Origin: Antrodiella citrinella
Lineage: Eukaryota; Basidiomycota; Agaricomycetes; Polyporales; Steccherinaceae
Reading direction: 5' to 3'
NCBI GenBank assembly: GCA_004802725.1
Contig: SGPM01000050.1
Location: forward strand, 1-64,000
Length of the DNA: 64,000 nucleotides
Every line of letters begins with the position of its first letter. The stretch's first letter is position 1. Positions 1-64,000 of this stretch are shown one piece after another. Below the pieces are notes generated by a model, which worked only from the letters and a program-made list of their open reading frames with translations, did not search any database and had not been told where the DNA came from. The translations under genes were made by a program, and so were the position numbers.

Positions 1-1
1 A

Positions 2-1218
2 CTACATCGAGTGAATCCTCTCCTCGCCTGCTATGAATTCCTCGGCATGAGTACAGTGATTATCGATGCTTTCAACCAGGTGGCGGGACCTCCGGGAAGA
101 ATCGCTGGACTTGCAGATATAGTCCAGCTCTGGAGCGCCACGAGTCGTCTTGTAGATGTGGACACGATCCCCGTTAGCCTTCAGAGCAGCGACGGTGGAC
201 AGAAGGTTCTGTAGCGTAAGGTAGGCGCAGGTCAGATCCAACCACTATGTGATGTTACGCTGATCGGATCAGAAAACGCACGTGATGCAGAATATACTGC
301 GTTTGGCAGGACGTTACAAATGTGAGAGGAGCAGTGACATTCACGATAAGTGTGATTCCTGTGTGAAAGATAATGAATGAAAAAATGTACAAACAAATGA
401 AGGGAGTTCAACAGCCTCAGTAACAGCTCCATGGCCCAATAAGTTCACACTCGAGTCTGCAGGTCTAGCACCAGAAGTGGGTAGACTGGGTAACAGTTGA
501 ACCGAGTTGCTCAGTCTGGACACAGTGGTTACATCTCGTTTGCGCTTTCCTAGCTGATTCGGACTGTCGCACTCCATCGCACAAGATGCTGACATTCATC
601 GTTGGTGGTCAAGTTGGTAGTTGTTTGATGTTCAATACTCAGCCTGTCGTGACTCATACTGAACGTGCCAGCTACAACTTGTATGCAAATTGTGTTTTAC
701 CATTTACGTCGCTGGGAGTGTATGCCTCGTGTCTTCTTACATAGAGTCGCTGCCCGTTGTATTGTGATTCAGATCATGCATTAATATTGCAAGTCAACTC
801 ACCTATAATAAACATGCTACAGTATGTTAACATTTTCATGTATTACGCACACGTCGTTAGCCTTCTTGTGTTGCCAGTTTCCTTCCTGCCAAACACAGTA
901 TATTCTGCATCACGTGCGTTTTCTGATCCGATCAGCGTAACATCACATAGTGGTTGGATCTGACCTGCGCCTACCTTACTGCAAGATCGTCATTACAGTA
1001 ACATTGATTTCGTCTACTTTTCTAGACACCATGGTATTGGGTGACTCGGCTGTTTCCGTAACTCCGATACGCGGCACATATACCACGAGATCTGCGACCG
1101 CGAGATCGAAACCCATCTCAGTTCTCTTCCATCTCGAGTCCGCAATCATCAGCTGCATTCCAGACATCTTGAACGCCAGCGGGGCTTTGATAACTTTCAA
1201 GTTGCGATCTCTCGATTA
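2..1218 (-). other. Possible minus-strand coding segment split by an inverted-repeat element
   Basis: Two minus-strand open stretches (1218 to 980 and 241 to 2) flank the element at 216-979. The first ends in ...VMTILQ and the second continues with a similar LQNLLSTVAAL, so the two would read on from each other if the element were removed. Composition is protein-like, but I recognise no family. The 5' end is unclear and the 3' end leaves the window. A disrupted gene is inferred; chance open frames cannot be excluded. Confidence 0.25.
216..979. mobile_element. 764 bp element with 96 bp terminal inverted repeats (MITE-like)
   Basis: Positions 216-311 and 884-979 are inverted copies of each other over 96 bp with one mismatch that I can see. 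The outer ends read GTAAGGTAGGCGCAGG. The roughly 570 bp between them has no convincing open frame, so this looks like a non-autonomous terminal-inverted-repeat element. Flanking bases (TTGCAG on one side, CTACAG on the other, read on the minus strand) are only partly alike, so a target-site duplication is not proven. No transposase in this window shares these ends; they differ from those of the KDZ element at 11.56 kb. Confidence 0.7.
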
Positions 1219-1334
1219 GCGTAACAGATCGCTACTGTGCTGTGAGTTTCTCGTATGACGCCACTGCTGTTTAAGCTTGAGGTCTGAGGCAAGTTGCAAC
1301 TCTCCGAACTATCGATAGTTGGTTTGCAGAGAAT

Positions 1335-2643
1335 ATGTCATATCGGCACGGGATATCTCGGCACATAGCACTTCCGCAGGAGCTGTAGGATCTTACATTC
1401 AAATGTCTATGCGACGTTGCCGCTCCGTCCCTGCTGCAGTGCGCTCTGGTCTCTCGCTCCTGGTGCTCCGCAACCAGACGACACACCTTCGGTCATATCG
1501 AAATCGTTGTGCAGCGAGCGACTTCCTTCGTCAAGCTTCTCGGATCACCTCTGCGGACCATCGGGAGGCATATCCAGAAGGTGACGCTGGTGCATTCCGC
1601 CGGGTGCGGAGTGCGGTATATGTATATGAGTTTGCAGAGTCTTCAAAAACTACTCGCGCAGCTTCCCGGGCTCCGTGTCTTGCACTGTCGTGGCGTATTC
1701 CTCAAATGTACAGGTCTCACCAATGACCCGCACACCCCTTCCAAACTAGACGAGCTCGTGCTCCACAACGTCACGTTCACGCCCTTTTCCATAACATCCA
1801 CTCCCCGAGAGGCCCCATTCGCGCAATTTCTCTCCCTGTTCTCTGAAGTGCACTCAATTGTTTACAATGGTGTCGGGGCGGGGCTCGAATATGATACAAG
1901 GACGTCTCTTCCCACCACGTGGCAGCAAGTTCACGTCCATGAACTCTGCTTCGGCGCATCTACCCATATCAGCGGGGATACTCACATAGGGCAGCCGATC
2001 CCTGGACAAGTCTGGCTGGATAAGCTCAGTGTCCACGACTGCCATGCGACCGTCACCAAACACCTAGTCGAGTCTTTTGGCAAGAACACGTTGTGTATTG
2101 AGTTGAAACAGGTGGCTCACGAGGACTGTAAGTCTTTGCACTCCCCAAAGTGCCCACAGACCATTCACGCTCAACATCTTCTCGTGTCTAGTTGAACCCC
2201 TCAATTTCTTAAGCCACTTTCACCACAAGTCGCTGATCTTCAGGATGGTACTACATACTTCGATGCACAGAAATGAAACCAACACCGAGAAGCTCCGCAC
2301 CATCGCAGACACCCTTTCCACTCTCCCGCGCAAGCATCTGACGGGATTTCACATCGAGATGAACCTCTGCACATGGACCATCTCTCCAAGCCACGCCATC
2401 CCCAGCGAGTCCCTGAAGCGCTTCGATGACATCGTTGCCCAGTGGCGGGACGTGGTGGACGTCTCGTTGACAATTGACCTGCGTCATCTCCACGCGGGGT
2501 ACAGGGACTACTATGCGTCGTTGCGCAGGCCCGGGGCGGTTGCGCTCCCCCTGACGGCGGAGTATGTCAGGACCCACCTTCCACATCTGGCGGCGAGGGG
2601 GGCGCTGCAATTCACCCAGTCCGAAGGATATATTGCCAGATGA
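1335..2643 (+). pseudogene. F-box protein with an in-frame TAG inside the F-box
   Basis: Exons 1335-2127 and 2192-2643, joined by a 64 bp intron (GTAAGT...TCTAG). The frame opens with ATG at 1335. About twelve codons later comes an F-box core, LPQEL-(stop)-DLTFKCL, followed by CALVSRSW, as in mushroom F-box proteins. The codon at 1386-1388 is TAG where the family has an ordinary residue; the frame is then open for about 400 codons. The C-terminal half is leucine-rich-repeat-like with no clear consensus repeat. F-box proteins normally deliver substrates to SCF ubiquitin ligases. The stop suggests a young pseudogene, but an assembly error, or a second start downstream giving an F-box-less product, is possible. 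A related fragment lies at 10883-11362. Confidence 0.7.
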
Positions 2644-3294
2644 CACGCCAGGCGTCCCATCTCGTATTGGGGTGTACATGTCATGTATAATGAATCACGT
2701 TCTCTTCTTCGACAAATGTTGTTTTTGCGAACCGGAAAGAAGCAGATGAGGGTGAACCATAGCTGAGAACCATCGCTTGGACCTGAACGTTGGGAGAAAC
2801 GGGACATGTCAGGATGGGGAAACGGTTTGGAGATAGTACGCATACAGCTCACCTATAGATCGTACAGCTTCGGCAACGCAAACTTTCCAAGGGTGTATTG
2901 ACCAAGGAACTTCAAATTATCCACATTTGCAGCAATGCGCCTCTCTTATCCCGATATGGCAAGCATTGTGTAAGACGGTCTCGTACGTTGGAAGGCCCAT
3001 GAATAACTTGAAGTTGAAGGAGCGCAAGAGAGAACGGAAGATGCCGTTGAGACTCAAGGGGGTAGGCTGTGGCGGCCCGACCTCCGGCCCGCTGCTTGCC
3101 ACGCGTTCACTGAAGGTCAGGGGCTTGGGTCGCAATCGTCGGACAGACGATTGTCATCAAGATGCACATTATGACGAGTAACAAAAATGTTGAATGCCAA
3201 AAGCCTAATGCACAACTTACAAGAACAACATACATAAAATGAAGAATACACACAACACCGCAAGTCCGTGACTTGACCAGACCTCCCTCCCAAA
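2644..3294. other. Intergenic, no gene seen
   Basis: About 650 bp between the F-box pseudogene and the 3' end of the methyltransferase gene. Only short open frames occur and none has protein-like composition or splice support. Confidence 0.5.
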
Positions 3295-4434
3295 TCAAAA
3301 CACACCCGGCACGAACCAACACCTCACACTCTTCGAATACGTCTCCCACTCCTTCCCAAACAACTTCCTCAGCTCCCCATCCTCCAACTCCGCTCTATGC
3401 ACGCCCACAGCCAACCACCACGTATACCACGCCACGAACAGCGCCGTCCTAACCACCCCGCCCACCAAATCGCTCCCGAACCCCAGCACGCCGCACTCCG
3501 CGATCCAGCTCCCCTGCGTGAGGTTGATCAAAGCAAGCCCGAGCATGACGCTCAGAGACCCGCTGTACGCCGGGTGCCGCACGAACGCGTATGGCCCCGC
3601 GGTGATGAGCTTGTGTTTCGGCTGGATCGTGAGGTCGAAGGTGAAGAGCGAGCCGAGGGTGCGGTAGCACGTGAACCGCAGGAAGGTGCCGAACATCACG
3701 AGGAGGAGGCCGCATAGCGAGAGCGTCGTGGCATGGATGTGCGGTGACGCGGAGGGTGATGAGGATAATGTCGCGTTCAGGATGCTGCTGCTATGTGATA
3801 GCGTGCCGATGGATGCACCGGACGACGGGAACGGGCAGATAGCAGATTGGATAGTGGAGGAGGCGACACGGGGAAGGGGAAACAAAGATTGCTGAGAGAG
3901 AATGAGGATAAGATCTGCGAGTGTGCAAATCCATACGATAGGTTGCTGAGCCTGTACGATTGAATGAAAGCATAACAGTCAGTATGTATGGCTCAGGTAC
4001 AATGCAATCGATCGGGTGTAACCAGAAGATGTCCGATGCGTGTCGGACTGGAAATACAGCTCTGGAATCAACCGCTATAAATTCGTCCAGACCGCAGGTG
4101 CGCAAATCAAACACGCCCATATACAATACGCCACCACAGCCCACGGGCGTGACATCTCGCTCGGAGATGTGATTTGCCAATTTCCAACAATTGTGCTTCC
4201 CCCCCACCAGCCAGGAGCGGGAGGGCTCGAACTGTGCGCCACACAAGAGAGGAGGATTCTCGGCAAATGCCGTGGAAGGGAGGGGCATACCTGGATAACA
4301 GAAGAAGCAATGCGAAGATGCCAGGGGGTGGAAGCGTCGTACCTCCCTCTCGCGGGTGTTTTGTTGGGAGGTGTGCTGGCGACCTGATAGCAAGGCACCT
4401 GGATGAACAGCAGGACGGCGCGCAGGAGAGACAT
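3295..4434 (-). CDS. Protein-S-isoprenylcysteine O-methyltransferase (ICMT/Ste14-like)
   Basis: Two exons, 4434-4291 and 3945-3295, giving 264 aa. ICMT enzymes methylate the C-terminal prenyl-cysteine of Ras-like proteins and pheromones at the ER membrane, using S-adenosylmethionine. The C-terminal half carries the family signature: RFTCYRTLGSLFTFDL, then HKLITAGPYAFVRHPAYSG (the RHPxY motif), and near the end RAELEDGELRKLFGKEW. Several hydrophobic segments fit a multi-pass protein. The start is the ATG before SLLRAVLLFIQ, a hydrophobic N-terminus. The 345 bp intron is far longer than the usual 50-60 bp here; I found no convincing exon in it, although one could be hidden. Fungal genomes often carry several ICMT-like paralogues, so this need not be the Ras enzyme. 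Confidence 0.85.
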
Positions 4435-7187
4435 GATTGGTATAGGCAGATAGGTGGCACGGATGAGGACGTGCTGGGAACAGAGGCAGGTCTTATATGT
4501 CAGATGCACGGGGGCAGTGAGGGACTTGTGAGTACGCACAGGCGATGGGTTGAAGTAAGACATGGCCGGAAGGAGTTCACGGCCCTGATTCGCGAGGTTC
4601 TGGATGTTCGCAAAGCTTTGCGGTGTGTGTGGTGAGGAAGAGTGCGCTGGAGATGATGGCCGAGGAGGAAGGTGGGAGAGAGAGAGAGTGCGGGAGTGGG
4701 AGGATGTTATAGACACCGTGTCTGTGAGCTCTTCCGCCGACATGCAGATATATCCCTCGCGCGCATTCTATATCCTCGGACTGCCAATCCCGTATTTTCG
4801 CAAGCCCGAGGATCACCTAGCCCCCTCGAGCACTGGCAGACGTTGCTCGGGGCGACACACGGCATCGTCTTGCGTCCATCAACGTACAAGCACCGACTGT
4901 AGTATCAGTGTGAGTGGCAGAAGAACATGAAGAAGACCACGCGTCGCCAAAATCCGAGGCGCAACGGATTCAGATCTGGCTGTTCGGCTTTTTCCGTTTA
5001 CGCCCACACGACCTCCAGAGTCCAAGTCCTGGCCACGCCGTTCCCTTTTTCTCATTCTACCAATCATTCCACACACCCTTGCGAAGATCTTGACGTTCAG
5101 TACTGTATAGAACATGCACAGACAATACAGCGTTCTACGTGCGACAGCTCCTGCGATATCACCTTTCCCTGCCGAACCAACGCACTTGCTGGCTACACAC
5201 CGCTTTCCGGAAATTTAGGGCTCTGCTCTTCTTACATCGCGCGATGATGTCGTCATGTTGATCCTCGTTGGAAAGGTATGTGTCCCATCCGAGCTGGCAA
5301 TCGTTGTGGCGAGCCTCCATTCATCGTCTCGACGAGCTGGGAAGTGATTTGGAGCCTGTGCCCCGGAAAAACCCTTGATGAGAGCCTTCCTGGAAGCAGC
5401 GGTTGAACTGCGGGGGGTTCACGCGACGTGGTCGCTGACTACACGGCGCAATGCTTGAATTGGGCCAGTTCATAGAAGGACCCGCGATCTTCTTCGAGTT
5501 TACAGTACTGTGTAAGATGAATGAGCAGTAAATGAACTTGAAATAAGTGACGTCCTCCCCTCTGCGGAAACTGGCTTCCCCGCGGCGACAAGGCTGTATC
5601 CGCGCTTCATTCACGACCCTTCTCATCGTTTGTCACTGAACCCCGGGCTCGATATAAGTAGAGCACACTCCGAGCGCGCGAGCTTCCGAACAGAGAAACA
5701 CGTCCGACCCCATTTTCTGCTCTTCCACAAGATGTCGTCGCCGTCTTCGGACAAGCCTCTTCTAGATCTCTTGCATGTGGTACGTCGTCCCCATATTTGG
5801 TGTTCCGAAGCACCATGTCCTCGTACATACTGATCTCGAACCCACGCACCCGCCTAGGCTAATATACTGTCTCGTCGGCTCGTCTGCAGTCATACGCTGC
5901 GATCTCAGGATTGCGTTCCACAGTCTTCATTTGATGGTATCGGATCAGCATCTGTCACTGCGTGGGCGGCCCCTCAGAAGTCCACCGCACTCTATCGTTC
6001 CTTCGGTGTTGGTCTCGATTCGCCATTCTGGCTTTCCTGCGCTCACACCGTGACTCGAACCCCCGGCTTCTTGACCAGGAACGTTCTCGTTTCCTTTCGA
6101 GGCCCCTCGTCCTTGCTTCTAATGAGCCGTGCAGTCGCAACACGGCTTCTCTGCGACGCACAATCACCGTCCTTCTCGGTGGACACCCCGCCGCAAAACG
6201 ATCCTGCATGTCGCTCGCGTCCTCCCATCCCTGCACGTCGTTCCTGGACCGTCGGGCACCGTGGTCCCGCTCCTGCTGCGAGCAGCGGGCCGCCGCTCGC
6301 ATCAGCACTGTGCCGGTGGGGCAGTTTTTGGAGTATCGATGTTCGAGCTGCGAAGAAGATGTATGTAGATCACGCAATAGAACATGGGTTCTTGTATAAG
6401 GCTCATGGCACGTCTCATTCTTCTCCGCGGGTCTACAGTCTTCACAGCTTCGCCGTTGAATGCCGTCCTATCTCGAGCGTTTTTTACCCCAGCCTGGTTC
6501 TTTGTCAATGTGCGCAGTACTGGTATCGATCTTCACAGACGAGGTCGTAGCAGCCATAGTGGATTTCAAATATACGATCCCAAATCTCTCGCGGAAGACA
6601 TGATGATTACTTGTCGGGTTTCAGAGGTTGAGTACGAAAGCCAAGCACAAAATTCATAGTGACGGCTCTAACTTCCGCTGTCTCTGTTGCAAAGGTTTTG
6701 GAGATCATGATGGTCGACGCGTAAGGGGTAGCAGTGCCAAGTGGTGGTTCGTAGGTCCGTCGGCGTGGCATACGCTCTAGACGAATTCGTACCACGCGGT
6801 TCACACTACCATAGGGGTCTCGGGTCAAGAAGATACTAACACCCGAGGAATTCGTTCCTGAACGTACAATACATGGGTGCTCAAACCGAGCACCCTGACC
6901 GTTTGGACTTGAGACTAGAAGATACATGGGTTCAAACGTTCAAGCTTCGAGTTATTTAAGACGTTCGTGCTTGTAACTTCCAAGTCGAAGGTTTGGTGAT
7001 CTGCAGACGTACATAAGTAATCTCAGCCGATGTCTAATTTACTTATTCAAAGCAGAAAACGTCCGCTGCCTGACGGCGTCGACGAGTACAAAATCTCCAA
7101 TATAATCCGATATTACACACAATACAAACCCCCTCAGATTTAGCACCGACCATGATGTATCAGCCTGCGTCCGAGCCATTCTCCGGG
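4435..7187. other. Long intergenic region with one candidate first exon
   Basis: About 2.75 kb with no recognisable gene. A promoter-like stretch lies at 5645-5735: a TATA-like GATATAAG, then a pyrimidine-rich leader, then ATG at 5732 opening MSSPSSDKPLLDLLHV and a GTACGT donor at 5780. I could not find a downstream exon chain that continues this as a protein, although frames at 6050-6550 stay open. It may be the start of a lineage-specific gene or a short non-coding transcript. The rest shows only shadow frames. Confidence 0.35.
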
Positions 7188-8441
7188 CTAATACTCAGGC
7201 TCCAGCGCATCTGCATCGTCATCATCGATATTTTTTCCAACATTTTGGAAGAGCAGTAGGTGAAGTATCTTGATGCGCTTCCGAATAAGCTCGAAAACAT
7301 GCGCAGCCTCTGGGCTATCAATGTGCAAGACCCCATTGTGCATGAAGTGTTGCGCCAACCCATCAATCTTAGGAAAGTAACCTTCATGGGAGTCAAATCC
7401 CGTATCCGCTGGCCTCTCGGCTCTGGAATCGTCAGATGGAAAATAACTGGAGGGCTCGGATGTGTAGTAATCGGCCCAATGACTCCTGTGAATGTTGATT
7501 CGTTGATACTCGCGATAATGGAAGAAGTTTCCAAAGGCGATGATTGCGCCGAGCTGAGTGAGAGACTGGTCATTGTCCATGACGTACTGCGCTTGCTCAG
7601 CGACCTGTTCGCTGAGTACGTTTTCGATTTTGCTGGGTCCTTCGGCGACGGATTCAGCCACAAATATATGTGAGAGACCGTCGTCACCCTTGAGCGGTCG
7701 CTTGATTTCAAGTATCAGACCGACTTGCGTATCTTGCAGCTGGTAACGCCCGTTTTGGTCACGCTTTGCCAGGAACAGCACTTGCGCAAAATCGATGTAT
7801 CTTGTGGAACAAAACCTGGGCACCTGCTCGTCCGGAGCAACGTCATCCTGTATGTTACGGCGTAAGCGACCGTGTTATCGCAGAGGAACTCAGGTCAGGC
7901 TTACATGACTAGTGGGATCGGACGAAGTGTCTGCCTTTGGCAAAGGAGAAGAGGGAGGAAGGGGGCTTGATTGGGCAGCTTCGATTCTTGACAACAACGG
8001 GGATAATGGAGCCAGTGTTGATAATGCAGGCGACGATGACTCTATCTGGGGAGAGTTCGGGCTTCTTTGGTTCAAGGCTGGCACCGATCTCGTTCCCGCT
8101 GCCTTTGTTTCGGACAAAGCGCGTGCTTTCGTATCAAGTTTGTCGTCTTCTTCATCCGTGTTTAGAATGGAAACAGGGTATTGGGGCCATACGATCGAGA
8201 TTAAGACATATCTCTCGTAGGCATCTGAGTCATTGAAATGCAGCTCCTGACTCGGAAGTTGGGACCACGTCGCATAGTACAAGGCCTCCTTGGCAGCTTG
8301 ATACCTTGCTTGGACAAACTGATTCGCAAGGGACAATTGCAGACTGGAAGTGTCATGGAAGCCGTGATCTATATCCCGGGATGAGGCATCGCCTGAGACT
8401 GTACGCGGACGTTTCGTTGGGCTCGGGTTGCGGCTGGACAT
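7188..8441 (-). CDS. Hypothetical protein, possible PD-(D/E)XK-like domain
   Basis: Two exons, 8441-7905 and 7847-7188, around a 57 bp GT-AG intron; 398 aa. The first 180 residues are polar and Ser/Pro-rich with a basic start (MSSRNPSPTKRPR), probably disordered. The second half looks folded: FAQVLFLAKRDQNGRYQL, then QDTQVGLILEIKRP, then repeated amphipathic stretches. The D-x(7)-E-x-K spacing (about D218, E226, K228) recalls the active site of PD-(D/E)XK nucleases. That reading is inference from a short motif. No neighbour hints at a role. I do not recognise the family by name. Confidence 0.65.
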
Positions 8442-9120
8442 CGAGGGAGGAAGACGTTGAAGTTATAGATTCTGGCAAAGTAGCGACAGAAGGACGTCAA
8501 TTACTGTCCACTTGAGCAGCTGTCTTCGCGACTTACCTGGGGGATGATCGATGATGTTTGACCACGATTTAGGCCGCCAGCAACGCCTCTTTATGTAGAA
8601 TGGGTGACGCGCATACGTTGTTCTGATGATGGTTGCGTATTGTACTCAGCTTATTGATCACGATGGCCGTCATCAGCCGAAATACACAAGGCGACCACAA
8701 TACAATGGTCGAGAGCCGAGACAAGCATAACTGCATCGACATGGTGATTGTGCGAGGCGAGACGATCTTGTTTTGTGGACTTGTTTGCGCTGATACTTGA
8801 CTACCATCAGATTTTCTGATAAAAAGACCGTTCGTATCCTTTATCCTTGGCAACGCAGAGTACAAGAGTCAAGACAATAGCATCATGTAAGTACCATAGT
8901 GTTACGTTGTTGTTCGAATGTGACCGAGCGGACCGGAAATTCATGCGGAGACTAAACTTGAATATGATCACCATAAGTGAGGCGTCATCTCATTCAGCTT
9001 CAACCACCACCATCACCCAGCCATTCTCGATCGCAGCACGGTGAGTAACGACGGCTTAACTTGTTGCGTAGTGCTCACTGTTACACAGCCAGCATTCAGT
9101 TCGAAGCGTTGTATACAGAG
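8442..9120. other. Divergent intergenic region
   Basis: About 680 bp between two divergently transcribed hypothetical genes. A possible small intron (GTGAGT at about 9042, CAG at about 9089) could add a short 5' exon to the gene starting at 9121, but no clean ATG joins it. Confidence 0.35.
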
Positions 9121-9852
9121 ATGTCGGAGAATCTACGCGAATCCTTCAATCGCATAAATGTGAGTCCCTCGCACTGGAATGCCGCGAGGGTCGAGTCAGA
9201 ATTGACACGCCACACGCAGATAACAAATGATGGGCCCCATGGAGTCGCAGATCACTCTGATATGCATCGCAGCATTCCCTTCAAAGGCGATTCCGGTCCA
9301 CATGCTCCTCGCTCCAAACGTGAAGAGCAGTCCACTCTTCCTCTCAACTTTAATCCCGATCCTCGCATACCCAAGCATCTCCTCGTGGAGCCCACATCCA
9401 CCGACGGCCTGCCTCTGGCTGAATACCCCCCACCACCCGACGGGCATCAGCATACGCCGTACTACTGGATTCTGGGGTGGCCCATGGCCAGTCCGAAATA
9501 CCAACACTTCGTGCGCAAAGTTCGTCGAGACAATAACAACAAGTGTGATTCGTTCGCGCCTGTGCAAATTCTCCGGGAAATTCTCCATTCCCGACGTCTG
9601 TTTGTCGTGACCACGCTCCGTTTTGATGCCGAATTCCCGGAACGCTCCGATATGACCGACCACGAGTACGGCAGGGTACCCGCGCAGAAATGCTTAGGGA
9701 TCGCGCATACCGCTCCGGGACGCTCACTCAAGATCAGGCCTTACGACTTGTATTATCAGAGGATCAAATTGATCCTGGGGGAGCCTCAGTGGATGAAGGA
9801 TTCGTTCCCCAAGGCGATGTGGGATATTCATGGGTTGGAGACATACTCATGA
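9121..9852 (+). CDS. Hypothetical protein
   Basis: An uninterrupted frame of 243 codons from ATG 9121 (MSENLRESFNRINVSPSHW). It is open a little further upstream, so a short 5' exon may be missing. The N-terminal part is polar. The C-terminal part has fold-like composition with many aromatic residues (HTPYYWILGWPMASPKYQHF, LVEPTSTDGLPLAEYPPPP). No signal peptide, membrane segment or catalytic motif is evident. I do not recognise the family. Its length and composition make a chance frame unlikely. Confidence 0.55.
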   Translation: MSENLRESFNRINVSPSHWNAARVESELTRHTQITNDGPHGVADHSDMHRSIPFKGDSGPHAPRSKREEQSTLPLNFNPDPRIPKHLLVEPTSTDGLPLAEYPPPPDGHQHTPYYWILGWPMASPKYQHFVRKVRRDNNNKCDSFAPVQILREILHSRRLFVVTTLRFDAEFPERSDMTDHEYGRVPAQKCLGIAHTAPGRSLKIRPYDLYYQRIKLILGEPQWMKDSFPKAMWDIHGLETYS

Positions 9853-10882
9853 TCTTCGTAGCGTTATACATGTCTGTGTCGGGCTGTCATCTTATGTCTA
9901 CACCTGGCTGCATATTACGAAAACGCCGAGTCACTGTTATGTATGATGCTTTCTGAAACGTACAGTACAAATTTGAAGATACAGATGAGAGCGTAGCTCA
10001 GAGTCGAAGCAATCACATTACTGTTAGACTTTTTTGCCCCATTGTGCTGCCCCGGGTACCCTCGCACGGCGTGCTAACATTCTACAAAGGTGTCAACCTG
10101 TGCGGTGTATACTTGGGCGCCCTTCAAAAGTTGTACGACTTTCCGTTGTCTTTCATTCTGTTACAGTTTCTCTTGTAACCTGTAGTTATATTTCTCTTTT
10201 TGCTTTTCTTTCTCTTTTACTATCTCGTACTTCACTCGTCGTCATTCTTCATGACTCATTTTGCACGTGACTCTCTAGTCCCGTGACTTGCTTATTCAAC
10301 ATAAGCTGTAGAGCTTACTCATCCTAGCTCATTGTATTACTAAGTCCCTTTGCTTACGCTTTCTCTTGGAGTCATCGTACCTGTACTTGTATATAAACTA
10401 ATCGTCTCGCTGTGGACCATCCTCAGCTTGACCTCCTTTGTTCAATACACAAAGCGTCCTAAGCAGGACCCAGACAAGTGACATCACTATTCAGACTGAA
10501 CCTCAACTTGCTTATTACGCTTCGTCGTAACACATTCTTTCTTCGTACCAGGCTACGACGGACACGCAGCCCGACTCAGAACAAGCCGAATGAATTTGAT
10601 TTACACTCAAGAAGACAGGCACTCCAAGAGCCTGAGTATATATGGTACCGCAGACCGTACGACTACGAGAAGACAAGCTGATTCACAAAGTAACAGGACG
10701 TGTATCGAACAGACACAAAGTCGAATTTCGGATTTTGTGTCATCTACGCACGCAGTAGTATGACAATTAGGGAAGGCTATCGGATCACCTCGAACTTGAA
10801 CCGCCTTGAATTCATGTCTGACAAAATGCGGTGATCAGTTCAACCGATATGGGAATAGCAAAGACATGTACCAAGCTTCCAG
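9853..10882. other. Intergenic, no gene seen
   Basis: About 1 kb of AT-richer DNA. It contains a pyrimidine-rich stretch at 10140-10260 and short frames only. Confidence 0.5.
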
Positions 10883-11362
10883 CTAGTCAATGTTCATTTC
10901 GTCATCTACGCTGTTGTTGAAGGGCTTTTGATAGATTTCGCTTGTAGCCATCTGCAGTTGCCCCTTCTCCAACAAACATGGAAGACGCTGTTTGACATAA
11001 TCCTGTGCTTCAAGCAACGGATTCTGGGCCCAATCTCCACTCATTCTGTCTAAATACTCGTGGAAATGACAGACATCCATGACCAGCGAGAAATTGTCCA
11101 CGGGCAGTCCCGAGAGATGCGAGTCCAATTTTACGAGGAGCTCGTACGGAAGATCATTCAGCTCCCAGGCGATGTGGAAGGTCATCTCAAATGTGAGACT
11201 GGTCAAAGCTGTCGTCGGGATGAATTTGAGGGTGTTGAGGATGACATGCACCTTCTCTGTATTCCAAAACTCTGCACCGGGATCTGGATCAGAGTATAAG
11301 GCAATGTGTAATGCCTTGAGGCATGGATGATCCGAGAGATGGAAGACGTCTGGATGACGAAG
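10883..11362 (-). pseudogene. Fragment of an F-box/LRR family protein lacking the F-box
   Basis: An open stretch on the minus strand from about 11362 down to the stop at 10883. It reads RHPDVFHLSDHPCLKALHI and later NTEKVHVILNTLKF, and ends with QRLPCLLEKGQLQ. The order and spacing match the C-terminal part of the F-box gene at 1335-2643 (NTEKLRTIADTL and THLPHLAARGALQ), so the two are paralogous. An in-frame stop sits just upstream, and no F-box or start exon is seen in the 200 bp before the KDZ transposon left end at 11560. It is probably a truncated relic. The transposon may have landed in or near its missing 5' part, but that is inference. Confidence 0.6.
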
Positions 11363-11559
11363 TTGTACTTAGTGAAGTGTGTATTTGATCGTGGCAGATG
11401 AACATACTGATATTACTATATCTTCCCCTCATGAAAGCACCGATACTAACAGCACTTCAACCAAATTCGCTCACAAGATACTGAGTCCTAAGTAAGCTGC
11501 ACGCCTTTATTTGCAGGGTTTCGAACCCTGCTGAGTCGAAACAATGTTTCAAGATGCAG
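11363..11559. other. Left flank of the KDZ transposon
   Basis: About 200 bp between the F-box relic and the transposon end. It includes a perfect hairpin at about 11515-11534 (GCAGGGTTTCGAACCCTGC) that looks like a tRNA T-arm but has no tRNA around it. Confidence 0.4.
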
Positions 11560-12339
11560 CACTTCAGGGTACCCAATCTGACCCCTCTTAAGTGGTACAT
11601 AAGTACCTTTTTATCTCCCTTAAGGGGTCCCTAATACAGGTCAGTAGACAGTGTAGTGGCTGGTTTCTGGCCACTACAGGCATGGATCTGGCCACTCCAT
11701 GGCAGTGTCTGTTGAACGGCACAGCCCATACTGCAGGCATAGTCTGGATCAAGTAGAGCTGAGCCCTTATGGCACAGCTATGACTCAGCGTACTCAACGC
11801 CAGTACGAAGTCCCTATGCAACATATATGGTAATATGGCTTATGTAAACTACTTTGTACATGTATATAAGGGCAGCCTCTTGCGCCCCCAATCCATACGG
11901 TTTTACAGACCTATCTTACAAGTCGCAAGCCTCTCTCATACACACCTCTCAGGTAAGCGGTGCTGCCCACGCAAGGCTGCTCCAACAGTGTCAGCCAAGC
12001 AGGAGTGGCCTGTCTGGCCACTTTGCTGGCCACATAGTGGCCAGTGCACAGGGCATTTTGCCCACTATGGTGGCCACTTTTGGGACAAAAATTCCACGAT
12101 ACTGGCCTATCATGGCCCATCGTGTGGCCACATTTTCCAGTGCACTGGCTATGGTTGACAGGTCATTGGCCAGTGTACTAGCCTGTACTGGCCACTTGTC
12201 TGGCCCATTTTCCAGTACACTGGCCATATATTTTCCATCATCCTGTCACTGGTCACGGGGTGTCAGGGGTCTTTTTTCAAGAAATTTTGTATATTTTTCC
12301 TGGCATTCCTATGCCAATTCCACCCTTATTTTTGAGTAT
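11560..12339 (+). repeat. Left terminal inverted repeat of the KDZ element, interrupted by a solo LTR
   Basis: It matches the right end (30769-31265) in inverted orientation over 497 bp without indels once 11710-11992 is removed. The outer 70 bp contain nested dyads: GACCCCTCTTAAG (11580) with CTTAAGGGGTC (11619-11629) around GGTACATAAGTACC (11594-11607). The inner part is studded with TGGCCA and GGCCAGT words, probably transposase contact sites. Confidence 0.9.
11710..11987 (+). mobile_element. Solo LTR (278 bp), 5 bp target duplication
   Basis: It begins TGTTGAACGG and ends CTCCAACA, so the termini are the perfect 5 bp inverted repeat TGTTG/CAACA typical of LTRs. GTGTC precedes (11705-11709) and follows (11988-11992) it. 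The right TIR of the KDZ element preserves the empty site, with a single GTGTC, which confirms the insertion. A TATA-like GTATATAAGG lies at 11862. No internal retrotransposon sequence is present. Orientation is by the TATA box only. It inserted after the two TIRs were formed. Confidence 0.9.
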
Positions 12340-12585
12340 ACTGGTGGAGAATGTGTATGCATTTTGTCACAGATGTAATCATTTTATAAGCATCAAAACT
12401 GAGCAAATTGATTTAGATAGTTGTTCAGAACAAAAACACATCTCTTGATATATTCATCTTCCTTGTGGAAACATCAGTAGACAGCATCAATAAATTACAT
12501 GCACTTTTCAGGAAACCTTGAGAAAGGTGAAAGACCTGCGCACTGTGTGCATGACCATGGTGATTGAGAAATGTGTCTTGCAACC

Positions 12586-12812
12586 AGGTTGTGGCCACTC
12601 GACTGGCCTGCCCACAGGGTTGTGGCCACTCGACTGGCCTGCCCACAGGGTTGTGGCCACTCGACTGGCCTGGCCACCGGGTCATGGCCACTCGACTGGC
12701 CTGGTGACTGGGCCGTGGCCACTTGACTGGCCTACCCACTGGGTCGTGGCCACTCAACTGGCCTACCCACTGGGTCATGGCCACTNGACTGGCCTGCCCA
12801 CTGATTGTTGGC
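12586..12812 (+). repeat. Left subterminal tandem array, about 31 bp unit
   Basis: About seven copies of a unit of the form GTGGCCACTCGACTGGCCTG followed by a variable CCCACAGGGTT or similar segment. Each unit holds two GGCC words. A comparable GGCCA-rich array lies inside the right TIR at 30256-30500. Paired subterminal arrays of this kind are usual transposase-binding regions. One N is present at 12786. Confidence 0.8.
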
Positions 12813-12933
12813 CACTGACATCTAGCCAAATGTCCTGTCTCATGTTGACATGAACAATAGCACTTATGNTATTCTTCTTCATATNACAATGTAGCCAGAA
12901 TTGTANGCANGNTGTCAAGNACAGTAATAAGCA

Positions 12934-15900
12934 TTAATACACTCGGACACGTTTTTTAGGTGTCCGTGGTGTACCTGGTATCTGCAGTACACTACCATAC
13001 AACTCTACACCAATTGGTCTCACCGTGATGTCCGTCCAATCTTCATTCTCGTCAGTGAATGCACTTTGTTCATGACTTGCCTCGAGATCCTGTATCAGGC
13101 CTGCATCTCCTTCCTCCCCATCATAGTACTCCTCGTCATCTTGTGCTAAGTCCATCTCCAGATCATCCCCCTCCCTGCTTTCCGTCAAGCTCTTCACGGC
13201 CGTTGTGCGAAGTAGCTGATCTCTCGCGTGCTCCTCCGCCCACTCCGGACCCCAATTGGGTAGTAGTGCATATGCTGGTTTCACTGACGCAAGCTTGCCT
13301 TCCCACGTAATGCACACGTCTAGTAAGGACTCTTGGTGTGCTTGCAGCTGGTACTTCACATCATCATCTGATGCTATCCAAAAGATGTCGGTTTCGACAC
13401 GAAGTTTGAATATAACTGCTGACTCACCCATTTCAATCGCAATTGTTGCAACCTTCCATTCGACCGCAAACCACTCCTGTAAAGCACACCGCTCCCATCC
13501 CAGACGTTCCATCTCCTCTCGACATCGGTCCAGCTCTAAGAGATATCGTATCCCCTCCCTCACGTGCTCACTTCCTAACCACCGCGGCACCTCTTCGTCA
13601 TCCACATTCTCAAAGCCAAGCTCCTGCCATATATCGTGATCAACGTCGAGCTTGAAGAGTCCATCCATCTTGATTGCCCGCGGAGCAACCGAATGAGCGG
13701 GAGCCTTCTTCTTGTCGATCAAATCCTGCATCTTCGCGCACAACGTGTTGTACCGCCTGACGAGATTTGTGATGGTAGCCTGCCTGGATTTCAGAGATGC
13801 AGTGATATGTGACGATAGATTTGCTTCTACGGTGATGATCAGCATGTTGTCCGCAAACTCATGAACTCTATTCGACGTACCATTCACGGCCGTCCGAAAC
13901 GATCTTTCCAAACGGTCAAGTTCAAACCGTCGACTGCGCATACGATGGATAATGCGGGCAGCAAGGGCATAAACATTGACACGGCAATTGATGTACTCAC
14001 TCTTCTTCAGCCGACTCAGCTGCTGCTGCTCGATCACACCAAGCTTGCCCATCGCCGACCGCTTGTTCAACTCGAGTCGCTCCTTCGTCAACACGAGCTG
14101 CGCCCGTAATCCGCTCAGCTCTAGCATGATCTCTGCAGTGATAGCGTTCCTGTGGTCATTGGGTGCACTCATCTTGTCGTCAATAGCCTTCACTTGCTCA
14201 TCCACGGCATCGATGGCACGTTGTATTTCCATGACGAGCTCGATGGCCTTCCTACCAGCGTTCTTCTGCTGACCTACAACACGACGAGTCAGACAGCCGG
14301 CACTCCTGCGCAAGTATCATTACTTACGGGCCAACGGCTTTGTTTGTGCAACCACCTGCTGGGCGTGCTCCGTTNGCAGTTCTTCGTCAGTAAGCGTACT
14401 GTCCGCGAGCCGAAGTTTGCGAAGCTCAGCTTCCAGTTTGTTCATTTTGTCGATCGTCAAGTTCCACTTCCGGAGAACCCAGCTCGCCAACTGAACGAGC
14501 GATTGCGAACGATTGAATTGGATTTGCTCGTCCAAGATCATTTTGCGCTGATAATACTGCATTCACTTGATCAGCAAACACAAACGGTCACAGAAAATGA
14601 GCCACATACCCCACTGACTCGCAGACCTGGGATGAGCACCTGAAGGATCCTCCACAATCTCTCGCANCCCTCCCCATCCGTCAACCCAAAGCCTACGCGT
14701 TTGCGAGGATGGTAGATGAGCTGGCATACCCACTCATGTCCGTATGCATGGAAGACGGCNAGAGCAAAGAGAAATCGCTCGAGGTCATCACCAAAGTACC
14801 CATGCTTCCGGCAACTGCGTTCCAATTGGCACGCGATGTCGTACAGGACACCGATCTTCGTGTCAGGAGGGAGGTGTTTAAGGAGTTGGAAGAGCAGTGC
14901 GAGGGCGTAGTGCTGCTTCTCGCCGGCCGAAGTCATGTTGGCCAGCCATAGTACTCGATCGTGGCGACACACAAGAGCCATGAGACCAGTGTCAGCAAAA
15001 TACTTGGTGCTAGCCTTGATACGACGCTCGTCNGCTGCTTTAAAAGATTCCCCACAGCTCTCCAAGACCGAATTCGGAATTTTCATGCCGTCCTCCAACT
15101 TATCATCCGTCGTATCAGGTGGTGTCTGCTTCTTTCCTCCTTTCTTTCCTCTCTTCTCCTCCACAAACCCTTCGATCTCATCCAGGAAATCCTCACTGAG
15201 GAAACAGGTGTTTGGATGAGCCCTGGGAGCATCGTGTAGCCCACCTTTCGTACGGCGTCGTTTCTGCGTGAAGCATCCATCCAGCATCACGAGCACATTT
15301 GGCCTGTTTAAAAATCCGATGAGCAGACTATACACATTGTCGTTGATATCCGACTCACGCTTTATAATGCCCCGCCCGCATTCTGTCATATATTGTCGGA
15401 GAAAAGCATATCGGGCATGCCGCCTGTAAATACGAGCTGGGATAGCGACGCTGCTCATCCAGAGTCGCCGACGAATCACCCGTATGATCTTGCCGTGGAT
15501 CGGCTGATGGCTCCTTGAGCCCTGTAGGGAGATCTTGAGGCGACGAAGGGAATGGCGGGGACGACGGCGGTAACGGAGACGACGGTGGTAACGGAGACGA
15601 CGGCGGTAACGGAGACGACGGCGGTAACGGAGACGACGGCGGTAACGGAGACGACGGAGAAGATATTGGAAAGGGAACAAAAATGGTGGACGAAGAACCC
15701 AGAGAGGAAGCGTTTACCATCGTGGATGACGACGACGGATGAGACGGGGGCAATTCAGAGGACCCGGTCGCGGGCGATGACAAGCCGTCGCGGACTGCAA
15801 AATCACCGTCAGATATCGTACGATGAGTCGCTGCGTAACGGATGATCAGCTCAGCTGTCATAACAAAGTTGGCGACCTACATTCATCTTGGAGCACAGTC

Positions 15901-17031
15901 TGTTTGCATGCATCCAATTCGCGCTGAACTTTTGCTGCAGCCTCGTTTATCAACACTATGTACCACTGAAGAGCTTTCCCGAAACGTTGGCGCAAAGAAT
16001 CCTGTTCATCGAATCAATCAGCTATGTTCGAGCTCTCAATTGACCACACGGAACTACCTGATGTGCAAGCTTGTACTGACGTCTCCATAAGAACGCTTCC
16101 AGCGCACCGCACCACGCAGTCACATTGGGCGCAAGGCGGACAAACAACTCCCGAACAAATTCGAGCATGCTAAGATCGACAGCCAAAGTTGGGTGGACCG
16201 GACTGCATGGGAAGAACCCCTTGCGAAGGAGCTGCACCGCGGCAGGAGAACATTTGCATACGAGAAGCCTTATACAGTCAATACCTATTCCGTTGGTTCA
16301 ACCGCGAAAGTAGTTTGCACAAACGCAATACACTCACTGTCCAATCGCACACACAGCACCTCTAGATTACGCCCCTCTTTACATCCACAGCTGGCTTCGA
16401 CCGGAAAGGGGTTTCGAAAAGACTCAGTCAATCGAACGAGCCGTAGATACGGACCGACGAGACTGGGGATAGTTGTGTTCATCCAAGTCTGCCACTGCTT
16501 CTCCTTCTTCTGACGATGGACAGGCTTCGCAGTGGCGCCCACATCCTGGATGACTTGGAAGCCCATATTGAGGTACGACGGTTCTTCTGCTTGGACTGGC
16601 AGATCATCAGCCGGCAGACTGGCTGGATTAGCATCGGAGGCGGATAGGACAGCGTCCCGCGGCACGCTAGGACCCAAAGGGCGGTTAAGCAGCGCAGCAC
16701 GGTCCTGCGAACGAGCCCATTCATATCCACCTCGACCTTCTGCAAGAATCGGTAACGGTGAGACGTCTGGCAAATGAGCGGTTCCCCTGGGCCTCCGCTG
16801 ACGAGGCAAGTCATGTGTCGAAACGAGGGTTCTTGCCGAAGACAGAGCAGTGGCAGGAGGAGCGGAAGATGAAGACGAGGACGCCGATGGGGTCGACAGC
16901 GAAGACAAAGAAGACGAGCCCGCAGCTCCAGCGGATTTCTTGGCCAGGCGTCGCTTTCTTCCTCTCTCCAAAACCTTCAACGNAGCCGACATCGTAGACA
17001 ATGGACTGTACCGTCGCATTCCTCCCCACAT
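12934..17031 (-). CDS. KDZ-superfamily transposase with CxC1 cysteine cluster
   Basis: Seven exons: 16992 (or in-frame ATG 17031)-16338, 16284-16058, 16001-15881, 15830-15359, 15303-14610, 14556-14328, 14273-12934. All introns are 50-56 bp GT-AG and phases agree; 1245 aa from the inner ATG. N-terminal CxC1-type cluster: CGCKEG, then LLVCKCSPAAVQLLRKGFF, then HPTLAVDLSMLEFVRELF. A CPICF zinc motif precedes the catalytic core: VLVMLDGCFTQKRR (D500), FADTG, GVLYDIACQ (D647), then HAYGHEWVCQLIYHPRKR and DGExCERLW. The last exon is a long coiled-coil region with LFKLDVDHDIWQELGF. The KDZ family and CxC1 are known; which acids are catalytic is my inference. Several single N bases fall in codons; no frameshift is seen, so it could be active. 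Confidence 0.9.
15560..15660. repeat. 18 bp minisatellite within the transposase coding region
   Basis: Five or six near-identical copies of ACGGCGGTAACGGAGACG. On the coding strand they encode a repeated PPSSPL unit in the linker before the zinc motif. The unit length is a multiple of three, so copy-number change keeps the frame. Confidence 0.85.
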
Positions 17032-17436
17032 TATTTGAACATAAAAAAAGACGAAAAAACAAAGATCAGCACGAGGAAACAAGAAATTCAAATTATGCAC
17101 GCACCCTTATCGCAGATCCGACCAGTTTCATTACAAACAACACCTATGGGGAAGCAGTTCGGCACATCAATTGCTACGATATAAGTCGCATTNGTGGGCA
17201 CGAGCCCAAATGAACGTCCCTTGCTCAGCCCAACTAAACTGCACTACAATTGAGCGCAGAAAATCAAGATATGTAGATTAGTCCATGATCAGCTAAAGCA
17301 ATATACACAATTATTATACTACACAAGATGTCCACAAGAGACTTCAGTTCCATGTTTACACTACTACGGAGTCCAACAAGAAATGCATCGACAAGACAAG
17401 TGCAAGAAAAAAAGAACATGCTACAGATATGCAACC
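17032..17436. other. Intergenic within the KDZ element
   Basis: About 400 bp of A-rich DNA between the two leftward genes. It holds the promoter of the transposase and the 3' end of the 888-aa gene; no coding potential seen. Confidence 0.5.
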
Positions 17437-20214
17437 TCAGATAGTTATCGGGGCTTGAGGCTCGACGAGCAGAGCGTAATAATGGTCTTCGACGGACTTA
17501 GGCACGGCGAGAGGAATGGTAGGCAAGCGCTTGAGGACCTGATGCGCGGACCGGAGATAAAAGGCGTAGATTTGCTGATTATCGCCTCGTTTCAATACGC
17601 TGGGGCGAATATATTTTGCCAACCCATTATCACCTCCATCCACGGCCTTCGGGGGACCATACCGAGACAGGAGGTCCGTCATCTGCGATCCTCCAGGCCA
17701 AACAGACATGCAGTCAGCGAAGCGCTTCAATGCCTTCCCGTACGAGGTATCATCTTTCTCGGACAAGAGATCAATCTCTAACGAATGATCCCAATCCGGA
17801 AACACAGCACCCTCCGAACTCCAGATTGAAATTACCTGATGAGAACGCATCAGAGCTTGGGTCGGGTCTGCGTAAACGCCAGGACAAAGCTGTCGATCAA
17901 CGTGGAGCATTTCCAAGCGGAAGTTCACCAGAGCAAGCTCCCAAAGAACCTCACGCCAAAGGCCACCGTTACCGCGGACTGCACCCTCATTAAGTTTCCA
18001 GCGCCCCCAAGACACCTCTTCCGTTGGATCCCAAGGTGTGAAACCGGCATGCACTCCCAACCGCACATTGACATCGACACGTTCGGCCTTCCTGCGCTGG
18101 TCGGAGCGCTCAACGGACTTGGGTCCCTTGCGAGCTCGCTTTTTCATTCCACCAGCAGTGCCAACAGTGAGGGAACCAGAGGGAGCAGAGTTGATGGCAG
18201 GAGCATGTGAAGGGCGAGTGTGAGGGCGCGCAGCGTTCACATGAGCTGGCAGACGAGCAATATCCGCTGCCGCAGAGAGTGGCTGCCAATGGTCGGACGG
18301 AATATCCTGCACACGATAGTACAGACCATCCAGGGCATTCCTCCAAGCTGTCTTCGCCCAAAGAGCTCCATGGGACGGCGAGTTGACAGCTTGACTTAGA
18401 CACCATGTGCGAATACGGATCCAATTGTGCAAACGACGACATCCGCTCGCTGACTGAAGCTCGACGGAGAAGAATATGTCCGGAGGAGGGGCAAAATACA
18501 GAAGGCGGCAACGGTCAATGTCACCCAAATCGCAGGACTTGACAACACCCAGCCACCCTTGCGCTTCGACTGGCACCCATTCCGACCGTTGCAAAGGGTC
18601 AGCCTTCTGCTTCTGCGTCTGTTTTATGCCGCCGGCTGACGAAGTTCCTGCCGCATCCATTCGTATACGACTCGTCGGGACAGCCCCGTCAACGTCGTCA
18701 TCGTCAGAATCCGTGAGCAAGTGGTAATAGTCTACAGAGGGTGATTGTGGAGAATCCATGTCAACCTCAGCATTATTTTGAACTAAAGTTCAATGCGTCT
18801 ACAATTAATACAACACCAGTTTAAATAAAGGAGATACGCACTCTTCCATGTCTCGGCATCATCACCGCTCGCTCGCATAATATCATCAATTTCTGGCCCA
18901 AGCTGCTTCTCATTCGCTTGGTTTCGCCGAGTCAATTCCTCCTCAGGCAACCCCGGCTCAGCCCCATCGAATGAAAACTCATGATTTGTGGACTGCTCAG
19001 ATGACAAGGCCCGCGCCGCTGCAGCAGATGCAAGGGCTGGGTTGTACTCCTGAGCGCCCGTGACAAAAGCCTGCATAGATACACTGACGCGTTGAATCCT
19101 CTCCAAAAGGGTGGAAACGGTTGGAGACTCGAAAGCTTTCCGCGTCCAAGAAGGGGTCAACACTGGCTGGCGACCCAAGCGCATCACAGGCAAAGAGCTG
19201 AAAGACATCCGAGCGGAGACAGGTACTACGCTGCGGTGCACCAATGTCGACGTATTGAAAGTGTCCAACATTCGGATGTACCAGACGGGAACCCCAGCAC
19301 GATGCAAATCGCCCACCAACTCTACATCATTCGAGAAGACCCCGCGCAAAGGCAATATGTTGTCGCTGTGGTCCGCCTTGCTGTTGATTCGTGGCCAAAG
19401 CACAGCGTAGTAATTAATCCATGCTCGCATAGCCAAAAGCACGCGCTGATACTCGCGGAAGAGCAACATCGTGATCAAAGGGGTCTGCCCACCGTCATGC
19501 AGTTTCCGATAAGCATGCAATAGACGCACTCGAAGGACTTGTGCGCGCTGAATGTCTTTGTCGATTTCAAAGTTCTCCGAGTCAGACACAGATCGGCGAG
19601 CCTCGTCCAAATCGTCTTGTAAATTGATCGCGAGGACGCCCACCTCAAGCATAGCAGCCCTCAGACGCGAAATGGTCTCCCGGTCCAAACATCCGAATTC
19701 CAAGGACGGGAACACCTTAGAAATGGTGAAGTTACGAGGGCGTATGTGGAACCACGGAGCTTTCTCGTCGGCGTACAGTGGGAGAANGTGCTTGTGGTCG
19801 AGGAGGGGGAAGGTTTGCAACGAACAGTACATGAGATCGAGGTTCCCCGGCGCAGCCATCGCCCACCGTGCGTTCTCATCATGAATTTGCGGCCATTTGA
19901 AAAACTCCAGCCCTCCCATCATACCGTCTTCGTAATACCGCACTCTGTCATCATCCGCGTGAAGTTCAGGGATATACTCCATGTTGGGCGTCGAAATGAA
20001 GCAATATGGCACGGGTGCGTGCCTGGTAAACCGATAGCAAGCAGTAGCTGTCATCTTTACACCGGGAATGAGGGGTTGTCTTGCCGCGAACACTTGTCTC
20101 ACAGAGGTAAAAGATCGGGCTGTCAGCTGGGTACGCGCGTCAGCTGCAATCCCACCAAAAAATAACGACAACATTTACCTCCGAGTCCTGACCCGATGTG
20201 CTTGCTTCGCTCAT
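17437..20214 (-). CDS. KDZ-element protein of unknown function (888 aa)
   Basis: Three exons: 20214-20179, 20126-18842, 18782-17437; introns 52 and 59 bp; total divisible by three. The first exon (MSEASTSGQDSE) is chosen because it joins in frame with a normal intron; an alternative ATG lies at 20174. The N-terminal half has ordinary globular composition, with VELVGDLHRAGVPVWYIR as its most striking segment. The middle (residues about 430-480) is acidic (SDDDDVDG), then PPPDIFFSVELQSA. A Lys/Arg-rich nuclear-signal-like patch (GGMKKRARKGPKSVERSDQR) sits near residue 660. No catalytic motif is seen. Proteins with this LFxAGxPVWxIR-like block occur near KDZ genes in mushroom genomes as far as I recall. 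Transposition accessory or cargo roles are both possible. Confidence 0.85.
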
Positions 20215-20319
20215 CGTATAGGTTGTGATTGTACGCTTAAGATGATATTAGAACTTTACGACGAGGATATTGAAAATCATCATTACCTCACTGAACGGCT
20301 TTGATGGTGATGAATTNGT

Positions 20320-20880
20320 AAGTCCTACTGCGATGCTCCTGCCTGTATACCGTTCAGAATGCGTACAATCGTTCAATGAAATCTGAAAAGAGAGGCGTAC
20401 GTGTCCTCAAAGGCCTTGCGTGCTACGGGTCTTTCTCTCTCCGAATCGAATGTCTAGCTGGAGGTCAGTACAACATTACGAATGTCGTACAACGTAACCT
20501 ACCGCTCGCAAACAGGCAAGGGAATCTCTTTCCAAATTACGCTGATGGCCGTTTTGGGCCTACGTGTCAGATACCGTCAGAGTTATGCTAGGAGGATCCT
20601 GAACTTCTGTTTTACCTTAGTGAAAATGATTGATCTTGTTGAATCCCAAAGTCCTGGTCGAGTACTCCGGGCTGTTGTCCTTTCAGAACATGCGCAATCG
20701 CAGGCAACGATCACAGAGGGACGTACCGTTCGTTAAGGTCCGAAAGCTGTCTTAGTCTTCCTTTCTTCGAATCGAATTTCTGGATGGTGGACAACTCATC
20801 AGTTCGACCTCATCTCCATCACACAACGTAACCTACCGTCCACGAAGTCGCAAAGGCTACCTTTCCGATTTGCCTCGCTG
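20320..20880 (+). repeat. Two diverged direct copies of a roughly 240 bp block
   Basis: Shared landmarks in the same order are GTCCT, TTTCAGAA or TTCAGAAT followed by TGCGYACAATCG-like sequence, CGAATCGAAT, and CAACGTAACCTACCG. They are at 20320-20560 and again at 20650-20880, about 330 bp apart. Copies are clearly diverged, so this is an old duplication. Confidence 0.55.
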
Positions 20881-21013
20881 GCTTTGATCCTTTCCCTACA
20901 TTCATCCGACGCTTCAACCCCTGCATTCCCTCCCTGAGTGACAAAGAAAACACATACCCAATGGATTTTCAACAGACTGAACGCAGAACACCGCCGCTAG
21001 GACGTAGTCTTCA

Positions 21014-21080
21014 CAAGCTGAATAGCTCGACGAAGAACAAAAATCCGTTGCAGACACCCAATGACAAGCTGAATAGCTCG
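21014..21080 (-). repeat. Two covarying hairpins, minus orientation
   Basis: Positions 21014-21029 and 21065-21080 read, on the minus strand, CGAGCTATTCAGCTTG. Stem pairs 3-14 and 4-13 are A-T and G-C. They lie 800-870 bp upstream of the leftward 888-aa gene and share its orientation. Confidence 0.8.
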
Positions 21081-21419
21081 AGAATGGGGGTGGACAAGGG
21101 GAAGTGGAAGGACAAAGCGTCAGAAAAGGTGTGAGAAGAGGATATGTGGAATGTATGAGTGACGATGGAGGGAGGAGAATGCTACGTGGGCGACGACGCG
21201 ATGTGGTTGTTGAAGTAAAAGCCGTGAGAAGCGACTGGCGCTCTTTGAATGGGGCGATCGGCAATTGCCGGTGGCCTTCGTTCATGTCAAGAGTTTCGTC
21301 TGTGGGTTGAACACCCCCCTCTGAACGAAATCCGAGTCTGTAGTCTTACTTGGGTACGTTCATAGTATATTCATCCAACTCAACTAAGGCCGAATCTTTG
21401 TTTCAGGTATGTGGCCTTG

Positions 21420-22030
21420 CTCTCAGTGAAACGCCTAACCGAACCGCGGCACTGCTTGTCTCTACCACGCCCAAACTGCCCCACATCGTTTTGTACCAGA
21501 GTCCGGGCTATTCAGCCTGTTCTCCTGTGCATTCACTCTTATTTCAGTACTCGACGTCTGTGAGGGTTTCATGGTAAAGACAAACGTAAGTCCTGATGAT
21601 TTCGTTTCACTCGTTTCCGCGTTTACCTAAGGTTGGTAGACTGCACATACTTTACACTTCCTCGTTCTTGCGTGCCAGAGTCCGGGCTATTCAGCCTGTT
21701 CTTGTCGTGCATTCTCACTCGTACCTGAGTACGCCTCGTCTGTGAGCTTTCGGAGGCAAAGACATCGGTGCGTCGGGATAATCTCGTTTCACTCGATTCC
21801 GTGTTAACCCTAGGGTTAGTAGACTGCACATACTGCACATCCACTCGTTCTTGTCTGCTGGAGTCCGGGCTATTCAGCCTGTTCTAGTAAGATATTTACT
21901 CATACTGGTGTATTCTACGTCTGTGAAGATTTGATAGGTTCGTCCTCTTAGTGTCATTACACTCGATTCTGCGTTAACCTAAGCTTAGTAAATTGGGCTA
22001 ATTTTACATTAACCCGTTCTTGTACGACAC
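21420..22030 (+). repeat. Three tandem units of about 180 bp with two internal dyads
   Basis: Each unit carries the hairpin CGGGCTATTCAGCCTG (21504, 21683, 21866) and, 100-140 bp later, a second dyad that differs between units but stays palindromic: TTTACCTAAGGTTGG (21622), TTAACCCTAGGGTTAG (21804), TTAACCTAAGCTTAG (21974). Other shared words are TTTCACTCG, TAGACTGCACATAC and CGTTCTTG. Confidence 0.75.
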
Positions 22031-22553
22031 CATGCTGGCCATCTACTACACTGCCGGTGAGATATATGCCGATATTCATGTGATCATATTATGTTAGTCC
22101 CACGCATTCTGTGTATGCTCTCCAAAGACCTTTACTGTACTTCAGTTATCGTCTAACCGTCCTGCAGAATGCGTTTGGCGCGATTCTTGATTTGCTGTAT
22201 AATACACAGTCTTTGCTGAATGATTATGACATTACGTACCTACAACCCATGTACTGATGACGTGTGCAACCAATCGAGCAGCGCGACTCAACAAACAAAC
22301 GGCCCTGGTGGCCACATTACCTGAATCAGGAAGGTTCGATTCCTTATTCGTCGATATATCATCCATATAAGGCAAGAACTTGGGGGCCTCGGCGTTGACC
22401 GTAGGATTGGGTCGGAGTTTGAATGACTTGTCGACCAGTCGACTGCCACTCATTCCAGTCAGTCACTCCTGCCTACATACGTGTCCTTCACTCCTCCTTC
22501 TCTAAATACTCATACCTCTCCATCACCTCCACACTTTTCCTGCGTTGTGTGCC

Positions 22554-22593
22554 CGGGCTATTCAGCCTGCGCCAGTCCGAGCTATTCAGCTTG
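22554..22593 (+). repeat. Two covarying hairpins upstream of the Ulp1-like gene
   Basis: 22554-22569 CGGGCTATTCAGCCTG and 22578-22593 CGAGCTATTCAGCTTG, 24 bp apart. The second ends 42 bp before ATG 22635, so both are likely in the promoter or 5' leader. The two neighbours differ at two stem positions, and the two changes are compensatory. Confidence 0.85.
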
Positions 22594-22634
22594 CACAGCA
22601 TCGCTTTTCGTGTCGCTCCGTTCGCGTCCAGGAT

Positions 22635-25356
22635 ATGAATCACCAGTCAAAATCAAACGTGTGTAGCTTGCTCTGAGCCACGATTTGCACTCATATCTGG
22701 CAATTAGCCGTTTGGGCGCAAACCCAGCCGTGACATCGACGTGGAGGCCGTCTTCGGAGAGCTGGGCAGGGTCCAGACGTCTTCACTCGCCGTGTTTCGG
22801 AGGTACGTGTGCTGTGTCTTTGGAACGTCTTGATTCTCACATCATTCTCCCAGCGCTGCGTTCAGGCCGGCGCAGCTGCCTGTTGACATGTTCGAGGAAC
22901 GCCTTGCGGCTGTCCATGGGGAGACAAAGGCAGACGGTGGTGAAGAGCAGTGAGTAGATGTGTTATATGATTCTTCCGACTGGACCACCCATTTGTTTTG
23001 TTCTAGAGTCTCGAACACGGGTCGAAGAGACCTCCAGGCAAGGATGGCAGCGTCCAATCACACTCTCGCGCAGTACGTCTTCGCATATTCACATCGGAGA
23101 CGGCACACAGTGACCTCTCATCCGTAGAATTGCATCCAAGGCTCTGCCGGAGCAGGAGTTCGCAAAACAGACGGCAGCGCCTCACAATAGTAGAAGCAAG
23201 TGAGTCTTCGTGCAACTCATCGATGATCAGCACTTCAACGTGGGGGATGTGGAACTAGACCGTTCTCAGTGGCAGTCCCATCCATGGAATATCTGGATTT
23301 TATGGCGCGGTCAGCACGCCCGTGAGTCTGGTGGACCACATGAGCTTATTGTACTTGATCAATGACCCACTTAAACCAGCTATCCTCCGACGTCCGCAAA
23401 TTCTGTCTCCCAGGACACCAGAGGTACGGGACCGATCAGGACGAAGGTGATGGCACACACCTATATGAAGGAACGGTTGTTGACAACGGCTGACAAACGG
23501 TCTACGGTGTAAGTTTTCTCTGAACGTAGCTCATTTATCATCGGCTGATCTCGGTCAGATATTCCGCAAATCATGCGTCAGGACCGACTACCACCACACA
23601 TCAGTTTCACGATNGGCCTATGTATGTCGGTGATGCTTCTTTGCCTCACGCGCACTAACAATATTTCAGGTCGAAGCCATCCTCCAGTCGGGAGGTTGGC
23701 GGACATGCGTCGACGAGCCAAATATCTTCTGTTGCTCAGTCATCGATGCATGTGGATTCCCGTCATACTGAGCAGTCGACTCATTCTCTGCCGGTGGTGA
23801 GATCATCGCAACCGGCCCAGGTTGTTGCATCTGTCGCCTCGACTGGCAAATTCAAAGTTCGTGATGATGACGCCGTCGCAAAAGTATTTGGTGATTGGGA
23901 ACATATGCCTGCAGACGTGATGAGCTCGAAACTGTACATAGCGTCGCACAAAGATCATGAGAAGGCTCTCCATTTCGCCACGCGGCTCACGCAGCGCATG
24001 CAAGGGCAAGTGTTTCCTGAGCGATGGGAGCCCATGTTGTCGGAGGGTTTCAAGACCACAACAAAGTACTGTCTGACTGTTTTGTTCGTGTCTGGCATCC
24101 CCCTTACTTATTCTAATGACAGAGCGGGCACGTGGGTTGGTCTGAAGGGAGAGAAACATGTCCTCATGAACACCGACATCCTGCGGATACGCCATCCGGT
24201 TAAGGGTGTTCGGGCCGTGGAGCTGTATCTAAGTGATACTTTGGTTGATGTTGGTATTCAGTGCGTATCACTCCTTGTTTGGTCGTGTATATCTTGATCA
24301 AATACTTTGCTAGGATGCTTGCTAAGCAGATGGCCAAAAGCGATGAGGACCTCGAGCAATCCATGCTTGAGTGCAACCTCTATCCAGCCCGACATGGACA
24401 GGCTCTGTAAGTCCTTGTCAGATTTTGGGGGCGGTGACTGACGGTGTCATGCAGTCATTATGGCAGGGCGAGTAAATTGATGCACATGCTGCGAAAGCCC
24501 AAGCCACACTCATTGCGCCCTTTGTGGGACAAAGAGAGAATCCTGATACCAATTTGTGGGGCGTATGTATAACCTTCGCTCTTGTTAGGCGAGAGTGTTT
24601 ATCATTTGAAATATTGCAGCTCGCATTGGTATTTGATCGTTGTGATGAATCCGGGTGCCTTGATCAAACCGGCGAAAACCAACTCTCGAAACATACGTAC
24701 CGTGGAGTGAGTGAATACGTGGTCTTCGTCTTTGCAATGTTCCTGACGTTGGTTTAGCGATAAATGCCTTATCGTAGCATTGGATTCGATGACTGTGAAG
24801 AGGGATGTGACGTTCGACGCGGTGGATGACTATCTTCGTGATCGCGCTCACAAGGAAGGCAAAACAATTGTCCGCAATCCCGTCCATCTCGATCTCCTGG
24901 TAAGGTTCCGCATGTTTTGTGATGTGGCCGGGCAAAATGATGAATTTGGGTTAGGTCCCCGCTCAACCGAACGCATATGACTGCGGAATCTTCACCATCT
25001 TTTACGCCGCGATCGTTTTTTCACGCGGGGATTGGTTCAAGGACGTGGTGCAGAGTCAGCTGGACCTTGCCACTGCAGTCACCTCCGGCACCCATGTTGG
25101 GTTCGCTGTTCGCTGGAACGAGGTGAAGATGATCACTGATTTGCGTGATGGAATCCGTAACGCCCTGGCCGCCGAAGTTCAGGATGATGCTGTTCGCTTG
25201 ACAACGGGTAATTCTGACGAATCTGATGAATCTGAGGTGGAAGTCTTAGGTTCTTCCTCGTCACACACTCGCACTGTCCCCNGGAAGAAGCTACCGCGAG
25301 GTAGCATGGTTCCGAGTTTCCCGATTTGTAAGGACGATGTCATAGATATTGATTGA
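22635..25356 (+). CDS. Ulp1-type (C48) cysteine protease carried by the KDZ element
   Basis: Fifteen exons: 22635-22658, 22708-22802, 22854-22949, 23007-23072, 23128-23199, 23259-23321, 23380-23508, 23559-23621, 23670-24065, 24123-24260, 24314-24406, 24455-24562, 24620-24706, 24758-24899, 24955-25356. Introns are 48-59 bp; total 1974 nt, 657 aa. Residues 1-250 are polar and variable. The protease core has the full triad in order: GASHWYLIVV (H450), IVALDSM (D486), QPNAYDCGIF (Q528, C534). Ulp1 enzymes cut SUMO or related modifiers from proteins. A Ser/Glu-rich tail follows. N bases lie at 23614 and 25282. Ulp1-like genes ride on other DNA transposons (Mutator-like, CACTA), so a desumoylating accessory role is plausible but inferred. 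The triad is intact. Confidence 0.88.
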
Positions 25357-25851
25357 GTATGCGTTTCTTGGAAGTGTTGTTGTCTCCGTACCTGCGTACA
25401 TTGTCCTCCGTGTAGAAATCTTGTTATTGGGCTGCTAATCTACGATTTGAGAGTTGGACGCCAAGTGGTGTGCTTGAACGGCATCCAATTGAACGACCAA
25501 TGTCAAAGCTAATTAGCGGTGAGTATTTCAGTGATGCTTGTATATGACTTAGGCTGACTCTAAGTTTTAGACGCAATNTAAGGGGAATTCTGATCATCAT
25601 CCCCTGATGCGTCGTAATCCGAGGATCGGTGCGTACCTTCTAATGTGCAGAATATGATCTTTGAATCTGGCTGCGGCCCGAGGTCCACGTACCGTACTCG
25701 ACGTGTTTTGCATGTGACCGCGTTTTACATGTGACCGTGTGACTTTGACTCCCAGNAGGTCGTCGTCGTCGTAAGACTCGTATTGCGCTCACATTCACGT
25801 CCTACGTAGCACATCACTGGGTTCGTCTAAGTGTATCTTTCCCAATTCACC
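25357..25851. other. Intergenic within the KDZ element
   Basis: About 500 bp between the two rightward genes, with two N bases (25577, 25756). No coding potential; it should hold the Ulp1-like terminator and the next promoter. Confidence 0.5.
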
Positions 25852-28800
25852 ATGGTCTCGTTACGCAGTGGGAGAAATGCATCTCCTCTTCCTCAAGCAG
25901 CGCCCAAAAGGCGTCTTGGGAAAATGGGCAAGACGACGGTGGGCTGTTCACGATACTACCTTCATGCTCCAGCGTAACATGTTTTTTAGGTATCCGTGCC
26001 AACGCGAGGAGACGTGGGAGAGGGCAAAGTGGCGCAGGATGAGCATGAAAGTGAGGTATGTATTCGAACCGCTTTTGTGTGCTTCCACCACCGGTCTATT
26101 CAGACTGCTGGTGTGTTGTGTGCGGCGACGGCCTCCGATCTATTCAGATTGTTTGCTGTTTCGCGCTGTTCTGTTTGCGCTCAGTGCTCATCTTATGTGT
26201 GCTAGACCGGCGGATTGGTTGAGGATAAAAACGATGATACGGTGAGAGGCAATACCCCTTCGTTTGTGACATTGAGATGATGTAGTTTGTGTCTCAGAAC
26301 CTCAACAGACGACCGGGCCTTTCTACCAAGCCAATGTATGGCTCAGAAATTGCTCCTGGCATTTTGGTGAGGTCGTTTTGTGCACATAAGGTCTTTATAT
26401 TGCTCAAGGTTCGTTTTTCAGGACATCGAGGACCGTCCTATAGATCGGGGCAGTCGTGCAGGGTCCCCCAGCCGGGAGGCTGGTCCGTCTTCTCCCACTA
26501 AGAGTCGCATTCCCGATACTACATCTCTTGAGGGGGAGGCTGCATCCACTATTAACAGTTTAAGGTCTCGATTCGGTCGTGTCATTAAGCCAACTTTGAA
26601 AATGGGAGGAAACAGTAGACGTAGCCGTCGTTCTCCCTCGCCCAGTGCGCTGTCTCCCCCGCCTCCTGGCTATTATCGTTCCCCTACGCCCGGTGCTCCG
26701 TCTCCACCGCCCCCTTCTCCGCCGCCCCCTTCTCCGCCGCCCCCTCCTCGTCGTTCCCCTACGCCTGGTGCTTCGCCGTCGCCCTCTTCGCCGCCTCCTC
26801 GTCGTCGTTCCACTATGCCTGGTGCTTCGCCGCCGCCGCCTGGTCGTCTGTCTCCCCCGTTGCCTGGTCCGTCGGTGCCCGATCCTCCTTCTCCAGAGTC
26901 GATGTATTCACATGAGGAGGACGACTATGCCAGGACACGGGCCAGGAGGAGTCCCTCTTTAAGTGACTCAGACGGTGATGACCTTGATGAAGGTGTACCA
27001 GAGGATCCAATTACGTTGGAGGATGTTGTGCCGAAGAGTCGGCCCGCTAAGAAACGCAGAGAGAAGAAGGTCAATAAAACGACGAAGGATAAGAAGCAGG
27101 ACAAGGGGAAGGGGAAGGCAAAGGCAAACGAAGTTGATAGCGACGAGGAGGACGTATCTCCTACGACGCAAGCCGCATCTACCTCTTCTTCGTTGCAGAA
27201 AGAAGAGGACAATCTTCGGGCGAAGATTGAACACATTCTTCGCCTCGCGAGGGAGGGGATTGAGGATGAGGATGAGGATGAGGGCGGGGTTGAGAGTGTG
27301 GCTCCTAAAATGAATAGTGGACCTTTGCCTGTGGAAGCAGATGAGGCCTGCAATCGGGTGAAGAAACTTGTTGATCAGCTGAAGCTAGTTTGGGCGCGCA
27401 AGTACCAGAAGCCTCCTGAGTTTTTCGCTCGGCGCATGGGCATGTCAATAAAGCCGCATCGTGAAACGAGCCAGTGGGGCCTCTTTCAGAGAAAATACAA
27501 GCAGGAGAATCCGAATCGTACGTGTGGCATAGATTTTCTCGATAGACAAGTCTTCACGTCTCACATAAATACGATCAGTGAACAAGAAGAAGTTCTCGAA
27601 GCTGGCATCTACTGCATACAAGAAGCTCAACGACTCTATGGATGAGTGGACACAGGACGCCATCGACCTGTACTGGGACCAAGTACGGAGCGAGTTCGAT
27701 GCAAGCAAGGTAGCTGAGTCAGATGACGAAGAGTACTGGTCGGACAAGAACGTCCGCAGTCGTGTCAGAGACTTCGCACTCCAACTGACAGACATTGTGC
27801 GTTTGCGTCTTGGTTCGCCGTACAGTGACAAGTTGCTTAATCTTTCATCTCGATTAGATCAACACATTTGGGCGGTTGCATGGTACACATGCGATGGGTG
27901 TTGTGGTTCATGTCCCGGTAGACGATGGATCCCAGTACATACAGTGGTTCGGTAATACTAAGGAGACGAAGGCCTTGATGGACGCGAATGAGGATATTAT
28001 GAACCAACTTAATGGATTTATTCGAACATCGATCGCGTACGTGACTCTGAAATAGGAATACCTAATGAAAATATACTGATACACTGGCAGTGCGTTAAAG
28101 TTCGCGCAAATGGGTTGGGACGTAGGACCTGGGCTGGAAACCATTCTTCAATGGTCGAAAACGCGTGCGGTGCCTACACCGAAACCCCTTGTGCTGGTGT
28201 CCGATTTATTGTCGTCGACATCAAAGACACAACNCCAACAGTCGCGTAAAACGGCGGCGAAGGCAGGAAAGGCGAAGAAGGTGAAGGTGGACGGTGAGGC
28301 AGAGTTAGAGGATGAACTGAATGGCGGCGGACTTGCTCCTTCTGACCTCACTGCGTCGGCTGAGGAAAAGCGGACAATGTATACAGCGCAGACATTGAGG
28401 CGTTTCAGTGAGGGATCATCTGTCGTATATGTCTCACTGTGACTGATCATTAGATTGATGACAGACGAAGCTGGCAAACTTGCAAACGAGGTGTGGCGTC
28501 CGGCGGCCNAGTTCCAAGGTCGTAAATTCCTCGACGTAGCAGTGAAGTACGGTGTTCGTTGTACGAATGTCCCTTCCCGTGGTGGGACGAAGTTAACACA
28601 TCCAGGGAAGGGATACGATCGTAAACATGTGCCGTTCAACCTACTGGGGCCAGGGCGAGGATGGATGTTTGAACCTTTGTCAAAAGGTATGTAATGTCTG
28701 TGTGCAATATGTTTCTCCTGTAACATGGAGGTTTTTCAGAGGATCTGGCTCTCCCGAAGAATTCCACCGAGTGGGCGAACCTCGCATTGGTGATAGACAC

Positions 28801-29647
28801 AGACGGCAACGCCATCCATCGCGTCAGAGATAGCGATGTGTGGTTGAGTAAACACGGCCGTGCATACATCCCCATGGCGGACTTGAGGAGCGGCGGTGAT
28901 GGGGACAGTGGTGAGGAGAGCAGTGGTGAGGAGAGCAGTGGTGAGGAGACTGTGCTGCCTGTTGAGAAGAAGAAGGATGTCAGAGGGAGCAGGAAGAAGA
29001 AGCGGGAGGATGACGGAGAGAGCGATGGACAGCGCAAGCCGAAGAAGTCCAAGGTGATCGCCAAGGACGACGACTATCGGTCTTCCGTTAGCGGTGTACC
29101 AGATGCCCACATGTCTTCCCAACGATTGCCCGTCGGACGTCGTCCGGATCCGGATGCTCACGCAGAAGCAGGTCCGTCGCGTGCTAAAGATGCAGCTCGT
29201 TTCTGGGCGGACGATATGGATGTGGACGGCCNACTGCCCTCGTTCATGGATGTTCACGAGGGGCCGCCTGCACCAGCCTCTCGCCAACGTCATTATGATG
29301 GTGTCGCTGATTCTTCCGCCAAGGCTCATCGGTCGGAGGTGCGCCTGGACCGCGGACCTGTCAGTGGAATGATTCGCTCGATGGAGCTTGACCGAGCGTT
29401 GCATGCTGTGAAATCCGAAAAGGAGTATCAGCAGGCCTTGGGTCACCGTGCGTTCTACGTACAGACTCGACTTCGCGAAATCACTCAGGTGGCGGAGGCT
29501 CAGGGCGGCCAGGTGGATGCGGCCTTGCAGGAGGAGTTCAAGACCCTCATGGTAGTCGGAGACCAGCTCAAGGAAGAACATCAACGCTCAAGCACACAAT
29601 TGCAGACGGCTGAAGAGCGATTGGCAGCGTTGACGGGCGATCAGTAG
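25852..29647 (+). CDS. KDZ-element Pro-rich/coiled-coil protein of unknown function (1065 aa)
   Basis: Ten exons: 25852-25938, 25990-26055, 26206-26241, 26298-26366, 26422-27517, 27579-27796, 27858-28036, 28091-28407, 28465-28686, 28740-29647; 3198 nt, all phases agree. Most introns are 50-61 bp; the second (26056-26205) is 150 bp and holds two covarying hairpins. Residues about 150-260 are Pro/Ser-rich (SPPPPSPPPPSPPPPP), followed by an acidic and Lys-rich region. A globular block starts at ETSQWGLFQRKYKQ and includes RLHGTHAMGVVVHVP and IQWFGNTKETKALMDANED. The C-terminus has SSGEE repeats and a terminal coiled coil (QQALGHRAFYVQTRLREI). I see no catalytic motif. It may bind DNA or chromatin; that is a guess from composition. 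N bases at 28234, 28509, 29232. Confidence 0.85.
26092..26151 (+). repeat. Two covarying hairpins inside an intron
   Basis: 26092-26107 CGGTCTATTCAGACTG and 26136-26151 CGATCTATTCAGATTG, 44 bp apart, both within the unusually long second intron (26056-26205) of the 1065-aa gene. Relative to the other copies, stem position 4-13 is T-A; the two differ from each other by a compensated G-C to A-T change at 3-14. Confidence 0.85.
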
Positions 29648-30768
29648 ACAGTTGATATGCTAGCCCGTTGTTCGCAGTGTTGTTTGGTTCTTTTGCTACA
29701 TCATGTTCTGTGGTTCTTTTGCTATGTTCATTTTTTGTCGGCTTGTCCACTACATCAAGAGCTTCCGTCTACTAAACAGTGCATTGAACATTGTGATGGA
29801 CGGACTATATCCATGTGTCACCCCTTTCTTCCCTTTGTTTAGATTTCGCCTTTGTCACGTGGAACGATATAGTCCTGCGTCGGCGCATTGTGAGTTTCTT
29901 GTTCGTCCTTTCACGCACCGCTCACAGGTAAGTTATTTCTACACTTCATCTCTGTATTCATCCTCTTACGCATAGTTCCCAGGTCGCACTTTGATTTTCT
30001 ATCTCCCGCCCACCTACTGTGTTCACGATCTACTCNTTCTGCTTGATTTTGTTTCATGTTTTCTACTCTACTACACTAGCTCTGTAGTTGCCTAAGTCTG
30101 TTCCCCCATGTACACCGAGGCTCGAAATGGCATTGACTCTCTGAAACGCAATAGCTTGAGTAATTTGAATGTGTGCATGATATAAGAACCTTTAGTAGTC
30201 TGTGTCAAGTAGATATGTTATGGTATTGTTCAAATGCAAATGAGACAGGANAAAGATTTGGCCAGATGCCAGTGGCCACTCCACCCGTTGAGAGGCCAAT
30301 TGAGCAGCCAGGCCAGTTGGGTGGCCAGACCACAGTGACCAGGCCAGTGGAGTGGCCAGACCACAGTGACCAGGCCAGTGGAGTGGCCAGCTCTGTGTGT
30401 CCTGGCCAGTCAGGTGGCAAGCTGTCTGCGGCCCGGCCAGTCGACTGGCCACGGCCCNGTCAGCAGGCCAGTTGGGTGGCCAGACCACAGTTGCCCAGCT
30501 AGTCGGGTGAACACAGGTCAGTGCACTGCAGAGTTCTCAGTCACCCTTAGTCATGCCCACAGTAGGATAGTCTTTTACCATTCTCAAGACCTGAAAAGTG
30601 GATGTAATTCACTGGAGCTGTATTGACAGTCTATCCCCCTTGATGTTCCCTCAAGGATAAATATCTCAAGACATGATGTTTTTTTTTTTCTCTAAGTCAA
30701 TTCAGTCTCATCTCATGATCATAAATATATTACCTGTTTGAGAAAATGGGTACACATTCTCAAAGAAA
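29648..30768. other. Right subterminal region of the KDZ element
   Basis: 1.1 kb after the last gene. It has AT-rich sequence with short frames, a GGCCA-rich array at 30256-30500, and a run of 13 T at about 30678. No gene. Confidence 0.6.
30256..30500 (-). repeat. Right subterminal GGCCA array
   Basis: Repeated GGCCAGTGGAGTGGCCAGAC-type units with spacing of roughly 30 bp. It mirrors the left array at 12586-12812 in word content, although unit sequences have diverged. N at 30459. Confidence 0.75.
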
Positions 30769-31265
30769 ATACTCAAAAATAAGGGTGGAATGGGCATAGG
30801 AATGCCAGGAAAAATATACAAAATTTCTTGAAAAAAGACCCCTGACACCCCGTGACCAGTGACAGGATGATGGAAAATATATGGCCAGTGTACTGGAAAA
30901 TGGGCCAGACAAGTGGCCAGTACAGGCTAGTACACTGGCCAATGACCTGTCAACCATAGCCAGTGCACTGGAAAATGTGGCCACACGATGGGCCATGATA
31001 GGCCAGTATCGTGGAATTTTTGTCCCAAAAGTGGCCAGCATAGTGGGCAAAATGCCCTGTGCACTGGCCACTATGTGGCCAGCAAAGTGGCCATACAGGC
31101 CACTCCTGCTTGGCTGACACTGCCATGAAGTGGCCAGATCCATGCCTGTAGTGGCCAGAAACCAGCCACTACACTGTCCACTGACCGGTATTAGGGACCC
31201 CTTAAGGGAGATAAAAAGGTACTTATGTACCACTTAAGAGGGGTCAGATAGGGTACCCTGAAGTG
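30769..31265 (-). repeat. Right terminal inverted repeat of the KDZ element (497 bp)
   Basis: Inverted copy of the left TIR with no indels and about seven mismatches. It lacks the solo LTR and so shows the intact GCAGTGTCAGCC target. The outer terminus reads GGGTACCCTGAAGTG on the plus strand. Confidence 0.9.
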
Positions 31266-31775
31266 TTCATCAACAGTGGCGATTTCTGGCACCAGGAAGA
31301 CTTTGTCATCCCGGAGGCTAATAGTGAATCGCAGTAGGGTACTGTGAGACCTAGACGGGAGGTAGTGTTACAAACACGCGTGCGCTCTTATTCTTTTTCC
31401 CTTTCTTTTCCCTTTACTCCTCGTTATCCCCTTATTCTCTCATCCACTTCCTTCGTCGTACCGGCGTACCATCATATCGCGCTTTCGAGCCACTCGTATA
31501 ATGCTTACTCACTATCTTGTAGTCATCTTATTACCTTATATATCTACACACGTGATACGTCAACCGAAATCCGTCAGGAGGGTCAGGTCGTTGACTTGAC
31601 TGACTGACTTTCGCTGACTGACCCGTCAGACGGGTGTCAGTGACAACACTGTACAGTCTTGCAACTACTCTCTCTTTTACTTGTTCATAAGGGCGCTGCT
31701 CCGCACACCAGGTCCGAGCCCAGAGAGACGCCGTATACTCACGCGTCTCATGGCCTCGGCCGATACCGCCCCTTG
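31266..31775. other. Right flank of the KDZ element, no gene seen
   Basis: About 500 bp with pyrimidine-rich stretches and a TGAC-rich block at 31585-31650 (GACTGACTGAC and nearby GTCAGACGGGTGTCAG). No coding potential recognised. Confidence 0.4.
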
Positions 31776-32371
31776 TCACTCCAACCGTGCGAACATCCCA
31801 CAACCATATCCTTCATCCAGACCAGCAGCGAGAACGGTGTTTCCGTCGGTTGCGAGCGCCATTGGGTGTGCGCTCCGATGGTAGCCATCTGCAATTGACC
31901 CGAAAAGTGCCATTGCAGTCGACGCTACGGCATGGCGTGTTCCTGCGCAGTGAAACAAATAGGCAACCTGCACGCAACCGCTCTGGTATACGTGGGCGTC
32001 GCTGAGCTCTCGCAGGGCCTTCATTGAACGGCCGCCGGACGCAGGGTGCATTCCGTGGGCGCGCATGACAGACATCAACTGCTCTCGGAGCAACCGAGGC
32101 AACAAAACAGAGAAATTGCACAATACAATGAATTCGTTTGCATCAACGGACGCCGGTCGCGGTTGCAAAGGGAGAGGTCCCTTGAACTCGCATATCATGT
32201 CTTCTGTCCACTCCTTTGAGATCTCTCCTGCGACGACCTGCTGTGTCCGCAGCCAACCCACCGTGGGGAAGGAGGTCCCGCCCCCACACGTCAACGGGTC
32301 ACTGGCAAATCGAAGGGCCACCCGCGACACCTCAGGGAAACGAGGTCCAGAGGGAACGCCTGAAAAAATTC
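31776..32371 (-). CDS. Hypothetical coding exon (weak)
   Basis: An open minus-strand frame of about 200 codons, entered through a good acceptor (TTTTTTCAG at 32372). It contains GGTSFPTVGWLRTQQ, LLPRLLREQLMSVMRAHGMH and QSGCVQVAYLFHCAG. Composition is protein-like. The exon before the acceptor (donor GTAAATC at about 32419) does not join in the same frame, and no clear 3' end is found. It may be a decayed gene. I recognise no family. Confidence 0.3.
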
Positions 32372-33020
32372 AGCAACAACACGGAGAAGGGACGAAGATT
32401 TACCCACCAGTAGGGCGGTCAAAGGTGTGAAATATCACCGCAAAACGCTGTAGGTGTTTGAGTAAATGGAGTTTCATGACGACGATGGCTCTCATTTGCC
32501 TCAACTCAAACGAGCTTATATACCTCCAACCTCGGAACGGACAACATTCTCCGCCACCCACCTCGGATGGGACGGATGTAGGATGGCAAGCGGTATGCGA
32601 AAAATGCGCCTGGTCCGCCACAGCCGAGCGGGCGGGGTGCAAGGGGGGGGGGGGGGCGGAAGGTACAAACGCACCGGACCTGCAGGAGAGCGGCATCCTG
32701 GCGCCTCCACGTGGCGGGCCGGATGCAATGGCGAAGGCCAGCCCCCGCTGTCTGGAGAGATGGGCGCCACGTGGAATCCTGGTACAGCCACGTGGCATCA
32801 CAGTGGCAAACGTCGAAAACCTGCCCCCGCTGTTCGGGGAGGTTCGGATGCAGCCAAACGGAAGGTTTCGGGTCAGAAATTTCTCGTGACCTGCCAGTTT
32901 CCCGCCCCCTAGGTGATAACCAAGCCCTATTCTGGGCTCGGAACGGGCCGGCGATGTTGTACACACTCAAGAGACTTTGAAGTCGACTCTCCCTCTCTCG
33001 TGTCTCCGGAAGTTGTTGAA
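32372..33020. other. Repeat-like DNA, no firm gene
   Basis: Several overlapping frames on both strands and a run of 13 G at about 32646, but no splice-consistent gene. GC-rich compared with its flanks. Confidence 0.35.
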
Positions 33021-33190
33021 ATCTATGATGAGGCAGTTCTCGTAGATCAACAACGGATTTATCATTGATCCCGTTTTCGTAGATAAAGCCCTCTTTTCGT
33101 GTATTTCCCCCTCTCTCATGCGTTTGCAAGAGCTCAGCCAAACGCAATACATTCATTCTATTCCTACTGTCCTCAGGAATTCTAACAGAA
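33021..33190 (+). repeat. 170 bp inverted repeat, left copy
   Basis: Nearly identical, in inverted orientation, to 37432-37600. The outer ends read ATCTATGATGAGGCAG and the inner ends TTCTAACAGAA. I see one mismatch and one 1-base indel. The pair brackets 4.2 kb holding a small gene, a tandem duplication and a KDZ relic. Confidence 0.9.
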
Positions 33191-34009
33191 GTTTCACCTC
33201 AAAATACATACATCGTCTTCAACCACCTATGGCTATAAATTGGAATAATTTTTGTAGCGGTATTCGTGCTGGAAGTGATGCAGGAGGAGGATTTGGAATG
33301 AACTCTGGCCACTCTGGGTACTGCAACACTATCCCTCACGGAGAGAGCAGTTCAATCGTAGTATAGACTTCAAAGCCCTCTACTGAATAATGATATGAGA
33401 ATATACCCATGTTTATTAACGTTTATTACCAAGCTACGTGATACAACACTATGTACATAAAGATACGATGAAGTTTCCTGTCACCGAACTCGAACCGAGG
33501 ACCACCGCAACGGACAATGCCAGCCGGCGCGATCAAGCGCCCATAGTTTTTTCGAATGCGCAACACTTTTCTCAAGCATGATCGGTAATTTCCGCAATAT
33601 ATGATACACTTTTTATCTCAGACGGTTTTTGGCAGTTCAACTCAATTTGAATTATTTGTGTCCAGCGTGGGCCGTCATACCTACGGGATGAAACCAGTCT
33701 GCGGAGACACCGAAACCTGTCGCTAAGGGTCGCAACCTGGAATGAACCGCGGATTTCTTTGAGAGAAGAGTTGGTTCCGAAGCAAAAAGCACAATGTGTA
33801 AAAATTACCATTCTAGCATCAGAATTCCTTGTATTCTCCTACCATCATTGATTCATTGTGGCGTCCGATCGCAAGGGAAACGTGTGACGTTCGTAAAAGG
33901 CATTCTGAGCACCATTCATTTTTGCTACCGACGAATATCAGGACGACTACTTAAACGTAGCTGTGTGCGCCCCACGCCGACAAAATTCTTCCACGCACTT
34001 TTTTTACAC
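33191..34009. other. Intergenic with a possible Pol III B-box
   Basis: About 820 bp without a gene. On the minus strand near 33490 lies GGTTCGAGTTC, close to the tRNA B-box consensus, preceded by GC-rich sequence, but no acceptor stem can be formed. It may be a tRNA-derived SINE relic. Confidence 0.3.
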
Positions 34010-34710
34010 ATGCCCCAAAACCTGTGTGCCATCACCGCCCGCCGCCCCCCCTTAGCCTACGAAGAAGAGGCGGCCACAGCCCGCATCCTTCAATGCGCTT
34101 GGCGGGTTCAAACCGCCATCGACACGTTCCGTGCGTGCCCGGAGAATGGGGAGCATCATGTTCAACAAAACTACGCTCGTGGTCTGATCCTCGAACTGGT
34201 ATGTCCTGTTCAAGTTGGTAGAATTCAATTTTCATTGCTCACCCGTTATTAGCGGGTCATCGAATGCGTTCTCGGTCGGCGTACCCTCCTTGCAAAGGGC
34301 CTCCTGTTCATGGAGATTCCCAATGCGATCAGTGTGCTCGCTGAGTGCTTCAGATACATGGATAGCCTCGGGACGATAGAGTTTTACCTCCGCGACTTGG
34401 TGCGCCTGGAGATCGGGGAGAAGGATAGAGTGTCCGACGACGGAGCGTTCTGCAAGGATCATGCTCCTCAGTGGTGGTTGACTATCACCGAGGCTCCTGT
34501 GCGGGTAAGTCAGTCGTTGCCTCATATACAATAACGTGTTTCATAATTTCTATATTTCAGCCATTCAAATGCAACAAATACCCAAGCATGGAAGGCCCTC
34601 TGTATGTTCACGCTCGTTACAGCCGCCGTCAGGTTGCTCTAGGCCCGTCGTTCGTATGGCGCAACGCCGCCCGCAGGTTGCTTGAAAAGATGGGGATCAT
34701 GGGGTATTGA
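34010..34710 (+). CDS. Hypothetical protein, 196 aa, three exons
   Basis: Exons 34010-34198, 34253-34504, 34561-34710; introns 54 and 56 bp with good GT-AG ends, all phase 0. The start ATG opens MPQNLCAITARRPPLAYEEE. The central exon reads RVIECVLGRRTLLAKGLLF and later KDHAPQWWLTITEAPVR. The last exon contains PFKCNKYPSMEGP and ends EKMGIMGY. Several Cys and His residues are present but no standard zinc finger. I do not recognise the family. The clean splice structure supports a real gene although it sits in repeat-rich DNA. Confidence 0.6.
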
Positions 34711-35911
34711 ATGATCGTTCCATTGTCGACTTCGTATGTTGTCATTTTCTTGTTGTGGACCCTGGTGTGTTTGGGTTCAATACATACATTCGTCGCGTCG
34801 TCTCCAATTTCTTGCCATACTTCGCCTGGATCTGAGAGGAGGGAGTGTAAAAAGTTGTGAGCACCCGCAAATTTGCCCGGCGTTACATGTTGAAGTCGCC
34901 TCCAGACATTCGAGTACATTATGCTTGCGATTGTCGGCTGACGACCAGGACCCAATTTCTACATCAGCAAAATGCGGAGATCCTAATCACTCCGATAATC
35001 CTAACGGATTTTTGTTAGGATTGGTAGGACCATTAGCTGGTAGGAGCAGAATCACATTCAGTGTCAATGGAAAATGCATTCACGACTACAATAATCTACG
35101 TAGCTATCGACAAAGAATGACCGAAATGCATTCGACGACTATGAAGAATGAAAATGTGAAGGCAGACCAATGAGGCATCTGAACGCAAAATACAACTTGA
35201 ATCAAAACAAACAACACTGACGCGAGTACTGACGGCGAGATGTGTCTCGAGTCGTACAATCCACACTTTCAGCGACAGCCTACAGGGCCTCCGGTCAGGA
35301 TGATAAACATCGCACGGGAAGTGTGCAAACGCGTTGTCGAAACCTAACAACGACGACGCACGACCGAAGACTCACTCCTCATATCTATGTCGCCATCTTG
35401 CATGAGGAGTGTGTCGTACCGTCTATATGTGACCGTTTCGCAAGTTCGGATTGTTGAGGATAGTGCGAGACCTAGCAAGAGTTAGCATAAGTGAAGGTGG
35501 TAATGGTGGCAACAAAGTCGACGATGACAATCGAAAGTCCAAAAAATAGGTCGGAGATTAAAGCTGCACCGAAGCCGTCAGCGCCATTCACGGTCTACCG
35601 TAGTCTGGTCCTAGTCTGCGTAGCTAACCTTAATAATCCGATGAGCTGCCGCGTCGATCGTCTGTAGTTAAGCAACCTTAATAATCCGATGAGCTGCCGC
35701 GTCGATCGTCTGTAGTTAAGTCATGCGGTCACTCCGGTGTAGGAATCAAACACTAGCCGAGCCAATCTTGCCGTTACAGGGATTGGGGCGACAGCATGTG
35801 GACGCCGCGGGTGCTTCTTTCCTCACGCAGTGGCAAAAAGGCGAGCGGTACGTAAAATCATCATTGAATGTGTAATACTACATTGATCGCAACTCATCCC
35901 CGTATGCATTG
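34711..35911. other. Intergenic with a 48 bp tandem duplication
   Basis: 1.2 kb without a recognised gene. The 48 bp unit beginning AACCTTAATAATCCGATGAG occurs twice in tandem from 35626 to about 35720. Other open frames are short. Confidence 0.5.
35626..35720 (+). repeat. 48 bp perfect tandem duplication
   Basis: Two adjacent copies starting at 35626 and 35674, identical by eye and ending GTCTGTAGTTAAG. It is a recent local duplication with no coding role seen. Confidence 0.9.
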
Positions 35912-36767
35912 CAGCCAAAAGAACATGGATTACGCGTTTGCGAACGCCATGGGGCGCTGGAAAGGAACCTTGACGAAGATTCTCCTTTTGTAGGATGTCA
36001 ATTGCCAATATCAAGCACCTTTACGACAGAATCACCGCCTCAACACAATTACAGGACCTCGTGGATATCGAAGCGCTATTCATCCAATATGGCATCGGGT
36101 TGTTCCATGTGCATTCGCACAGCAACACATGTTATTGCCGATTCGCGCCGACGTACATTCGAGGCGCAGGTATGATAGATGGGGAGTTGATTGAGACACT
36201 GTGGGAGCCTCTGAACCATATCTCTGAGAGTATTCGGGCTATGGTCGGGCTTTCACAGACAGGAGACACCAGACATCCATATGAATGATTCGAATTGGAA
36301 GAAGACTACTCGTATCGGTAAATACCTCTCGCATCGACATCGACATGATACCATTCGATTCATTCAAATTGAACACAGTGCCATATATTCTTCGCAAGTA
36401 CAGGACCGCTGCGAAGAGCGTGGAGGAGACTGAAGAAGAATACAACAGTTTGTGCGAGACGACAATTGTTCATGACAACATGGCCGAATGGCTGAAGATG
36501 GAAGATGCGGCGCATCACGCGCGATCGGAAAGTATGACACAAGTCCACCGCATGGATATATATGACACGTCCAAACAAGCTGGTATGTTCTTGCAATGCC
36601 GATCTCCTACTATAGACATAATCGCTGGTGTAGGTCCCAGCCGAGCTGACAAGCAATTGGCACTCGTTCGTAAGGAATCAGGAGACCTTGTTGGGGCTTC
36701 GGCATGGATGGATCAGTTCCCAAATTCGCCGCTAGTCAACAGCCCCTCAGAAGTCCATGTTGCTTGA
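35912..36767 (+). pseudogene. Decayed KDZ transposase relic (not the type in the 19.7 kb element)
   Basis: Fragments of a KDZ core occur in order but in different frames. KNMDYAFANAMG is followed by a TAG where a tyrosine is expected, then DVNCQY. A shift leads to GIGLFHVHSHSNTCY and DGELIETLWEPLNHISES, another shift to DIHMNDSNWKKTTRIGKYL, and a third to EWLKMEDAAHH and MDIYDTSKQ. These blocks match the C-terminal core of KDZ transposases linked to the CxC2-type cluster, not the CxC1 type at 12.9-17 kb. At least one stop and two frameshifts make it non-functional. It lies between the 170 bp inverted repeats, but nothing shows that those belong to it. Confidence 0.75.
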
Positions 36768-37431
36768 TGTTAGCAATGCGTCAACAAGATCTCACGCTGA
36801 TGGAACAGAGCAGTGTTAATCACCTATACACTATCCCCGTGAGAGAGGGGCAGACTCGCTTTCAGAGTAAACTCACGGTTTAGATGGGAAATTTGTGGTT
36901 GATATCCCTTACACGCGAGCACTGTTTTCCTCTCTGTCGCTCACCGGTACTCCCCATCGCGATAGCAACAACCTTCACTCCACTCCCCCTCATCCGCATA
37001 CTGTCTCCTCCGCTGACTGAATGAGTTGGTCTGACATCCACGAGTGAGTGATTATATTTAATGTCGTTGTTTCTGGTAGAGCTCATTGCAATCAAACAGT
37101 TGTGAGCCGTCATCGTCGTTCACACTGAGCTCGTACCCACATGAGCTTTCCGATGCATCCCCTACAGTCCGCTTGGAACCTTGTATGTCGGATCGTGCGA
37201 CCCCCGATCACGGATGCTGCCCCGACTATTTCTTTGAACACGATTTCGTGAGTTTGTTTACCATACCGATTTTTTATATTTACCTTGTTGCCGATCACAG
37301 TGCTCGAATTTCTCGTGTTGCGGTCTCGTGCTCACCGACATGCATGCACTATTGGGCCATTTTGAAGAAGCGCATGTCGTCGTGATAGGGAGAGACTGTG
37401 GGCCCACCTACCCACATTTCCTGTCAGGACT
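36768..37431. other. Intergenic, no gene seen
   Basis: About 660 bp between the KDZ relic and the right copy of the 170 bp inverted repeat. Short frames only. Confidence 0.5.
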
Positions 37432-37600
37432 TTCTGTTAGAATTCCTGAGGACAGTAGGAATAGAATGAATGTATTGCGTTTGGCTGAGCTCTTGCAAAC
37501 GCATGAGAGGGGGGAAATACACGAAAAGAGGGCTTTATCTACGAAAACGGGATCAATGATAAATTCGTTGTTGATCTACGAGAACTGCCTCATCATAGAT
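37432..37600 (-). repeat. 170 bp inverted repeat, right copy
   Basis: Partner of 33021-33190. No target duplication is visible outside the pair: TTGTTGAA precedes the left copy and GACTACTG follows the right one. Confidence 0.9.
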
Positions 37601-38364
37601 GACTACTGGCCTTCCGCCCCTGCCTGCCTACCACTGTCCGGCGGTCCATGTGTCATGGTGAGGCCCTGCCATCAGCTGACACATGTTATATGAGCTAATG
37701 ATGGATCATCAGCTGATGTCCGGGCTCCATCTATCATAGTCTAATTGGGATTACGGTGTGTCATGTATTATGTACTAACCAACTGAATACGCTCGGTGAC
37801 GCGGATTCCGAACGATCCAGCGCTCGGAGATGCGAAACATTGTGTAACGTAGTGACATTGTGTGACAGTAGGTGACGAGCCACCTCGGAACCTTCCGTAA
37901 CCTGACCTGACCTGACCGTAACCACGCTCCCGAACGGAGCCTAAGGCGCAGAGCGAGCCCCGTTATCGACGGCGGCGAAGTCAACGTGAAAGTGAGATTT
38001 CGAGAATAAATGTATTGGACAGGGAGTACACGCACATGCTACAGGGTGGTTTGCAGATTGTAATGAACGCGACGATGATATGGGAACCGAGAGAAAGCAG
38101 AGCGACACACAAAAAGGGCAACATTAACCTGTAAATAGACACATTCACAAAACGAGGGGCGAGGGGAAACGTAGAGAACAAGGACCTGGACGCCGCACCT
38201 ACATTTGCGACGAGAGGCCAAGGAAGCGAGACAGAGGGAGAAAGAAGAAAAAGGACAAAGGAAAGAGTGGTGTTCGTGTACAACAAGTTCATTTACAAGA
38301 AGGGGGATAAATGTAGGAAGAAAAAGGACAAAGCGATGTACATGAATAGCAGGGATTCACGAAA
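37601..38364. other. Intergenic
   Basis: About 760 bp downstream of the CCR4 gene. It contains the short direct repeat CCTGACCTGACCTGACCG at about 37902. No gene. Confidence 0.5.
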
Positions 38365-40973
38365 TCATCGACCGGAGTCCGGGAAGACAGGTGGTGGCCG
38401 CACGGGTAGAGGATCTTTGGGAGGCCTGACACGGAACTCGGAGCCTATACAGACGTGACTACAATATCGGCAAGAACGTGAGTCAAAGATGTCAACGGGA
38501 AGTAATTAAATACGTACTCTGATGGGAAATGGGCGTTGGGGAAGCCAACCACCTTGCCCAAATAATTCTTGTCTATTTCTCCGAGAACCGCGCTCACAGA
38601 TAGATTGGCTGTGGAGAACCAGATGTAATCGATGACGCCCCGGAACGTAGGCGTGAAGTTTGTGAACGGAATTTCCCCCGCAACCGAGTAGGTACTCTGC
38701 AGTCCAAGCTTGTGCCGCAGACCATCCGACGTGTACTTCCCGTACGTGTGCGCCATGAAATCAGGATGATTTGAGACGACTGAACCCGCCGACAAGAACT
38801 CGTACACACCGCTCGGGGGCAACGAGTTAAAGTCGCCACATACTACCAACGGAATCTTAGTGCCATCGGAGTACACAGGCGGGGGTCGTGATGATGCGTT
38901 GTCGCTTGCTGAGGAACCATTGGTGGTCGCGGTAGTGGGAGACGTCGTCGGAGGCCGAGGAGGATACTTAGCAAAGCTATTGGCGATCTTCTCGATCTCA
39001 TCAATGAGCAACGCGACTTGTACCAGCTTGACGTCACGGTACTGAGGGTCCCAATGAATGTGCGTGTTCGCGACGATGATTCGGGTGCCAGTCTCTTTCG
39101 TCTCGAAGGCGCAAACAACGGCTATGTGGTCCTTGCCCAACACGCGATTGAACATGTCGTCGGTCTTCTTGAAGTCAGACCTCTGCATGGCAACGGTATT
39201 GAACTCGATGAGCTGTTTCTCAACAAGAGTGTACCTAACAAGCGCAATCAGTCGACTTCTCGAGGTGTAATTTTGAGGACGCACTTCTTGGATTTGTAGA
39301 AAGTCGCACAGCCGTCAACATACCGCCTATCAGCCTCACTCATCGTCTTGTACCGCCCCTTCGGCCAGAACACCCCGTCATAGCCTTGATCTGCCAACGT
39401 CTCCAGGAAGTACTCTTCGTACTGCGCGCCCTCCACCTCCTGCAAGCACACGAAATCCGCATCCTGAATCCTGATCTCCTCCATGATGAGGTCCCTGCGA
39501 TACTTCCAAGCAAGGGCCCATGACGGCGTATATCCGTACATCCTCTCTGTTGCTGAGCGCTCGCAGAGGATGTTGTAGCAGATAACCTTGAACGTCTCCG
39601 CGGAGGAATCAACGGTGCTGATGACAGTGGTCCATTGTCGCGTAGAGGGTGGAACGGGAGCCGGACAAGAATCACGGAGGTGAGCGATCAAAGCTGGTGT
39701 GCCTTGCTCTTGTACCATATGCTTGAGCGACATATCCATCGGGTTTCCTTCGATACCGAGTGTCTGTAGCTGGTGCAGGCTGCCTAGCTCCGGTGGAAGG
39801 GTTGTCAAGTGATTGTCGAAGAGATACAGCTCCTTCAATGATGTCAGCATGCCGAGCTCGTGAGGTACTGAAACTAGGTTGTTCCCGGACAAATCGAGGA
39901 GTTCGAGGTGCTTCAGCTTCGTGATCTCTGGAGGCACAGATGTGAGGGCGTTGTGGTTGAGATAGAGATTGATGAGGAAGGTGAAGGTAAAGAGACCTGA
40001 ATTGGGAGGAATATTCTTGATATTGACTCCACCCATATCGAGTGAACTCCAAGTGTTCTGTGGCGGTTTCTGAGCCGTTGGTCGATTGAGCTCTGTGATT
40101 GGGGTTGCAGGGGTACGTGGAATGAGCGAGATGGTGGATGGGGAGCCGGTGGCATTGGACTCTGAGTCAGTGTCCTTCGCCGCACCGTTCAAATCTGCAG
40201 GCTTGAAGGCATTTGGGTTTTGAATCGGAATGGCAGATTTCTGAACCGTACGTGCAGCCATTGCACTCGCTCTTGCACGGTGGTGTGGCGATCGTGAGGC
40301 GCGGATTATCTGCGAGCATAAATAAGAAGAATGTACATTGAAACCGGACCCAAAAAGCGAAGGTTGAGTGGGCAATGTAGGTGCAACAACTTTGAACATG
40401 TCCCATAGTGATATGTCAAAGTCGCAGATGCCTGAACAACCTGAAGACGCAGAAAAGCGCTAGTGGCGTCTCAGGTGAGCAACGCCCGCAGATAGAGGTT
40501 CTCTACGATTGTACAACATGGATACAACAAAGATGGGAGGGAGGGGCAGGAAACCGAACATAATAGAACCTGAAGCGACTCACCTCACACTTGAGCAACT
40601 GGTTCTGCCAATGCGGTGTTATGATCTGCGTAACAACTCCATTCCCCGGCGACCCATTCTGCACCAAACCCGTCTGAAGACCATTCCCGTTCGGCGGCGA
40701 CTGGTAATGTGGATGCGAGAGCGAGTTCTGGTGGTGGTGGTGTCCGAGGGGACCGGACATATGAGGGTGCGGGTGGTGCTGCATGGCATTCATTGCGCCA
40801 TTGGCATGCGGGAATAGAGAATATGCGGGGGATGTTGGCTGTTGCGCATGATTGGGTGGCCCAAGGACTGGGTGGTGGCCTGCTCGAGTCCATGGAGATT
40901 CGTGCATTTGCGCAGGGTGTTGGTGGGTCGGCATCTTCTGAGCAATGCCCGGGGATTGCTGTGGGTAGTACAT
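38365..40973 (-). CDS. CCR4: CCR4, catalytic deadenylase of the CCR4-NOT complex
   Basis: Four exons: 40973-40584, 40309-39285, 39234-38518, 38458-38365; 741 aa, all phases agree. CCR4 shortens mRNA poly(A) tails. Residues 1-130 are rich in Gln, His and Pro (HHHHQNSLSHPH). Leucine-rich repeats follow at about 225-330 (LINLYLNHNALTSVPPEI, LLDLSGNNLVSVP), the NOT1-binding part in yeast. The nuclease of the exonuclease-endonuclease-phosphatase fold then begins at VICYNILCERSA, with magnesium-binding VCLQEVEG, NTHIHWD, VVCGDFNSLP, and RGVIDYIWF. The final SDH motif is split across the last intron (PS-DHVCIG), which fixes that splice. The first intron is 274 bp, longer than usual. All catalytic residues are present. 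The start is the ATG before YYPQQSPG. Confidence 0.95.
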
Positions 40974-41501
40974 GGCATTGAAAGTTGAAGTATCCACGAC
41001 TCCCAAGGGTAGAGATGCGACGCTGAGAGGTCCGAGAGGGAAACCTCCTCAAGCGAGGGATTGGGAATCAGAGGTCTTGTGCGGGGAAGGCTAGCTTGAT
41101 GCAATACCGGAGAGGTTAAAGAATAGAGGGGAACAGCGATTAAAAAGGAACGGCGGTGAGGATGCGTCGGCCCTCCGAAGCCCAGCGTTCGTGATCACTG
41201 TGTGCAACGGCGAGGAAAGGGTGTTGGTCGTCGTGCAGGGTGACGAAGGAGGCGAAGACAAAAGCGGTGGACCACCGCTTACTAATCGAGATCTTCCACG
41301 TGACCGATTCTACAAGATACGGGCGCTTGTCGACACAATTTAACACCCGGAGATTGCAGAGATCGTACCAGGCGAGAAATATGCCCAGTCGTGTTTTACT
41401 CGTGTCGCTCGTGGAGTCGTCCTACAAAAACCCTCGTCGAGCTCAGCATATAACCTCACATCTTGGACATACCCCTCATCGTTAGAAATATCCACTCCAA
41501 C
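40974..41501. promoter_or_regulatory. Divergent promoter region of CCR4 and MVD1
   Basis: About 530 bp between two divergent housekeeping genes. A minus-strand open stretch at 41346-41140 (SVTWKISISKRWSTAF, HSDHERWASEGRRILTAVPF) looks protein-like but has no start or splice support, so I leave it unnamed. Confidence 0.4.
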
Positions 41502-42829
41502 ATGGCCATCTACCAAGCCACCGCGTCTGCTCCGGTGAACATCGCTTGCATCAAGTATGTCCCCACTTATACTCACGATGTTTGCTCTCATGATCTGACA
41601 ATAGTGCATTGATGTTGCAGATACTGGGGAAAGAGAGACACGAAGTTGATTCTGCCCACGAACTCTTCATTGTCTGTCACTCTCGATCAGGATCATCTTC
41701 GGTCTACCACGACGTCTCGGGCAGATCCCTCCTTCGAGAAAGACAGGCTTTGGTTGAATGGCAGCGAGGAGGAGATCAAAGATGGTGGAAGGCTTGCAAC
41801 ATGCATTCGAGAGATGAAGAGTCTCAGACGCGAGGTTGAGCAGAAAAATCCCAACGAGCCCAAGGTACATATATGTTGATCTCGACCTAACGATCGCTCA
41901 CTTTCTCCCAGCTATCATCATTTGCAGTACACATCTGCTCTCGGAACAACTTTCCCACAGCTGCTGGACTTGCCTCCTCTGCCTCCGGGTTCGCCGCCTT
42001 AGTCTCTTCTCTCGCCGCTCTCTACAAGCTTCCTGCAACTCCCTCACAGCTCTCCCTGATTTCCAGGCAGGGCTCAGGCTCTGCTTGCCGCTCTCTGTTT
42101 GGCGGATTTGTGGCATGGAAAATGGGCTCGGCTTCGGACGGTAGTGATTCACTTGCCGTGGAAGTCGCTCCTCAGTCGCACTGGCCTGACATCCACGCCC
42201 TCATTTGTGTCGTCTCAGATGATAAGAAGGGCACGAGCTCTACGTCTGGCATGCAGCGCACCGTCGAAACTTCGCCTCTCCTCCAGCATCGAATCAAGCA
42301 CGTTGTCCCCGAGCGAATGAATGCTATTTCAGAGGCCATCCTCGCGAAAGACTTCGACACCTTCGCTCGCATCACCATGCAGGACTCCAACCAATTCCAT
42401 GCCGTGTGCCTTGACACCGATCCCCCCATCTTCTACATGAACGATGTCTCCCGTGCCATCATCGCCCTCGTCACGGAGTACAACCGTCTCTCCGTTGAGA
42501 ATGGTGGTAAGCTTAAGGCTGCGTACACGTACGATGCTGGTCCGAACGCGGTCATCTACGCGCCGAAGGAGAACCTCAAGGAGATCATTTCAATGGTTGT
42601 CAAGTACTTCCCTCAGGCAGAACCCTTCAAGGATCCTTTCGGTTTGTTCGGGGCGCAATCCGTCGGCGCTGGGAGTGTCGTCAGTGGCTTCAACGAGGCG
42701 GTGGCGAAGCCCTTCGGTGTAGGGGCTGTCAAAGCTTTGATCCACACCAGGGTGGGTGACGGTCCAAGGGTGCTAGGCGACGAGGAGGGACTGCTGGGAA
42801 CAAATGGCTTACCTAAAGAGGTGGTTTGA
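41502..42829 (+). CDS. MVD1: Diphosphomevalonate decarboxylase
   Basis: Three exons: 41502-41554, 41621-41864, 41912-42829; 404 aa, the usual length. The enzyme converts mevalonate diphosphate to isopentenyl diphosphate with ATP, the last step of the mevalonate pathway that feeds ergosterol and prenyl groups. It opens MAIYQATASAPVNIACIKYW, then GKRDTKLILPTNSSLSVTL. The GHMP-kinase ATP loop is FPTAAGLASSASGFAAL (about residues 112-128), followed by RQGSGSACRSLFGGFV. The late motif AAYTYDAGPNAV is conserved in the family. All three exons join without frame loss. It is close to, but divergent from, CCR4. Confidence 0.96.
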
Positions 42830-43038
42830 CCGACCTTAGTGTTTGTACTTGTAGATATGATGTTCACCATAGAGAGTCCGAGCGAATCCGGCTCAAAAGT
42901 CAAGTAAAGCATTGAAAAGTTCAGTACTAGTGGGGTAGTTGCGCCTTACGGCCCGTTGAAGGGAGCGCCTAATGCTAGTGAACACTGGACTCCGAGTCTT
43001 CTTGGACTCTTCTTCACACTCTATCACTCATACCCACT

Positions 43039-44162
43039 ATGACCGCTCAGAAGATAATATACGGGACGGCATGGTATGTTTTGATGCACTCCTTTGGTCT
43101 GTAGTAACTGCATTGGTGAGGCAGGAAGGAAGTGCGAACAACCGCTTTAGTTGTCACCGCGGTTCTGAACGGATTTCGGGCTATCGACACAGGTATGACT
43201 CGTACAACATTGGCATATATTTTACCTTGCATGATCCCTGACCGATTGTCCTTGATGTTCCAGCATGTCAGCCCAAGCATTATCGGTACGCATGAGTTCA
43301 ATGTGCGGCTCGTAAGACGTTCCATAACACATACCATGTGTACGAAGCGAGGATCTCGTAGGAGACGCACTCCAGATTCTGTACGACAAACACGGAATCA
43401 AACGTGAAGATCTCTATCTGCAGACAAAGTATGTATATGTCCATGTGTCGTCGTACCACTTAGTCATTTCGTGCCATAGGTATACACCTATCGGAGGACA
43501 AGACCAAAGCAAGCCCCTGCCTTACGACCCCTCCACAAATCTGGAGACTCAGATCAGGACGTCGTGTCAGAGTTCTCTTGATAACCTGAAGACGTCGTAT
43601 CTTGACTGCATCTTGTTGCATTCCGCACTCGACACCCTACCTCGCACTATCACTGCATGGAGGATCCTTATGGCGCTGCAAGACGCAGGAAAAGTAAAGC
43701 ATATTGGAGTTAGCAACGTGTACGACGTTTCCATCTTGGAGGCGCTACACCGCGATGGTGGCAGGATGGTGGAAGTCGTCCAGAACAGATGGTTTTCGGG
43801 GAACAAGTGGGACAAAGCTGTGTTAGGGTACTGCACGCATAACAGCATCCAGTATCAGTGAGTCACCGGTCTTAGCCTATTGTTTGTGTTCAACGCTTAC
43901 GGCTGGTAGATCATTCTGGACGCTCACCGGTGCTCCGAAGTTATTGGCGCATCCTACCCTTATCGGAATAAGCAAGCGACTTCATTGTACTCCTGCTCAA
44001 ACGCTCTACAAGATTGCACAGACTCTTGGCATCACTCCCATATCTGGTACGACAAATGAAGAGCACATGAAGGAGGATATTGATGTCGCCGCGCTGACCT
44101 TCGATGAGGAAACAAGTGCGGAGGTAGCTTCATTGACTTCTGGTTTTATGGCGTTGACCTGA
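43039..44162 (+). CDS. Aldo-keto reductase
   Basis: Six exons: 43039-43073, 43125-43192, 43264-43285, 43348-43428, 43480-43857, 43910-44162; 278 aa. The third exon is only 22 nt. These enzymes reduce carbonyls with NADPH in a TIM barrel. The catalytic tetrad is in place: D in RAIDTA, Y in CQPKHYRED, K in LQTKYTP, H in CILLHSAL. The later part reads KHIGVSNVYDVSILEAL and VVQNRWF, and the cofactor-end motif GITPISGTTNEEHMKED. The start ATG opens MTAQKIIYGTAW. The substrate cannot be told from sequence. Adjacent to MVD1 but with its own promoter. Confidence 0.92.
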
Positions 44163-44436
44163 TCCAAAACCTGAGCACTCCTATGTATAATTGATTGATC
44201 CATGTCGATAGCCTCTAATGTTCAGTTGCCGTTATGTGAGGTTTCGGAAACAGCCGAGGCATTGTGGCGTCATCGGAGCAAGGCTCCATCTTGACCATCA
44301 ACGATGCATCAACCACGAACCAGCAACACCTTCACAGTCTCACTAGAAATATTTGTCTCGAGATCGTCCGTCGACATATCCAAACAGCTACATCAACATC
44401 CAACTGAGGTAAGCGCAGTTTCGTCCCTGTTCCTCA

Positions 44437-46135
44437 ATGAAAATGAAACTGTTGAAGCTTATTCCGATTATTAGCATGCACAGAGTGTTCTTTATACCGG
44501 AATTGGTGGAGATGATTGTAGACATGATTACTGCGGAGACCGAGGAACATCGTACGACCAGACGGCGGAGGTTTAGCTTTGGCAGCTGTCGAATCGCTCC
44601 ATTGGACGAGGACACGTGGAGCAACTTGAAGACAATTGGTCTTGTATGCAAAGCTTTTCGCGAGCCGTGCTTGAACAGGATGTGGCACACTCAAATTAGC
44701 CTGATTCCACTCCTTCGAGTGGTGGACATCGTTCATGAGATCCCATGTACTAGGCCCAGCTGGCCGATTCGAAGATTCGTGAGTGATTCTAATTGGTGTT
44801 ATCCTTGGTCCGATAGCTGACATCCGGTATTGTATCTAGAAGATCACCAGATCCATCCAACGGGACGATATTCCTAGGATGCTCAAATATTCCAAGAGGA
44901 TCAAGAAATTCAAGTTATCTTCAGACGCTTACATTGCAAAGGAGTACACAGGCTGGGCAGCTGACGCTCCACCTGCAATCCTATTTCCGCAGCTGCGAGT
45001 GTTGGAAACCCATGAAGCCTTTGAACTGCCATTCATCTTGCACGCAATGGGCGGAGCCCTCGTCAATCTGGTCACGACATCACCGATATCCGATACATCA
45101 GCTAATGAGTTGGCTGAGAAGTCGGCGGTTCTACAGACTCTCAAGGTGGTCGGCAGTATCGAACGAATCACTCAACCGATGTGCACCGTCATACAAAAGG
45201 CCAAACACCTCCAGAACATCGACATGACGATGCGTATCGATGAAGATGTGTGGCAATATGCTGCACAGCTGTGTCGCCTCAAGCACTTCAACGCGTATCT
45301 TCTACCGTTCCACGAGAACTTCACCTTCAAACCGGCAATTTTCTTCGCGCTCGTCAATCTCAGTTTTTGCATCTGGGATACAAGCACCGCATTGGATATG
45401 ATGAAAGCCACCAGTTTCCCTGTCCTCCAATCCCTCGCATGCACCCTGGTCTGGACCCACACCAAGCGACCTCGTCTTTCCGAGGCTGCCGCGTTATTCG
45501 GCGCTATCGCGAGCTGTTGCTCCCCCATGTCGTTGACATCTCTGGAGGTTTGGTACGAGATTAATGGCGGTGGGCTCGAGGGTATAGGAAACATAACTTC
45601 AGTGGATCTTCGTCCGCTTCTCAGTTTATCCGGCTTGCGCAAGCTTTGGCTTGATGTGGGTTGGTCATGGGAGCTAGATGACCAGTTCATTCAAGAGATG
45701 GCGAACGCATGGCAGGAGATCATTCATATTTACCTGGATCCGGACAGCGACTATTGGTCTCCTATGAGTCGCATCACCTATCGCAGCTTGGAAGTACTGG
45801 CCTTGCGATGCCCGAGACTTGTCAAGTTCGGAGCGGTATTAGACATTACACCGCCTAGCCTCAACACACATCAGCCGTTACTTGGGAAGTGGAACACATC
45901 CCTTCGCGAGCTGTTTGTGGGGCAATCAAGCATCGAATCTCCGGAGCTCGTCGCCGCTTTTCTGTCTGGGCTCTTTCCGTCGATACAAACGATCCAGGCA
46001 TATTCCACGGAGTGGCCAAATGAGATCCAAGCGATCCATGGTCTTCGCTGGTCCAGAGTGGCTGATATCGTTCCAACGATGATCGAGGTGCGGCAGCAAG
46101 AGCGGAGAGCGATTGGCGTTCCTAGTATTAGCTGA
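44437..46135 (+). CDS. F-box domain protein
   Basis: Two exons, 44437-44778 and 44840-46135, around a 61 bp intron; up to 545 aa. The F-box lies near the start: FFIPELVEMIVDMI, then TIGLVCKAFREPCLNRMWH. Internal ATGs at 44443 and 44476 are also possible starts; the last gives MHRVFFIPEL directly at the domain. The remaining 430 residues are leucine-rich-repeat-like (LRKLWLDVGWSWELDDQF, YRSLEVLALRCPRLVKFGA), the expected substrate-binding part. It probably serves an SCF ubiquitin ligase. Unlike the F-box gene at 1335 it is intact. Agaricomycetes have hundreds of such genes and no specific target can be named. Confidence 0.85.
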
Positions 46136-46442
46136 GACATATTCCACCGAGTCAGTATACAAGTTGGCATGGACAACTACTTTCCGCTTTCCATGTGAAC
46201 GAGTCGTTTTTGATCCATCATAGACTCAGCATGTGTAGGTAGTTCAAACGTTCAAGCTTCAAGTGTAAAAACTACAAAATAGACAGAGAAGGCGATATGA
46301 TGGAGGTGAGAAGAGATATAAGCGCCGTTAACTATTTCAACGAACATGAACGTTTGAACGCGTATCGACCTCACTCTGTGATTTTTTGGTCTTGACCATA
46401 CCGCCCTGTTCGCAAGATCTAGCTTTTCTTTTCTTCTTCTAC
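46136..46442. other. Intergenic with a short inverted repeat
   Basis: About 300 bp. TTCAAACGTTCA at about 46237 is matched by the inverted TGAACGTTTGAA at about 46348, and the same word with GTTCAAACGTTCAAGCTTC also occurs at about 6930. It may be a tiny dispersed inverted-repeat element. Confidence 0.4.
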
Positions 46443-47513
46443 ATGATGCAGCTTCATGCCAGAGCTGCTCGCGTCGTTCAGCAGCGTCTCCGTCGTGAAA
46501 TGACAAGCAGTGCCGTGTCACGGTCATCTCTGCTGACGGTCGCAAATCCCCGTGCAGTCACTGTCAGACTCATTGGCCATCGCAACATAAGCTTCGGATT
46601 TTGGAGCTCAGGGAAAGATCAACCGAAAGTCGATGAAGGCGAAGCGTATACCCCTGCACGTATGTTTCCCCTCTACGACTCGAATATTCATTGGCTCACG
46701 CGCCACGACTTCAAGCTTCAAGCGCAGTCAATGTTGTTGAAGATCTTTCCGTACTTCCAGACTTACCCAAGCCGCCCAGATATCCCTGCCCACATTTGAC
46801 AGACGAAGAAGTGTCGGAATACTTGCAGCCATTGTACAGAAGATCGTGGTATCTGGGTGTACGGGTATTGATGTGGAATGGTCAAATCAGGTCCTCACTG
46901 CTGTTGGCTAAGAGGATGGATTTCCTGACCTTCGACGATGCTCTGAAGTTCACTAACGATGTGGCGGAGCTTGTGCGTACAGAAAAAGTGAGTGCTGCAT
47001 CTTCTTCTCGCGGTCATTACTCACGTCTCGACGTCTCGACTTTCTCGTCAGCATCACCCCCAAATTTCTATAGCATCTTCTGGCCGACTATCCTTTGAGT
47101 GTGACACCCACACCGCCACCATTCCTGGAATCTGCCCCTCTGACCCAAAGGATCCTCAGCACATACACCCAGGTGTCACCCTCCGTGATGTTCGTCTCGC
47201 ACTGCTAGTGGAGGCCCTCTGGGAGAAGCATCGAGATGAGCTGAAGACGACGAAAGCCGAACAGTATCAAGTAAATACCAGTCGACACATGTCGTCTGTG
47301 CGGAAGGCGTCTGGGTACCGTGCAGTGGGGTACTTTCGCCCCGATTCTTTCCTGAGTGACCTGCGGAGGAATGTAAAGATGGAGACCATAGCTTTCTTGA
47401 TTGGAGGTGAGTATATATCCTTCGAGGTCAGGTTCGTTCTCATGAACACCCACATTTGTAGAAGAGGTTGGCTCCAGGTAGTCAGAGCGATGTCTGTTGG
47501 AATTCGGACGTAG
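46443..47513 (+). CDS. Pterin-4a-carbinolamine dehydratase-like protein
   Basis: Exons 46443-46659, 46716-46987, 47052-47513; introns 56 and 64 bp; 316 aa as modelled. The N-terminus is Arg-rich and may target mitochondria (MMQLHARAARVVQQRLRRE). The dehydratase domain is residues about 110-220: HLTDEEVSEYLQPLYRRSW, FLTFDDALKFTNDVAELV, and the active-site HHPQIS formed across the second splice (TEK-HHPQIS), then GVTLRDVRLALLVEALWEKH. The enzyme recycles 4a-hydroxytetrahydropterin; in fungi the role is less clear. The tail after residue 236 has no family match. An additional intron at 47272-47326 (GTAAAT...GTGCAG) would end the protein at 47355 instead. Confidence 0.8.
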
Positions 47514-48279
47514 TTTTGTACAATGCAAAGCTGGTAGTATGTCTTGGATTTCAGCCGGCCGAAAATACAGTATCCGTATAGCATGGATCTGCCTGCGATC
47601 CAGGTGGTCGAGATTGGGCGTGGACCGCCTGATTTACCCTACGACACACGATTGTCTTCCGTACTCCGGTCAGCATTGTCGTCGTTCCGTTCAAACGCCT
47701 CTGAGTCCCTTGTTGACTGGTGATCATTGTCGCACTAGTGGACCAAATGGAATTCATATAACCTCCGCTGAAGAACATGTCTAGGCCTCTCAGACCGAAT
47801 ATGAACGTCCATGTTGTGGTCTATGATGCATGATGAGCAGACAAATTGTTATGGCAAATGCAGAAATTCAGGTTCCTGGTCGTGTAACATGAAGTAGAAC
47901 GTCAAGGGGAGTGGTACGGAGGTCCTTTTGGCGTGAACTCATGAGAACTGTTCAGTGACATCGTTATCTAACGATCGAGCCAGCGAACCGGCATTCAAAC
48001 TTTCACCTCAGCCCATCCATTGTACATGTCCAGCATCCAGTGCTTTAGTGCTTGCAGAAACACCTCTACTACCCATCACCAGGATTCAATTTTACGTGAT
48101 CACATAGTCGCCGCTCACCTCCAGATCCCACGTACCCCATCCTAAATGTTTGGCACGTTATCGAGGTGTCCGAAGGATCATCGAGCTACTTCTAGCACTG
48201 GCAGGATTTCAACAGTTCAAAAGAGAACTACGATTCGGTATGTGTTTGAATTCTTTCTATCAATATCAGGACTCAGGAG
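47514..48279. other. Intergenic, no gene seen
   Basis: About 770 bp. An open frame starting at 48150 runs into the reductase relic but its first part has no family match. Confidence 0.45.
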
Positions 48280-48892
48280 CAATACTCAACTTCCCGCTAC
48301 CTTCAGGAAGTACTGGCACTCGGGTGGACGCCGATAGTATCTTCCAGCAGGGCAAAATCCGTAGGGACACTAAGGAAGCGCAACGTAGGAAGACGGGGCA
48401 GAAGGGCCACCTTGCGTTCTCTGTAAGCTGGGAGAGAACCGAAGACCCGGAAGAAAATGTGCAAGACGTTTGAGAAAGTCGCATCCGAGGTCAACGTTGT
48501 CAGCATTCGCGTATGTGAGTCGTGAAAGTATCATTGGGATTTTAGATACTGATGTCATTATTTGCTACCACCGCAGTTGCTCTCGCATATCTGATGCACA
48601 AGACTACACACGTGTTCCCGCTCCTTGGTGTGCGCAACATCGAGCAGTTGAACGAGAACATCAGTGCGTTGGCCATACACCTTACCCCGGGTATCTTGGC
48701 CCTTCGAGTTGGGAGCTCCGCACGAACACATTGTGAGTACAGTGTTTTTTTGGTATTTTACGATTTATATAACTAATACCAGGGTTTTGGCTTGGGGCCG
48801 CGTGTGGACGCCCGTAATGTCTTCGGTTGGGACCCAATTCCACAGCGGCACAGTCCATCCATTTGCCCTAAGAAATGGTCTCATCGATGATG
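48280..48892 (+). pseudogene. Aryl-alcohol dehydrogenase (aldo-keto reductase) C-terminal relic
   Basis: The order of blocks is that of fungal aryl-alcohol dehydrogenases: QQGKIRRDTKEAQRRKTGQK, SWERTEDPEE, then in another frame KMCKTFEKVASEVNVVSI. After a 70 bp intron comes AVALAYLMHKTTHVFPLLG, then VRNIEQLNENISALAIHLTP, and in a further frame PFELGAPHEHI. At least two single-base shifts separate the blocks, and the N-terminal half with the catalytic tetrad is missing. It is therefore a truncated pseudogene. These enzymes reduce aromatic aldehydes in lignin-degrading fungi, which fits an Agaricomycete host. It is not a copy of the intact reductase at 43039, which lacks these blocks. Confidence 0.7.
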
Positions 48893-49459
48893 TTGCCAAA
48901 AATAAGGTCCCAATAGACTTTGTTTGTATCATGTTGTACAACAAATGACATGTCATATTTTTGATCATATTCTGTCGTGGCCTACATCCTTTTTATGTCC
49001 TCAACTATCATGTGAACCACGTCACCTTCCAAATTGGGAACCACAAGCGTTGAGTATACTCGGGCGTCTTTTACCTCACTCCCGTCAAATGACTCTGTCC
49101 ATGATGGCATTTGTACGGCAAGGTCACTCTGACTCTTCAGCCTGCCGCCTCTCGACTTTGTGCTCAACGCTCGTTTCACCGTGTCTTACGGAAAATCATC
49201 CTAGAAATACAACGTGAATCACGACACTCCCATCAATGTTAGTCCGGGCACGAAATCAGCGATTGGTTTCGCATGTATTGAAGGCGGGGTCCAGCTTGTA
49301 AGTCCATTATACCACTATCCTGTGTGTCCTCTCTGGGTCAAACCATATCATCAATATCTACCCTTTCGGCTCTTCCTGACCTTAATGATCCTCGTTATCA
49401 GAAAGCCCACCCACATCGTCCACCTTCCAATTCGCGGTGAACCCCTCGCTCCACGAGCC
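48893..49459. other. Intergenic, upstream of the aminotransferase
   Basis: About 570 bp with no gene recognised; a short frame at 49214-49300 is not supported. Confidence 0.4.
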
Positions 49460-51144
49460 ATGTCTACCACTTCGCCTGCTCTCCAGTCCCATGCATCCCT
49501 TGTGGAGTTCGGTAAACGCCATGTAACGAAGGGCATTGCCAGGCAGGTCGAAGCCGTCATTGAGAAAGGAGAGGGGTCATACATCACACTCGGAGATGGA
49601 AGAACGATGTTGGATTTCACCTGTGGGATCGCTGTCACGAACTTGGGTGCGTTACCACACCTATCGTTATGTGCATGACATTCGTGTTGATGTGTTGTGT
49701 ACGTAGGTCATTGCCATCCCAAGGTCAGCGCCGCCGCTGCTGAGCAATGCATGAAGCTTGTGCATGGCCAGTGCAGCATTGGGTTCCATGGACCTTACCT
49801 GGAGCTGATCGAGAGGCTACTGCCAATGATGCCCCACAAGTCCCTTGACTCGTTCTACTTCTGGAACTCTGGTTCTGAGGCGGTCGAGGGCGCCGTCAAG
49901 ATGGCTCGGGCTGTCACGGGCAAGCAGAACATCATTGCATTGCAAGGTCCGCCACGTCTCATGCTAGGCCGAGTTTGACCGTGTGCTGACTTCGGGCTTT
50001 TAGGAGCTTACCATGGTCGGACATACGGGGCTATGGCTCTGACGAAGAGCAAGACCATCTACTCGGAGGGTTTCCATCCTCTCATGGTGGGACATACATA
50101 TGCACGCTCAGAATCCTTACTGACCACTTGGCTCTTAGCCCGGTGTATTCACGGCACCCTTCCCGTACTGGCACCACTTCTCTCTCCCTCCAACGACACC
50201 AGCCTCCCAATTGACATCTCTGTGCCTCAACCAGCTCGAACTTCTTTTGCAACAACAGACATCCCCGAAGGACACTGCAGCGATCATCATCGAGCCTGTT
50301 ATCGGCGAAGGCGGGTACGTGCCCGCGCCGCCCGAATTCTTGCAGGGCTTGAGGAAGATTTGCGATCGAGATGGGATTTTGTTGATCGTCGATGAAGTGC
50401 AGAGTGGGTTCTTGCGAACGGGCAAGAACTTTGCTATTGAATACTCCGGTGTGAGACCTGATATCTTGACCGTGGCGAAGGTGTGTTCGTTGGATTGCAT
50501 GAATGAGTCACGGATGCTGACTGTGGATCTGCAGGGTTTGGCGAACGGGTTCCCTTTGTCGGGCATTGTAAGCAGCCGCGAGCTCTCTGACAAACTCAAG
50601 CCCAGCTCGATGGTGCGCAGAGTGTTGCTGACTTGTTGTGTTGTGTCAGTGCGTTGATGTCGTCTTGTACAGGGCGGAACGTACGCTGGAAACGCAGTGG
50701 CGTGTGCGGCTGGCGTAGCCACTGCTGATGCGTTCAAGGAGGAGAACATTCTTGAGAACGTGAATGCACGGTACGTGCCTTGCCATTATTTATAGCACGT
50801 TTTCTCAACAAATTTGCAGGTCGAAGGAGCTTTTCGGATACCTCGAACCTTTGCGCTCGAGTGCGGCAGTGCTGGACATCCGTGGTCAAGGACTGATGGT
50901 GGCCGTCGAGTTTGCCTCGCCGACGGGAACGAGCATCCACGATCCGCTGCGCAATCCGAGTGCTCCGGCGAAGATGGCAAGTCGCGTGTCGAAGCGGTGC
51001 CAGGAGAAGGGCATGTTTATACTGACAACGAGCGCATACGAGGTGGTGCGGTTCATCCCTGCGCTGAACATCTCGAAGGAGGACCTGAAGAAAGGGTGTG
51101 ATATTTTTGTGGAGGCTGTTGAAGAAATTGTGCATGAGGGATGA
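49460..51144 (+). CDS. Class III aminotransferase (4-aminobutyrate aminotransferase-like)
   Basis: Seven exons: 49460-49646, 49707-49946, 50004-50086, 50139-50480, 50535-50612, 50673-50770, 50820-51144; 450 aa, all phases agree. A pyridoxal-phosphate enzyme that moves an amino group from omega-amino acids such as GABA to a keto acid. Family blocks in order: LGDGRTMLDFTCGIAVTNLG, HCHPKV, FYFWNSGSEAVEGAVKMAR, GAYHGRTYGAMALT, IIEPVIGEGGYVPAP, ILLIVDEVQSGFLRTG (cofactor aspartate), and TVAK-GLANGFPLSG with the Schiff-base lysine (K284) as the last residue before an intron. GGTYAGNAVACAA follows. No clear mitochondrial presequence is seen, so it may be cytosolic. Exact substrate among GABA, acetylornithine or related amines is not decided. 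Confidence 0.92.
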
Positions 51145-51427
51145 GTGTTGTTTTGTAAAAATAGGTGTACTGTATGACAGAATGCAGCTGCGGAATTGAT
51201 TGAGGGACGATGCCGTGGAGTGCCGGAGTGAGTGAGCCTGAGTGGCCCGTCCGAGTTGTCTCCACCACGACTCTCCCTCGACCTTCCTCTCCCCAGTCCA
51301 CATGTCTGGCCCTGCTGCACAATCTCCTAGCAAGTCTGGTCGTTGAGCAAACAACGTATATCAGTTTCTCCGTATTCCCAACTTCCCTCAACACCGATAG
51401 GCTCCCCTAGCACAGTTCCCGCACAAC

Positions 51428-53882
51428 ATGTCTATCCTCGGATTGCATCTGCACGTCTGGTTTTGTCTCTGGATTGCTACTATATGCACGCTTTCTCCAG
51501 TCTCGGCATACATCCCTGCTTCTCCCGTCAACGGAACAGTGGTCCCTCCCGATGCAAGCGGGACGAACGGTACAGCCGCGTCGTTCCTCAACCTTCAGTG
51601 GTTTGGTGGAGGCTACCAGGAGAAGATCTCGTACCAACTGGTTGGTGCTGAGAGTGACGGTGTAAACAAGGTATGTACAGGGTCTTTGCTGGACACACGA
51701 TTCTTTGTTCGTGCAGGGCAGATTGGGTTCTATCATACCCGGGGATCGACGGATGGTTGATGTGAATNGGTTTAGGGAGCCTTGGTACATTTTACAGAGG
51801 ATAATCTGTCCAACGATACGAGTGAGTCGTGTGCCACTTTCTGCGCCGTGTTGAATATGTTGCTAAGGGTTGTGTTCCCTCCTTTGTCCAACGTGTTTCT
51901 CTGCTCGTCTAATGTACATGTGATTCTGCCCACTATCCTCCGATCATCAGCCACAACCCCATGGATTGCTCTTGTCTCCTGTGACGCAAACGCGACGGAC
52001 GCGTCTCAAGAGGAGGATATATTCACTCTCGCAAACGAGCGGGGCGCAGTTGCTGCAGTACGTCCCATCCTCTCACGAGACACTACTCATGCCCTTACTC
52101 ACACGGTCCACCCTTCCCTCTATTTCTATCTTCGCGCGTGTTCTATCATGCCCCACTACACCGTCATGTCTTATTACGTCCGACGCTGAATATTTAGCTT
52201 TTGTATTCTCTTTACAGCGATAGATGTGAAATCAATCCGGAATATGCTAATCCTGCGAACTTCGACCAGTTGATGGACATATTCTCCACTCCGTCGCTCA
52301 CGTCTTCCCAGTACGTTGTCCGCCTTTCACTCATTCCACTAAGTCTGTGGATGTATGTACGTCGTCTGACTCCTGATTGCTTAACAGGTTCATAGAATAT
52401 CAATACGGTGCGATCAACGTGACAAAGTACGGACACTACGACCCGCTGCTTTTGAACCAATCCGCGGCACAGATCAACGCGACCATCGCCAACGGGACAA
52501 TTAACTCAAAGGGGTTTATGTTCGCCACGCTACTAGCTTTCAACGCAACGGGCACGGATACGGATTCGGGGACAGATGGCACTGGCGTTGACGGGACGAA
52601 TGACAATGTATCGAGTGGGCATACTACGAGCTTGGCCATGTGAGTGGTTATTTCCTATGCCTCGTTAGGCTTCGATGAGTTTGGATGGATATTGTTACTG
52701 ATGCTTTGGGTTGTAGGATCATCTTGTATGCTATCACAGGTTGCGTCTCTGCCTTATTCTGCATTGTTATCGTATCTGGAGTACGTCATCTCATTATCAC
52801 GGATTGCTCCTTCATTGACATTGCGCTGTTTTCACTAGGCAGTCCGAGCGATCCGTCACCCAGAACGCTACGGGCCACGCCACGGCGGAGACGATCTGCC
52901 TGGGCAGTTCAGTGCTCAGTCTCGGGCTCGAGGCCTTACTCGTGCTATTCTGGACACGTTCCCGGTCGTCAAATTTGGTGGATCCGAGGAAGCGGGTGCA
53001 CCAGTTGGGCCGTATGGGAAGGACATAGAGAGTGCCGGAAGCAGGTCTAGTGTGGATTTGGTCAACACAGGAGGAAAACTGGAAGGCGTTGAAATGAGGG
53101 AGGTCGGCAGTCATTGGGAAGGCGAGGAAGGGAGGAAGGAAGATGGGGGAGATGTGCAGGTTATTGAGGATGGGAGTGGGACACGACGGGTTGAGGGTGG
53201 AAGAAGGAGTCAAGATGGGTCGTCAGCTAATTCTGGATCTCCTCAGTCGCCTTCACCCTCTTCTTCTCAACCTGAAGCTAGCTCGTCGCAATTACCGTCA
53301 GCAGTCACGTCTCCGATGCCTCGCCCACCTCGTTCTGCTTCGTCCGTGCCGTCTCAAGCCTCTGCCGGAGACGTCGTACCAGACTCCATTGGGCGCGAGA
53401 CATGTCCCATCTGTATTGTCGACTTTGAGGAAGGCGACGATCTACGGGTACTTCCTTGTGAAGGCAAACACAGGTTCCACCAGGCGTGCGTCGACCAGTG
53501 GCTGTTGGAGCTGTCAAGTAGCTGTCCCATATGTAGACAAGGTACGTCCCAGCATTATGCCCCTCGGCGCTCATTCGTGTGCGTTCACTGACCATTCATC
53601 GTCAAATTAGACTTCCAGACCCTGGAATCTATGATGTCACACGACTCGCATTCGAACGACTACCTGGAGCCTCCCTCTGCGATGCACGCTTTCGGGTCAC
53701 GACCGCTCTCCGGCGCAGGCGCACGGTTATCACGCTACCTCCGTCTGGCGCGCCGACGGAGACGAGAGAACGAATCGTCCGGGCTGAACCCGAACAGCAG
53801 CAGCGGGAGGAGCCAGGGAGAGGGGTCAATGCACGAAGATCACACGTCAGCGGGGAATGTGTTCCACCCTATGTCGCTTTGA
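51428..53882 (+). CDS. Membrane RING-H2 E3 ubiquitin ligase of PA-TM-RING type
   Basis: Eight exons: 51428-51670, 51776-51821, 51951-52057, 52198-52310, 52388-52639, 52717-52780, 52839-53541, 53611-53882; 599 aa. A signal peptide (about 1-27) is followed by a lumenal region with many NxT sites and features of a protease-associated domain ([27 protein letters not shown]). One membrane helix lies at about 253-275 ([19 protein letters not shown]). The cytosolic part has a Ser-rich linker and a RING-H2 finger from about residue 463: [39 protein letters not shown]. Such ligases act in endosomes or vacuole membranes. Three introns are over 100 bp (105, 129, 140), unusual here. N at 51767 is intronic. 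Confidence 0.9.
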
Positions 53883-54967
53883 GATGGGGATGAGTGCGTT
53901 GGCGAGAGGTTTGTGTATTGACGTGGACGTTCTTGCATGTTGTTTTTCGTTCGTATTTGTATGATAGTAGGCATCGGTATTGTATGAGCGGTACTTATGA
54001 TGTGTGCACGTAGATGTTTTTGGCGCTCCGTCGGTCGTGTAGCACACATTACAAGGGTAAGTTTGGCTGTAAGGTGAGTGGTGCCTGCTATAGTATTTTC
54101 ATTGTCAGCAATCCCCTGATAGTCTCTTTCTTGCGATGTAGAGTACGCAGATGATGCGTTCGGGCATCTCAACTCAACGATCCTGAATCAAATCAAAAAA
54201 AATCCATCGTTATCTTCTCACTTATGCATTACTGTCTTGGCACCACCCACAACTCTGGCGTCCATTTGAAACGCACAAGTACTAGTGCCTCTCTCAAGTG
54301 ATATGTTGTCCGCAACGCCTTTTGGTGATCCTCTCCTACCAACCATCACCCACCGCGCGGCGCAATAACTCAACAAGCGTCTACCGCGACACGGTTCCGA
54401 GCATCCACATAATTCGCACCACCACCACACACGCACGGGATCCACCTGACTTCTCGAACCACTTTCCTCTCCTCATCCCTGCCGACCCTCTTTTCATTGA
54501 AGATTGACCAGTTGACCCTGGATTGCCTCGTATATCACACTGTGACTCCCAAAGGCGCTGTTCGTCGGTCGCACTTTTGCCACTTTGCAGCTGGCTTCCC
54601 ATCAATGGCGACAGAACTCGCCATAGGACTTCCGCTTCATCTTCGTGGTTCTAAATCTTCTCGGAAGGTGGAATGCTCTCAAGTCGTGATGGCGGTCGAG
54701 ATCGTTTGGATGGCTTGTTGCAAGCGATCTGATGGGTTGATTCATACGACTTCTTCTCTCCGAACTCAATGCGCTTCTTGAGTTGGGTTGGGGGAGTATA
54801 TATCTATGTAGGTTTCCATTTCGAGGTTGAGGTTCTTTTCCTTATCTCTTCCCTTCTCCCCTCCTCTTCTGTGGTCGCGGTTTGGGAACCTTCGACGCTT
54901 TTTACGACCAATCACCAGACATACGAACACTACCGGCACCTAGATTAACGAATACCGACGGTACACT
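53883..54967. other. Intergenic, upstream of the MFS transporter
   Basis: About 1.1 kb. The last 150 bp are pyrimidine-rich (TTCCTTATCTCTTCCCTTC-type), as in strong fungal promoters. No gene recognised. Confidence 0.5.
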
Positions 54968-57272
54968 ATGAGCGTCGACGCAAACTCTCTCGACAAGGAC
55001 GTCGAAAATGTCAAGGTCAAGCACTCCCAGTTCCAGGTGGAGACACAGGATGTCTTTGGTGAAGAGGATTCGGGTGTGGACCCCATTTACCAAGCCAAAG
55101 CCAGGATATTGAACGACGCGCTCCAAGAGATTGGGATGGGCAAATATCAGGTGAGCACTGTTTTGTTCCGTTTTGAGACCGTGTTGGTTGAAAAGGTTCT
55201 GTCCCAGTGGTGGTTATTCGTCGTAACTGGGTTTGGATGGTTCTCGTAAGTCCTCAACTTTCAGAATCATATAAATCTCCTCACGTCGTGTTGCACGTGT
55301 GTTTCCATCTAGAGATAATCTCTTCCCAGTATGTGCCATTGCCTTACTATTTCATTCGACATCGCGTGACCTGTTTCTTGACAGATCGTGACGAGTCTTA
55401 TCCTCTCCCCCGTCGTGGCAGAGTTCGGATTCGAAGGACCTTGGCTCAAATTGGGCCAGAACATCGGTCTCCTCGTCGGAGCTGCGTTCTGGGGTGTCGC
55501 GTGCGATATATGGGGTCGTCAGTATGTCGTCCCTCTTGCTTGACTTCAAGCGCTGGATAAGGTATACTCATGTGCGGTTCCGTGTACAGATGGGCGTTCA
55601 ACATCACCCTGTTCATCACCGGAGTCTTCGCCATCGCAGCAGGTGGTTCACCAGGCTTCGTCGCCTTGTGCTCGTTGGCCGCCGTGTGGAGTATCGGTGT
55701 GGGAGGCAACTTGCCAGTGGACTCAGCTGTCTTCCTTGGTGCGTTCATATGCGATATTTCCACTCAAGCGTCTTTCTGATCAAATGATTGTATATCTACA
55801 GAATTCATCCCTGCATCACATCAATATCTCTTGACAGTGCTCTCCATCTGGTGGGCCTTTGGTCAGCTCCTCGGTAGCTTAGTACGTGTCTTTCCAAATC
55901 TTCATGTTGAATTTCTTGATCCTCAGGTATGAAATACAGATCGCATGGCCACTTATCGCCAACTTCAGCTGCAGTGGGACCACGCCCGCCACGTGCCCAC
56001 GGTCCGAGAACCAAGGCTGGCGGTACTTCTTGTACACCGTCGGCGGACTTATGCTCGTCCTCTTCGTCATCCGGTTCTTCGTCTTCCACCTCTACGAGTC
56101 GCCCAAGTACCTCATGGGCCGCGGGCGGGACGAGGAGGCGGTGGAGGTGGTCAAGAAAGTTGCAGCGTACAACGGGAAGGAGTCGACGTTGACGTTGGAA
56201 ATGCTGCAGGAGGCCGGGCGGTTGGTTGCACTGGAGAAGGAGGTGGAGGTGGAGATGGATACGAGCGCGAAGGCGGCGGCGTTGAGGAAGTTGCAGAAGT
56301 TTGATATGGGACATGTGAAGCCGTTGTTTGCGACAAGGAAGTTGGCGTATTCCACTTCGTTACTGATCATTCTGTGGGGTATGTCTTATTCGTCATTGTT
56401 TTCCCATTTCTGTGGTCTGACTTTACGGACGTTCTGTAGCTTTGATCGGTCTTGCATTCCCTCTGTGAGTTCTTTCGAGACGTTGATGTGCGCACCTACT
56501 AATGGTTATTGCCTAGATATAACGGTTTCGTCACATTCTAGTAAGATTGATCCCTCCTTGACCCGCGACGACCCTGACTTGACTGTCTATAGCTTGCAAA
56601 CTCGTGGTGCCGACTTCGGAGATGGCTCTCTGAATACCACCTACCGTAACGTAAGCCTCCATACCTTCTCATGTGTTATCTACACTCGCTGAATCATCAC
56701 CTTGCAGCAAGTCATCCTGAGCGTGATCGGTGTACCTGGTGCTCTCCTCGCAGGCTGGCTCGTCGAAGTCCCCTACCTCGGCCGCAAAGGCACACTTGCC
56801 ATCTCAACTCGTACGTTCCCCCTTTCCCTTCTCCTTTTCTCCTGATCTCCCGCTTCTATTGATAACTGCCATCGAACAGTACTTACCGGAGTCTTCTTGT
56901 TCGCCGGCACAACCGCACGGACGTCCAATGCCTTGCTGGGCTGGAACTGTGGCTACACTTTCACCTCCAACGTGATGTACGGCGTACTCTATGCTGTGTC
57001 TCCAGAGCTGTTCCCCACCAAGGACAGAGGCACGGGCAACGCTATCGTCGCTACTGCCAATCGTATTTTCGGTATCATGGTGAGGTTTTATCTTGGATGT
57101 GAGCACGTATCTGGTGGATTGACGTGGATTGTGTGTGCAGGCTCCGATCATTGCGTTGTATGCGAACTTGGCGACACCGGTCCCGATTTATGTGTCTGGT
57201 GCGCTGTTTTTGGTGTCGGGGTTCATTGCGCTGCTGTTGCCGTTCGAGACCAGAGGCAAGGCGTCGATATAA
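54968..57272 (+). CDS. MFS transporter, SV2/SVOP-like
   Basis: Thirteen exons: 54968-55150, 55208-55245, 55313-55328, 55385-55521, 55590-55738, 55802-55881, 55940-56378, 56440-56464, 56517-56540, 56593-56650, 56708-56810, 56880-57079, 57141-57272; 1584 nt, 527 aa. The 16, 24 and 25 nt exons are confirmed by phase and by continuity of the membrane segments. After a polar N-terminus (GMGKYQ-WWLFVVTGFGWFSDN) there are about twelve hydrophobic segments. Family marks are the DNLFP loop, ACDIWGR after helix 2, GVGGNLPVDSAVFLEFIP in helices 3-4, and FHLYESPKYLMGRGRDEEA in the central loop. These are typical of the SV2-related branch, proton-coupled carriers of organic ions or sugars. The substrate is unknown. 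The C-terminus is short (PFETRGKASI). Confidence 0.92.
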
Positions 57273-58295
57273 AAGCGTTGGAGAACATCGCAGGAGAAAA
57301 GACTCTCGATCTAATGACTTATTTGTTTGTTTTCACTCATCGTCTTGTACATGTTCACCCTCTTACTTAATATCCCGAGATACGCGTAGAATTGCAGCGC
57401 ATCTCATGCTATGACGCTATGTATACGTGGAGCATGCATGCCAAAAATCCTGCAGACCATCCGGTAATATTACCTGCTATTGCGCAAACTGAAGCGACGT
57501 TCAATCGGTTGACAATACTTTCGACGTCCTTCACAGTAGCTCTCTAACGCTTGCGACAACAGATCACTAGTATGCAATGTACTCTGATGATCATAGTCTA
57601 AGATTCGTATAATGTCATTGTCCATCGGCCTGAACGTATTTCCAGTGATTATTGCGAGAGTCCATTTCAAATAATGTCTGCAACTAGATCACAAGCAACT
57701 TTCACTCGGTCTATCGTCATACTGAATTTCATCAGGAGGCTAAGCATATTGTGATTTGACCTTGATAATCGTAGACAAGCACCACATCGTGACTACGCTG
57801 GACGAATGGCCTGTTGGACGGGCCACTTGGCAATTGACGTACATCAGATCGATATAGCTGAGGCTAGTCGGTGCGCAAGTTCTTCATCGGACGAAGAGGT
57901 ACATGAACTTGACATTGTTTCCGTTGTACATAACAGACGGGCCAAATTTTGCTGGATCCTCTCTGAGCTTGTAGTTGGTACTATACTGCCAGTGCGTACA
58001 TTCTATTAGCGTGACGGCGTACGCGGAACTAGCAAGCATAGCTACCTTTGTCGCCACGAACATTTGGTCTCGATTGCCACGCTTCTCCATCCATTCGCCA
58101 AATGAACTGTTCAGATGATTCGTCTTGACTGATTCGACAGCCATTGCACGACCTTGGGTGTACCTACTAAAGTACTAAAGTCTGACTGCCAGTACCTGGC
58201 AGGACAATCCTGGTGTGACGGTGTCGCGGCATTTCCCGAGGACAGTCCTCCCCTGCAGTCACGGTCACGACATAGTAATATTCCTCTGAGCGACG
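57273..58295. other. Intergenic, no gene seen
   Basis: 1.0 kb between two rightward genes. Frames are short; nothing recognised. Confidence 0.5.
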
Positions 58296-58837
58296 ATGCT
58301 CTTCTGCCCGACATGCGCCAACATCCTCGTCATATCTACCGAGACAGGCTACAATAAGTGGGCCTGTAACACCTGCGCCTATGAATTCCCTATCACAAAG
58401 CAGGTTCGTTCGATCTTCGTAATTTTTTTTGTACCGTGAGTGGACTCTTCCTAACATTCTTCCCTATGTTTTCAGATGACTTCGCGGACCCATTTGAAGC
58501 GTAAAGAGGTTGACGATGTACTGGGCGGAGAGGACATGTGGAAGCACGCTGACTCCACGGCAGGTACGTCCAGATTTCAACCTCACTAGGTCTTCTACTT
58601 AGCTGCACACTCTACACCATGCCTTGATTAGCAAATTGCCCGAAGTGCGACCACGAGCGCGCGTACTTCTACCAGCTTCAAATCCGCTCTGCAGATGAGC
58701 CCATGACGACGTGTGCGTGCCCCCCTCGCTCGTGTATCCTCTTTGGGATGCTCTGACTTTCTTACGCTTTTTTTTTTCTTTTGCGGTGTGCAGTTTACAG
58801 ATGCGCGGCTTGCGGAAACCAATGGCGAGAAAATTAG
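58296..58837 (+). CDS. RPC11: RNA polymerase III subunit C11 (RPC11, TFIIS-like)
   Basis: Four exons: 58296-58403, 58476-58563, 58632-58712, 58794-58837; 106 aa, the usual length of this small subunit. It drives RNA cleavage and termination by Pol III. The N-terminal zinc ribbon has C4, C7, C24, C27 (LFCPTCANIL, WACNTCAYEF). The C-terminal TFIIS-type ribbon has CPKC (68-71), the acidic hairpin QIRSADEPMTT that reaches the active site, and RCAACGNQW (96-99). All splice phases agree. A broken inverted copy of exon 1 lies 3.8 kb downstream at 62100-62216. Confidence 0.96.
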
Positions 58838-60647
58838 TATCTCATCGCGGGACCATGGATTTCTGTTTCAAGTCACTGGGTTGACATGCATTGAATCATT
58901 CGTCACCTGTCCTCCCGATCGACACGATCTCCCGTCGACGTCGAGAACGACCGCTTGCCTCACTCGATTGCATGGAACGGCAGTGAAGTTGAATCGTGGG
59001 AGTGGCTGGACGTATGACAGGCGTATGACAGGCACAACCTACTTGGATTTTTCAGCGAACGGATGATTAGGGGATAGGTTGCACACGGGGAAATATTTTC
59101 AACATGTATGATCGATACGTATGTACTAGCAGTCATGATATGCCATGCTGAACGTTGAACAGTGACCAAAAATTCGGAGTCTTACATGCTGTCGCCGAGC
59201 CATCGCCTTTCGTGAGGGGTCCACCCATAGCGAATGGCGAAGTTGTTAGAATCTATATTCTCCGGGGTTGCTCAGGAAGCCAGCGCCTACTGTTGTAGCC
59301 AAACATGTACACACGTAGGTAGTCAATTATGTGCGCCAAGTGTGCGCACGGCATCGAATCCTTTCTGTGTCGTCGGTGTCCGAGTCTTCCGAGTCCCCAA
59401 AACTATCAGAAGTTGTCATCAGCACATGCGACATGTCTTGAAATCTCAATTGAGTATCCGACTTGTACTCTGTAGCGAATTCTCCACGAGGTGAATGCCC
59501 ACCAGACACCCACCCAGCTTTACACGACTATATAACAATCTGTGACGAAGTTCATAACACAGGCCACTCACTTCACCTGACAATTGTCGCTTGCGAAAGC
59601 TACAGACATGGAGAAAAGATACTAAGGTAAGTCTGCTGGTCCTCTTCTCGCGAGGCTCGACTTACAACGACTATCCTGTATAGCGTGTGCGCGTGTCGGC
59701 TGACCACAAGAACTCGAATTCCCTGACCGGTTCCGATGTCAGGCTTCAGGGGCTTTGGAAGCAAAGGAAGTCCGATGACTCCTCAGGGGAAACTTAAAGT
59801 TGTCGCCAGACTATACCATATGGACATAGGAACGCCGAGCCTCTCCGGATCGCTGTGTCCGCTATCCGTAGTTCAATTCACAATTGGTATCACCACCTAC
59901 TATCAACAGTATCGTTGCGACTCATTTTTGTGGAAATCTTCAAGAGTCACTGCACAATGGGACATTTATGGTCGGAGGCCACTGGCTTGTTCCAGCTCAT
60001 ATATTTCAATGAATTACAGTAAGCTCATACTAAGGTTACTGCGACTTACGCTGACACATTTCTCAGTAGTGACGATTGCAGCTATAACTTCAAGTCCAAT
60101 CAATATACTATACCCTTATATCGGCGTTGATATCCCCGGCTCGCCGATTTTCACTCCAAGGGTTGGGTCCGTCGTTGAGCGGGGATATTCAGGCTCTAAT
60201 GCCACCGACACCCTGCAAGCATTAAAGTTTGAAGCCTGAGGATCTGAAGTTTGACGGCTCTAACGACTTTTTGTTTACAGGCGCAATCGTATGAATGCAA
60301 CCACCTTGAGCCTCACAGAATTCCGCAAATCTGCAGTTCTTTGTGCTCGGAATCGTTCAGGCCGGGATAATGGACTTCGTACTTTACTCACCGTCAAGTT
60401 CAGACTTCCCTGCAGCACGTTTCGTCTCCTATCATCCAATGTGTGGCGCATACGGCACCTAGTAGGCATCGGATCCAGGGATCATCCTCGAATCTGGATA
60501 GACCTGGATATGTGGATATATGCCTATTGACTGCACCTTTCGGGAATCAACGTCAGAACTTTAACCACTGCCAAGGCACATTTTGTGAACTCTGGGCCAC
60601 ATCCATGATACATTCATAAATCCTCATCCATCCGCTGACTTTGCAAC
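58838..60647. other. Intergenic with one open frame of unknown status
   Basis: 1.8 kb. An open frame at 59736-60239 (MSGFRGFGSKGSP start, IGVDIPGSPIFTPRVGSVV near the end) is protein-like in places, but no splice partner or family was found. It may be a decayed gene. Confidence 0.35.
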
Positions 60648-62115
60648 ATGACTACTATGGATACATCTCCCTCCTGTTTGATTCACCTTGAAGATATTTC
60701 TTCTCGGTCAGCTCTTATGATTTCCTGGGAGCGGTTTCGACATCGCCGGGCGCATTGGTTCGTAAAGTGCGTCGCTGAATTTGTGAGCATTTTTTGGTGG
60801 AGCCCACGAACAACTCTCACACATCTTCTCGTAGACGGGTGTCTTCATCTATACGTTTGCCGGTGCGTACAGTTGAGTCGTCGAGGCTCTCGACTAACGA
60901 TTGCTCACAGGATTGGGGTCAATCGCTGCTTTTATTCTTGGAAATATAATGGGAACACCGCTCTCTTGTAAGAGCTCAGAAGTACACTTCGCTGTCGGTC
61001 TGACTAGTTCATGTGCAGCGTTTTCCAAAGCGGCATTGCGTATGGCATTGGCCTTGCGTTGGCGTTCATCGTGAGTCTGCTTACAGTATATGATCGTGTC
61101 GTGTCTGATCCAATCCCTCGTTAGCTTTGCGCGAGCACATCTGGTGGACACTTTCATCCTGGGCTCACCATTGCATTGGTGGTAACTAAGAAGTTTCCTC
61201 CAGTGAAGGCCGTCAGGTTTGTCATCGCTGGTGCATTCGCCGACCAATCACTGAAGTATCGTCTTCAGGTACATCGTTTCTCAGATCTTAGGAAGCTACG
61301 TGGCGTGCTTGCTTGTCTATGTGCAATATAATGGCATGATCTCGGTAAGGGCACATTTCCGCGCAAATCCTATTGAACACTCACGTTTTCTAGCAAGCGA
61401 CCAAGGTCCTCGAGGCAGCAGGTACTTTGAACTCCGTCATGTTCACGCCGCAGGGTCCCGCAGGTATATTCGCATTCTATATTCGGCCTGGCTCGAATGT
61501 GGGGCAAGTTTTTCTGAACGAGTTCGTGTGTGTATGTCTTTGTGTCTTTCTCTGCCCCAGTGTCTTGCGCTTACTTTGAGCGTTGCCAACAGGACTTCGT
61601 ATTTGGTGTGGTGATATGGGCTGTGTTGGACCCCACAAACCCCTTCGTGAATCCAATTTATGACTCCTTGGATCTTTGGCTTGACACTGTGAGTCCTGGG
61701 TAATTGCACTGGAAGTCGAACGACGCCGACTACAGCTCTTGTTAGCTCTCTTTTTATCTATGGATACGCCCCGGTCGGTAGTACGTCGTAACACGTCTTT
61801 TCCGTTAACTTACAGTGAGCTGATCGTCCGTCTTCTCAAGTTGCGTTGAACTCTGCGCGGGATGTCGGTGGTCGTCTCGCCGCCCTCAACCATCTGGGGG
61901 CCAGCGGCAGGTGGAGGGACATATGCAGTGCTGGCCTCCGTTACAAACATACCCGTGACGTTCTTGGGCGCTATGTTCTACGAGTTCATGCTCACGGACT
62001 CCTCACGCGGTGTGTATCGCCCCCCACAGTTATACGCTCATTCCACTTATATACATTCCATGTAGTCGTTACTGCGTCTAGTTCGGCCCGAATAGATCTG
62101 CAAGTTGGGGGATAG
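60648..62115 (+). pseudogene. Aquaporin (MIP family) gene with broken frames
   Basis: The exon series follows a fungal aquaporin: MTTMDTSPSCLIHLED, TGVFIYTFAG, GSIAAFILGNIMG, GIAYGIGLALAFI, the first pore motif STSGGHFHPGLT (HFHP in place of NPA), YIVSQILGSYVACLLVY, DFVFGVVIWAVLDPTNPF, the second motif LNSARDVGGR (NSA in place of NPA), then VLASVTNIPVTFLGAMFYEF. By splicing at the good GT-AG sites, phase fails by one base at the junction 60967/61019, again at about 61744, and an extra base is needed near 61887. Each step keeps protein similarity in another frame. It is probably a recent pseudogene; sequencing error in a draft is the alternative. Most residues are otherwise conserved. Confidence 0.7.
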
Positions 62116-62216
62116 GGAACTCATAGGCGCAGGTGTACCACCTCCAGCTGTTATAGTGACTAGTCTGTCTCGGTAGATGTGACGAGGATGTTGGCGCATA
62201 TCGGGCAAAAGAGCAT
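62100..62216 (-). pseudogene. Inverted partial copy of RPC11 exon 1
   Basis: On the minus strand from ATG 62216 it reads MLFCPICANILVTSTETD and then a stop. The match to RPC11 exon 1 (58296-58403) continues after a diverged patch with ACACCTGCGCCTATGAGTTC. It overlaps the C-terminal tail of the aquaporin. It has no downstream exons. Confidence 0.85.
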
Positions 62217-62813
62217 TGTACTGTCTCGCTCCAATGGCGTACAGTCTATAGATAAATAGTATGCCGAACACAGTCGAAACAAGGCAGCTTGTCGTCGGCA
62301 CAGAGACTCTGGCGTCCCATCGTGGGAGCTGGCCCGGAGTTACATTCCCTCTCTCTCAACGCTGCGCTACCCAGTGACCCGCGGCTCCATGTCTTGATCT
62401 GACCGTAAACCACAGCTCCCGAATAGTGAATGAACGGTCCTCGTGATCCTGTAGGGAGAATGTGAGAGGTGAACCTGGCAGGCTGAGACCAGTCACGGTT
62501 GAGGGTGCAAGGAAGTTCTTACGCGCGGGGGATCTTTGCTCGGTGGTCTACAGCTCACTCCACGGCTCTCTACAGAAGAAATACTGCTGCAATCGTTGTG
62601 GAGTAAGATCCGTTACACTTGTGGTCACAGAATGTGCAGAATGGAAAGGAATCACTAGAATATGTATGTACATCTAGAGTACAATCAACTGGTGTAAGTT
62701 TGCATTATATGGAAGAACTTAAATAGAGGAAAGTCAATTTCGAGGGGAGAACTGTAAGGACACCGTCAGGGAAAGCCATGGACAGCATCAAGTATGCACA
62801 GATAATGAATAAG
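62217..62813. other. Intergenic, 3' of the WHIM gene
   Basis: About 600 bp without coding potential; it lies downstream of the leftward gene that ends at 62814. Confidence 0.5.
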
Positions 62814-64000
62814 TTATTGGGCGTAGAACCGCGAAGCAGGCACCGGCTTGATCTTCTCTTTCTCCTTCCCTTTACTGTCACCAACGACGTGGTTGTTGTG
62901 AGCTTGTGCATCTTCCGCCGGGGCAACTCTCCCGATGCGCCACTGCAGCATTTCCGTGTACTCCGTCAGTCCTTTCACGAGGGCGCGCAGCTCAGATTTT
63001 CCCGCTGTCGGACTAGAGTACTGCGCAAAAGCATCCTCCATGTCTACATCGGAGTCGTCGATGTCAGAGAGCGCGCTGGAGGAGTCGTTGTCGGAGGAAG
63101 ATGAGAGGTCGGAGAGTGGGGACATCTCTCGCGATTTTCCCTTGATGCTGCTTCGTGCGGAGGATGTGGCGGTCGTCGATGGACGTCCCCTACCACTGCC
63201 AGTAGCCGCACCATTGACAGGCTTCGGTTTGCTTGAGCTAGATGAGACGTTGGGCTTCGCGTCTGTCTTGACAGACGGGCCGGCCTGGGGCTCGTTCTTT
63301 GTCTGTTGATCCTCCTCCTCGACATCCAACCTGTGCTTCACATTCAACCACCCCGCTAGCTTCCTGATCTCTGCAGGGTCCCAGAAGCCCCACCACACGT
63401 CGGCTTCATCGTCCGTCAAGTCGCTCTCCACGCTCTCGTCCTCCTCGTTCTTCGTCTTCGCCTTCCCCGCATCTACCGGTTTCTCCCCATGCACGCACAA
63501 GAACCAGCCCCACCTCTTCATCTCCCTCCTCTCATCCTCGCCGAACCCGCCCCTGTGTCCTCTCAGTTTGACCTTCCCGCTGCCTTTGCCCGTCACCAGC
63601 TTCTCCGCAGCCTCGCATTCCGATGCACTGGGCGTCATCGCATAGTAGGCCCTGCCATCTGCATCACGTCCGAGAGGAGAGAACCTCGGAGCGTACGCCG
63701 ACAACGCAAGCTTCTGTCCAAGCTCGATGTCCTGTAGCGTCTGCATATGCGCATTCCTCGCCACCTTCACGTCCTCCTTGCTCTTGTTCTTCTGCCCCTC
63801 CTTCTCTTCTTTGTACCTCGCATTCTCCTTCGTCACAGCTTCCTTCGCACCCTGCGTGATGTCCTTGACGTCCGTGATACCCAGGTCGATGGCTTCGCGT
63901 ATGGCTGGTGACTCGATAGCTTGGTTCACGAGGAAGGCGACAACAGGAACCATCTGTGCTGAACACGCCACGTTGACGCCGCTCTCCGCCGCGCCGCCGC
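62814..64000 (-). CDS. WHIM-type chromatin protein, 3' part
   Basis: The frame is open from the window edge to the stop at 62814, at least 395 codons; the start is outside. Near the middle is LALSAYAPRFSPLGRDADGR followed by AYYAMTPSASE, the R-x-x-PLGxDxDGRxYY block of WHIM2 motifs found in Itc1, WSTF/ACF1 and related remodelling subunits, where it contacts linker DNA. Later VWWGFWDPAEIRKLAGWLN is a second folded piece. The rest is charged: a Lys/Glu coil (ARYKEEKEGQKNKSKED), an acidic stretch, and a long Ser-rich tail. Likely nuclear. Whether a DDT domain precedes it cannot be seen. Not Itc1 for certain; many basidiomycetes have a separate protein of this layout. Confidence 0.75.
   Translation of the reverse strand, partial: GGAAESGVNVACSAQMVPVVAFLVNQAIESPAIREAIDLGITDVKDITQGAKEAVTKENARYKEEKEGQKNKSKEDVKVARNAHMQTLQDIELGQKLALSAYAPRFSPLGRDADGRAYYAMTPSASECEAAEKLVTGKGSGKVKLRGHRGGFGEDERREMKRWGWFLCVHGEKPVDAGKAKTKNEEDESVESDLTDDEADVWWGFWDPAEIRKLAGWLNVKHRLDVEEEDQQTKNEPQAGPSVKTDAKPNVSSSSSKPKPVNGAATGSGRGRPSTTATSSARSSIKGKSREMSPLSDLSSSSDNDSSSALSDIDDSDVDMEDAFAQYSSPTAGKSELRALVKGLTEYTEMLQWRIGRVAPAEDAQAHNNHVVGDSKGKEKEKIKPVPASRFYAQ

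Follow-up and report, generated by a model that had tools for sequence, protein, structure and literature searches.

Nine hairpins carried by a KDZ (Kyakuja-Dileera-Zisupton) transposon of Antrodiella citrinella are strongly supported as an RNA structure by the pairing and covariation of their sequences. The hairpin is structured and conserved, stands in sense orientation in the aligned elements and keeps a constant loop within each lineage. The best explanation, to which we give roughly an even chance, is that the hairpin acts as a leader RNA element, recognized by a factor that the transposon itself encodes; we infer that the hairpins are transcribed and that such a factor exists, is encoded by the element and has an effect on its expression. 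The window analyzed here is a stretch of 64,000 nucleotides (contig SGPM01000050.1, positions 1 to 64,000).

The transposon and its genes

The features of the element are compiled in Table 1. Judged by its transposase domain together with its defined ends, it is a KDZ transposon; its terminal inverted repeats (TIRs) are 150 nt long and 97% identical, and the host draft genome (30 Mb) contains relatives on other contigs. A target-site duplication of 7 or 8 bp was not seen, the outside bases differing at the two ends (one element copy, compared by eye). The PF18758 transposase and the length of the element agree with KDZ transposons. In the description given by PMC12730594, Kyakuja elements have CA..TG ends and no TIRs and Zisupton elements have TIRs; the window element is like the former in its ends and like the latter in its TIRs. 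The words hairpin, stem-loop and subterminal do not occur in the text of that paper.

The PF02902 score of the Ulp1-like gene is 18.7 bits, slightly below the cut-off of 20.7 bits; the gene has a conserved ATG at 22635 and its first 5' splice-site-like GTGTGT at 22659. Gene A shares 59-62% of its amino acids with parts of C524 and C28, no relatives of it were found on viral contigs, and its predicted structure was unusable (mean pLDDT 35.6). For gene 3 the donor and acceptor of the intron align in four elements, with coding-like sequence on either side (alignment read by eye). No RNA-binding domain was recognized among the element proteins tested. A scan of positions 11000-32000 returned the nine copies, one five-pair match at 29621 and nothing else, so that the transposase gene has no hairpin upstream.

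Table 1 Features of the window element (positions in the window).
Feature	Position	Strand	Basis or remark
KDZ transposon with all nine hairpins	11560..31265	.	CA..TG ends, TIRs, KDZ transposase exon, relatives on other contigs
Left terminal inverted repeat	11560..11709	+	97% identity to reverse complement of 31116-31265
KDZ transposase exon	14571..15713	-	PF18758, E=7.5e-53
Gene A, two open frames taken together as one gene with a putative intron between them	17441..20174	-	no known domain
5' splice-site-like GTATGT	20952..20957	-	56 nt past hairpin gA2
Hairpin gA2 with outer stem	21002..21041	-	core 21014-21029, CGAG/CTTG, loop AUUC
Hairpin gA1 with outer stem	21053..21092	-	core 21065-21080
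Array hairpin 1 with outer stem	21492..21531	+	core 21504-21519
Array hairpin 2 with outer stem	21671..21710	+	core 21683-21698
Array hairpin 3 with outer stem	21854..21893	+	core 21866-21881
Hairpin U1, putative Ulp1 leader	22542..22581	+	core 22554-22569
Hairpin U2, putative Ulp1 leader	22566..22605	+	core 22578-22593
Ulp1-like cysteine peptidase gene	22635..25356	+	PF02902, E=0.0016; alignment of relatives
Inferred gene 3 intron with g31 and g32	26056..26205	+	GTAYGTA donor, YAG acceptor
Hairpin g31, gene 3 intron	26080..26119	+	core 26092-26107; pair 4-13 U-A
Hairpin g32, gene 3 intron	26124..26163	+	core 26136-26151; pair 4-13 U-A
Gene 3, large exon	26371..27645	+	no known domain
Right terminal inverted repeat	31116..31265	-	partner of 11560..11709

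Structure and covariation of the hairpin

All nine 16-nt copies of the preliminary description match CGRNCTATTCAGNYTG exactly at the core positions and on the strands of Table 1, a number reached in 0 of 100 shuffled windows (mean 0.01), and the four stem combinations reported for pairs 3-14 and 4-13 are all present. The window was also said to hold no other stem-forming copy, which agrees with our search: the best additional match of the covariance model had E=2.8, and the single extra window match of CTATTCAG, at 10487, falls off the stem pattern. Genome-wide, the exact pattern gave 14 matches, comprising the nine in the window element, four in C429 and one in C137.

The loop and inner pairs had been described as invariant; this holds within the window element but not in its relatives, where most loops read CTTC or ATTG and pair 6-11 can also be T.G or C-G. 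Likewise, pair 2-15, which is always G with T in the window element, occurs in relatives as A-T, G-C, A.A and A.C too. The 16-nt unit remains valid as a core, but it caps a longer stem, since the flanks form an outer stem of 1 to 10 pairs whose sequence is unlike between copies. The observed energy was matched by 0 of 2000 flank swaps (54 of the 56 copies, the two inverted-duplicate C396 copies being dropped); C429 alone, with its four copies, fails this test (831/2000).

Among 16 distinct sequences 95 of 96 cells were paired, and none of 500 shuffles was as good; of the 42 copies in two classes, 41 had all six inner pairs intact. The AUUG group was represented by ten of the 14 copies of C396, C383, C314 and C137 (two C396 duplicates and the C137 copies at 36316 and 41080 were excluded) and contained 28 double-changed cells versus 10.1 after shuffling (0/500 shuffles). 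Compensatory changes exceeded all shuffles by three measures, namely the number of paired cells, the number of double-changed cells and the covariation score. The count of pairs with a double change was reached by 34 of 500 shuffles for the 16-sequence set and by 85 of 500 for the AUUG group, and the count of pair types by 283 and 31 of 500, respectively. Furthermore, orthologous array copies show the series U-A, U.G and C-G at pair 6-11. Hairpins of deep lineages are 88-94% identical, compared with 36-44% in the surrounding columns, and in the comparison with C429 the values are 100% and 74-79%, which speaks for selection on the hairpins.

The strand-specific wobble of the preliminary description is evident from the base counts (25 G.U versus 0 A.C among the 252 inner cells that 42 copies provide), but not from the folding energy, which did not differ between sense and antisense hairpins (p=0.83). 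For the outer stem alone the antisense energy was slightly lower than the sense energy (p=0.047).

Copies in the host genome and loop classes

At least 56 hairpin copies were catalogued on nine contigs of the host genome. The suggested test for association with other KDZ copies was positive with a relaxed pattern, for which 39 of 65 genome matches lie within five element copies. All of these 39 are fully paired, as opposed to 3 of the 26 matches elsewhere (in C137, C257 and C342), a result pointing away from a random spread of unpaired, strand-neutral copies. Further relatives of the element are present in C137, and the C257 match looks like host coding sequence. A C368 match with five of six pairs was left out of the catalogue. 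The repeated-hairpin scan (at least three copies) misses two-copy cases, and the C383 copies came from the covariance model; neither method gave any copy in C103.

In the aligned elements, hairpin pairs are found at equivalent places, namely before gene A, before the Ulp1-like gene and in an intron of the third gene. Each place is occupied in four or five elements, and the pairs are all sense to the next gene. An array of hairpins, which is a tandem repeat, lies upstream of Ulp1. The leader of C396 is inverted-duplicated and almost letter-identical. Most hairpin pairs are preceded by a CT-rich run, and in 20 of 29 groups a splice-donor-like GTRNGT begins 55-80 nt downstream of the hairpin (null 3.7, 0/2000; 7/11 by slot), the four gene 3 groups having no donor-like site at this distance. 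For the hairpin corresponding to gA2, GTRTGT was found 69-73 nt downstream in C386, C28 and C524.

A protein-coding repeat was rejected, because the distance between copies is not divisible by three in every case and varies between elements (51, 43, 42 and 43 for the gene A pair, 44 for gene 3); a 5-nt indel between C442 and C429 directly after U2 also argues against coding. Translated in one frame, the core gives xLFSL, with loop base 7 at a would-be synonymous Leu position. A candidate Pol III B box, GGTTCGATTCC at 22333, was discarded, being absent from C429 and C386 (by eye).

By lineage, the catalogued loops were AUUC in 13 of 13, CUUC in 24 of 29 and AUUG in 10 of 10 copies; the five deviating copies of the CUUC class all stem from the tandem array, and the C137 copies have mixed loops. 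Pair 4-13, by comparison, follows the gene (U-A in all 10 catalogued third-gene copies, G-C in all 46 others). Since the loop is held by lineage while pair 4-13 is fixed by gene, wholesale copying of one hairpin does not explain the loop, and the common host genome of the lineages points to element-encoded recognition. A tip that is near-fixed per lineage and different between lineages suggests RNA tags that are specific to, and read by, the respective lineage. Tentatively, this might amount to an RNA identity code, in which the tetraloop AUUC, CUUC or AUUG would mark an element's own transcripts for a lineage-specific, element-encoded RNA-binding factor, allowing several transposon families in one nucleus to control their genes free of cross-talk. 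Pair 4-13 may be a second letter distinguishing genes (U-A in gene 3, G-C elsewhere).

A leader RNA element and its alternatives

The leader RNA element would be a stem-loop of ~40 nt. Its outer stem varies and is followed by a bulge or small internal loop and by an inner stem that is conserved and closes with C-G and U-A; the tetraloop reads NUUC or AUUG in most cases. Usually in two copies, the element would lie in the 5' leader, or in a 5' intron, of several genes within a lineage of KDZ transposons. It would serve as a private RNA tag, with its loop bound by an element-encoded factor in the nascent or precursor transcript, resulting in co-ordinated expression of the element's own genes. 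Among the conceivable effects we rank TAR-like action on nascent transcripts above splicing or export control, and the latter above translational autocontrol. The CT-rich run and the downstream donor only suggest that the hairpins are transcribed and lie just past the start site, and loop constancy per lineage is indirect evidence for an element-encoded transactivator that binds the loop. Several observations count against the leader model: the gene 3 hairpins lie in a putative intron and would belong to a leader only with an internal promoter, both strands fold equally well as RNA, the element proteins tested have no recognized RNA-binding domain, and the transposase gene has no hairpin. The mixed loops of C137, the deviating loops of the array, the flank-swap result of C429, the range of outer stem lengths and the coarser covariation counts also count against it.

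Alternatively, the RNA hairpin could be bound by a host factor, such as a general splicing, export or translation protein, instead of an element product. The splice-donor-like sites near most hairpin groups would fit such a factor, as would the inner core CUNUUCAG, which resembles the animal histone mRNA stem-loop (see below). With three loop classes, each constant within lineages of one common host, and hairpins that have no Rfam match in the regions searched, we nevertheless consider a host factor rather unlikely. The SLBP profile PF15247 had no match in the host and none in the control genomes either.

Other DNA transposons have promoter-proximal binding sites, and by analogy the hairpins could be dyad-symmetric promoter sites, bound in double-stranded form by an element-encoded dimeric protein. 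Paired copies close to gene starts, the nearly palindromic core and the equal folding of both strands are in line with this duplex operator, to which we assign a low probability. The unlike outer stems favor their own partner over a swapped one and covary, which a duplex reader does not need; furthermore, all pairs in the aligned elements have a single orientation to the gene, and the wobble counts are one-sided. A plain duplex site is unlikely, and the earlier preference for a conserved transcript structure is supported by pairing and covariation in the relatives, its strand part resting on base counts and gene orientation.

In a structured 3' splice site, CTNTTCAG itself would be the acceptor, its AG hidden by the stem. 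This sequence is acceptor-like, and donor-like sites follow in most groups (20 of 29, at a distance of 55-80 nt), but two array copies (C386 10051 and C524 4032) have GG for AG with pairing kept, the AUUG class carries TTGAG, and gene 3 has a separate aligned acceptor further downstream, making this reading very improbable. That functionless copies were merely spread by duplication of a leader segment, as the tandem array and the inverted-duplicated leader of C396 might indicate, is hardly credible for hairpins kept amid such divergent surroundings with their six inner pairs intact.

A hairpin common to several genes, whose tip changes in step per lineage, constitutes a natural experiment in RNA-protein co-evolution. 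The loop classes are ready-made loop swaps for testing and offer a way to find a new RNA-binding protein encoded by orphan genes of the transposons, as well as a possible source of orthogonal RNA-protein pairs.

Comparison with known systems

To our knowledge, cut-and-paste DNA transposons are not usually considered to use structured leader RNA for their own regulation, and no prior description of the hairpin was found in the literature, as judged by titles and abstract openings. Across the regions searched in the window, C386 and C28, the hairpins matched no Rfam model, Histone3 included, at E values up to 10. The histone mRNA 3' stem-loop (Rfam Histone3) is bound by SLBP, and its animal core, CUUUUCAG, has inner C-G and U-A pairs and a U-rich tetraloop, as does the KDZ hairpin. 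The size agrees as well, the histone stem-loop being given as 16 nt in PMC4215118. In contrast, the KDZ hairpin has a purine-rich 5' arm, a C-G base pair at its base, a loop sometimes ending in G and an outer stem, and it occurs in paired copies close to the starts of genes and within an intron; according to the putative gene models, the aligned copies precede coding sequence or fall within a 5' intron and are not placed at the 3' end of the message.

The likeness to HIV TAR consists in mobile-element hairpins that are placed, presumably, just inside the transcript and have a presumed element-encoded reader. Unlike TAR, the KDZ hairpins belong to a fungal DNA transposon and occur as several short copies at several genes, with reader and start sites being presumed. 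RNA phage operators and ribosomal-protein leaders likewise place a short stem-loop with a sequence-specific loop by a gene start, whereas the KDZ hairpin is common to several genes, switches its loop alphabet by lineage and stands at a variable distance from the start codon.

Distribution of the hairpin in the genome

All nine copies located by the preliminary description were recovered, each in its place, as exact matches to CGRNCTATTCAGNYTG, for which shuffled sequence yielded a mean of 0.01 matches. In the whole genome (30.0 Mb, 602 contigs, with genes that look basidiomycete) 14 matches were found, namely the nine in the window, four on contig C429 and one on C137, and the reversed form of the pattern had none. 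The relaxed pattern CRRNCTNTTCAGNYYG gave 65 matches versus 10 for its reversed pattern. The copies are neither randomly spread nor unpaired, as 39 of 39 CRRNCTNTTCAGNYYG matches in five elements were fully paired compared with 3 of 26 elsewhere (on C137, C257 and C342); by its sequence, the site on C257 resembles coding sequence of the host. A scan for hairpins with recurring cores unveiled the family also on C386, C28 and C524, with the loop CTTC replacing ATTC, and in six control pieces of the window the same scan returned no core occurring at least three times. A covariance model run over chosen loci, together with further patterns, added a third class with the loop ATTG on C396, C383, C314 and C137. 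The catalogue comprises at least 56 copies on nine contigs, including two near-identical inverted duplicates on C396, where, as the duplicated leaders imply, two opposite leaders of one element share one sequence. On C137 three of the four hairpins are spaced 54–59 nt, and protein-level searches of this contig gave neither a KDZ nor an Ulp1-like match; the locus is perhaps a decayed relative.

The terminal inverted repeats of the window transposon are 97% identical. A profile search identified a KDZ transposase exon (PF18758, E=7.5e-53) and an Ulp1-like C-terminal exon (PF02902, 18.7 bits, slightly below the cut-off). For two further genes, gene A and gene 3, domain searches recognised no domain. 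Gene A would, judged from its sequence, consist of two open frames joined by a plausible intron, and prediction for its protein gave no usable fold. C429 carries a divergent counterpart of the element's right part (~78% nucleotide identity in the main pieces), and C386, C28 and C524 carry deeper relatives, with 65–79% identity over the matched part of the KDZ exon and, for the Ulp1-like exon protein, 54% (C386) and 49% (C28) identity to the window. Each of the six contigs that gave an Ulp1-like match carries the hairpin, as do six of the ten with a strong KDZ match (C442, the window's own contig, C386, C524, C28, C396 and C383). Among the other four, its expected place probably falls beyond the contig on C158 and C203; none was seen on C103 with the covariance model over 10.4 kb (loci L022 and L077) or on C218 by a pattern search and in two short loci.

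Positions of hairpins and neighboring features (window coordinates unless a contig is named)
Feature	Position	Orientation or extent	Remark
Transposon holding all nine window copies	inverted repeats 11560-11709 and 31116-31265		ends CA..TG
T-arm-like GCAGGGTTTCGAACCCTGC	11513-11531	28 nt outside the element's left end	
Hairpin array	21330-22000		splice-donor-like GTAAGT, GTGCGT after first two hairpins
Inverted repeat ATTCCTGAGGACAGTAGGAAT	33180 and 37442	inverted	identical peptide SVRIPEDSRNRMNVLRLAELLQTHERG in frames of the two strands
Doubled hairpin-bearing leader, C396	13650-14300 (L079); 16850-17478 (L080)	inverted	near-identical
Four hairpins, C137 (L011)	36203-36316 and 41080		mixed loops GTTG, GTTA, ATTG, ATTC
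Hairpin pair ahead of gene A		sense; four elements	alignment
Hairpin pair ahead of Ulp1-like gene		sense; five elements	alignment
Hairpin pair inside gene 3		sense; four elements	flanked by aligned GTAYGTA donor, YAG acceptor

ARAGORN reports no tRNA at the T-arm-like site, and the transposon was possibly inserted beside a tRNA or tRNA-like relic. To the right of the KDZ element, the inverted repeat and the peptide recurring on the opposite strand suggest a second transposon or a duplicated segment.

Base pairing of the inner and outer stem

In the AUUC and CUUC classes the six inner pairs are complete in 41 of 42 copies, the 252 cells comprising 226 Watson-Crick pairs, 25 G.U, one A.G and no A.C. 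Counting each distinct sequence once (16 in all), 95 of 96 cells are paired, a value equalled by 0 of 500 shuffles, as were the double-changed cells and the covariation score; the coarser counts of double-changed pairs and pair types were equalled by 34 and 283 of 500. At one array position pair 6-11 is U-A on C28, U.G on C524 and C-G on C386.

The outer stem extends over 1 to 10 pairs (mean 6.2). With the inner stem fixed, the mean energy of the native 12-nt flanks was -12.72 kcal/mol, versus -10.14 (sd 0.34) after 3' flanks had been exchanged among copies within one element (0/2000); per 2000 swaps, the observed value was reached 0 times for C28, C386 and C442, 6 times for C524 and 831 times for C429, which has four copies. 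With 14-nt flanks, swaps across all 54 copies gave -10.93 against -14.45 observed (0/2000), with 0/2000 in each of three contig groups and 1/2000 when only the nine copies of the window were used. For the AUUG group, ten copies (two from C137) fit a 14-pair stem interrupted by one bulge, with pairing in 126 of 140 cells; 28 cells changed on both sides versus 10.1 in shuffles, no shuffle matched the covariation score, and double-changed pairs and pair types were equalled by 85 and 31 of 500. A binding site in duplex DNA would not require matched partners among otherwise unlike flanks.

The hairpin columns are 88–94% identical to those of the deep relatives and 100% identical to those of C429, the remaining columns of these alignments reaching 36–44% and 74–79%, respectively. 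The proposed invariance of the loop ATTC holds for C442 and C429 (13/13 copies) but not for other lineages: CUUC was found in 24 of 29 copies on C386, C28 and C524, all five exceptions lying in the array, AUUG in 10/10 on C396, C383 and C314 (8 without the C396 duplicates), and mixed loops on C137. Pair 4-13 is U-A in all ten gene 3 copies of five elements and G-C in the other 46 of 46. Evidently, the stem tracks the gene and the loop tracks the lineage. Had one hairpin been copied wholesale over the rest, the gene pattern of pair 4-13 would have been lost; had the copies drifted separately, the lineage pattern of the loops would have been. Since these loop lineages coexist in one genome, the simplest reading of the sequences is that each element may encode its own reader molecule.

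Position relative to the genes and strand

The alignments place hairpin pairs at three equivalent positions, all sense to the following gene. In the window 41 nt separate the second Ulp1 hairpin from the conserved ATG, and in gene 3 coding-like sequence lies on both sides of the donor-acceptor interval with the hairpins. Four elements also carry an array of three to five hairpins between gene A and Ulp1 (unit length ~180 nt in the window), whose units may represent either small exons or alternative first exons arranged in tandem in the Ulp1 leader. No hairpin was found ahead of the KDZ transposase gene (window 17100-17441), which may be co-expressed with gene A or under other control.

Over 60 nt, C+T amounts to 65–83% before the gene A and Ulp1 pairs (nine leaders tabulated) and 48–70% before the four gene 3 pairs. 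In 20 of 29 groups a donor-like GTRNGT starts 55–80 nt past the last hairpin, compared with a mean of 3.7 and a maximum of 11 for random anchors in 2000 trials. These groups are related and thus not 29 independent events; counted by slot, the value is 7/11. The motif is absent at this distance in all four gene 3 groups.

The argument that a wobble pair reveals the transcribed strand was only partly borne out. Base counts favor sense: two classes have 25 G.U and no A.C in their inner stem, the G.U count of the outer stem is 27 versus 13, and one G.U is retained in 10/10 AUUG copies. Pair 2-15, described as always G with T, is so in the window copies, but five of the 14 copies in the AUUG group have A.A (4) or A.C (1) there, and folding energies give sense no advantage. 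Orientation to the genes is therefore the better argument.

Possible function and comparison with known systems

Most likely, as far as sequence can indicate, the hairpin is a leader RNA element coordinating the transposon's genes: an element-encoded factor would read it, and binding would co-ordinate their expression. Because the hairpin follows a CT-rich run and precedes a donor-like site, it might act TAR-like on nascent RNA or control first-intron splicing; the intronic position of the gene 3 pair favors precursor RNA rather than the ribosome. Candidates for the reader are the orphan products of genes A and 3.

Compared with Rfam up to E=10, the hairpins of the window, C386 and C28 regions resembled no family, the only hits there being weak snoRNA or UTR matches away from the hairpins; no match in the whole window attains the gathering score. 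By title and start of abstract, no paper on hairpins of KDZ elements was found in the open-licence literature, and the text of a 2025 study on fungal transposons with TET genes (PMC12730594) does not use the words hairpin, stem-loop or subterminal. An SLBP profile matched neither the host nor the control genomes and is therefore uninformative on the host. The inner core CUNUUCAG is reminiscent of the histone mRNA stem-loop, from which the hairpins nevertheless differ in position, base pair and model match.
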